DNA from: Muricea muricata
Taxonomy: Eukaryota; Cnidaria; Anthozoa; Malacalcyonacea; Plexauridae
Direction: 5' to 3'
Length of the DNA stretch: 64,000 bases
Assembly (NCBI GenBank): GCA_963855995.1
Contig: OY979724.1
Coordinates: 13,825,032 to 13,889,031 of the forward strand
Shown here: positions 1 to 64,000 of the stretch, piece by piece
Position numbering within the stretch: the stretch's first letter is position 1
Layout: each line of letters begins with the position of its first letter
Notes under the pieces: generated by a model
Database searches by the model: none
Seen by the model: only the letters and a program-made list of their open reading frames with translations
What the model was told of the DNA's origin: nothing
Made by a program: the position numbers and the translations under genes

Positions 1-4923
<4,923 letters not shown>

Positions 4924-5487
4924 CTCTTCACCTTACTCTTTTAGTGGGTAGTTAACAAGACAAGGTATTTCCTTGTTCTACCAAAGCTAGGACTGAAGCT
5001 ATTTTAATGCGTAGACTACAATATAACATAGCTTATAAACCAGCAATTCATGTTTTTATTGTATTTCTTTCAGTCCAAACAACATTTTTATTTTCAATTT
5101 CAAATATTGACGAAATATATAAGTTTGTTTTTTTCTCGAATATCCAAGATGGCTGGCTGGCAGCTTTCAGGTGGACAATAATAATATAAGGCAAAAATCA
5201 GGCTATACTCAGGCACGGGTAAAGATTGAAAAAGCATGATTTTATTTGGGGTGTTTTCTGGTCCAAAAACAAAATATTTCTAGATTTCATGTTAAGTTCA
5301 ATAAATATTGAGTAGGAATCAAATTTCAACTTACGAGAGTTGTCGCCCACCTAATATAAAGCACCTAATATAATGGGGGAGGGGGTGACACCTTCCACTT
5401 GTCCCAAGCCCAATTCTGCCATAATAATTTATAACACTATAAAATATTTATGAAAACATCTAAATCCTAGCTCTAAGTTATAAAGTA
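4924..5487. other. Intergenic, WDR13 5' flank / MED11 3' flank
   Basis: 564 bp with no convincing gene. It must contain the WDR13 promoter. I see no TATA box or repeat family member. Confidence 0.6.
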
Positions 5488-6158
5488 TCACGTATGATTT
5501 TGAAACTCTTGCACTAAGTCTTCAATATGTTGCTTTGCAATCCTTGTTCCTTGACAAGTTATGGAAAAATCCTAAAAAAGACAAATAAACAAACATAAAC
5601 TACACCATGACGATGCATGACATAAATACAATCCAGTTGCAAACCTTTTCAGCACCATATATTGAGCCCTCATGAGGCTGCCCTGTAGCAACTTCAGTTA
5701 AATATGCAATCTGCTCCAGTAATCCTTTTTCAACCCCCTGAAAAACAAGACACATTTTAGACTACAAAGAAAAGATGATTTTGAAATTATCAATATATTC
5801 ATAGAAATTTATAAAACCTGTAGTTTAGTCAGAAATTCTGTAGTATGTGTGTTTAAATTCTCTTCTATCGGCTGTTCCTTTGAGAGCTCTTGAAAAGCAT
5901 GACCAGCACTAGATATGACTTGAACTATTTCCTATGAAATATTGGAAGCATAAACACATGTTAATCAATGGTACTTAATAACTTAATAAATATTATATTT
6001 TTTTACATATTGAGATATTATATTTAATAATATTATATTTAATATAATTTGAGATTGAACACAGCAAGTACACCAAACTATATAATTTTATCAATCCCAC
6101 ATACTTTTTCAATTTCTTGCAACTGTTTTAAACGGTCTTGAGTTTGTGAAGAAGACAT
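5488..6158 (-). CDS. MED11: Mediator complex subunit 11
   Basis: Four exons (6158-6105, 5931-5818, 5737-5645, 5571-5488), all in phase 0, encode 114 residues, close to the usual length of about 117. MED11 is a small helical head-module subunit of Mediator that pairs with MED22 and links RNA polymerase II and TFIIH to activators in the nucleus. The diagnostic stretch is [19 protein letters not shown] (residues about 68-86); vertebrate MED11 has nearly the same [14 protein letters not shown]. The N-terminal half ([20 protein letters not shown]) is helical and matches the family. The start is the first ATG of exon 1; exon 4 ends in FQNHT and a TGA. Nothing looks damaged. Confidence 0.93.
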
Positions 6159-6444
6159 ATTTCTTATAAAGCAATAATTATAACATACTTTTGACTACTA
6201 TCTATTATGAAGATGTACAAAACTTAATTGTTACTTTGAGTTTCAGATACTTCATGTTTGGACAAATGAAGAGGCTGCAGGCATAATATTCGAATATACC
6301 GTCCTCAATGGTACTGATTATATAAGCTGCCAAAGCTTGAAAAACAAGCTCATATACTTTAAAGTCGAACGCGCAAGCAATGGTTGAGTCTGAGCGGCCA
6401 TTTTGAAAGGTTCTCTGCCAAGATTTTGACATCGAAACCGTCAG

Positions 6445-9400
6445 CTATCTCGTGTGATAATTCTCTGTGTTACTATCGCTATTTTCGTCATACTGTTGGT
6501 CATTCCACATGACTAGATTAGGGAAGCAACATCCGACTTGACACTCTGAGCGACATTGCCCTGGAGAGCAGTAGGACGGGCAACGTACAACTGTAGGGTA
6601 GCTGGCAGGCACGGTACTCTGGCTTGAACAGCACAATGGCTGACACGTGGAAGTGCAAGAGGACGGTCCACAACTTGAGGGACAATAAACTGGCGAATAT
6701 GGAGAACCACCTATAACAAATTACAAACATTCTTAAATTGTTTGCGTTGAAAGGCGCAGTATCTGTTGGACTGGTCATTCATCAGGCTTGTGGAACTGGT
6801 CATTTGCAGATTGTTGCAAACAACATGTATTTATACCATAAAAATTTTTAGCAATAAGCTTGCAACAAAGCTACCATTAACAAGCTGTAGCAAGCCATAC
6901 GAACGCATCCTTATATCTGCCTTTTGCAAGAAGTCTGTTGCGAGATGTGAACAGAGATTGCACGTCTGTAACTACACAGCCAAAAACGCCACAGGCTTGT
7001 TGCAAGTTGTCAATTTTACCGGCTTGTTGCAACTTGTTGACAACTTGCAACAAGCTTGCCGTCAACAAGTTGTCGCAAGCCATGCAAACGCATCCTGATA
7101 TCGGCTTGTTGACAACAATGCTGTTGCAAGTTGTCAACAAGCTTGTTGCAACTTGGGCGTTTTTGGCTGTGTAGGTAAGCAGCGCTTTAAAAACGAAATA
7201 ATTGCCAACAGAAATATTGTCTATCAATAAACAAAGGTTTACTTACCAAAGTTTTCAGGATTGCTCACTGGAGGAGCAGCATTTGTCTTTGGTGTGACTG
7301 AACCTGGGGCAGGGGTGGTTTCTGGGCTAATTGGAGGTGATATGGGAGGTTGAGGAGTTGGAGATTTTCCTATTGGTTGGGTTGGTGGACCAGGTGTGGC
7401 GGCAGTTTTAGGTGGTGATTTACCAACAGTCTTTGGTTCTATTACCTTGTTCTTCTTATCTGGAGAGATCGAACAGAATAAAGTTGCAGCAAAGTATAGT
7501 TTTGTGGAAACACAACGTAAATTTAGTATTGCAAAGTTTTCGAGCTGTGAGCTCGGATATTCATCAGCGCTAATAATGAGGAACCAAAGCTTTGCGAAGA
7601 TGAATTTACGTTGTGTTTCCACAACATTATACTTCGATATATTTATAATCACCATGCAAACATACAAAAAATAAAACCATTTTAAGAGAACGTTCTGTTT
7701 AGAAAGACACCTCTCTAATAGACCGACCTATGAATCCAACAATCGTGTCCGAAGTATCACAGCTTGTGGAGAATGTTAGTGGGTCCTCTGGTCGTCCTTG
7801 ACTACTAGAAATACACTTGCCACTCTTGATTTCCATCAGCGAACCACTTCGGGTAAACTTAAACTGCAAAGCATGAGGCGTATTGTATCCAGGTCTATAT
7901 AGAGTGCAGGGGTAGTTCAGTATAACTCGATCACCGTGAGCTGTTTCAAGGGGGTCACCATTTTTCACTCCTTGAATACACATGCCGCTGACCAGATGTT
8001 GGATGACACCATCGCGATGTAGCTTGAAGATGTTGGGTAGTTTACCACAAGGATCCATTAAAACAATTGCTGATCCAGGCCCTGGGTGCAATTTTGATCC
8101 CGCAGGTTGGATACATTGAGAATACGATAGGAACTTTAGTGATGTTGCAGGATATGCTAGGGAAAATAACACGCAACATAATGATTAGTTTACCTGGTCA
8201 GGTTTCCCAGCTGTCATTTCATTTACATGTGCACCACAGGTAAATAGTTTAGAACTGATAGAGCAATAAACATAGATATTAGTACATAGATAAAGCTAGT
8301 TTGATTTACGAAGAACAGTTTAGAACTGTAGAGCTATCTAGTATAAATAAAGTTAGTTTAATTTAGGTTTCCTCCTGTAGTAACACTGGATCAATAAGAG
8401 ATGATCCTTACTAGACCTCTAGGAGGAACAGTTAGAGCTGATAGATAGTTGTTATGCATACTAAAGTTCTACTCACAGTCAGTGACATTTTTCAAGAAAG
8501 GTTTTGACGCATCTAACCAAGAAGAAAGGACAACCTCGTAAATTATTTCTTCCTGGAAAATGACCAACACCTACAAAGAAACATTGAGCATCGAAATAAT
8601 TTTCTTTTGTCAACTGGTAAGGTTTTCTCCTTCTGGTAGATATGTAGGAGTGGATTAATAGCGATTGTTGAGTATGCGATTTCTCACCAGAACATTACTA
8701 ACTTTCACTAGTTCACATCTATAAAACCTAGAAAATCCTAGACGAGGCATAAGCAAGTCTTTACTGTCGTGTCTAACCACAATGCAATGTTTGACGTAAC
8801 AGCGTCAGCCTAAGCTACATGCTAATGTGTTTGAAATGAAAAGCAAATAATGGCAAGACCTTTTCAATTTTCCAATTTGGCGAACTTGACGAAATGTCTT
8901 GGCGCATCCGGATTTTTAACAGCGGTCCCAGATAGTCTACTTGTACTTGGAATATTTTGGTACTAGAAAAAAAGATTGTAATCATGACTTTAATGTGTCT
9001 TGGTGTTATCCATACTCAGGTGAAAATGATGTTTGTGGTGTTATTCTAAGTTTCCATCCACACTAGGCCAGCTGAAAAATATGCCTGACTACGGCGGAAA
9101 TCGAACTTACGAACTTTGATACAAGAAAATGATGAATACTAGTTTAGTTTTCAGATACGATTTCTTACTTGGATGCTTCAACTGTTGATTCCAATGTTGG
9201 ACTTTTGAGATGAATTTCGGAGCTGCTACTCAAGTCTCCATAGAGAGTTATATAAGCTTGTGCCTTTGAGCCTTTCTTTGGTACGGAGCCAGTATACACA
9301 ATAATGTTATATACCACACCAGGTTTACTGGGGGTAACAGTTGCGGGGGGTTGAGGTGCTGGTGGCGCGGGTGTGGGAGGTGCTGGTGGCGCGGGTGTGG

Positions 9401-12400
9401 GAGCTGCAGCTGAGAAACAGAGATATAGATGTGAATATGTTTCATAATTGAAACGAGATAGAGTTAGAATAATAGCCTGGGCACAAACCTGAGTTTCGAT
9501 ACGTGACAATTTAAAGTGGGTTGAGAACTAGGAAGCCTCCCTAACCCCAAAATTTGCCCCGCTGCAAAACGTAGGTTTGTGTCGAAGCTAGGAACTGGGT
9601 ACTCACAGCTCTTTACTTTAAATTCAAAAAATTGATTCACTTTGTTGATCCATGCTTGTGCTGGAAAGTCAAACGGTTGTTCCTCTTGCGTCAGGACGGA
9701 AATCTAAACGGAGTACGTCAATAAAATGCGAAGATCACCTCAGAGTTGCTTGATTTTGTTTGGTAATTTTCACTAGTGTATCATATGTAGTGCAGTTTTT
9801 CTGGGTATTTAGAACTTACGTTGTCTAAATACCAATTATCGCCTTTGTCATCCCTCATGACTTCAATTTTAGTAAGCTTTACGAAGTCATTGTTATCTTC
9901 AATGGTAAACGTGTTGCTTCTAAAAGATTCAATGATATATTTTGATATTCCGATGGCATCACATGCAACAATACTAACAAAATATAAATGCATGAGAAAT
10001 TTTTGTAAGCAGCCCAACGACAGAGTTTTGAAGTGTTTGTATCATGTCAGTCTCAGTCGATCAAACTGGAAGAATGAATGCGCATATGCGCTCATGAATG
10101 CGTATACGACTAAACTTTGATTTAAACAAGAAAGATGAAATCTATCACAACTTATTTAAAAAAAAAAGCATACTAAAATTTGTAAAATTGCAATTAAGTT
10201 TTGGTGAAGAAATATTGTAAAACACGAAAAACAAATTCAGCCGCGAAAATGGTGATACGAACAAACATACACAAATTTTTGCAATTTCGCAAGGCTATAT
10301 TTTCCGTATTTTACAACAATTTATTCCAGAACTTTGCCTTTCAACTAATTTTAAAATGATCTTTCTAGCTGTTGTGGAAGACTTGCCTATAGATCCAAAT
10401 TTAGTTGAAGATGTAATTTCTGAAGACACTAACATACAATAGGAAAAAAAGGAAATCTTACGATGCTTGTTCAAATGTGGACACAGACGCTGCCCCAGTC
10501 AGCTGTAATGGAGGTGTAGATGCAGCTACTCCAGTTTTTTTAGTTCCAAATAATTTAATATAGACTTTAGCTTTGGTCCCCGCGTCTTTCACATTTCCTG
10601 TCTTAACAGTTACTGTGTATTTCACTAAGACAAAAAAACATTTATTGCCGAGAGAAATGTGCTTAGTTAAAAATTTTGTAATCGTTACACGTTTTCACAG
10701 GGTCACGTACCTTTTGGTGTGTTTGGGACAGGTTTTACAGGTTGTACTTCAGGAATAACAGGTTTAACAGGTTGTACTGCAGGGGTAACAGGTTTTACAG
10801 GTTGTACTGCAGGGGTAACAGGTTTTACAGGTTGTACTGCAGGGCTAACAGGCTTTACAGGTTTAACTAAAGAAATAAAAAATGTATTATCCTGTTGTTG
10901 TACGAGTCTTTTCAATTCATGTAATTGAAGACTGATAGATATTGTGTACCTGAAATCAAATTTGTCACAGAATAGTATTTATCCTTCTTCTCTAACCAGA
11001 AATCGGCATTAAATTCGTATCTTTCTTTTTCTGTTTCAACAGTAAGCTGCAAATATAGGACAGTCCAACCACTTTAATTTTTTGGAAACGGATATGGTTA
11101 GGATAGGTTAAATTTATAAGGAGTGGTATTTTCACAAAATTATAGTAATTGATATATTCACCATTAGAACTTACAAGGAATTTATAGGATGGCTTTTTTT
11201 TAAAAAATTGTCCACAATGAAAGCAGAAATGATATCAGAAACACAGGCAAGAACTAATTATTCTTATGCCTTTATCAACCGATATATTGATTACCTTATC
11301 TAGTTGCCACTTATGAAAAAATGAAAATCCCGATATCATAACTTTAACTTTGTTGATACTTGTCAAGTCTTTATTACTTGTAAGATTGGGAAAAGTATCC
11401 GTCCTGTAACAACAAAAATTGTTGTTGTGGTTATTATTAATTTCGATTTCTTACTCCCAGTTGAGCACATGCTGTTAAAGCACAGTGTGCCTCTCATCAG
11501 GCACAGAAAACAAGTCTGCTGTGGTATTTGAGTTGAGTTCTCGTGCAGTTGATCTCGCTTGTGCTCCGAGAGTTTTTCTCCGTGTACTCCAGTCTTCCTC
11601 CCTCTTCAAAAGCAACATATATCCAGGTCGTACGGGCCCACAGTAAATGACCACGTGCTGTGGTGGTGATACGGCCATTGAGGCGAAGCTTAAAATATTG
11701 GTGAAATATCCTGATGATTAAAATATTAAGCTTCGTCACCTCAGGCAGGGCAGGGCAGGCACCACCTCAACGACATATGCCAATTACTGTGGGGTTGTAT
11801 CATCTAACCTATACCCTGTTAAAGGGAAATGGCAACAAAAAATTTTATTGTCTCATTTGAAAGAGACTCTAAAATAATAAATAGAAGTCTATTTCAAAAT
11901 TTTATATCTGTTTTACTTCGGGAGATATTCTCACCTAAATCAACAAACTATCCGCCATCGAAAATCCTCCTAAATACCTACCAACAATCAAATATTGTTT
12001 GAAACCTTGTCAGTCCGCGCTGAAATCCGAAATACTTGCCGTACATGTGGTCATGAGAGCATATTAACCATTGTGTCGTAAGAAAAAAAATCGCGTGATC
12101 CCAGTTGTGACGTATCGTGCATATCCTCAAATATCTAAGATGGCGGACAACTAAAGATTTCAAGTCAAAATATCTCACCAAATAAGGCAGATATAAGAAT
12201 TCTGTAGTAGACTTCTGTATATTGTTTTGGAGTTTCTTTCAAATGAGACGATACATAAAAAAATTTGTTGCCATTTCCCTTCAACTTTCACTTGACTCGT
12301 AGTTTTTTTTCCACATAAGGACAAGGACTTGGTTCAAGACATATTGAGAAGCTTCTGAGAAAAATCCAGCCCACAGCCTTAAAGAAAGACAAGTGGTTTG

Positions 12401-13767
12401 CCCTCTTCTCTACCGAAGCCCCAAGCAGAGCAAAACTTACCCGCAGCTTTCAGTGAACAACAACAACGTCTACCAAACTTACTTTCCACTTTCAAATAAA
12501 TTCTTCAGCTTCTTGTCTTTTTTCAATTTAATTTTGTTGGTAGATTCAACCAGTCCTGTTTGTCTGGACTTTCCGTAGATCTTGATAGCAACATTACAAT
12601 CAGTTCCTGCACCATCCAGAAATTTCTTGCCAGTGCCAGTCTTCACGATGACCTTATACAGCGCAGCCTCTGGAAATATTCAAGATTGTTTCCTTAATCG
12701 AGACTGCAAAGCATGTATGGATTGTTCGGAGGGACAGTGCGATAAAAAGCACCAGTCATAAGATATAGAACGAATTGTGCAAACAACCTCTGAGGTTATT
12801 CCTTTAAGATAAACTAGGCATCTTTTGTATTTCCAAATTGAACTTTTAAAGTTTCCTGTCACTTTGCATTGTCTCTTCAATTGGTCTGTAAACGGTCTTT
12901 AATTGTGAAATGAATGCATTACCTTCATTGGTTTGTCAGTCAGGCGAAACTAACACAAACAGAACTAATAATTCAGGACTGAATTAAATGCGGTTCATAC
13001 ATGCTCTAGAATGTGGTCTTTTAAATCTCGAAGCATTAAACCTCAACTTAACAAAGGCAGAAGGAGAGAGGAGCTTAAAAGCCTCAGCGAGATATATAAT
13101 TTTACAGATGTTAAGGAGCTTCCCTAGAAATTATTGCTGCTGTAATCTTCAGGTTATAAGATTAAGGCTTCGAGCCTCAAAAGACATTCGATCTTAAATT
13201 AGAACTGCTAATGCTGGCTCTATTATCTTTTACGCTAAAATCAATGTTGTCTCATTCGTTGACACTAATTACTAATTTAAAATTATTGTTGGTACAATAC
13301 AACGAGCTTCCTCGAGGACCAAAGGACTGGTGACCATTTTATATACTTTATATAACGCACAATCCTTTTACATTTAAAAAAAATCACTAGTGTGAACATT
13401 AAGGCGGCCTAAGGCCTATCATCACACTATCTTAAGATCGATGATTTAACACATGAATGCTTTTAACACAACTATACGCGATGTGAACGTTAATATAACG
13501 CGTTGTTTTTATAACAGTATTTTTATTCTAAATATTTAAAGGTAAAGTTAGCATAGTTGGAATTAGCATTAAGAATTAGAGGAAATGATATCGTTAGGTG
13601 AAAAAGAGCAATTAAGTCATCCTATTATATTTAAATTAACGTGAAAATGTTTAAATAGATTTCATTAAGGTTTTAAAAACAAACTAAAGAAGCATTAACT
13701 GACCTGAATATATGTTCCCCAAAACAAACACAATAAAAAGACTGAAAAAAATATTTTCACCCGTCAT
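6445..13767 (-). CDS. Secreted PLAT x3 / beta-trefoil / minicollagen-type CRD x2 protein (gene B)
   Basis: Fourteen exons join in one frame to 772 residues: 13767-13704, 12669-12483, 11403-11295, 11046-10950, 10866-10711, 10624-10462, 9919-9820, 9703-9607, 9409-9169, 8962-8860, 8570-8477, 8156-7728, 7459-7247, 6710-6445. Order: signal peptide (1-21, hydrophobic FFSLFIVFVLG); PLAT 1 (22-152, YKVIVKTGTGK...GAGTDCNVAIKIYG); linker of PVKPV-x3-AVQ repeats (153-204); PLAT 2 (205-324, KYTVTVKTGNVKDAGTKAKV); proline/alanine linker; PLAT 3 (about 355-470, VVYNIIVYTGSVPKKGSKAQ); beta-trefoil-like module (471-613, starts SYPATSLKF, with FKLHRDGVIQHLVSGMCIQ and FKFTRSGSLMEIKSGKCI repeats); proline-rich spacer (614-684); two cysteine-rich domains (CPSSCGPSSCTSTCQPLCC and CPSYCSPGQCRSECQVGCC). 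PLAT domains usually bind lipid or protein; the CRDs cross-link by disulfides in nematocyst walls. Role in the capsule is inference. It lies next to its relative, gene A. Confidence 0.87.
6972..7174. repeat. MITE-like element rich in TTGTTGCAAG, in gene B intron
   Basis: Ends are exact inverted repeats (CTACACAGCCAAAAACGCC on the left and its complement on the right). The interior is many direct and inverted copies of TTGTTGCAA and TTGTTGACAA, so the whole 203-bp block can fold on itself. Confidence 0.85.
7491..7636. repeat. Palindromic MITE-like element, family 2 (copy 1)
   Basis: About 145 bp with long inverted arms (left GTGGAAACACAACGTAAATT, right complement AATTTACGTTGTGTTTCCAC) around a centre containing CATCAGCGC. 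It lies in the intron between gene B exons 12 and 13. A diverged copy is at 58426-58596. Confidence 0.85.
8255..8470. repeat. 114-bp dispersed repeat, about 1.5-2 diverged units, in gene B intron
   Basis: Contains the family landmarks TTTAGAACTG(A)TAGAGC, GTATAAATAAAGTTAG, AGGTTTCCTCCTGTAG and TAACACTGGATCAATAA. The same unit occurs at 15125-15330 and, as clear 114-bp tandem copies, at 37920-38365. Confidence 0.8.
8996..9115 (-). repeat. SINE-like fragment (family with 33833-33990), in gene B intron
   Basis: On the minus strand it reads GTAAGTTCGATTTCCGCC (similar to a tRNA B box), then GGCATATTTTTCAGC, then AATAACACCACAAACATC. The same order of blocks occurs at 33833-33990. Promoter A box not found, so a SINE origin is only likely. 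Confidence 0.55.
10150..10395. repeat. Diverged relative of the 30990-31375 palindromic element
   Basis: Shares ordered blocks with that element (GCAATTTCGCAAGGCTATATTTTCC, TATTTTACAACAATTTATTC, CAACTAATTTTA, TCTAGCTGT) and has a weak complementary left arm (AATATTGTAAAACACGAAAA). Lies in the intron between gene B exons 6 and 7. Confidence 0.6.
11819..12284. repeat. 466-bp palindromic element in gene B intron
   Basis: Left end TTAAAGGGAAATGGCAACAA and right end TTGTTGCCATTTCCCTTCAA are inverted copies. Complementarity continues inward (GTCTCATTTGAAAGAGACTC against GAGTTTCTTTCAAATGAGAC, then AGAAGTCTATTTCA against AGTAGACTTCTGTA). No open frame of note. MITE-like. Confidence 0.85.
13008..13192. 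repeat. 185-bp inverted-repeat element in gene B intron 1
   Basis: The left arm (GAATGTGGTCTTTTAAATCT then CGAAGCATTAAACCTCAA) is matched by the complement of the right arm (GAATGTCTTTTGAGGCTCGA then AGCCTTAATC), with several mismatches. No other copy seen in the window. Confidence 0.65.
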
Positions 13768-14453
13768 TTTGTGAGTTCATACAGGCTATGTCAAATTAAA
13801 TGACTCGCGAGCCTTTTAAAATGAAGGTTTAAACAAAACTTCAGTCATAACAGCGCTCTCACCAGCGAAAAGGCAGGTGGGAACGGGTCAACAACAAATA
13901 ACAGTGTCAAAGCAAAATATTTGTTCAAACTCCAATTGCAAAATGTGTTGATCTGACTAACTCTGACAAACATTGTACTCTATTTAGCCCTGTTTGTTAC
14001 TGGATGTAAAATACTTGAAGAAAACAACCAACGCGGCGGTCTAGTGTGGGTAGAGTTCTAAAATACGCTTTGTTTTTTTTTATTGTTATATTTGTCTGCA
14101 CCGCCAAAACATTTATTGTTTCTGTAAATTAACGTCTTAATGTTTTTAAATACTATTACTTTAATTTGAGTTTTAAAATATATATTTACTATACAGATTT
14201 AATTTCAACACGTACATTTCAGGCCATTTTAGGTTGCCTTAAGCAATCAACAGGTTTAGTATTTTATATTGAATTATAGAATTAAGCACTATGTCCTTTT
14301 ACAGTACATTAAATTATTACTATATGATCAGGTTAGTTTATATATATCTTAACAATATTCTTATATTTTTTATGTACATCTATAATCTTCTTAAAATCAG
14401 TATTAAAATTAATGGTCATCCGAATTCTCTTCTTACCAGACTGCAACAAAACT
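13768..14453. promoter_or_regulatory. Intergenic between gene A and gene B (gene B 5' flank)
   Basis: 686 bp between the gene A stop and the gene B start codon, both genes on the minus strand. It should hold the gene B promoter and the gene A 3' UTR. It is A+T-rich, and I see no repeat family member and no clear TATA box. Confidence 0.5.
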
Positions 14454-17400
14454 TCAACAACAATTAAAAGGGCAAGAAGGTCGACAATGTTTCTTGCATC
14501 CGCTTGGACATTCTTGAGTCTCAGGCGTGAATGATCCTGCTCCTTGACCTGCAGAATTAAACAAAACAGTCAATTCTTTACTTTTCTTTTGCGTGTTTCT
14601 TTAAACTAGTCATTTACCAGTCACAACAACTTTCCTAGTGTGAAGAAAATAGAATAGCTCGAGCAAGAGCGTTGACAGATTTTTGAAGAGAAATGCCGGT
14701 GCTTCAAGCCAGTTACAGACGATCAGGTTCTCTGCACTTGTTCAAAAGCTAACAAGGTAGCCTCTAGACAATGGCGCACTTGTCACAGTAAAATGCTGGC
14801 AACGTTGGGCGGGCAAACGAGAAAATTCTATTTGCCATAGAGAAACTTAGCCCACCCATCAAAATTTGTCAATAAATACAAAATACCTGCACAACAGTTC
14901 TGTGGACATTGGTCGGACGGACATGTCTGAGTGGTAGCACAATTACCAGGACATGAACTCTGAGAGGATTGCGACATTTCTTGATCATCTGGATAGTCTG
15001 TGTTGCAACAGGATGAAGTACACGAAGGATAGCAACTGGATGAGCATCCATTGCCACATGAACCAGAACCTACATTAAACAGAACCATGATAAAGTTATC
15101 CAAAAATGATAGAGTTATCTGGTATGAATGAAGTTAGTTTAGGTTTCCTCCTGTAGATTGACTGGATCAATACAGATGATCCTAACTAGACTTCTAAGAA
15201 GAACCGTTTAGAACTGATAGAGCTATCCAGTATAAATAAAGTTATTTTAATTTAGGTTTCCTCCGGTAGTAACACTGCATCAATAAGAGGTGATCCTTAC
15301 TAGACCTCCAGAGGAACAGAACTGAAAGATATATGCAATAAAATGTTCTATCGATGCTTCACTGTCACCACGTACAGGGAAAATCCTGCATACCTGGTCT
15401 TTGTAGTCATGATGAAATTACAAGCTATGCATAAACGACAAAATCAATAACCAAAGAAATGAGATATTTGTTAAAACAAGCTCACTTGACTGTGTGTACG
15501 ACGTTCCAGTACCACAACACGACTGAGTGCAAGATGGATAACACGTGGACGAACAGGATGACCCACACTGACTCGCGGCTGAAGGAAAATGAAGATAAAT
15601 ATAAAAAAACCCACTCTGACAAGCTGGCGAAATAAAGAGTCAAAGCTCTCGTTTCTCTCATTCACTTTGAGCTAGTTCAAATGTTATCAAAAATTGCTCA
15701 GAGTTTTTGCTCGTTTAACCAGTAACATCACTCAACTCACATCATCGTTTAATCAGACCATGAGAGTGGAGGAAAATTTACAAGAAAACTCTCATCACTC
15801 AAAGTCGTAAGATGACAAAAGGCAGACCAAACTGTAGTTAAACTAACGTTGCTACTGTCAGTAATGCAGTCAAAAGCACACGTACAAAAACATTGGATCT
15901 TATACTGCCTGGAACGATCTAAACGGAATTTTACATTTTGTTCCTTAATCGAGACGAAGAGCCCTTCCCTCGAAACTGAATTCCGGCTGTGAAAAATCCT
16001 AAACTAGAATGTAATCTAGGTCGACCAACCTGGGTTATTATAGGTCTCCTGAGTCTGGGTGGCGGGGATCGAAGGTGTTCCAGATGAAGTTACTTGGGTT
16101 CCAGACGAAGTGATTGGTGGTGAGGATTGTGTTTCAGTTTCCGATACAAACTGATTCTGTGTTTGATCTGAAAAAGAAAATGAAGAAAGGTTATTGACAA
16201 TGCTGCAGTAATCATTATATTAGCAATGAACATTATATTGGCGATGATTTATATTTGTAATGATCATTGATGATAATTTTAACGATTATTATAGTGTTGA
16301 TTGGTGATATTGATACAATATCATAACATAATACAAAACTAGCCCAGCGAGCAAGTAATACCATAACTCACCATACATCTCAACAGAAGATGGCACGGAT
16401 TGACACGACATGAGCATGACACGTTTATTCTGATATCCAATGCACAGTCTAGTTTCATTTTCTTGCAGATATGACTTGAGGTCTGTTACACTTCGTCTAC
16501 TACGTTCCATCTTGCTGTGAATCACGTGTTGTCTTTTAAACTGTTCTTCATTGCCTCGCCCACCAAACTTTACATAATGTCTGAGTCGTACTGCATTCCT
16601 ACTTCGTCCTTCAGGTAACGTACCACTTAACTCTTGGTTAGGGCTTGATGTGAGCGTAAATGCGAGCTCAGAATAAGGCTTTAAGTAAAGATCTAAAGGT
16701 CGGTTGGTATGGCTAAGTAGACTTCTCCTGTAATCGCTACTGGTGATGAATGGCTTCGTTCTGTGGTGGTAGTTATGCTGAGGATAGCGTCGAATTGTTT
16801 GTAACGTGTTCGTTTCTGTATTCTTTGGAGTGTCAATAGTACCCGAGGTGAGCAGTTTACCATATGTAAATTTATTGTGAGCATTTGCGAGGTTACCATC
16901 ATCATGGTTGAGATACTCGCCATCAGCCAGTCTGCCACCAAACAGTTTACCACCAGCTAGTCTATTGCCAACCAGTCTACCGCGATCCAGGCTACCACCA
17001 GCCAGTGTAACACCTATACCATCAGTACTGGTGAGTTTATAACCAGGATGACCTTGGTTACCACCATCATAATTGAGATAGCCACCAGCTAGTTTATCAC
17101 CAACCAGGCTACCACCAATACCAACAGTACTGGTGTGTTTAGAATTACGAAGACCTGGGTTACCACCATCATTATGAAGGAGTTTATTACCATTGATGAA
17201 AAGACTGTCAGCCTGTGGATTCGTATTACCATCAACATTATTACCATTAACAGAAGAGCTACCACTTGAAGGATTTTTATTACCATCAACATTATTACTA
17301 TTAGCAGAAGAGCTACCACCCAAAGGATTTTTATTACCATCAACATTGTTACCATTAACAGAAGAGCTACCACCCAAAGAATTTTCATTACCATCAACAT

Positions 17401-19574
17401 TATTACCATTAACAGAAGAGCTACCACCCAAAGGATTTTTATTACCATCAACATTATTACCATTAACAGAAGAGGTACCACCCAAACGATTTTCATTACC
17501 ATCAACATTATTACCATTAACAGAAGAGCTACCACCCAAAGGATTTTCATTACCATCAACATTATTACCATTAACAGAAGAGCTACCACCCAAAGGATTT
17601 TCATCACCATCAACATTATTACCATTAACAGAAGAGCTACCACCCAAAGGATTTTTATTACCATCAACATTATTACCATTAACAGAAGAGCTACCACTCA
17701 AAGGATTTTCATCACCATCAACATTATTACCATTAAAAGAAGAGCTACCACCCAAAGGACTCTTATTACCATCAACATTGTTACCATTAACAGAAGAGCT
17801 ACCACCCAAAGGATTTTCATTACCATCAACATTGTTACCATTAACAGAAGAGCTGCTACCCAAAAGATTTTCATTACCATCAACATCATTACCATTAACG
17901 GAAGAGCTGCTACCAAGTGGATTCTGATTACCATCAACATTACCACCAAATGAGGAGGTACCACCAACATTACCACTAGCTAAGGAGTTACTACTAAGAA
18001 GATTGGTTACATCACCAACATACAGTCCACTGGCAATATGTTGAAGTTTCCCATCTTCAGTGATGCTAAAGAAGGCATCAAGTGTTCTACAATCGTAACG
18101 TAATGCCAGTCTTGTGATGACGGGGGGTGGCAGCATGGAAAACACCGGGTTAACACAAAGACCATTCTCTGTGAAACGGATAGATGTTGCAGGATATTCT
18201 GAAAAGTAACACAGTATGAATTGTAACTGGTAAGAATCACTGTGGGTTCTAAACTAGTGGACATATTCTACAACAAGCTGTCGTGGTTTGTATCTGAACT
18301 ACCTGAACAACATATCTCAAACGTGGTGGTCTAGTGTAGGTAGTATTCTACAATGAGCTGTCGTGGTTGTGTAAACTAACTGAAATATTTCGGGACTTCA
18401 AACCTCTACGAAGTGGAGCTTCTCTTGTAGTTTGATTAGTGATAAGCGATTTGTTAGACATCGTTCCTGTTGATGATGTGCTCGGAAGAAAATCATACAC
18501 GATTTTGTTGTCTTTCACAATAACAATCTAAAAATTCCAGAAAGTTGTACAGTATCTTAAAAGTGTTAGAACATTTATGATATTTAAACTGACCTTGCTA
18601 AAGTCTGGCAGAGCGTTATTACTGAACACGAGGACAGAAGATAATCCAGTCATGGGTTTAATCATCACGCGATAAACCAATGGCCTAAAATACATTTAAT
18701 TAATTTAATCACACATTGAGAATATCAGTAGACGAACTTATTTTCCTTTCTCATTTTAATTCGTTCACATTTTAATGCTCTCTTTCAAAACATATCACCA
18801 TTACTTACTTAGCTCTAAGAAAACGTCTGAAGTTTAGTTTTTCTGTATTCTCATTGCGTAAACGAATCCCTTCACTTTGAAGATCGGAGGCTTTCAAGAC
18901 AATGCTTATGTCGGAATCACCAAGATTTCTTTGATTCCAATACATTATAATGTCGTGTTGAACTATATAAAAAATATGGATAAAAAACTAACGTTGCCAG
19001 TGTAGGTAGTGCAGTAAGAACTACAGGAAAAAATGGAATTTTCAGAAGTTAACATTCCCCTACCATCTTCCCCACAAAGGGCCTTAATTTCGCTCGAGGC
19101 GTGGAATTCTATTCGTTTTAAGTAGTGAAAGAATTTATATCATTCGTGAACAAAATATGAAAGCAAGTATCTCTGGGTGTAAACTTTTTACGTGCTGGTA
19201 AAAGCCTTCAATAACCTTGACGTTTCTTCAAACAAAAATAGCCACCTTACGAGATAGAACAATTGTATTTTATGGTGAATATAGGAGTAATAGGATGCAG
19301 GGTATACCTTCGTTTTGATCCAAGGGAATAGTGGTCCTTGCAGTGTTTGGAGCTGCAATCTTGTTTTTTCTATTCTTTGAGAAAAAATGTGGACGTTTAT
19401 CTAAAAAATGTTTGCAACAGAGAATTTTAATTCGCTGTGGTAGTGTTTAGTTTTGATTCCAGTAAAGTGACGATGATATTTCAATGCCAACTAACCCTTG
19501 TCTCCAACAGCAAAATGCGCATAAAGAAGACACCAAACCGAAAAGAACCATACTGTTTCAGAAAATGAATGCAT
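14454..19574 (-). CDS. Secreted diverged-PLAT / beta-trefoil with 54-bp repeat insertion / minicollagen-type CRD x4 protein (gene A)
   Basis: Ten exons join in one frame to 958 residues: 19574-19496, 19400-19308, 18962-18809, 18684-18594, 18527-18404, 18198-16372, 16167-16030, 15578-15486, 15069-14887, 14548-14454. Order: signal peptide (1-24, VWFFSVWCLLYAHFAVG) followed by DKDKR, a dibasic cleavage-type site as in minicollagen propeptides; diverged PLAT (58-180); first part of a beta-trefoil-like module (181-250, YPATSIRF...GKLQHIASGLYVGDV); 18-residue repeats (265-508); Gly/Asn/Leu-rich stretch; the apparent trefoil remainder (about 640-785, with LCIGYQNKRVMLMSC) including a furin-like RSRR; a Ser/Thr/Pro spacer (790-835); four CRDs: CGSSCSSTCYPSCTQSCC, CGNGCSSSCYPSCTSSCC, CPGNCATTQTCPSDQCPQNCC and CPSGCKKHCRPSCPFNCC, the last one directly before the stop. 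CRDs 1, 2 and 4 have exact x3 spacing. Likely disulfide-linked nematocyst capsule protein (inference). Confidence 0.87.
15125..15330. repeat. 114-bp dispersed repeat, about two diverged tandem units, in gene A intron
   Basis: Two copies of AGTTAGTTTAGGTTTCCTCC-type sequence with GGATCAATA and GATGATCC between them; the units carry small deletions compared with 37920-38365. It lies in the intron between two CRD exons. Confidence 0.8.
17215..17945 (-). repeat. 54-bp coding minisatellite in gene A (about 13 copies)
   Basis: Each unit encodes an 18-residue repeat close to SSSVNGNNVDGNENPLGG. Copies differ mostly at K/E and single substitutions (for example V to A or F). Because the unit is a multiple of three, other frames on both strands also stay open over this stretch. 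The product would be flexible, hydrophilic and Asn/Ser/Gly-rich. Confidence 0.95.
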
Positions 19575-19941
19575 GCTGTAGGAAGTAAACTTTTGGTCAG
19601 TTTAGAAGCTGGACTATATCAAACAAGAAACTGATTGTAAGGTGTTTGTTCGACTATCTTTTGCTCCAATCTGCTAAACAATATGGCCACAGAACAATTG
19701 TGAGCATGACCTAATAAGTTTTTTGTAGATGGTAGGGTTCATTGCATTTACAGAGAGATAGTATTATTTAGACTTTTTGAGCACCTGTTGAGTTATCAGT
19801 AAAACCAGATAGCAAAATGATAAGTAAAATTTGAAAAAGCTTAACTATGAAATATTACAGTATAGGACGAAGCACAAAACATATATGTTGCAGAATGAAA
19901 TACTTTTAAACCAACTAATTTCTAAATAACTTTATATACCA

Positions 19942-20147
19942 GGGGCCGGTTGTATTGAAGCCGTTTAGCTTAAACGTTGGATAAGTCAAAAATATAAAAC
20001 AAGTTTTCATGTTGTATAAACAAACCAGCTAAAGTTATTTGACCTGAGAAGAACAATTATATATTAAACTAAATATTTATTCTATTAAACTCAACAGTTC
20101 GGTTCCGTACTGGGTGTAAAAGTGATTTTAATGATACTACCGGCCCC
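19942..20147. repeat. MITE-like element with GGGGCCGGTTGTA ends
   Basis: Starts GGGGCCGGTTGTATT and ends ATACTACCGGCCCC, imperfect inverted repeats around about 180 bp of A+T-rich sequence. It sits between gene A and NUDCD3, directly beside a related element (20152-20390). Confidence 0.75.
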
Positions 20148-20151
20148 AGTA

Positions 20152-20390
20152 GCCGGTTGTACGAAAGGTGGATGAAGTTATCCACCGGATAGCGACTTTT
20201 TCAAACGTTCTAAAATTGTTGATTTACTGGAATGGTCAAATCTAGTGTTTAGAATTTTAAAGTTAAAGGGGGGAACTTATAATTTGGTTAAAGTATATTT
20301 AGTTTTATTGCATTTAAAAGCATTTTTAAGACAGGATAAAAAATCACTATCCAGTGGATAGCACTGTCCATCTTTTGTACAACCGACCCC
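20152..20390. repeat. MITE-like element with GCCGGTTGTAC ends
   Basis: Left end GCCGGTTGTACGAAAGGTGG then TTATCCACCGGATAGCG; right end TATCCAGTGGATAGCACTG then TTTTGTACAACCGACCCC, which is the inverted counterpart. It ends about 100 bp before the NUDCD3 start codon, so it may form part of that gene's promoter. Confidence 0.85.
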
Positions 20391-20487
20391 AGTATCTCAT
20401 CTGACCACTTGTGACGTCATAGCGGGTCGTACAATGGGTCGTATATTCCAGGCCAGGCCGCAAAGGTCTGGCGAGAGCAAAACAAAG

Positions 20488-22262
20488 ATGGCGACCGCAA
20501 TGGACAAATTTGACGATTTATTTTTTAATATTCTTCAAAATTGCGAGCAGATCGAGCCTTTTCTTGAGGTTGTGTTTAGCTTCCTTGCTCGAAGGACAGA
20601 CTTCTTTCATGTCATGCAAAGCAAGACTGATAAAATGGGCTTTCCTCCCGGAGATGCAGAGAAAATGATGCTAAAGGTATTATTACATAATACATTTGCT
20701 TAGAAATATGTACATGATTTATGTACAAAGTCTGTTATAAGCATTTAGTGTTCTTTCCTAAATAAGAGCTGTCATATTCCATTTTTACCTGGTAGATATT
20801 CAAGAAATATCAAAGTCTCGTAACACAAAGTGGATTGACTCAAGCACCCAAAGAAAATACAAAGTCAAACAATAAACAATCTGCCCCGTGTGACGTGCCC
20901 CCTACAGCAAGCTCGAGTATTGAGGTCAAGACAAGCAAAGATGACGAATTACCTCAACAAAATACAGCAAAAGAAAGGTATCACATCCATATATGAAGGT
21001 ACATAATCATTACTGGACTGGAAAGTTTGGAAATAGTGCGCCCGAGATTTACAAAACATAGTAGAAATATATAGAAGACACGAAAATTGCTCACCCAATA
21101 TCTCGGTTGCATAGTACAAACTTTCCACTCTGGCTTCTTTAGGAGAATCTATTGCTAACATTACCAGCGTCAACGTAAAAGCTCATAAAACCAACCTTGT
21201 CTTCATTTCTTTGATGTTCCATGGTGATGTATGGCAAGGAAAGCATACACACATGAAAATAGCACATATCAAATTTCCCCACACATGTCCCCTGTACATG
21301 CCACCACAGAACTTCAAACTGACAGGAGCAAGACTGACCTAATTAATGATCCTGTGATCTTGTGTGTTGTTAAAGTACCCTATATCTGGTGCATGCGTTC
21401 ACCATTTCAGCATTGTCTTTAGAAGTGAAGAGAGCATAAACCCAAGTGCAAATACTCCGTCAGATGTTCGGAAGCCATTGAAAACAGCAGACTGTTTTAA
21501 TGGTGCAATATTGGAAAACTACATGTGGTCTCAAACAGGCACTGATGTGGACGTCCGAGTGCCTGTAGACAGTAACATCAAGGGAAAAGACATTCTAGTG
21601 GAAATAAAAGACAAATATCTCAAGGTTGCTTTGAAAAACACCTCAGGTGAATGTATACATTACTAAGTATATTACAATCTCTTTGACTTACACATTTTTT
21701 ATTTAGTTCAGTTCATTTTTGCATATCAGTCATATTAACATTAGAAGACCTAAAGGAACTTATACAGTTTGAAAATGAGAATGTTTTCTTAATCTTTTTA
21801 AGCAGGTGCAAAAGTTTTAGTTGAAGGAGAGCTTCAATGGAAGGTGCATGCAGATGAATCAATGTGGACACTTACCCCAGGCGAGCATGTTCTCATAATG
21901 TTGGATAAAGTTGAGGACAGGTGGTGGACGTGTGTTATTAAGGGAGATGAGGAAATAGACAAAAGTAAAATTGATACGACACGAAATATCTCAGAATTTG
22001 ATGAACAAACACAGACTGATTATAACAGAGTTATGTTCGACCACCAACAAAAACTAATGGGTAAACCAACAAGCCAAGAAATGGTATGATTTTATTTGCA
22101 TCATTGTCTTTTCTCATATCATTTACATGTTATGTAACTCACCTTGTTCTTCTCTAGAAAACTCATGAAATGTTGAAGAAAGCTTGGGATGCTCCAAACT
22201 CACCATTTGCAGGCACACCATTTGACCCATCACAAGTTAACATTTCAGGAAATTTCCCATAA
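20488..22262 (+). CDS. NUDCD3: NudC domain-containing protein 3
   Basis: Five exons (20488-20676, 20796-20977, 21423-21646, 21806-22083, 22158-22262) give 325 residues; the human protein is about 361. NUDCD3 is a CS-domain Hsp90-type co-chaperone that stabilises dynein intermediate chain. The N-terminal helical domain has FFNILQNCEQIEPFLEVVFS and the diagnostic DKMGFPPGDA (residues about 39-56). A short disordered linker follows. The CS core is NGAILENYMWSQTGTDVDVR ... GELQWKVHADESMWTL ... DRWWTCVIKGDE. The C-terminus HEMLKKAWDAPNSPFAGTPF separates it from NUDC proper. I chose the ATG at 20488 (AAGATGGCG, good context); an in-frame ATG at 20434 would add 18 residues without family resemblance. 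It is transcribed away from gene A. Confidence 0.93.
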
Positions 22263-22614
22263 ATTGTAATAACAATTACACAACATGATTTGTAATATAG
22301 TTTTGTTTGTATCAACAAATTGTTAAGTTTGAAAATTGTGCACGATAAACCAGTATGGTTAACGAGTTAATATATTTAAATACTTTACGAACATGTGATA
22401 TGTACAAAAATGAAAAAATTATTACTGAATTGGCACAGTACAATGAACACTTGAGTTAATTGTGTGATTGAAGGGATAGTGACAAACAGATTGCATCTCT
22501 CAGTTGCTGACTTATTGTTTACAAAACCAGCCTTTCTTTAAAGCAAAAATTGTACTACAGCTATTAAACAAAAGTCTGCAAGTATGGAATGCAATCTATA
22601 TGTCTCCTATAAAT
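22263..22614. other. Convergent intergenic spacer
   Basis: 352 bp between the NUDCD3 stop and the oxidoreductase stop; it holds both 3' UTRs. No repeat or gene seen. Confidence 0.6.
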
Positions 22615-23361
22615 TCAAAACCTGCAAACTTCTTCTTCAACTCTTTGTTGTGCATATTTCATCAATTCCTCTCGTCTAATATGTTTTGCATTGCCAATAT
22701 AAATATGACGAAAATCTCGGAAACCCATCAATCCAAAAATAGCTTTTAAATATGGCACTTGAAAATCCAGTGATTTCATCGGCTCGTTAGAAAAGTCTGA
22801 TGATGATGAGGTAATTAGGAGTAACGGTCGGCCAATAACGAGCCCCTCTGGCCCGTTAGCAGTGTCAGAGAATGTTAAATCAGATTGCACAACACAGTCA
22901 ATATATTGTTTGAGCACATAAGGTACACTGTAGTTCCACATTGGACAGCTAATAATCACTTTGTTAGCAGCCAAGAGTTGAGACGTCATTTCTTTCACTG
23001 CCAAAAGTTTTAATTTATCATCAGCAGTTTCTTTTCCAGAGTTCTCTCTCATTTTGCTCTCGACATGTGATAAACTAAAACTAAGTAGTTTTTTATCCCA
23101 CAGATGAATTTCTTCAATTACATGTTCCGGATACAGTTCGCCATATTGCATAAGAAATTCATTTGCAGTTTGACCAGTCAAAGATCTGCTATCAGAGCCA
23201 GAACTATTCAAATAAAGTACCTTACAGACTGAAAGATCATCTTTGCCACAACTGGAATAATTTCTGCAGATATTCCCAGAGATATTCCGTTTGTTTACGA
23301 ACCAGAACCACGAGAAAATTGTCCTTTTGTACAAGGTTGAAAGTCCAACTCCAGGAGCCAT
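22615..23361 (-). CDS. AzoR-like FMN-dependent NADH oxidoreductase (flavodoxin-like fold), intronless
   Basis: A single 248-residue frame without introns. Residues about 45-248 match the bacterial azoreductase AzoR family (FMN-dependent quinone/azo reductases, two-electron transfer from NADH): strand 1 KVLYLNSSGSDSRSLTG, FMN-contacting CPMWNYSVPYVLKQYID (E. coli form is PMYNFNISTQLKNYFD), NGPEGLVIGRPLLLITSSSS, and PYLKAIFGLMGFRDFRHIYI. The first about 44 residues (MAPGVGLSTLYKRTIFSWFW then Arg/Ser/Asn-rich) are not part of the bacterial family and look like a mitochondrial targeting sequence. The lack of introns in an intron-rich neighbourhood, plus the bacterial-type family, suggests horizontal transfer or retrocopying. 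It is convergent with NUDCD3. Confidence 0.88.
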   Translation of the reverse strand: MAPGVGLSTLYKRTIFSWFWFVNKRNISGNICRNYSSCGKDDLSVCKVLYLNSSGSDSRSLTGQTANEFLMQYGELYPEHVIEEIHLWDKKLLSFSLSHVESKMRENSGKETADDKLKLLAVKEMTSQLLAANKVIISCPMWNYSVPYVLKQYIDCVVQSDLTFSDTANGPEGLVIGRPLLLITSSSSDFSNEPMKSLDFQVPYLKAIFGLMGFRDFRHIYIGNAKHIRREELMKYAQQRVEEEVCRF

Positions 23362-23383
23362 ATTGATTTGGATTCTTGAGTTT

Positions 23384-23423
23384 CGCGCGAGAACTCCCGC
23401 GCGAGAACTCCCGCGCGAGAGTT
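23384..23423. repeat. 14-bp CG-rich direct repeat just upstream of the AzoR-like gene
   Basis: CGCGCGAGAACTCC occurs twice in tandem and is followed by a third partial copy (CGCGCGAGAGTT), starting 22 bp upstream of the start codon at 23361. It is the most CpG-dense spot nearby and resembles TCTCGCGAGA-type core promoter motifs. It may serve both this gene and the end of the QRICH2-like gene. Confidence 0.6.
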
Positions 23424-23561
23424 ACACTACCACTGACCTCACCTTACCCAATCACTGGATAGCTCGAAGTGAGACGGGTAGGGACTAGGGACAGGAGTAT
23501 ATGGTTTGCATGCTCGCTTTGCGAGGCACTCACGTTTGATTACATATCATTGGGACAAACT

Positions 23562-26500
23562 TCATCTGATTACAGCAGAACGAGGTCTCACTGGAGTATG
23601 AGGTCTTGCAGGGGATCTGGAGGATGTTTGTGGATTGGAAACACCGGCCGGGGACTTTGGGGGAGTTGGTGGGGATTGCTAAAGAATATGAAAAGTACTG
23701 ATAGTCAACTAGAGTTAGAGTAATTCTTCTCATTATGTAGTCGCCATATATCTGGTAGTGACTATAGATAGGAATGAGACATTCCAATCAAATTGCCTTG
23801 AATTTGGCTAGGATAATATTACCATGTAATACCATAGCATGCTAGGTTTACCTGCAGTGTGGGTAACTGTTCATTATATTCCCTTCCTTTATAGAACTGG
23901 CCATCATGACCCTGCACTGGGCTGTCATCTCTACGTGGATAACATTAGAACATTAAAAAAGATTCCACAAAGAAAGCAGAAACACAGGTAAAATACTCAC
24001 TTTAATGATACTATCACACCTTCGTCTTCTTTGTAATAGTAACTGCAAGAACAGCATCGAACCGCAATAAGAATCAGATGCAATAAATGCGACAAAGTAG
24101 AATCGCTATAGAATGCTAACCTGACGTTCTTGTTCACTCGTCTTGCTGAATAGGTCATTGTATGCTGTCCTCCACATGGCCGTGTGGACACGTGATCTGA
24201 ACCATCGTAATTCCTAGAAATTCAACCAAATGTTTCGGTCACGATATCCTGGCACAACACTTTACAAAGTGCTATCTACTGACGATCACGTTATAGGAAT
24301 GTTCCATTGTCTTTTCACTTAAAACATCGAGCTCTTGCAACTGATGTCATAACTCGCGTTTTGGAGACATGGTCCATGTTATTGCATTGACTGTCGCTTT
24401 TGTTAAGAAGAGTTCAGGAAAATGTGGTAGTTGTTTGCGTAAACGATTTTCCACCCAATTAGGTTGATTGTTTTCAACGATACGTTATACTGAGAAAGCT
24501 GAATAGGATTGTTCTAAAATTATATATTTTTTTTTCTCGTGTAATTTTTTCAGACTTACCCTCTGGCATGTTGTCGCAATTGCTCCAACTCATAAGGCGC
24601 GTACGGTCTAGACGACTTTGACGGCGGGAATGCGGGGTACTGAGGTAACGGAATAGCATTCCTAGAGAAAAATAAGTTTTCGTGTAAATATTGAAGAGGA
24701 TAAAAACGTGAACAAACATGAACTTTTTAGTGATTGTAATACTTACATTCCAGGTTGGGCCTCGACAGGTTTGGCACAGGAAATACAGTGGAACATGACG
24801 GCTGGTCTAAATAAAAAACATCACAACTAAATCAGAAAACTGGCACAGCAGAATGACTGAAGTATTCAGAATTATGACTTGAGAATTACTTCGTCATTCC
24901 AGCAGCGGATTCATCAGTTATTGGCATATCAACATGTTTACACTTGTTAGCTTTGATACGTTTGTCTGAAACAAGATTATAATATCAGTGAATAATAGAA
25001 CCATTACGAAATAATGATTCATACACGCGCGGAAGGCGTACAGAAAAAGTAATGAAGGGCTCTTTGGGCTAACAATTCTTGTTCTTCATACTTCGTATTC
25101 TTTATTCGAATATAGCACACACTATGTATATGAATATGTACATCGTTATCAACTGTTATCCACAGTTACCTAACCATACCGTTAAGGCGCTAACACTACA
25201 TTCGCGTACATACACTATTACCCCCTTTCGTCAATTTCAGTCCTCTTTGTAGGGGGAAATATCCTGGGGACATACGAAGGAAGAGACTGAAATTATTACC
25301 GACAGTTGAGGATTACACTGAGAGGCGATTGAAAATTAAAAATTCTTACTGATGTAATCTTTCAAAGGATCAATTTCCATTCTGTCCATTTTGCCATCCA
25401 CTTCGTTATCCAGTCTGGATATGGCGTCCTGCAAGGCAGCTTCCTATGACACAGACATGAACAGTTTGTGTACATATTCCCAGCTTGATATGAGAAGAAT
25501 ATGCAGACAATATCTTGACTAACCTGTCCTGCCAGTCTGTTCAAGATATCTTCAATTGAACGTTCCATTGTTCCAAATGTGGAATCAAATTTTAACCTGC
25601 TAACCATGTTATCCAGGGCTAATTTTTCCGCTCTCTACCAAAGAAGAAAAGAAAAACTGATCAACGATGCTCAAAGACGAACGTCGCGTAAAACGGAATA
25701 GATTTTACAGTCCAAGTAACGTACAGTGTCCATTTCCATAGCAACAGAATCTTTATCAGCTTTCGTGTGTTCCAGATCCTTTGTGACAGAATCGAGTTTC
25801 TAAAATAAAAACGCTTCTTCAACAGCTGTCTTTGTGTAAACACATACAATGATAAAGTTCTCGTCTTTCTAGGTCTTCCAGCAAGAGTTGAGCCCACACC
25901 TCTGTAATGTGAGTGCACTGATCTGACTAAAGAGCTGCGTCAGAGCATTGGACCCATCCGCACATCAAAGGCGCAAGTTCAATTCCGACCGGAGGAGCTA
26001 CAATTTATGAGAAATTTTTCTCAAGTGTCTGCCGCTTAAATTTCGACATGTGCACGATTACCGCTCGACTCTAACACATATTTATCCTTTAAAAATGTTT
26101 TCACTTTAAAATACTTATGAAACGAAATTTGGTCTAACATTTTGTTCATTGCATTTCAAAGATCACTTAAATTGACAATATAACTTCTGTGGTAAAATTT
26201 TTGTAACTCTCTTCCTTGTCAAGATATTCAAATTTATTCAATGTACAAATAACACAACCACTGACGTCATCCTGTATAATGATGTCTATTAGATCGCTTA
26301 TTTTGCAACATACAATAATGTAAAAAAACTAAAACTACACTTGCATATGAGTATGCGAGGATTAACACTCAGTCTTGGGAATGTATGTGCGATATTTTGA
26401 CTACTTTTCAAATCAATGAAGTATTCAAAAAGTCATGCATAATGACGTCACTGGTTAAGTTATCATCATATCAAATAAAATTGAATATCCCGACAAGCAA

Positions 26501-29310
26501 GACAGTTGAAAAAATTTTAGCAAAGAAGTTATATTGTCATTTTAAGTGATCTTCCCAACGTAATCTTAAAATAGGTGGAGAAAATTTCGTTTCATAGGCA
26601 CTTTAAAATCGTCCGTCTTTGTCAACAATAGTCCAATCCTTATGAAGCAATAAGCATGAAGCGATACTAACATCAATGAGTTTCTGCTTCTTGTCTCCGT
26701 CTTCAACAAGGTTTCGTGTGGAGATATTTAATCTTTGTAGATTATCACGAAATTCTTTCATACTTTGTTCCAACTGATTCAAATCTTCCTTGCTCTACAG
26801 AAATACAGATTATCATACAGTAAAGGCCTAGAAATCTTCATTGCCCAAAACATAATCCGAATATAATACGTTTCAAGAATGCGTAAAGAACGCAAATCAA
26901 ATCTTGAAAATGAACTTTTTAAGTTTTCATTCGTTTCAGTTAGTTGATAGAGTTAAAACGTTTGTTAGTTTAGTTTTTTTATTGTGTTTGCATGCATTTG
27001 TCATTTATTTATAATTCATTATTTAGATTTTAAATGGTACCTGAGCTGTCCATAGTAGATTTCCGTTCTTGAATTTCAGCTAATGTTATAGTTAGTAACT
27101 ATGGTTAGATTTTTTTACTTTCAATAATTAGTTTGATATTAACTTTGAAGTTTATCTATGTTTTAAAGCTTTAATGTTTTAAATTACAACATACTTGCAA
27201 TACAATCAATGTCATCATTTATCAATATTATCTACCTTATCCATCATCTCATCTTTCCAGTTTATCATGTTTTTCAGTTCTGTATTGATTTTATTCAGTT
27301 GCCTTATGAGATCATCAGGAAGTTCTGGAAATAAAAAAGATGTAATGGTTGTTTAGTTGTAGTCCTGATACAGTATCTAGAACTATAGGTAGTGTTGGTA
27401 GTGGAGTCAGAAACACACAAAAACCTGGGATCTTTCTGAAATGACAAACAGAATTTAATGTTTTGAGGGAAGGAGTTTGTCAGAAATTTAGTAGTGTTCC
27501 TGACAAACTATGTCTTTGCTTGAAACATCAAATTCCATATATATTGTTGTGAAAGATTCTAAGTATGCATATAATGTCAAGCTACACCTGAACTTCAATG
27601 ACAAAACTGACCTTGAGTTTTTCTTCTCAGTTCTTCCAAGTCATCCTTGTCAGCTTTTGTGGGCATTGTTTCCTAGGAGAACACAATTGAGGTGATATGG
27701 TTGCTTTCTTAGATGGGATATTACAGTTGAAGTGTTGATGAGTCAATCAACTTGTTGCTGAATTACTTGGTTACCCCAATTCACTAACCATATTCTTACC
27801 TGTAGTCCTTGAATATTATCAAGCACAGTTTCATGGCCATCTGCAATGCTACCAAGCTGCTTTATTGTGTCCAAGACTTGAAAACTGGGGCAAATCTCTT
27901 TTGTCATTGCTTTATCCGAATCAGCACTAGAACTGCCAGTTTTTAATGCTGATTCAAATTGTGGCCATTTCATACACAGGTCAAAATCTTTCTTTGTTGG
28001 CAACAGTTTAACTTTGTCATGCAGATTTTCCTGAAAACGTAGTTTGCTGCCATTAAACAGGATGTCACTCGCGTATACAATGTCTATTACTCAAACATTC
28101 AACTTACAACATCTTCCTGTAAATTTTTCATTCTTTTTATATCTTCATTACGATCTAAAAGTGTTTTTGAAAATTATTGATATGTGTAAGGGCAACAGTT
28201 TGTTTTAAGTCTACAAGTTACATTATTATAGATCCCTCTACAAAAGTTAAGGGAGCACACGCAACCCCATCTCCCCATGGTTGGTGAACATAACCCCACC
28301 CCCAATATGCTGACAATTTGTGTGAAAAAGTATGTCTTCTGGATTACCTGAATCCTCCAATCTTTCAAGTCTTTGGTTTAATTTTCTGTTGTTTTCCTCC
28401 ATCTAAACAGGATGGACCATTAAAATAGTTTAGCATGAGGAAGACACAGCAACAAGGATACCACATTGTCAGCAACATAACATTGTTACCTTTTCTCTTC
28501 AACTTACCTTTTTTAATGACTCAGACAAATCCCTGCCAAGATCTTTCATAGCACCAATTTCAGAAATGGCATGTTCCAAGAGTCCTGACAGCTAGAAACA
28601 TATCATAGAAACCAACATTCAAACAAAATGTAAAAAGTAGAAGGTTGAAGGAGTATGGTGGAAAGCAAGCTTTCTCAAAACGGGGGACAGACTTCCCTCC
28701 TCCCAACCCTCATCATCTCAAAATAGGATGTCAAAATACCCCGAGGCTAAAGGTGTCTAAGTGTCAGGAAATTGACTGCAAAAAGTCAATTTATCAATAG
28801 CAAATGTTTACATAATACACAAAGGACAGATTTTAGCTTTGCTCTGTTCAAACCACAAATTCCTACCTTTTCAATTGCATCTTCCGTCGCTGATAATCTT
28901 CTGTTTATATTAATAAACTGCCAAATGTCTCCAACTGATGGTTTGGACTCCTTCCCACGAATTCTGCTGACAATTTCACTATTACTCGGTAATTCGTCTA
29001 AAGCTTGCAATCTACTCTCCAAATTGATAACTTTCGCTTCTAAATCGAGTCCATTTAAACCTCTTGTAGTCTTCTCATTGTAGCTTTGTCGTTTCCCTTC
29101 GAAATCCTTTTTCGGTGCTGCGATACTATTTGTGCCATAGGAACCATTGAAGTCGCCATCATTTCGAAATTCCACAAGCTTATCTCCCACTCCTAAAGTC
29201 TTTATAATCTCAGCTAACACGCCGTGTAAAGCATTAAAATTAACGGCCCCAATTTCAGGAGTACCCAACGCTAAATTTAACAAATTATCGAGCTGTACTC
29301 CCGAAGACAT
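23562..29310 (-). CDS. QRICH2/C16orf96-type coiled-coil protein (DUF4795), flagellar candidate
   Basis: About 18 exons, roughly 660 residues. The first exon (29310-28867) carries a conserved N-terminal domain: NLLNLALGTPEIGAVNFNAL and HGVLAEIIKTLGV resemble QRICH2 and C16orf96, as does VGDIWQFININRRL. A long series of short heptad-rich exons follows (LSGLLEHAISEIGAM; NRKLNQRLERLEDS; VLDTIKQLGSIADG; KADKDDLEELRRKTQ; FRDNLQRLNISTRN; MERSIEDILNRLAGQ; DNEVDGKMDRMEIDPLKDYI), then the DUF4795 end with a zinc-like CxxC (VMFHCISCAKPVEAQPGM) near 24808-24747, PYAPYELEQLRQHARG, and a proline/serine tail ending SAVIR. QRICH2 is needed for sperm flagella in mammals; an axonemal or flagellar role here is inference, supported by an X-box-like site 66 bp upstream. 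Exon phases were not all checked. Confidence 0.8.
25880..26000 (+). repeat. Possible tRNA-derived SINE piece in QRICH2-like intron
   Basis: GCAAGTTCAATTCCGACC resembles a tRNA B box (GGTTCGANNCC) and is preceded by GAGCATTGGACCCATCC, which looks like a tRNA anticodon-arm remnant. No second copy was recognised. Weak call. Confidence 0.3.
26097..26610. repeat. 514-bp palindromic element in QRICH2-like intron
   Basis: The left arm (ACTTATGAAACGAAATTT ... AAGATCACTTAAATTGACAATATAACTTC) is matched by the complementary right arm (GAAGTTATATTGTCATTTTAAGTGATCTT ... AAATTTCGTTTCATAGGC, given here in parts). Arms are about 110 bp each around a 290-bp centre. MITE-like, no coding capacity. Each quoted part continues with mismatches. 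Confidence 0.85.
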
Positions 29311-29375
29311 TGTGCCTGAATCGTAAGGGAACTAATGTTACTGTATCTACCGTTGATGTCTATATGTACATGTGT

Positions 29376-29390
29376 GTTGTCCCTGGCAAC
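29376..29390 (-). promoter_or_regulatory. X-box-like RFX site upstream of the QRICH2-like gene
   Basis: On the minus strand GTTGCCAGGGACAAC: a perfect GTNRCC half-site, 3-base spacer, then GACAAC (one mismatch to RGYAAC). It is 66 bp upstream of the start codon, the usual place for ciliary X-boxes. Confidence 0.5.
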
Positions 29391-30342
29391 AATCATATAA
29401 CAAGCCATAAAGTCACTAACATAAAATATTGATGCTTTAATTTCATAACAACTGGTTCAAATATTTACCGCCACGACATCGGAAAAGCGTCCAATTTAAA
29501 CTCAGTTGAAAATATACACTTCAAATACTAATAATATAGTCAAACGATATCTAAAAAGCTCCACAAAATAATGAGTTGTGTAAGAGTTGTCGAAAATGAA
29601 TAGACATTTAGTTGATTGATTCTAAACTTGTAATTAGTATTTAGACCTTTCTCGCGATGCAATAAATCTATTCTAATGAAGATAATTTAAAAACTTTAAA
29701 AGCTTGCAACAAAAGAAGCTCTTTGGGACTGTTTCAGCGTCATTTATAAAATATGAATCAAGCATGCGTGACTAAAATTGTGCAGCATGATTCATTATAT
29801 TCAAATATCTCGTCTTGACAAAGAACGCCAGCCGTTTGTCTTTCAACATTTAATGAATTGTGTAATTACTGATGTCATAGACGATTTATTCACATATTTT
29901 TATATTTGGAAATATAACTGAAGCAATATACATGAGGTTTAGTAAGTGAGATATAATTTTGTGAGAGAAAGCCCTCTACAGGCTTCCCATAAAAAAGTCT
30001 TCCATGAGAATAACTCTTGAAAAGTGGACACTGTTTATTAACGCTCAATTCCAAGCATCACTTATATCATTTCCATTATTACCTTTCTATAAACCTGCCC
30101 ACGAAAGCACAATTGTCTTTCGCTACACAAAAATGCTGAAGAAGGTGTTGCTCAAGTCAGTTTTTATCAGCAGCGAGTTAATATATCCTGGTCCCCTTGC
30201 TTTTTAGCCATTTTCCGATGCTTGAAAAATCACTATTTAGTGGACATCCACCTCTCCTACAAATCCCACGTAATCCACTCAACAGGCTATCATGATTGTT
30301 ATCTTTCCGTGTGAAGTTCCACTCAATTATTTTATCTTTTCT
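29391..30342. other. Intergenic between QRICH2-like 5' end and RRS1 3' end
   Basis: About 950 bp, A+T-rich. I see no gene, RNA or member of the repeat families noted elsewhere. Confidence 0.5.
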
Positions 30343-33300
30343 TTATTTTACCTTTTCGTTTACCTCCTGATTCCCAGCAGCTTGTTTCCCGCTATTTTCT
30401 TTCCTTTTGGAGCTACTTACTTTCTGCCTTTTATTTACCTTCTTGTCGTCATTTGAAGTTCTAAACAAAGCAACAATAGACTACAGTCACATCAGAGGGG
30501 CGAAATTTGGACGTTTTAGCGATTTCGCCGTGTTAGGCGATCTTGTGTTTTTGTGTGCTTTTGACTGTATCGACACTGACAACGTTAGTTCGAGAAATAT
30601 AATTGCTGTATCTCAATTCCGTATTACCTCAGTTGGGATGTGTCTGTCTTAGCCTTATGGGACACGCTAAAATCTTCCACCATGGTTACACAAACACTTA
30701 GTAAGTAAGGCTTGCTTCGTTCTTCCTGCTTCCTATTTAAAAGTAGAGCTTATCTAAGCACTTACTTCGTCTGTTCAAAATTAATGTGTTGATTTGTCGC
30801 TTTCTTCACGTTCAATGTCGGTTGTTTGCCAATTTTTCCCAGCAGCTCTAAGTTCCGTTGTTTCTCCGCTTTCAAATCCCCCACGGCAGGTTGAAACTTG
30901 TATAAGAAAATGTTAGCTTGGAGGATTGTGTTTTACAAAAATTATAGTAATATTGCAATTGCCAGCATAAGAAAGTGTTAATGATCAATGGACCATTCCC
31001 CTATTCCACAAACTTTTAAATTCGGAAAATCGATCAATTAACACAGCTGAAAAGAGCATCCTGAATTTCAAACAATTGTCAAGTTTGGTTGCAAAATATT
31101 GTAAAATGTGGAAAATATAGTCCTGTAAAGTGGGAGAATTTTGCACACTTTTGTATTACGAACGGAAAAGCGTTACCACTATGTAGAAATGTGGTAACAC
31201 CTTTTCCCGCGTAATATAAAAGTATGCAAAATTCGCAAGCTTTACATTACTATATTTTCGACATTTTACAATATTTTGCAACCAAACCCACAATTTCACT
31301 AATTTTAGGAGGCTCTTTCCAGCTGTGCTAAATTTGCTTTCGAATTTAAAAGTTTGTCGAATTGAGGAATGGTCCGTACCAGAAAAAAGAAATACGCTAC
31401 CTTTCGTTTTGTACCAGACTTTTTTGAAACTGTTTCATTTTGCTAAAAACAAAGAAATTTCATGAAGATCTTCACTGTATTTCATAAAAGACACAACGAT
31501 AAAAACGAACCAATTTCGGAGTGAATTTTCCCATGGACGCAGTTGACACTCTAGCCGCGTTTATTGTAGCCTTGACCTGTGAAAAAAAAAACGGGGAAAT
31601 TAGTTTCAAAGTTGTCTATTTGCTGCTTTGTTTTGTATGAAAATTATACCTGATTTCGAGTGACTTTCTGTGAGGGAGCTAGCTCATTTCCTTCTGTAAA
31701 ATATAAGGTATCTCTATTAATAGAAGGTGGTGGGGGGGGGGGGGAGGGGGAGGGGGAATGCTATCCATCATTTAGCTCTTCATACTTGTCATTTTCTGTG
31801 ATCTTCCAATATTTCTTAATCTTTGAAATTCATTTTTCGACACTCTTTCTTTCTTCTCTTGTTCGCGTTTTAAGAATTGGTCTTCATACGGATCTACGGC
31901 ACAAAGAACACACCTCAGAAACTTTCTGACAGCTCAAAGGTACAACAAGAAATGATTATTGAGGTGTTCATACCTGCATTTGCAGGAACTTCAATCAGCC
32001 AGTCTTTGGTTTTATCCTTGCCACGTTTGAAGCCCCATCTTGGTTTCCAAGACTATAACAACCAGCACAGCTTTATCACACTGCACTTTAACTTGGTTGG
32101 GGGGGGGGGGCTATGATGCCCACAAAATGAGCTATTAACTTTGTCAGAGCACAATACACACAACATTCCAATTTGCAACAGATCACTTACTTGACTTGTT
32201 TCATCCCATATCATTCGGCCTCTTTTCTGTTTTTGTATTCCCTAGTTCAGACAACAATATTACATTGTCAGTTGCAAAGCAAAGAAGGCTTTCTTCATAC
32301 ACAACCACAATTTTTCTGTACCAGTAAGTATTAAGAGTCTCTCACCTTTCTTTTTGCAAACTCTTGCCATTTTGTGAGCGGTTTGGGCTTAGGAATCTAT
32401 ATTGAACAATATTTATATGCGACTAACTTATATGATAACACAGTACAGTTTTACAAGTTAATGTTAATGTTAAGTTAAGGGGCTTACTGGTTTCTCACGT
32501 GGAAGCACAGTGTTCGCTTCTGGCAGCTGAAAAACAATGGTAATTATTTTATACAATAGCACCACCATCATTATGAAAAATGTTCAAGCCAAAATATCAA
32601 TGGATAGTACCTTGACCAAGACAATATTTTCAGACTTTTCAATTGGTAACTAAAAGCAAAGCAGGCAAACAATCCAGATTGGAAAATGTGAATTTGCTTG
32701 CAGCTACAGTACAATGATGAGCAAGTCACTTGCTCCAGACATGCAGGCCACTTGTTTTAACACAGATACACAATTAGACACAGTGGTAGTGTGTTTATTG
32801 ATAGAGTCATGTGGTGCTTGATGAGTTTCTTTTGAAATAAATTGGATAGTTACACCCGTGAATCAACTTGGCATATCACAACATGCATGCTTCCTAACTC
32901 TCACCTATTTTGCGTCTAGCCACAGTTCAAACCTAGCATCTGCATGCAGCAATGGGAAGAAAACATCAGGCATGTTTTCAAACCTGGCAAGACATTCATC
33001 TTTAAATGATGCTAACTATCCAAGCAGCTTTGATTGGAAAGTTTGCACTGCATTGCCAATATCTATTTTAATGTCTTCTGCATATTTTCTACTAAATTTC
33101 ATAAATCTCAGGCCCACACATTTCCAGGCTGACCTTTCTCTCTGACCAAACAGCAAAAATTGCCTCTGATCACCAGATTTTTCTGTAGTGACTCAGAGTT
33201 TCATCGGCTGCACATTGATTTGAAACCTTTTATGATTGATTTTATTTGAAACAGCGAAGTGGTGGAGGATGTCAATTATTTACCTTCCAAATTGCGTTGA

Positions 33301-33645
33301 AAAGAAATTGCGTGTTGTCTCTGGCAATCGTCTTCAGAATTTCTCCCTTTTCTTTTCTGGAAATATTATTTACACATTCTAAGTTAAACTACATCTGCCT
33401 GAGACAGCCAGAGGGTATTTCATTACCACGTGTAGAAGAATTCAATAATGACTTAAACAGTGAACTCACTTGAAATACTTGCATTCAATAAGATTTATAT
33501 CAGTAACCAAAAGGTTTCCAAGATCAGTTTCTGGTTCTATCAGTTTTTTCACTTCTGTACTCTTGTATTTGGTTTCATTCTTACTTTCAGCAGCAGAAAT
33601 AATCTCTTCTATATTTATTGCGCTTTTTTCATTATCGACCGCCAT
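30343..33645 (-). CDS. RRS1: Ribosome biogenesis regulatory protein RRS1 homologue
   Basis: About 13 short exons give roughly 340 residues. RRS1 acts in the nucleolus with RPF2 to load the 5S RNP into the pre-60S subunit. Family landmarks in order: TDLGNLLVTDIN (exon 1, start at 33645); IARDNTQFLFNAIWK (33363-33277); LPREKP (about 32490); PKPLTKWQEFAKRK (about 32345); GRMIWDETSQ (about 32190); PRWGFKRGKDKTKDWLIEVP (about 32055-31975); DPYEDQFLKREQEKKERVSK (about 31880-31775); NAARVSTASMGKFTPKL (31577-31516); FQPAVGDLKAEKQRNLELLG and NVKKATNQ (about 30895-30773); then a lysine-rich tail ending NEKVK and TAA. The order and motifs match vertebrate RRS1. In many animals this gene has few introns; here it is strongly split. 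Confidence 0.92.
30990..31375. repeat. 386-bp palindromic MITE-like element in RRS1 intron
   Basis: Ends GGACCATTCC and GGAATGGTCC are perfect inverted copies. The arms continue inward with high complementarity (TTGGTTGCAAAATATTGTAA against TTACAATATTTTGCAACCAA; TTTTGCACACTTTTGTATTA against TAATATAAAAGTATGCAAAA) to a small centre near 31180. A diverged relative lies at 10150-10395. Confidence 0.9.
31727..31757. repeat. G-tract (purine run) in RRS1 intron
   Basis: About 30 bases of almost only G with a few A. On the plus strand it could form a G-quadruplex; on the transcribed minus strand it is a C-rich stretch just downstream of an exon. Confidence 0.7.
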
Positions 33646-33832
33646 ATTGTATTATTACCGCCGGAGTCTGGGGATAAACTTGATAATCCGTATTTAATTT
33701 GGTATTTAATCTAATCTAAACTCTACTTAAATCTAGATCCCCGGTCAATGATAATAATATCGGACGGGGTTCACGCCCAAAACTACACTAATATCTAATC
33801 TTAAGCCACTAACCATCGTTATCTTTACCATA

Positions 33833-33990
33833 ACTGGTGTTACTCTAGTCTATACCCACACAAAGAAAGCTGAAAATATGCCTGGCTAGCTTTTCAAAAC
33901 TCGTAGGTCCAATTCCTATCGTCCTCGTGCATATTTTCCAGCCTGCCCCGTGTGGCTACAGACTGAGAATAACACCACAAACATCACTAA
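33833..33990 (-). repeat. SINE-like element (copy 2)
   Basis: On the plus strand it shows CAAAACTCGTAGGTCCAATT (a tRNA B-box-like GGTCCAATTCCT in context), GCATATTTTCCAGCCTGCC, GTGTGGCTACAGACTGAGAA and TAACACCACAAACATC. The same block order is seen at 8996-9115. Outer parts (GTGTTACTCTAGTCTATACCC on the left) mirror the right end, so it may be a composite or foldback form. Confidence 0.6.
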
Positions 33991-34832
33991 TTGCTAAGCT
34001 TGAGTTTTTGGGTTTGTTTGGAACTGGTTGTAAACACACAGCAAGGAAGCTCCTGAACCTAATTCCAAGACCTAGGTCTGATACAATGGTATCTCCACAG
34101 AGTAGAGCAATCTTGCAGGTGGATTTCTTAAAAGCAGACGTGACAAAAAAACAGCAATGAAAAACTTGACACCAGCAAATCAACAGTTTCTTTATCAGTA
34201 CGGACGCGCGCAGGAACAGGTTCTGTTATTGAAAGAAGCAGGTTTGAGAAATGGAAATACTACAATGGAATTATACAAAATCGCAATTTCTAATCTATAA
34301 TACAATCGTTGTTGATCACAATCACATAATGTTGTGAGTTGATTATGCCAGACTGTTGAGGTAAGATAATTTTCACAAATTATATAAGAATTAAGATGAG
34401 AAATTCATAATGACAAATCACTGCCAGCCTTAGTCTTAGGGCTACTGACAAAAAAAAATATATAACTACTTAAGCCCTCTCTCAATCGTGCGAGAATCGA
34501 AGAAATCATAGAATCAAGAGATCTAATCAAAGCGATCGTTTGATTTGCAAGTTGTTAAAAAAACGCTTCGTTTATCACTTGATTGCAATCTGGACCGTCA
34601 TCAAGCTTATTACTATATTATTATTGATTATAAATTATAAATACATGAAGAAGATAAGTCTTAATTACCACGCATTTACATATTTACACAGTGCAAAATA
34701 TTATCGATAAAAATACATCATGGAATAAAACTATCACTACATAGCTAAATATAGTTTAAACATTAAAATAATGTTTTGAAATTACGGTCATGAAGTCAAG
34801 TTAAAACTTATTGCTAATAAGATCACAAACTT

Positions 34833-34975
34833 GCCGGTTGTATAAAACTCTTAATCACTTTTTAATCACTGTTTCGTAGTTAAATAGTGATTAAGTACAA
34901 AATTCGTTGTTCTGATTGGTTGACGTTTCTACTAATCATAGTTAACTTTAATCACTTTTTTATACAACCGACCCT
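34833..34975. repeat. MITE-like element with GCCGGTTGTATAAAA ends
   Basis: GCCGGTTGTATAAAACTC at the left and TTTTTATACAACCGACCCT at the right are inverted repeats; TTAATCACT is also mirrored inside. 143 bp. End sequence relates it to 20152-20390. Confidence 0.85.
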
Positions 34976-35078
34976 GTACATTACATCCGACTATGTACAT
35001 TGCATCAGACTGTGATTATAACAATTCACAGCATGCGCTAATGGACTGTTCTTAAATCTTTCTGTTTCAAATTTAAAA

Positions 35079-36513
35079 TTATAGGGCATATTGACATTCC
35101 ACATTCTCTCTTCGTCTGATTTCTCCAACGCGTTCCGGAAGTAGATTGTGAATACGGTGCTGGTGATCAGACATACTTACAATCAAATCAATGCAATGTT
35201 TCTCGCATCTTTCTCTCAAAGTTTTCATGTTGAGTTGATTTAAGGCTTCAATATAACAACACCCCATACTTTTTAAAAACTTTAGGAAAAAAAGCCGCTT
35301 CCTTTCTTTTTTAATGATACAGTCAGTGTTTACTATTCCATTTGAGATTGTCATCAAGCCATACACCTAGCAGTTTAAAGGAAGAGACTTGTTCGATTTC
35401 TAACTCACATAGGTTAATAGTTTTGATTATAGTTTTCTTAACACGAAAGTCAAAAATAGTTTCTTTTGTTTTCTTAACGTTCAAGACCATTCTTTGCTCA
35501 CAACAAAATGATAATATTCTTTGGATATTAAGTTCCGTATGTTTCCAATTGATTAGTTTGGTTGATTGGCAACATTCAATATTTCGAAAGCGTTGTATCA
35601 TTTATGAACATTGATACTGACTCTGAATTAGTTGAATTATCAGTCACTGCAACATCAGGAAGACAATTGATCTTAGTAATAAAAGAAAACGTACCTACTT
35701 TGCTTCCTTGAGGCACTCTAGCGTTTATGGTAAGGAAACTAGACAGCTGCCCATCAAATTAAACTTTTTGTTGACGTTGGAAAAGATATGATGCTAACCA
35801 GGGTATTAAGACAGGCCTTACAGCCATTATTTGGAAATAGACAATAGAATGTTATGATCTTTAAGATCAAACGCTTTGGTGAAGTCTAAGAATATAACAC
35901 GAATTACTGCGTCAGGATTTTCCATGGCTAAATACCAATTATGGAGCATTTCAAATAGTGTCAACAACGGTGATGATCCAGAAATCCCTTCAAATTGTCT
36001 TGTACTTATATCGTCTTCAGCATCTTCCAACATGCGTTCAAGCGCATAACTTCCTTGTGTTTTGGAAGATACTTGTGATTGCTATGGGTCTTGAATTCTC
36101 AATAACTGTACAAGGTTTACATTTCAGGGTTGCATGGGGTTAGGTTGTAAGGTCTCCAAATGTCACTAAAACGTTTCTCACGAAAGGAGGAAGTGATAAT
36201 GTCGGTAAGGGAAATAAAAAATTCTTTCGCGAGTCCTTTTAATAATGTTTAATGGTGGATCAAAATGACCTGGAGATTTGTACGTATTAATCTCATGAAG
36301 CTTCTTACAGACAGAGTTCCTTAATACAGTGGGAAGTTCCAAATCACTACCTACGAGATGGTGCTCGTGAATTTTACTGTAACGTTTTGTTAGGTTGACA
36401 AAATACTCATTGATCTTTTCAGCTGCATTCTGTGATGATGAAGGTTCTCCATTTTCAGAGTTTAAAAGAAAGACTTTATTCTTACTTTTGGAGTAGCCCA
36501 GTTTTTTAACCAC
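35079..36513 (-). mobile_element. Dead LINE (non-LTR retrotransposon), reverse transcriptase remnants
   Basis: Minus-strand reading frames in order resemble parts of a CR1/Jockey-type reverse transcriptase: the segment with NAAEKINEYFVNLTKRYSKI and EINTYKSPGHFDPPLNIIK (about 36513-36240); GSSPLLTLFEMLHNWYLAME with VIRVIFLDFTKAFDLKDHN (about 36000-35830), the conserved D-[FY]-[ST]-KAFD block; RMVLNVKKTKETIFDFR and VSSFKLLGVWLDDNLKWNSK (about 35500-35325); and a degenerate C-terminus to 35079. Frames are interrupted by stops and shifts, and the catalytic [YF]xDD block is not found between segments, so the copy is inactive. No endonuclease region is seen upstream. Confidence 0.85.
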
Positions 36514-36951
36514 ATTCCAGCACGATTTGGTTCTTAATGGTTTATCTTATTATACTATCATTATTATATTTAGTTATTGTTACAACCACAGTTAAATCTC
36601 ACTTGATCTCATAAAAAATTTAAACTTTAATTTCTAAGAGAAGTAATTAAGCTACCCGTCTGTTGAGTGAACCCTACAAACATCGCGCTACAAATAAGCT
36701 TCACAACTTTACATTTGAATAAAGACCAGTTGCTCATATTATAACTACTACATAAAATACGGCTGGTGTGTTCAATCTTCTTTCTGAAATATTCATTGTC
36801 CGACATTTGATGCTATTTAAAATTATTTTTGTATTTTTATATAGTAGCTACACAGGAGCTGCCCTGGGACATTCACTATGTTGTCAATTAGCGTACGTTA
36901 TTCTCTCTAATCATATTATATAACAATATAACATTAAGCATGTGCTGGGGC

Positions 36952-37192
36952 CAGTTGTTCAAAAGCCGTTAAACTTAGCCCCAGGCTAACCTAAAATTTA
37001 AAAAAAATTTTCCAGCTGTTTTGCTAAAAACTTGAAAACTCCTTCAGACATCTTGTCTTGTCTGAATCAATAGCAGTTTTTGTTTCTACAGTTTTAAAAT
37101 AAACAAATGCGCAGAAATACAGAAACTTAAACAGTGGTTTAACTGTTAACCAGAGTTAACGCTAACCTAGCTCTGACCAACTGGACCCGAAC
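36952..37192. repeat. MITE-like element with GGGGCCAGTTG ends
   Basis: Left end GGGGCCAGTTGTTCAAAAGC; right end CTGACCAACTGGACCC, an imperfect inverted copy. About 240 bp. It ends about 175 bp before the DUF229 start. Confidence 0.7.
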
Positions 37193-37368
37193 TATAAAAC
37201 TACTTTATTAAATGTTTCTTTACCAAGATAAAATGTTGGACATACTATTGGAATCCTAAACTTCAGTAACAATAGACGATATGCAGATCTAAATAATTTA
37301 AAAGAATAATTTTGTTAAAATTTGTGCAACATTTTCGTCTTCAGAAAAGGGTGAAACTTTTCATCGCT

Positions 37369-40300
37369 ATGGCAGTAATGGTGTGCGTTCTGTATCTTTT
37401 CACAAGAACTTCACTTCCCTTCAAAGGTAAATTTAGATTGTACTACCATAATTTAAGTTTGATTTCCTCCACAATATTTTGTGTGGTATTAATATCGAAT
37501 TATGCTTTGTATAGAGCGAATAAAGTTGCATATGCAACAAAAATTCACCAATGAGAAAGGTAACATATTTGATAAATCAATGATATTAATTCGTAAGTAA
37601 TTTCTATCTTTGTTGTTTCACGGCTATCATTACCTTGCAGCCGTGCAAGCATTTGCTGCTGATTTTCTCTCAATTTCTCTCGATTTTTTTCTGCAGAAAT
37701 ACGAGAAAAACGCCATTCAAAAAGGCTAGACAAGCAACCATTCATGAAAGATCAAATTTTGACTGACGCATTGCTGGGAATTGAGAGACATGGGAAATTT
37801 CCCGAAGATGACCCCTGTCCATATTTGGGAGTACGTAAACCATTAAGAGGTAGCAGATATCCAAATGAATATAATGATATCACATGTAAACCTCACAGGC
37901 AAGTAATATGGATTGTTTTCAGCTGTAGTAACAATGGATCAATAACAAATGATCCTTAATGGATCTCTAGGAAGAATGGTTTAGAACTGATAGAGCTATC
38001 CAGTATAAATAAAGTTAGTTTAGTTTAGGTTTCCTCCTGTAGTAACACTGGATCAATAACAAATGATCCTTAATGGACCTCTAGGAAGAATGGTTTAGAA
38101 CTGATAGAGCTATCCAGTATAAATAAAGTTAGTTTAGTTTAGGTTTCCTCCTGTAGTAACACTGGATCAATAGGAGATGATCCTTACCGGATCTCTAGGA
38201 AGAACAGTTTAGAGTTGATAGAGCTATCCAGGATATTAAGTTTAGATTATACTTATTTGTTGTAAGTCCCAGTTTAAACTAGTACTTACAGCAAATAAGT
38301 ATAAAGTAAACTTGACATGCTGGATAGCTTTATCAACTTTAAACTGTTCTTCCTGCAGCGGGATCTGTGAATTTACAATGGCGAGCTAGAGCGAAGCGTG
38401 AGCCATTGTCAATCGCAATAAGATCAGCTTGCGAATTCATCAATGCATTTCTTTGCTTTTTTGTCCATGGGGTCAATTCACCGCTTCATTGACGCACTAC
38501 TAGAACCTCAATTACTATTGCAACTTCGATAAACATCCTTCTTTCTTAATTAGTATTGTTAACTTTCATAAACATTTCTTTTTCTGATCTTTATAGCGAT
38601 TTACTTACAAATTATCTATGATTTTACAATACAGGCCTAATGTAAACGACTGCGAACAAGCTTACGAAATCTACGGCTCAGCCAGCGAACTCCAAGAAAA
38701 GGAATGTGACGAAATCAAGTATGAAGACCTGTGCAAATTTCAACCTAATGAACAATCAGAATACTACAAGTTGCAATGTGATTGGTCAATCTGTTTCCCG
38801 CGCAAACCGTACATCGGCAGAATGAGCTCACAATATGGCAAGGTTGTAAAATGGATTTATTCACCAAGCGATTCCAAAATTGAAGAATTTATCCACAGTA
38901 GCATAAAAATTGGATTCAATTTTGTCTTTTTTAAATGTGGCAGCTTGAGGCAGGTCCTGCCATTACCAAGAATAATAAAACTATCAGCGAAAAGAGAGAA
39001 GGATGCTAAGATAAATGTGAATATAATATTAATAGACTCCATATCACGTCCACATTTTTACCGCTCAATGCCACGGACTATCAACGCACTACGTCATGTA
39101 GTGTATAATCAAAGTATTCCAGCAACAATATTGGACTTTGAACTGCTGCAGAGTGTGAGTCAACATACGATGGACAACTGTAGACCACTCTACTCCGGAG
39201 TGACCTCAGGTAACGTTATGTATCCAGTTATATCAAGGCTTATCCATTATCGTACTTGTTGTACCTAGCGTGAGCAATGCTAATGACTTATAATTGTCAA
39301 TCATTCCCTTCTGTTCCATCTTGTCTACATAGATCAACTCTTTCGTGGTGTTTCCATAAACTAAAACATCTTTTTCAATGTTACTTGCTAGGGGTGTACA
39401 CGGAATTCAGCAGCAAATGGAGGAAGTCGATCAGATCACTGGGTATACCTGTGTTGTTTGGTGAATATAAGAAATCTGGTTACCAAACATTATTCCAAGA
39501 AGAAGGCTGTTGGTATGACCATTGGGGGCTTATGCTAACTGATGTTGAGAGATACTCCACCCCGTTGAGCCGGGCAGGGCTTGCCAAGAGGTAGGAGGGA
39601 ACACTGTATCCTTTATCATTTCGTAGCAGTTTTGTCTTGGGTACGCGATGAACAAACAACACTTATAAGTCTGTACAAATCTTTTTCAATCCAGATGGAA
39701 AGAGTTACAAACTCGTTGGAAGGATTACAACATTGACGATTTTGGCCTTACGCATTTCACATGCGAAGTTGTCAAGCAATATGGTCAGACTAACGATCTG
39801 GACATACCAGATAAAGTTTGCTTTAATGGTGATTTTATCAGCACATACTATCTCAAGTATCATCTGGATTACCTAAGGTAAAAGTTTATATAGATCCAGC
39901 AGCATTAAATCAGACCTGGATCTCATTGTTCTTGCATTGACCTGAAGTGTCTTTATTATTTAACGCAAACTCGTAGCTCGTTGCGAATGATTTCACTCAA
40001 TTGTAACAAAGGTACTATTAATCGTCATATTTTCCGCACGGTGTATAGTCAGATGTATTCTAGTCTCGGATTTCAGCTGTTAGGATCTCGATCACCACTT
40101 GTCTAGGCGACGAAAGAGACTCTTAAATGGTCATCTTTCACCCTGTTTAGACCAAAAGGCATCGCGATTCAAGATGACTTCGATATTGTCCTAACAATTT
40201 CAATTATTTTGAAACGACAAATGAGCATTAACTTATTTCAATTATTTTCTCTTAGAGCAATCCGTGATCACAAGACCTCGCTCCCACTCCTCCACTATCT

Positions 40301-41647
40301 TCATCTCATCACCGGCCACACTAGTACAGGAACACGCATTCGTAATGATGACGTCGGCCTGGCCAATTACGTTAGTGAGCTTTCACATGATCCCAATACG
40401 CTGACCATATTTCTATCAGATCACGGGCACACAAGAACAGAATTTGGCCGAACGCTCGAAGGTCGTTTTGAACTCTCTAACCCACTAATGTTCGTTATAC
40501 TTCCGGAAAACGTCGCGAAAATTCTCGGGAAAAATAAAGTGCGCTCATTGGTCGAAAACCAACGACGACTATTCACGACTCTTGATATACATCGGATGTT
40601 GATGGCCTTGAACAATCCAGTTAAAAAGCAGTCAGGTGATTATCAGGTGAATGGTATACTGTCAGTGTTGCCTAGCAACCGCACGTGCGAAAACCTGCCT
40701 CTCACCCCCCTGACCAGATGTAAATGTGAAGGTTGGGATCAAAAGGTTCAAGATAATTCTCAGAAACATGTTTGGCTGGCCGAGTTCGCCGTTGGTGAAC
40801 TCAATAACATGATCCAGGAACAGTTTATGAAAGGTAAGATACATCAATCGATTTTGAAGAACTCGCTCTAAGAATCTAGAGAAAATTTCATGGAGAACTT
40901 TTCTCAAAGCTCGTCTCCACTTGTGGGTCTTCAAAGAGCAGATTTGAGATCAATGCTTATCAGGTTAAATGGAACCGAAGTCATGTCAAACATCTCAATT
41001 TCCCTCTAGGAAATAGTACCGGAGGTTACGGCTCATGCGTACGACTGAGGGGCCTGGAAACGAAGAACAACCTCGAGAAACAAACCGCAAAAAGACTAGG
41101 GATAACCATGGACCTTTTGGTACAATCTGCACTGCCAAATATAGTTGAAGTTTTTCAAGTTCTGATTGAAACACCATTGCTACCAGACGAGACTACTGCC
41201 TCAGCAGAGTTGGTCAAGTTTGATAGACATACTTTATACAACCGTTATCAACACTGCGTCGATGATACTGTCGATATAAGACTGTGCGCATGCGCAGCGA
41301 AACATAACGATGAGTCTCCGATCACCTCCGACGGCATCCGAAGTTTAGCAACTCGTAAAATGTTCGGAGCAGAGACGAAAGCGACAGTGCTTGAACAAAG
41401 TAAAGGATGTCTACTTCTATTGAGCCGAAAGCAAAATTTCAGCATTGCATATGAAGTAGCAAACCTCTGTGATGGCGTCTATGAATTTACGTTTCATGGC
41501 GAAGCATATAACATGTTATTAACAGCTAAGCTGCCATTAGTTCTTACAGTTCAACCTAAGACAATATATTTTCTATTCTCCGCAATAAGATATGTAGTTA
41601 ATGACAGTTATTTAGATATTCGTACTAATCTTAAACTATTGCGCTGA
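37369..41647 (+). CDS. DUF229 sulfatase-like type II membrane protein
   Basis: Seven exons (37369-37426, 37697-37898, 38635-39209, 39392-39590, 39695-39877, 40256-40833, 41010-41647) give 810 residues in one frame. A hydrophobic N-terminal segment (MAVMVCVLYLFTRTSL) suggests a signal anchor. The start is uncertain: open sequence (KRVKLFIA) precedes this ATG behind a possible splice acceptor, so an upstream exon may exist. The body is the DUF229 family, found as large gene sets in nematodes, insects and cnidarians: KINVNIILIDSISRPHFYRS, TLTIFLSDHGHTRTEFGRT (metal-site DHG), LMFVILPENVAKIL, a cysteine-bearing C-terminal part (YNRYQHCVDD, LCACAAKHN). It belongs to the alkaline phosphatase/sulfatase superfamily, but the sulfatase C/S-x-P-x-R motif is not seen where expected; activity unknown. 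Intron 2 uses a GC donor. Confidence 0.87.
37920..38365. repeat. 114-bp tandem repeat, about 2.7 units, plus an inverted partial copy (foldback)
   Basis: AGGTTTCCTCCTGTAGTAAC recurs at exactly 114-bp spacing (38028 and 38142). Units run from the exon 2 donor region to about 38230. Then, after a spacer with its own inverted arms (ATACTTATTTGTTGTAAGT against ACTTACAGCAAATAAGTAT), the complement of part of the unit appears (GGATAGCTTTATCAACTTTA, AACTGTTCTTCCTGCAG). It lies inside the GC-AG intron of the DUF229 gene. Confidence 0.92.
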
Positions 41648-41930
41648 ACTAGTGTAGGAGCAATTTTGTATTACCCAACAAGAAATCTTTATATCAACTG
41701 AAAGCTCAAAGCCTCATTAGTCCCTGTACAAGTAGGTAAGCTTACTTTTATAATACCTAAATTGGGTCATGAAATGCGAAAACAAAATCCATTTATAAAT
41801 GATTTGTACCATTAGGTATTAATTACACAAACATCTTTTTTTGGGGAGGGGTGATGACATCTCATTATCAGGACAAAAATCTGCATTTGAACGCGTTACA
41901 TGCTAATGAGGAGAATTGTACTTACTATAT

Positions 41931-44097
41931 TTATCCATGACGTATTTGCTGAACCAGAGATTCGTCCACTTGTTCTTTACCATCGACCAGATTTGCAGGC
42001 AGAGCTGCATCTAAAAAGATAACAGTGTGAAGACTAATGTTTTTCATGTTTCACAGTTGTTGTTGATATATGCAGAAAACCTTTCAGATATTTCACGTGA
42101 CAATTCATGTTTTCATGTTTCACTTCATAATTTTCGTACCAATTTCTTTAGGATAATCTAACTTCATATTTTCCATGATTTTGATAAATTCGTCTTTGTT
42201 TTTTGTCAGTTTTGGATTATGAAGCTTTTCCTCTTCAACTGACGTCACAGTAAAACCTTGGATATATATACATAAAGGATGAATATTTAGCGAGACACAT
42301 TGTAATAGAAGTAATTAGAGAGTTGGTCTGTCAGCAGCAGGGAGCTGTCCTCTAGCAAGAGTAGGAGGGGGATCTACCAGGTCAGAAGGTGGATCTATCT
42401 AACGACCTCCTAAGCCAGGTGCTACCAGGGAGTGCCATGAAATCTACCAGGGAAAGGAGGGGATCTACCAGGGGAAAGAGGGGATCTACCAGGGGAAAGA
42501 GGGGATCTACCAGGGGAAAGAGGGGATCTACCAGGGGAAAGAGGGGGTATACCAGGGGAAAGAGGGGATCTACCAGGGGAAAGAGGGGATATACCAGGGG
42601 AAAGAGAGGATCTACCAGGGGAAAGAGGGGATATACCAGGGGAAAGAGGGGATCTACTAGGGGAAAGAGAGGATCTACAAGGAATAGAAGGGGGCTCGGC
42701 CAGAAAGCAAGACATCCAGCAACAAGTTGTTGTCACAGCAATAATCACACCAGCAAATTATCAGTGGTGTAAGAATACCCCTCTAAAGAAGTCACCTAGA
42801 TAAACCGACATTTACCTTGATAGTCATGCCCAGGATAAAGCAGAAAGTCTGATGGCAATGAGAGAATCTGCTTGTGAACTGAATCATACAGTTGTGAGGA
42901 GTTACCTATGATGAATGAAATACAATTATTTCCATTACTAGCAAACAAATAGTTCTGTAATGGTCAGAACTGCAGCACTGACAAACCTTGTTGGAAATCA
43001 GTTCTACCACAACCACGAATCAACAATGCATCACCAGTGAATGCCATTTGGTTTGCAAGACTTACATATGTTGTACAACCTAGAAAAAAGTCATATTAAA
43101 TCTTGACTGTGAAAGCATTACATTACTTTGAGCCAGCAGATTTTCAGACTAGAATATTAAGCAAATTGATAAATATTACCGCTGGTATGTCCAGGTGTTG
43201 GTCGGCATTCCAATACTTGGTCACCAAACTCAATAACATGACCATCCTCAAACAGAACATCAGCCTCCCCACCTGCAGATTTTGACAGAATACTTTGGCA
43301 GGATGGAATGAGAGCTTTTAGCCAGCCAGTACCAGTGATATGATCTGCATGCACGTGAGTATTTACTGAAAGAAAGAAAATAACATGATATAAACACATT
43401 ACAATACTCACAGGAGTTGGTAAGAAAATGTTAAACTTTGGTGTGCTGCATGGGTGTCTGCATGGGTGTCCAGGTATTCAAGGAAGGTACAAACTAGGGG
43501 TGAGGGGTGGATGGAGGGGGTGGATGGAGGGGGTGGATGGAGGGGGTGGATGGAGGGGGTGGATGGAGAGGGTGGATGGAGGGGGTGGATGGAGGAGGTG
43601 GATGGAGGGGGTGGATGGAGGGGGTGCTGAACCTTCTAAGGGGAGGTGTACCACCCACCCACACACACACACCCAAAATCTAGGTATGTTATCCTCTTAC
43701 CAGCATATTGCAGCTTGAGATCCAATTCTTTAAGAATATGATAATCTCTGGAGGCCTAGAATATGAAATAATCATAATTTACCTACTTTGGTTAGATTAT
43801 GTTTTAATAGTCATTGCCTCAAAAGTTGAATTCTCAAAGATGTTACAAAGTAGTCCTTATCTACCTTTGTGTCAACTGGATCAATAATAACAGCTTTTCT
43901 AGTCTTGACACATCCAAGAATATAACTATACGTTGACGATTCGTAATCTAAGAGCTGATAAAAATCAAAAACACAATTGCCTATATCAATATTACATAAA
44001 ACAACATAGGTATAAATTTGAACTACAATAGCAACAAATATCAACTAGTAATAAATCTTTCTTTTACCTGACGAAATATAAGTCTTGACTTCGACAT
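41931..44097 (-). CDS. ETHE1: Persulfide dioxygenase ETHE1
   Basis: Eight exons (44097-44068, 43954-43865, 43755-43701, 43365-43180, 43079-42987, 42905-42816, 42256-42140, 42010-41931) give 246 residues; the human protein is 254. ETHE1 is a mitochondrial non-heme iron enzyme of the metallo-beta-lactamase fold that oxidises glutathione persulfide to sulfite in sulfide detoxification. The metal motif T-H-V-H-A-D-H is in [16 protein letters not shown]; iron ligands of the family are the first His here, the His of RPTPGHTSG and the Asp of [41 protein letters not shown] is also typical. The N-terminus is short ([10 protein letters not shown]), basic, with no long presequence before [14 protein letters not shown], so import may rely on this short stretch. 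Two introns hold minisatellites. Confidence 0.95.
42440..42690. repeat. 21-bp minisatellite in ETHE1 intron
   Basis: About 11-12 tandem copies of GGATCTACCAGGGGAAAGAG plus one G (21 bp), with variants GGTATACC and GGATATACC. It lies in the intron between ETHE1 exons 6 and 7. Since 21 is a multiple of three, long open frames on both strands are a by-product. Confidence 0.95.
43498..43626. repeat. 13-bp minisatellite in ETHE1 intron
   Basis: About nine to ten tandem copies of GGATGGAGGGGGT. Strong strand asymmetry (only G, A and T on the plus strand). It lies in the intron between ETHE1 exons 3 and 4. Confidence 0.95.
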
Positions 44098-45051
44098 TGT
44101 TGAACGAGAACAAAAAACGACAATACGATTTAGCTAGTCCTCAATGGGATTGGTTACAAGGAATGTTGCAACTTCCAAACGTGCAAATAAACACGTCAAA
44201 TCTGCAATTCATTAAAGACTTTATACTAACAATGGTCCATGTAAATACGTTGTAAATTCCCCCCAAACAAGTGAAAATATATGAAATTTAGTTTCAGGAA
44301 ATGTGCGGTCATAAAACAATTGTAGTTTGTTGTATTCAAAATATTTGGAATAAAATAAAACCAAATATATTCGAATTCCATTCCCAAGCCCCTCCCCCAC
44401 GCAACCCACAATAACTCCATTGCCTTGTATATCAGCCAGTGGCATACTACAATCATTAGTCAAATTAAATACATGCACGCAATAACCGATCAAATTTTCA
44501 AACCAAAAAATAATAATACCTACAATAAGAGGTAACAGTTTGAAGTCTAGACTGGGGAAAATCAACCACAAAGAATGTGTGTTTTAAGACTACACACAAC
44601 TTGGTTCAATACAGAGCTTACCTTTAAGAACACACAACAATTACATCGGGTCATTTTTGAAATATATTTATTACAGACGCAATTCAATAACTTAAGACTA
44701 TTTGCAACTACTTACAAAGCAAAAATATTCAGCTATAAATACATTATCTACATTATCGTGCGCAATTTTGTTTGAAAATCAGTGTTTTAAAACTCATCGA
44801 GCTTGCAATAGGTGGTACTTGGAATGTAGTACATTAGTGATAACGTTATTTTCTACATGAATGTGTAAGTTATCAGCAATTGAAGTGTACATGTCTACTC
44901 TCATGTTTTTCTTAGTCCAACCTTTCAGGAAGCACAGAGGAAGGATGGATTACTAGTGACGTCATACCAAGGCATCATATGACGTCATACTTCCGGTCCA
45001 AGCAATGCATTTGGAGATGCGGGTATTACTCACACTGTGATAAAGAGATTC
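44098..45051. other. Intergenic, ETHE1 5' flank / FOXJ1 3' flank
   Basis: 954 bp, A+T-rich, without a supported gene or a repeat family member. Probably the FOXJ1 3' UTR on the right and the ETHE1 promoter on the left. Confidence 0.5.
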
Positions 45052-50588
<5,537 letters not shown>

Positions 50589-51096
50589 CCCTGATACACA
50601 AACTGTACACCAGAGATTTACGAAGTATGAATAGTATACTCTAGCTACTGTTTAAGCCAAGGATTATCTTTCTGAGGTGTTTAATTAAAGCAAACCAGCT
50701 CTTAGATGTACATCTACTCATACATGACAGTTCAGAATGCCTCTGTACAATTGTTGATATTCCAAAACGTTTAAACGTCAGTACCGTCCCAAATTTGAAC
50801 TCGCCAAATTCAAATCTTCTGATTAACGAAACTGCGGCGTTCTACGCACTAAATTCTCAGGTTTCAAATCCCTGCTCTAAAAAACGTTGCGCGAGACTTG
50901 TTTTCGTGTCGCAAATGAATATATTCAAGGATAAATACGAGCTGACAAGAGTATTAATTGCCAAATTCTGCGGTGCCAGCTGCCTGTCGGACCACGGTTA
51001 CTCGGACGGGACTCGCTTTCGTGTGATATGCTTTGGAATGGTCAAGGTTGAGGTTTCTGAATATAAAACTATATAAAAGCCCAGCTTGTTGTTGGC

Positions 51097-51272
51097 CATA
51101 AACAAAACTGTCGTATTTGATTGGCTGAAGTGTTGGCAACGAGACCGCTCCGAAGCGTAACGACAAAGGAATTCTTTTCTCTGATTGGTCGCCTTCTCTT
51201 CGGAGGTCAGGTTGTGCCAGTAACTGTAGGAAAGATTTTAAAGTTCGCCAATGTTTATCGTAACCAGGCAAC
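51097..51272 (-). promoter_or_regulatory. Candidate FOXJ1 promoter: X-box, forkhead sites, CCAAT boxes
   Basis: At 51260-51272 stands GTAACC-A-GGCAAC, a perfect match to the RFX X-box consensus (GTNRCC, 0-3 bases, RGYAAC). A forkhead-type TGTTTAT (51252-51258) is just next to it, and the complement ATAAACA is at about 51099-51105. Two CCAAT boxes on the minus strand are at 51120-51124 and 51184-51188, and a half X-box (GTTGGCAAC) is at about 51132-51140. The cluster lies 510-690 bp upstream of the FOXJ1 start codon. RFX control of foxj1 is known in vertebrates; here it is inference. Confidence 0.5.
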
Positions 51273-51309
51273 AACACATAGACATTACAAAACCGCAAAA
51301 GACCCTTAA

Positions 51310-54300
51310 ACTGGTATGCGGCAATAATAACATTAAAACATAACCGAGTGATAAATCTACTTTAGACCTCTTACATAAACTGTAATTATTTGTAGCTTAT
51401 GTACCAAAAGAAGCCGTGGCATGTACTAAATGCATGTGTGATGGTGTAGTACTGAACCCGTGGCATTCACTAAACTATGCATAGCATGTCGGGACATGAG
51501 TGTTGAAAAGTTAATTACTTGTCATGAAAACAACCAGATGTTCTTGATGCTACAGTAACAAACATATTGAACGCCTATAAAAATATGAGACCACAAGAGA
51601 TATGTAAGATGTGTGTTCGGCAGGTGATTTATAGAAGTCACTAAAATAATCTAGATTGTCTTGTTTGATTAATTGTTTTTAACGTAAATCAAGAAAGGCT
51701 GACGATTTGGTCATTCTCGTCAGCATGCAGGAACATGGAGCTGTGGTGTACAGGTAGCAAACACAGTGGCAGCTCAGGACACGACGGCATTTTGTGACGA
51801 ATGCAAACATTAGATTTAGACCTAGGAAAAACTGGAGCTATCTGGCAGCCGGCAGGCAGCCTGTGAATTCTGATGCAGCTCTAACAAACTGAGCCACAGA
51901 GACAAACTGCACAAGCAACCGCACGTATTTGTTTTAAATGTATAGAAAAAAAACATCTTCAATGACTCAGATCCTTCTAAAGCTTTCACTACGAGGGAAT
52001 GGCTTAACATCTCATTATTTCTGATCAGTTTTGACATTTTAATAAAACACAATCAACATAATCTACTCAGGGTATAATATAATGTTAACATTCCACGCTG
52101 ACAGCATTCAAACAGGGCAAACTTTGATACGAGGGCGGATGACGTCACTGCCTGGCTGGCGATTTAAGCCACAATGCCGAAGTCATAAATACAATATGTG
52201 ATCAATATATATATGACACTTATAAGCCAAGGATGTAAAACAAAAACATGATTAAAATAGGATTCCTCTAGCTTCCCGTTTGAATAGCTAAGTTTCGTTT
52301 AGTCTTTCTTAAATATTTAATAGATTTTAAATTTATTTCAATATCTTTACTTAGTACGTTGCAACGTCCGCGTTCTGAAGTACAACTGAATAAAGATTTA
52401 TCGAACACTCCTTCTCACAAAAGTTGCCGCATTCAAAATGTCAGATATATATTTATTATTATTAACATGTAAAAACTATATCAATGATCTATTATTCTGC
52501 ATGCAATAAATTACATAAATACACAGAGAATATTAAAAAAAAAACTTATATATATTTCTTAGGGGAATCGGTCAACGTTTCGGTCACAACAGAAGTGCAT
52601 ACGTTCACCACACGATGAAAGGCACCTGCATTTCAAAACTGTTATCTTCTAAACACGGTTGAAAACTTTTGAATTTTCTGAATACATTAGTGCTTAATTA
52701 CTGGCAGCAGGCGACATCAAAGCGGTTAATGACTGTCCAAATATTACACTAATTGGAGCACCTTGAGCCAGGAAGCCCTATCGAAACATCTTAAAATTTT
52801 CACCCCATCGAGATATTTGCGACTTGAAATAGTGTGAGATTAATTACATAACGATATTGGAGAATCATAAGACAGTTTGAAAAGATGCGAATGAAATTTA
52901 GTAAAAAAAACAACTATAGAAAATCAGTTATTGGAGAACGGAAACTAATTAAGACTAGACGGTCAAAACAACGACGTGAAATGATCTTTAATGATGAGTA
53001 GCTTTCAATTGAACTGTTTTATCTCAAAAAATAATCCGCATCGCTGCCTAACTCAAGTGATTGTGTAAGCTTAAGCTTAACGTTTACATATTTTATGTCA
53101 AAAAGTTATATCTACACGAAGTATTACCGAGGCAGATTTGAAAGGAAGTCTGACATTCTTTATTTTGATTGAGCCCTCTGTCCTTTGCAAATATCAAACG
53201 AAAAATCTGAAAATCCTGTGGCAAGCATTTAGCGCTTGAAACTACCATGCGTTTCAGTTGCTGAAGAAAAGGCCACACATTTCCTGATAACGTTTCAAAT
53301 ACTATACATGGTCGATTTTTACATGCAGGTCAAGAACACCTTATTATTCGCTATATCCTTTTCTCCTTATCACGAGAATCACAAAATAACAATAGCCTAA
53401 AAATGAGATTAGCATGTTCTTTGAAAATGCTGCCGTCCACGCAATAGTTATCTTCCTGGCTAAAGTGTGGGACATAATCAACTGAAAAATAAGCCCATAG
53501 CTTGACGTAAGCAAACACAGCATCTACGTTTGCTTAGAAATTGCGTGCGTGTATGGCACATTTGTTTTGAAAAATATGAATACAGCAGTCGCCTGTGTGG
53601 GCAGAAGATTTATTTGCTAAGAATAACAAAGATATCTTGACGATTTTTAAACGTGCAAGTCTAGTGAGTTAATTTCTAAACCTTCATAATTGGAGTGTAA
53701 AAATAGATGGAATTAGGACCACCTGTCCCCACAGGAACCAGTTTTGCAAGATGGGTGCTCATGCAGTCATGAAATTATCTTCAAAATATTGCTACGATGT
53801 ACTAAGAACTTTTGACATATTGAATGAGTTAACCTGAATAAAGTATTTATAAGTTTATACACTGTAATGTCCTTTTTATATTTCACAATGTTTATGTAAC
53901 TAATGTATATGTAGGTATTCAATGTACCAATATTGGTATTTGTTTGAATAAAGTATAAAGTAAAGTATTCAATTCAACGTGCTACATAATTTTTCTGTAG
54001 CTACCAAACACTATTCCAGAGAACAGGTCTGCTTAATGAGGATAATAGTGATCGAGCTTCATTCCCAACTTCAATTAGGAAAATCCCAACATAAGGATGT
54101 TTTGAGGAAGGTTTGGAAACTTTGATAGAAGAAGATTGGATTCTCTATGTAACTCAACCGCTCCCCCTTTTGACCTGCCATGTCTAGACAACAGTCTCCT
54201 AATCAAGCACCGTGATAAATGTCAACCTTTTCTTACGATATGTTAACAGTTTTGCCAGTCAACTCTGTTTCCATGAATGGAAAACCCCGCCTGGATGCTA

Positions 54301-56340
54301 TTAATCTTTCCGGTTACCTCTGTTTAATACGGCACAACTAATCCAAACTGTCACATTCCAAAGAGACATCGATCACTTGATTGTTTTTTCCTGATCGTGA
54401 TTCAGCGCATGTACAGCGTCCTGAATGTCATTCAAAGGTCAAGTATATTCTTGAAAATATCGCGCAACTCGTTATCCGCATTCCAGCGTATCAGTTACGA
54501 TTATAGTGCGTCCTTGTTTCACCACATTAACATATGAGCGTCATTGTGTTCAGATGTACGAGAATTGAATGAAGACGGTAAGAGAGATGCAACACGTTTG
54601 GTTTGGCGTTTCGACAGAAGCTACTCATTTTTATATTTTAAGCCAGGTAGAGTAAGGCAGAGTTGAGGGGATATATATGAATCTACATGCTTCTTGCCAC
54701 GTGCGCAACGCGTGCAATGCAAGTGGGACTTAAACGTCCTGACATGTCGCTAAATCAACATTGCTTGCATGAGCCGAGTCACGCTGAAGCTGATTTCTTA
54801 TTTATAACTACTTGGCCTTCTTTCACTATATCAGGTAAATGGAGTATTTACTTGTGCGCCTCGTCTGACTGCATTACATGCTGATCTGGTGTTGATATTA
54901 TACTCATCTGAGAATAGTGATTAACATTAATTGCTGCAACGAAATCGCCCTCTTACGGTCATAACTCCTTATAACCAAAGTAGTTACGACAACATCTACC
55001 CATTTTAATCCCTGCATTATTAATAGTTCTCAAATAACTATATCAAGAATTTTCTAACACTCCACCCCCCCCCCCCCCCCCACTATCCACGTAGGATATA
55101 TATTATAATAACTATTAATATTATAAACCGTCTATGTCATTCACTAGCTACTTAATTAAATCGACATTAAAATGAACAGTGACTGCTGGCACCAGCATGA
55201 GGTTTGTATCAATACAGACGATCACGCCATGTTTCCCTGCAGGCAATCTAGTCCTGGACTGTCTGAACTACGCGCTTGCTATGTTAATTAGCTTTACAGC
55301 TTGAACTTTGAATAGACATGATATCTGTAGCATCATGCAATTTGAAATCTTCCTAAACCTGTTTTCCACTTCAACTGCATCGCCCCATAATAAAACGCAA
55401 TAAAACCCAAAACGCCTCTCCGGAGGACAGAGGAATCTTTGCTAATTTTCCATTGTCAATACATCCACATGTACACTGTGACAATAGTTGACTGGCCAGA
55501 AACGTTTTATGCTGAACACATGAATCGGCCTGTGATTCAGAACATTAGAAGTGCAAAACGGACTTAAGATAACGGTATTGCTTAGTTTAGAACTGTACTT
55601 AATGTACACATCATATGGCTTCTGATCTATATAGCTCCAGACATCACATTTTAGATCTTTATAGTTCTACTGTATGTACTATCCCTCCACTCTAACCCCC
55701 CTTCAAAATCAAATATATCGAATCTTAGAGCATGGTTAAAAAACTATTTATAAATTTACCACCTATTGAATTTACATTTATGATTGAGTGCTACTTTTAC
55801 ACAAAAAATATAAAGAATTACAGTATAATTATATAAATGTGTGCATATTACATTATAGTCGCTACCCTCTGACATGCCCAGTCTATGCTTGACCAAGATA
55901 AAATTTACAAGAGTGCTGAAATATCTTTATATCATTGCCTACTTTTTGTTCCAATTTCTATATTGTCGCGATGTCGCTATGTCGTTTCGCCATATTGATT
56001 CCCCCGGGAAGAAGATTTGATTATTTTTTACATCCTACCTTACCAAGAAAGACTGTCGGAAATGAGAAGATTATTACAGAGTAGTTGTTACTTTCCAGTC
56101 TTGTTTCGGTTCAGAAGGTGGGTTATCATTACTGAAAAGAAGAAACATTCTTACTACTCGGATCTAAGCGGGGCATATCGAGGAAGGGGGGGGGGGCAGG
56201 GAATCACCTCACCACCCAGTGTGACCATATATGGAAGGTCTTTGTCACCAAAATCTACCCCACCACATCGGCAGTGTTCGGTGTTGAGACATCAGATAAT
56301 GAACGGTATGTTTAATAGCAGACATACATAATAATACATC
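51310..56340. other. Gene-poor interval between FOXJ1 and the SOD-like gene
   Basis: About 5 kb, A+T-rich, without a supported coding exon. It has a C-tract at about 55065-55080, a G-tract at about 56187-56196, and a block at about 53830-53965 ending GAATAAAGTATAAAGTAAAG that could be an old LINE 3' tail. Open frames here are short and show no family resemblance. Confidence 0.5.
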
Positions 56341-59300
56341 TTACTTTTCAGCAGTGACTGTAGTTTCACTCGTTGCAGCTCCGGCGTCAACATTTTGCAC
56401 AAGTTTGGAACTACAGTGAAACATCAGAACATAAAATGATTCAGCTCCGTGTTTCTAGCACGACATAATAATCACAATATAGCAAGTACAGTTTAAGACT
56501 GTTTTTGTTGCCAGTTACTGCGGGCCTTTATTACCTAACCAGATCTGTAAATTTTCCCTAGGTGAGAAAACCGGAGCACTGGGAGGGGCGGAAACTGGAG
56601 TACTAGGAGAAAAGTCATTCTTACATAGTGTTCATTCATAGAATTAAACCCTCTGCAATTATAGCGACTGTAACACGCCGGTGCAATTTTCTTGCAACGT
56701 GCAACGTAATTCTACTCTTAAGAGATATAACTTTGTGACAAATGTTTGGTATGTAAAAAATATACTAGCAAACTGTGATGGAAACATGTATTCGCTAATT
56801 TTACATCTCCCAAAAGTAGAATTGCATTGCAAGTTGCAAGAAAAATTGCACCGTGTGACAGGGCCTTATGTGAAGATTTTTCCTTCGCAAAACCATAGCA
56901 TACATGTATACATACATACGTACATGTATAAACGAAAACTTTATTTCCAAAGTTTTGAAACACTTACGACTCTTCGTAATCTTTGCGTCGTCTTCTCAAC
57001 CAGAAAATAAAGACGAAAACAAGAAGAAGCAAGATAATAATGCCAAACACAACTCCGATAATCTCAGCGGAATTCCCTTCTTCTATTTTCCATTTTGGAG
57101 GCTGACCTCCTACAAAATACCAGAGTGTTGGCTGGCCCGAATATTGTCCGTTGGAGGGGAACTCCCCAATTGAGATAATAAGGAACTTTTCTAATCAGAA
57201 CTAAATGTGAAGCCTTTATTTTATCAGACGACTGTTTGAATTTTTTTCTCAGCTTTCTTTGCTCTCTACGTTTTAAAGAAAATACCAAAGACAACATACA
57301 GTGAGCTTAATAGCTGATAAATGGATGTAAATTACCCCAAATTTCTTCAGAGCGGACGGATATTTGATCTTTCATTTTAACTTTCACTCCACAAAAGGGA
57401 AACATCGGTGGAATAGAATATTTCGACCAAAGTCACTCACCACAAGATGGAACAAACTCTTTCAGCTTTTCAGGATTATCTTCAACCAAATCAGCGAAAC
57501 TTCGATGTAAATTGGACATGGAGTCATCTGAAAAAAAACCCAGAAACATACCTTAGAACAGACATGAAACATTTGAGCGAGTCATGTCACAAGAATACAA
57601 GACATCTCCCATCATTTCCTTCTAAAATAGAGCAATCTTTGTTCCAAGGAATTTGTCGCCCTTTTTTTGCAGAAAACTCTTCCATAGCAATAAGAGGGTA
57701 TATAGACTCTCACCAATCAATAAAAATTTGTAGGTCATACAATCTTTGCCAGTTTTCATTTGCTCGTATTTCACATCCGCCACTCGCCAAGACTGAATAT
57801 TGAGCGCCGCCGAAACAACCTTACGGAAGTTTTCTTGATCCCTTTCAAAACAAGAGCAAGTGAGTTTAGATAAACGTTTGGTAAACATCAAACACAATTC
57901 CTGCTCAAATAAAAATTAATAATTGCCTTAACTTTAATATCTCCACTAATAAAATAACTACTTCAATAACCGCTATGAATAATTTAAGTTAAGGTAGCGA
58001 AAAGAGAACAAAAACGGCCACACATTTTGAGTTGATTCCTACTTTATCGTTTCACGCAGAAAAAGAATCTATATCTTTCGCGCACTTTTGACTGCACTAC
58101 CGACACTTACTACGTTAGCTAGAGATATTCAACAGCTCGATCTCACCTTGTTTTCGATGTGTTCTTCACATTCAATGTTTCCATATTGTATTTTGAAGAA
58201 CCATTTTGAGGTTTTATATCTGCACACGCCAGACGAGCTGCGCCTTCGTCCTTTACGTGGATTACAACCGATCTGCCGATTACTATAAGCAATACACAAA
58301 CAGAAATAATGAACTCGTTGAACAACACACATCTCTCTGAACGCAACTCATTCCAGAAAGAAAAACCAGTAAATGATGTCTCAATACCACAGTAAAAAAC
58401 ACAGATCAATTCTCTTTAAATATATCGCGGGATAATTTTGTGGAAACACCACGAAAATTTACTATCGCAAAGCTTTCGATCCGTATTCCTTTGATATTCA
58501 TCAGTGCTAAAAATGCATTGTTTCAGCAACACTGATGAAGACCCAAGCTTTGCAATGGTAAGTTTACGTGGTGTTTGCACAAAACTATACTTTGATTTTT
58601 AATCACCATGCAAACATACGAGGAACTTATTAAGTTCATTACATAAATCTTCTTTTATCTTCTTTTCAATTAATCAGAGGTTGGTCACACTAAGTACCAT
58701 CAAATTTTGGATCGATTTTGGACTATTGCTTAGACTGCTTTTCAGCTCGCTTTAGACTGCACACATTTGACCCTAATACCTCTCTGAATCGACCTCGAAT
58801 CGATCTGAGTCCCTAATGTAACGGGCTCCAAATACTTACTGTTGTGCCAACTTGCAAAATAGTTTTCAGTCTCAGTGAATCTCTTCGAACCTCCACCAAT
58901 GTCATATGTTCCGAGTTTGTTTGACAAATCACCAAGTTCACAGCGGAATGGATTGCTGAGGATACATGTGGACTCATAGTCGTTACCCTACAATAACACA
59001 AGGTTGGTAGTTAGAACAGATTGAGATATCCATGGTGATACCTCGAAATAACGTTCGTCAAAAGTACACAAAAGATATAGGTTCTTTCACTGCCTTAAAC
59101 AAAAAGCAAGCAGAACCCGAATTTAGTTGTGTCCTTTGCTTCAAAGGTCGGATTCTGGTTTTAATTAATTTTCGTTTCCCGTTAGTGCAAAAGTCCATAT
59201 CTTTCTTGTACTTTTCAATTCATTGTAGTGTGCATTACTAAAACAAGCTTACCAATACGTAAACATTATAAGGATTATAATGTCCCAGACAGCTCATACA

Positions 59301-62300
59301 TTTCTTTCCAACTGGGTCATCACCAACAGGAGATATATGCACATGCCAATTGTGAGATTTGGTCTAACAATGTAAAGAATGAATAATGTTTCAACTGCTG
59401 CAGAAACATACAGAAACAGAGATAGTTAAGATACTTACAGTTTTTGAACGGTTATTCTTGTAGAAAAGAGACATCACAATTGAAGTTGAAGAAGCAAAAG
59501 CTTTTGATTGGTTGAATGAGACTTGTTCCTAAATTAAAATTTTATGTAATTGTATACTGGTAATGAAAATATTCCATATTTCAGAACGTCTTGTCTAGTT
59601 GATGACAATAATTCAGGTACCATAGCAGCTGACCTTGAAAATGATGTTTTTCATAAACAAGGGCCTATTTGGTAACTTGTGTGACGTTTCGCGTTTTGAT
59701 ACGATTCTAAGACATCATGTGAAGAATGATTTTAAGACATCATGTCAATTAAAACTCCCTACTGAATCTACGCTATTACTACAATGTTATCATGCTGACA
59801 CAGCATAAACATCATCTGCTTACAAAGTTTATAGAGCCAGTCAGGCCATTTCCTGATGTTTCATTGAATCTAGCTAGTGCTTGCAAATGATACGTTGGAT
59901 TTTTGGCCTTCAACTGTATGCAATATGCATTTTGTGACGATCCTTTTTTGACGGCTAACGTTCCAAACATAACACTTCTTGCTCCGTACATTGTCAGCTC
60001 ATCAACTGGACCAGACTCTAAAAAATTCAAAATATTGATTGATCAAGCTTAAATACAAAAGCATGTCATGAAAGTCTTATTTTGGTGAGTGAAATTACCA
60101 AATCAAAACCAAAGACAGTGGTTGTCGATGAACAAAGTCTGGTCAGCTCACCAATGCACCCACCCGCCATGGAAAATCCTGCCTGGTTAGCGTAGCATTT
60201 ATCCTTCCCTTCCAATTTTCCTATAACTTACCTTTAATGACTGCCAATGGTAACTGGGTGATACTACAACTTGAACCAGGAGAAACATGTAGATGTTCAT
60301 AAACATCTATTTCATCATGTCCAGTAAGACTCACATTTATCATCACAGGTTCATACATTGATTCCTGAGTGAACCCAATCATCCCAGTCAATCCCATATC
60401 ACCATCAAATGCCACTTCACTAGCCATTTGTTGGTACTCTTTAATTTTTGTGCAAATCAAAGGTTGTCCATTAGATAGTATGACAAGTGACCGTCCAGCC
60501 ACAGAGTTCTTACCAGACAATGGCAGGTTAGTATCAATATAAAACTTTCGAGGCTTCCCTTTCCCAGCAGGCAAAGGTACTCCAAGTGGGCCTAACTTTG
60601 CAGACAGGTCACCAATTGGACAGGTACTGTGCCTCCACTTGTCACAAGATGTTTTTCCAAGTGGGTTGAAGAGTTCTTCAATACCTTCACACGAACCTTC
60701 ATCATTACTGGTGGAAGCACTTTTATAAACAGCCAGAGACAGTCCATTCAATGGTTCACTTCTTGCATCAACTAACATGAGGTTAATGTCGACTGCTGTA
60801 ACTGACTGTGGGCTATTCACTGCTTGACGGAGGACAATAGTCCCGGCAATCCCTGGGGAAACAGCTTGGAACACACCCACAACTGTTTTTGTTGAAGACG
60901 ATTTGTGCTTGATTGTAGCACATGCGATAATATTGTTGCTGTTATCACGAATAGCTAAACTGCGACCAAATATGCTTTTCTGGCCTGACAAGGTAATATG
61001 AGAAACATTTACAGCTCTAAAACCATTAAATTTCCCTGGCAAATCATAAAAAATTCCACCAATGATTTGAGTTTTGCAGATTTCATTCATGGGGCCTTGG
61101 TATTTTACTGGAAAGTAGTGAATAGTAAGATTTGATCCAGATGGTATGGATCCCATGAGAGAGATATTTACAGTTTTTCCACTTTCCTTAAATATCACAT
61201 AACCACTGGCATTCTGACTCTTGAATTCAGCAACAAGTTCGGTTTGAATTGACTTGACTGTGTTAAAAACAATATTTACATTCAACATTAGTACATAAAT
61301 TTTATGATAGTTATGCAGATCAACTGACAAAATTATTATTAAATTTCCTTTTTGAAAATTGTAAGGAAACTCCATTCTTTGATATGTGGAAACACTCTTT
61401 ATGAAAAAGGTAGTATTACGAGTTTATTGCAATATCTGAATAAATTGTTAGCCGTACTCCTTGGTTAGCCCATATTTCATACACATACCTCATCATACAT
61501 TGCAGTAAAATGCATACAAAAGAAATTATAAAAATCAACCTCTGCAAAAGAGAATTTACATTCTCACATTGCAAATAGTAAGCTACTAAAACAATAAAAA
61601 AGTGCTTACAATCATGGAAATAATATTTCAAGACTGCAGCTATCAATATTTCCTGCGGAAAACGAGTTCTGTTAAAAGATTATAGCACAGACAACTATTT
61701 TAAATAGAGCCATATAAACGCTATAGATGACGTTTAAACAATTTGACATTTAAACTAAAGTTTCATTGCTATTTGCAACATCTTCAGGCATTATTAAATT
61801 ATCTGATATGTACAAAAGCTTTTATATACAGTGTAACAAGCCGTAATAAAATTTTGAGCAGCCAAATAGAAAATTAACAAACATAATATATACATATATA
61901 TTGACCACTTGCAATCAACCTTGACCTGAAGTCATGCAGAAAATCTAAAAAAGATCTCGAAATGAACCGCCACATTTGATAGGAAATGTCAACTGAAGAG
62001 TCTTTCATTGTTAACAAATTGTTTACAATATCCATGTTATAGTAGCCATTCAAACATCAAACTGATTGACCAAGGGATGTATCAACTAACGTTTCATGTC
62101 TCTGTCAACTGTTGGTGTTTGATTCTTTGGACAAGCAGCAATTTCACATTGTCTGCAGCTCTGTTGTTGTACATTGTCTTTATTGAATTTGATATTGCAG
62201 GAATTTTGCAATTTCCAAACCATATTAGAGCAACATATGAATTCATTCAGTATAATAATTCAATATAGCATTTTGCAAAATTAGCAACATTTGTACAATA

Positions 62301-63042
62301 CTTAGGGAGAAAGTTACCATTCTCCTGGCAATTTCAGCTCAAAAATGGTAACTTTTGCTGCGGGTCATATAAATATATTTAGTAACCAAACTTTGCAACA
62401 TCGAACAACATTGATTCATTACACGAATTTCCCATTTTTTGCACATATTGGCAAGATTTTTCTTTTCTGTCTTTTAAAGTTTTGGTTGCCAAGTTTCGCA
62501 ACGAACACAGTATTCAACCCGAAACAAAACACGGCTAATTAATTTTACAAAGCTATTCATTAACTGTGGTATTCGTAAAATTTCTGTCTTTAGAAGGGTA
62601 ATTTTTTGTATAATAAAAACAAACGCTTCAAGATTTGAATATTTATCTCCTCTAAACAATTCACGTTTCGAATATGTAAAATTCACAGCTTCCCACCAAA
62701 CAACTAGTCCAGCGCTATGGCCCAAAAAGTAAAACAAAATACACAGATTGTAAAAGATATACAATAACGGAATAAGAATAAGTGAATAACCGATTAAAAA
62801 CAGCTGGACTGCCCATTCTATACATCAAGTTTGAGAACTGATAGTATATTTAGAAATAAGACTGTTCTAAGACCAAAATATAAAGGACTTTTGAAACGAA
62901 TCTAGTTGCACACGTGGAATATGTAATATAGAAATACAAAACGGCAAGGATTTTACGTCGCTTTACATAATACCTAAAATGACAGATCCTTACCTGAGAT
63001 ACAGCCAAGGCACAAGAAGAACACCAAGATGAAGGATATCAT
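56341..63042 (-). CDS. Four-domain SOD-like type I membrane protein; last domain Cu-only type
   Basis: Eleven exons (63042-62994, 61257-60232, 60017-59824, 59528-59439, 59363-59253, 58987-58840, 58282-58147, 57841-57714, 57527-57441, 57109-56968, 56410-56341) give 726 residues. Signal peptide: MISFILVFFLCLGCIS. Four tandem Cu/Zn-SOD-like domains follow. Domains 1-3 (about 20-405) keep the fold phrases (SGQKSIFGRSLAIRD; CPIGDLSAKLGPLG, LPLSGKNSVAGRSLVI; GLTGMIGFTQE) but lack the copper histidines. Domain 4 (about 405-575) has all four: H460 and H462 (NWHVHISPVG), H481 (GHYNP), H548 (IIGRSVVIH). Zinc ligands are lost: no His between 481 and the CELGDLS Asp (510). Then a short stalk, a membrane helix (IIGVVFGIIILLLLVFVFIF), basic RRRR and a 30-residue tail. 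Relatives are Rsod-type and Cu-only SOD-repeat proteins. Extracellular superoxide handling or binding is inferred. Confidence 0.88.
56669..56868. repeat. MITE-like element, family 1 (copy 2), in SOD-like gene intron
   Basis: Right end AAATTGCACCGTGTGACAGG then GCCTT; left end degraded (TGTAACACGCCGGTGCAATT). Internal TTGCAACGTGCAACG and CATTGCAAGTTGCAAG are mirrored. Same family as 1283-1469. Confidence 0.85.
58426..58596. repeat. Palindromic MITE-like element, family 2 (copy 2), in SOD-like gene intron
   Basis: Left arm TTTTGTGGAAACACCACGAA then AATTTAC; right arm GTTTACGTGGTGTTTGCACA then AAACTATACTTTG. The centre has two inverted copies of CATCAGTG (ATTCATCAGTGC and CACTGATGAAG). Same family as 7491-7636. 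Confidence 0.85.
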
Positions 63043-64000
63043 AGTTTAGAAACAGAATTTCAGTCTGTTTATACTTAGGTAAACAAAAGTGCGCACACAA
63101 ATATACTTGCAAATTAAACAAAAAAAAAAAACAAACATACGGTAATGAGCCCCGGCTACCCGACATCTACTAATAAGGTACAGAAACCGTATAGGGATTT
63201 CGGCGGGAAAAACTTCTTCTTCATCTTCCTCAGGCTCTTCTTCTTCTCAGCACAAATCGAGTGTTTTTCTTAATTTAATATTGTTTTTAGACCTTTGTTA
63301 ATTGTTCCTGCATTCAATCTGAGCACGGATACGGCGGTGAAAGCAAAATTGGGTTCTGCTAAGCGCATTGTAAGAACTGGATTGAATTTCTCGTGATGAT
63401 TAGCTTTTTCTCACTTGCGACCTTAGCTCAACTCTCTCGTTCGAAAGTCGTCGTTATGAGATTAACCAAGGCACAGAAATTAAATTTTCTAAATAATTGT
63501 TAAGCCGAAGTCTCAATGGCACATATGAGATCTATCAGTTTAAACATACTTTAGAATCACATTACACCATAGGAAACCTGACATTACCTTATATAAATCT
63601 TTTGTACGAAAGGTTTCATGTAATTTTATCCAGAGCGGTCAAACCTCATCATTTGTCTTTCGCGTTTGGTCTCCATTACCTTTCAAACAAACTGATAGCA
63701 AATATACCTGGTCCTATTTTGTTCGGCCATGTGGTAGACTTGAGTTGTGATATCAGGCAATTGGTTTTTTATACTACTTAGAGATTCTTGAGGGTGGTAA
63801 AGGGGGGGGGGGTTCGGATCACGTTTCACGAGAGGAAAAACATTCATTTCACATTTCACAGGTAAAAAATTAGTAATTTCACGAAATTTAATGAACTCGT
63901 TTTTAACTGTGTAAATTTAACCCCTTTCTTAACCCTTCAGCCTATTTTTACGCTGTAGAAAGTAAAAAGCACTATTGAGAGCTCAAATTCGGACGAATTT
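63043..64000. other. SOD-like gene 5' flank
   Basis: About 960 bp to the window edge, with no supported gene. A G-tract at about 63800-63810 is followed by TTCACGAGAGG and several TTTCAC repeats (63820-63880), which may be part of another dispersed repeat. Confidence 0.45.

What the first reader, a model, noticed from the sequence alone, without database searches (positions are those of the whole stretch)
6445..19574. Tandem pair of PLAT + beta-trefoil + minicollagen-CRD genes: candidate undescribed nematocyst capsule family
Two adjacent same-strand genes share signal peptide, PLAT, Y-P-A-T-S trefoil-like module, low-complexity spacer and C-terminal CRDs. Minicollagen CRDs are established in minicollagens, NOWA and other capsule proteins. 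I do not recall a family that joins them to PLAT domains and a trefoil lectin-like fold. PLAT or lectin domains anchored by CRD cross-links could coat the capsule wall or tubule.
Basis: partly seen in the sequence, partly recalled or inferred. Interest (0 to 1): 0.88.

Follow-up and report, generated by a model that had tools for sequence, protein, structure and literature searches.

The report
Octocoral NOWA-like lectin proteins
Two neighbouring soft-coral genes appear to make secreted proteins that join lectin-like and PLAT domains to the kind of cysteine modules that cross-link stinging capsules, a combination I have not found described.

Summary
The finding holds up well. Two adjacent minus-strand genes span exactly 6445-19574. 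Gene A (14 exons, 772 aa): signal peptide, three PLATs, ricin-type trefoil, Pro-rich linker, two CRD-like modules. Gene B (10 exons, 958 aa): signal peptide, PLAT-like region, trefoil interrupted by an 18-aa repeat array, four CRD modules. PLAT in B rests on intron phases (1-2-0-1, as in A's three PLATs), not on sequence. Predicted Dendronephthya proteins show the PLAT-trefoil-CRD join, a Xenia one trefoil-CRD. A profile of 10 Cys modules ranks NOWA (E 5e-6) and minicollagen CRDs as the top six of 177,635 PDB sequences. Three B modules are canonical CX3CX3CX3CX3CC; both A modules have one extra residue. No other trefoil copy reached E 1e-3 in this 453-Mb genome (8 candidates scored). Best reading: a family that works like NOWA, CRDs locking lectin/PLAT heads into the capsule or tubule. 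No expression data were reachable, so cnidocyte location is inferred. PLAT is not new to nematocysts: Nematostella NEP-15 carries one. New variant of a known kind.

The parts
6445..13767 (-). Gene A, 14 exons, 772 aa: SP - PLAT - PLAT - PLAT - trefoil - Pro-linker - 2 CRD-like modules
   Evidence: splice model; P0001 of Dendronephthya gigantea 49% identical over 96% (made with the 790-aa version of the model)
13704..13767 (-). Gene A exon 1, signal peptide
   Evidence: most hydrophobic 12-mer of the protein
10950..12669 (-). Gene A PLAT 1 (exons 2-4), intron phases 1-2-0-1
   Evidence: 48-57% identical to PLAT units D1, D3, D5 of P0001; phases
10711..10866 (-). Gene A exon 5, KPV-type linker repeats
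   Evidence: 30-bp tandem repeat 10728-10863
9607..10624 (-). Gene A PLAT 2 (exons 6-8), intron phases 1-2-0-1
   Evidence: 51-53% identical to D2, D4, D6 of P0001; 5-lipoxygenase top PDB hit, E 3.5e-6; phases
8477..9409 (-). Gene A Pro-rich linker and PLAT 3 (exons 9-11), intron phases 1-2-0-1
   Evidence: best Pfam PLAT stretch, residues 376-479 of the 790-aa model; phases; donor of exon 10 is weak
7728..8156 (-). Gene A exon 12, ricin-type beta-trefoil (starts YPATS)
   Evidence: Ricin_B_lectin E 4.8e-4, below cut-off; 71-73% identical to D. gigantea, 57% to Xenia
7247..7459 (-). Gene A exon 13, Pro/Thr-rich linker
6628..6684 (-). Gene A CRD-like module 1, C-X3-C-X4-C-X3-C-X3-CC
   Evidence: the first Xenia P0008 module, at the same place in order, is canonical
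6526..6582 (-). Gene A CRD-like module 2, C-X3-C-X4-C-X3-C-X3-CC
14454..19574 (-). Gene B, 10 exons, 958 aa: SP - PLAT-like - trefoil with repeat insert - Ser/Thr linker - 4 CRD modules
   Evidence: splice model; P0003 of D. gigantea, E 3.1e-47 for residues 1-240
19496..19574 (-). Gene B exon 1, signal peptide
   Evidence: most hydrophobic 12-mer of the protein. The D. gigantea model P0003 shows no such start
18404..18962 (-). Gene B exons 3-5, PLAT-like region, intron phases 1-2-0-1
   Evidence: phases; profile-profile probability only 28.6%
16372..18198 (-). Gene B exon 6, trefoil split by a long repeat insert
   Evidence: first part 97.6% profile-profile with gene A; last part not shown to match
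17225..17942 (-). In-frame 54-bp minisatellite, 13.3 copies, 92% matches, 18-aa unit inside the trefoil exon
   Evidence: spacing 54
16030..16167 (-). Gene B exon 7, Ser/Thr-rich linker
15486..15578 (-). Gene B exon 8, CRD 1 (canonical)
14887..15069 (-). Gene B exon 9, CRD 2 (canonical) and CRD 3 (X3, X5, X4, X3)
14454..14548 (-). Gene B exon 10, CRD 4 (canonical); the protein ends at its CC
   Evidence: NOWA CRD top PDB hit, E 0.03

Best explanation
These are two paralogous, secreted, modular matrix proteins of octocoral stinging capsules that work like NOWA. Shown: both are conserved protein-coding genes with a hydrophobic start, N-terminal PLAT and trefoil modules (PLAT in B by gene structure only) and C-terminal arrays of six-Cys modules whose nearest solved relatives are NOWA and minicollagen CRDs. 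Inferred: in the maturing cnidocyst the C-terminal CRDs exchange disulfides with each other and with minicollagen CRDs and so become covalently fixed in the wall or tubule polymer, while the trefoil (lectin fold) and PLAT heads stay free to hold a partner such as the glycosaminoglycan matrix of the tubule. B has more and more canonical CRDs and would be the stronger cross-linker, its Ser/Asn/Gly repeat acting as a flexible spacer. A has fewer, irregular CRDs and more heads.
For: Profile of 10 Cys modules: the top six of 177,635 PDB sequences are NOWA (E 4.8e-6 to 2.9e-5) and mini-collagen (0.024-0.055), next hit 0.89. A profile of the 8 gene-A-type modules, Xenia included, still ranks NOWA first (E 0.01-0.041; no mini-collagen listed). 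Three B modules have the canonical spacing and the proline that Tursch et al. give as position 11. PLAT, trefoil and two modules in D. gigantea P0001 and P0002; PLAT-like region, trefoil parts and four modules in P0003; trefoil plus two modules in Xenia P0008. Borders between modules are phase-1 introns in the models. NOWA precedent: C-type lectin plus multiple C-terminal CRDs, tubule location, proposed lectin-chondroitin zipper, knockdown reported to block invagination (PMC10014300 passages). A PLAT protein is in the Nematostella nematocyst discharge proteome.
Against: No expression or proteome evidence was reached. The CRD link is a 19-20-position profile dominated by six Cys, and the 10 modules left out 4 of the 14 then at hand, among them the irregular third modules of B and P0003. 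Gene A's modules as a single sequence do not find NOWA and lack the conserved spacing and proline; B's exon 9 did not find A's modules in the genome (2 candidates scored). No Pfam family matched the Cys modules. No canonical B module has V/I at position 4 and only one of three has P at 14, so the strongly cross-linking C-CRD fold is not predicted (rule). The trefoil stays below the Pfam cut-off and, by eye, its QxW motifs are degenerate (motif recalled), so sugar binding is unproven. The P0003 and P0008 models lack an evident signal peptide. Both structure predictions were useless (mean pLDDT 33.9 and 32.7).
Confidence: 0.6

Rival explanations
1. Extracellular surface, mucus or cuticle glycoproteins made outside cnidocytes; the Cys modules are convergent or were borrowed for cross-linking a coat.
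For: Hydra PPODs are beta-trefoil proteins of the cuticle that bind sulfated glycans (PMC3531485 passages). A weakly similar open frame of this genome (E 0.8; no Pfam match) sits beside a F5/8 type C domain, with no CRD pattern in 20 kb around it. No expression data tie the genes to cnidocytes.
Against: The nearest solved relatives of the modules are NOWA and minicollagen; three B modules have the exact canonical spacing.
Confidence: 0.2
2. Soluble capsule cargo released on discharge (as NEP-15 was), not a fixed structural part.
For: NEP-15 with a PLAT/LH2 domain is listed among the 20 proteins released from Nematostella nematocysts, with the count 1 in the table (PMC3627010 passages); nematogalectins were also found there.
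Against: Two to four CRDs at the C-terminus predict covalent fixing; no CRD is mentioned for NEP-15 in the passages seen.
Confidence: 0.13
3. Organic-matrix proteins of sclerites or axis.
For: Octocorals make sclerites, and sugar-binding proteins are numerous in the Corallium rubrum skeletal matrix (PMC7853314 passages).
Against: In the main texts of two octocoral skeletal proteome papers a term search gave no PLAT domain, ricin or minicollagen (supplements not seen).
Confidence: 0.04
4. LOXHD1-type mechanosensory hair-cell proteins, as NCBI's name for P0001 suggests.
For: P0001 is named lipoxygenase homology domain-containing protein 1-like; LOXHD1 was reported as specific to hair cells in Aurelia (PMC11250803 passages).
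Against: LOXHD1 is made of PLAT domains only and has no secretion signal, trefoil or CRDs (recalled); gene A has all three. The name follows the PLAT repeats.
Confidence: 0.03

Closest known systems
NOWA (nematocyst outer wall antigen, Hydra; four NOWAs mentioned for Nematostella in PMC12549020)
   Same: Secreted protein with a lectin-type head and an array of minicollagen CRDs at the C-terminus
   Different: NOWA's head is a C-type lectin (plus an SCP/CAP domain, recalled); here PLAT domains and a beta-trefoil, with no C-type lectin, CAP or collagen match in Pfam at E<=1
Minicollagens
   Same: CX3CX3CX3CX3CC modules (in B) beside Pro-rich or Ser/Thr-rich stretches
   Different: No Collagen match in Pfam at E<=1, no N-terminal module, 772-958 aa long
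NEP-15 of Nematostella (XP_001632785)
   Same: PLAT/LH2 domain in a nematocyst protein
   Different: Only PLAT is listed in the table seen; its sequence was not compared here
Hydra PPOD proteins
   Same: Secreted cnidarian beta-trefoil proteins
   Different: Two tandem trefoils said to derive from bacteria, cuticle location, no CRD-module or PLAT mentioned in the passages seen
LOXHD1 and lipoxygenase PLAT domains
   Same: Tandem PLAT domains; 5-lipoxygenase is the top PDB hit of PLAT 2 (E 3.5e-6)
   Different: Signal peptide, trefoil and CRD-like modules added

Membership tests
Minicollagen/NOWA CRD module | Cys pattern CX3CX3CX3CX3CC (PMC4863159) | tested here: met
   Gene B: 3 of 4 modules exact; gene A: 0 of 2 (X3,X4,X3,X3), so not met in A; Xenia P0008: 1 of 2
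Minicollagen/NOWA CRD module | Conserved proline at position 11 | tested here: inconclusive
   Present in the 3 canonical modules of B and the canonical one of Xenia; absent in both modules of A (sequences, rule)
Minicollagen/NOWA CRD module | Profile similarity to solved CRDs | tested here: met
   Top six PDB hits are NOWA and mini-collagen (10 of 14 modules used); gene-A-type profile ranks NOWA first, E 0.01; gene A as a single sequence finds none
NOWA family | C-type lectin domain | tested here: not met
   No Lectin_C match in Pfam at E<=1 in A or B
NOWA family | SCP/CAP domain (recalled) | tested here: not met
   No CAP match in Pfam at E<=1
NOWA family | C-terminal array of CRDs | tested here: met
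   B: 4 (3 canonical); A: 2, both irregular
Minicollagens | Central Gly-X-Y collagen tract | tested here: not met
   No Collagen match in Pfam at E<=1
PLAT/LH2 domain | Score over the Pfam cut-off | tested here: met
   Gene A 112.8 bits against 23 (790-aa model). Gene B: no match, so not met in B
Ricin-type beta-trefoil lectin | Score over the Pfam cut-off | tested here: not met
   20.8 bits (A), 22.3, 25.4 and 19.5 bits (P0001, P0002, P0008) against 29; B and P0003 no match. Significant E-values in A, P0001 and P0002 make a distant relation likely
Nematocyst structural protein | Expression in cnidocytes or presence in capsules | not testable with these tools
   No transcript data or supplementary files could be reached

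The most novel reading that the evidence does not exclude
Octocorals evolved their own capsule/tubule cross-linker family in parallel with NOWA: CRD-anchored PLAT-trefoil proteins kept as an unlike pair, one with variable numbers of heads (1 to 7 PLATs, grown by duplicating a two-PLAT unit) and one with an elastic repeat array inside the lectin fold and possible furin processing, together forming an octocoral-specific adhesive or zipper layer of the cnidocyst.
Probability: 0.3. Interest if true: 0.65.

Novelty: new variant of a known kind. Interest (0 to 1): 0.52.

Why it matters
CRDs are the covalent glue of nematocysts. A new set of heads attached to that glue, seen so far only in octocorals, would show that the NOWA plan (binding head plus CRD anchor) has been rebuilt with other domains, and would give octocoral stinging cells concrete marker genes. 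The published Xenia single-cell atlas makes the central claim testable without new sequencing.

Tried and rejected
Structure prediction of P0002 and P0003 with five-row alignments failed (mean pLDDT 33.9 and 32.7), so no fold search was run. Searches (Pfam; homologues), 19 and 55 and the PLAT profile used the 790-aa version. The LOXHD1 reading was set low because of secretion signal, trefoil and CRD-like modules. A wider CRD gene set of this genome (its minicollagens, its NOWA) was not obtained: a protein search with CRD exon 9 of B returned only two exons of B (2 candidates scored), and the same with the CRD exon of A did not complete. PLAT alone is no marker: it is a large family here (148 matches among 150 scored of 330 candidates); the 8 loci fetched of those 148 show no CRD pattern in their about 3.3 kb, which says little. 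No family member was found by tblastn (E<=0.01) in the 40 kb below the window.
Full report
What was checked. The window lies in an unnamed assembly of 453 Mb in 74 contigs, at C9:13825032-13889031. Of the 8 homologous proteins found outside the window, 4 carry an organism name, and all 4 are octocorals: Dendronephthya gigantea (3) and Xenia sp. Carnegie-2017 (1) (lineages). I read the window as octocoral DNA, by inference from homology.

Gene models. A splice search anchored on open reading frames, with GT-AG borders and frame imposed, gave complete models on the minus strand (corrected). Gene A runs from 13767 to 6445 in 14 exons (772 aa), gene B from 19574 to 14454 in 10 exons (958 aa). Introns between modules are all in phase 1 in the models. 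Inside each of the three PLATs of A the introns run 1-2-0-1, and exons 3-5 of B show the same run. One donor (A exon 10) is weak, but its place is the same as in the other PLATs.

Domains. Pfam finds PLAT in A (E 2e-32) and a Ricin_B_lectin match below its cut-off (E 4.8e-4); B has no Pfam match at E<=1 (run with the 790-aa model of A). The homologues behave alike: PLAT in P0001 and P0002, sub-cut-off Ricin_B_lectin in P0001, P0002 and P0008, no PLAT or Ricin_B_lectin in P0003. The trefoil of A is related to the first part of B's exon 6 (E 4e-6; profile-profile 97.6%). The last part of B's trefoil was not shown to match (hhalign P 0.027; shuffle fractions 0.602, 0.04, 0.363). B's PLAT-like part has a profile-profile probability of 28.6% (with one PLAT of A in its uncorrected form) and shuffle fractions 0.203, 0.018 and 0.247; I accept it mainly on gene structure.

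Cys modules. A relaxed six-Cys pattern, written after seeing the modules, hits 6 places in the six-frame translation of the window, 3 of them the canonical CX3CX3CX3CX3CC; all lie in these genes, and none occurs in 200 first-order Markov windows. B has three canonical and one relaxed module, A two relaxed ones. A profile of ten modules has NOWA and mini-collagen as its first six PDB hits (E 4.8e-6 to 0.055), the next being 0.89; the ten were chosen from 14 in A, B, P0001, P0002 and P0003, leaving out the irregular third modules of B and P0003 and one module each of P0001 and P0002. A profile of all eight gene-A-type modules (A, P0001, P0002, Xenia P0008) still puts NOWA first (E 0.01 to 0.041). 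The gene A modules as one sequence find nothing relevant. The last module of B alone finds NOWA first (E 0.03), with a defensin at 0.29 among the four hits. The first Xenia module, in the same order as A's first, is canonical and has the proline of position 11, which ties A's irregular modules to the family. By the rule in PMC4863159 (passages) the C-CRD fold needs V or I at 4 and P at 14: none of the three canonical B modules has the first, one has the second. N-CRD-like or intermediate folding is the likelier guess, which fits the statement there that the C-CRD is prevalent in medusozoans.

Relatives. Three searches of about 5.8 billion proteins: gene A gave 2 hits among 7991 scored candidates (candidates were capped); gene B residues 1-240 gave 5 among 1073, one of them the window's own frame; the profile of the PLAT3-trefoil-CRD part gave 3 among 5044, one of them a query row. 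That makes 8 distinct proteins besides the window's: P0001, P0002, P0003 (D. gigantea), P0008 (Xenia) and four unnamed ones (P0004-P0006, P0009). P0001 and P0002 join PLAT, trefoil and two modules; P0003 joins the PLAT-like region, the split trefoil and four modules; P0008 joins trefoil and two modules; P0003 and P0008 show no evident signal peptide. They are database models, so the joins are likely but not proven by transcripts seen here. P0001-P0003 report the same longest-contig length (3,203,178), and P0002 and P0003 bear the near-consecutive names LOC114519238 and LOC114519236, so the genes are probably linked there too; order was not seen. P0001 has 7 PLATs, P0002 one, A three. By identity they fall into three kinds: A1 with D1/D3/D5, A2 with D2/D4/D6, A3 with D7 and P0002, so the long form probably grew by repeating a two-PLAT unit. 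The search needs shared short words and filters by length, so absence in other cnidarians is not proven. In this genome the trefoil of A finds itself, B (E 6.7e-5) and one sub-threshold open frame on C1 (E 0.8; 8 candidates scored); the latter has no Pfam match, lies next to a F5/8 type C domain, and no CRD pattern was found in 20 kb around it. No member was found in the 40 kb below the window.

Literature. All 15 papers opened were seen as term passages only. PLAT and minicollagen as whole words occur together in four papers: in one, NEP-15 of the Nematostella nematocyst discharge proteome carries PLAT/LH2 (PMC3627010); in PMC8846589 PLAT belongs to a polycystin; in PMC6599738 it is a script name; in PMC12549020 no main-text use was found. 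In an octocoral venom paper and two octocoral skeletal proteome papers the main texts gave no lipoxygenase or ricin, and PLAT only as part of 'platform' or not at all. In the Xenia atlas, cluster 11 expresses minicollagen and nematogalectin, but the new genes could not be looked up.

How it probably works. [quoted passage not shown] it forms disulfide oligomers through them, sits on the tubule, and its knockdown raised early-invagination nests from 5.2% to 18%; a lectin-chondroitin zipper is proposed there. Genes A and B have the same plan with other heads. I take the CRDs as the covalent anchor and the PLAT and trefoil modules as binding heads. The anchor is supported by sequence, the heads' ligands are not. 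Sugar binding is doubtful: the trefoil is below cut-off and its QxW places look degenerate by eye (motif recalled). B's 18-aa repeat (13.3 copies of 54 bp) sits inside the trefoil exon, in frame, and the region also varies in P0003-P0006. A basic RSRR site follows it in B and in P0004-P0006, so cleavage into two chains is possible (inference).

Verdict. A real, conserved, apparently undescribed octocoral family; new variant of the CRD-anchored nematocyst protein kind; nematocyst location likely but unproven. It is not filed as NOWA or minicollagen, because the C-type lectin, CAP and collagen features were tested and not met.

Noticed in passing
17225-17942: 54-bp in-frame minisatellite, 13.3 copies, 92% matches, inside the trefoil exon of gene B; the insert differs in length and text in P0003-P0006.
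   Followed up: partly
about 16490-16510 (minus strand), gene B exon 6: Furin-like RSRR-S motif towards the end of the insert, also in P0004-P0006; KKR at that place in P0003.
   Followed up: no
37923-38231, about 8300-8470, about 15130-15320: A 114-bp repeat (2.7 tandem copies) with similar text in introns of genes A and B, as read by eye.
   Followed up: no
60221-61423 (minus strand): Open frame of 400 aa with a Cu/Zn superoxide dismutase match (E 4e-6) just under the Pfam cut-off; by eye perhaps several SOD-like units in a row.
   Followed up: partly
45052-45771 and 50064-50651 (minus strand): Two open frames that match the second and the first half of the Forkhead domain, probably exons of one gene.
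   Followed up: partly
38597-40871 (plus strand): Two open frames with DUF229 matches, probably exons of one gene.
   Followed up: partly
22615-23421 (minus strand): Open frame with a Flavodoxin_2 / FMN-reductase match, E 1.2e-36.
   Followed up: partly
L017 508-1932 (C1 near 102345871): Open frame weakly like the YPATS trefoil (E 0.8, no Pfam match) next to a F5/8 type C domain.
   Followed up: partly
G000 contigs C3, C5, C6, C13, C16 and others: PLAT matches with the same score and spacing recur on several contigs, many at coordinates below 0.4 Mb, as if a gene block near contig ends had been copied; most contig lengths were not seen.
   Followed up: no
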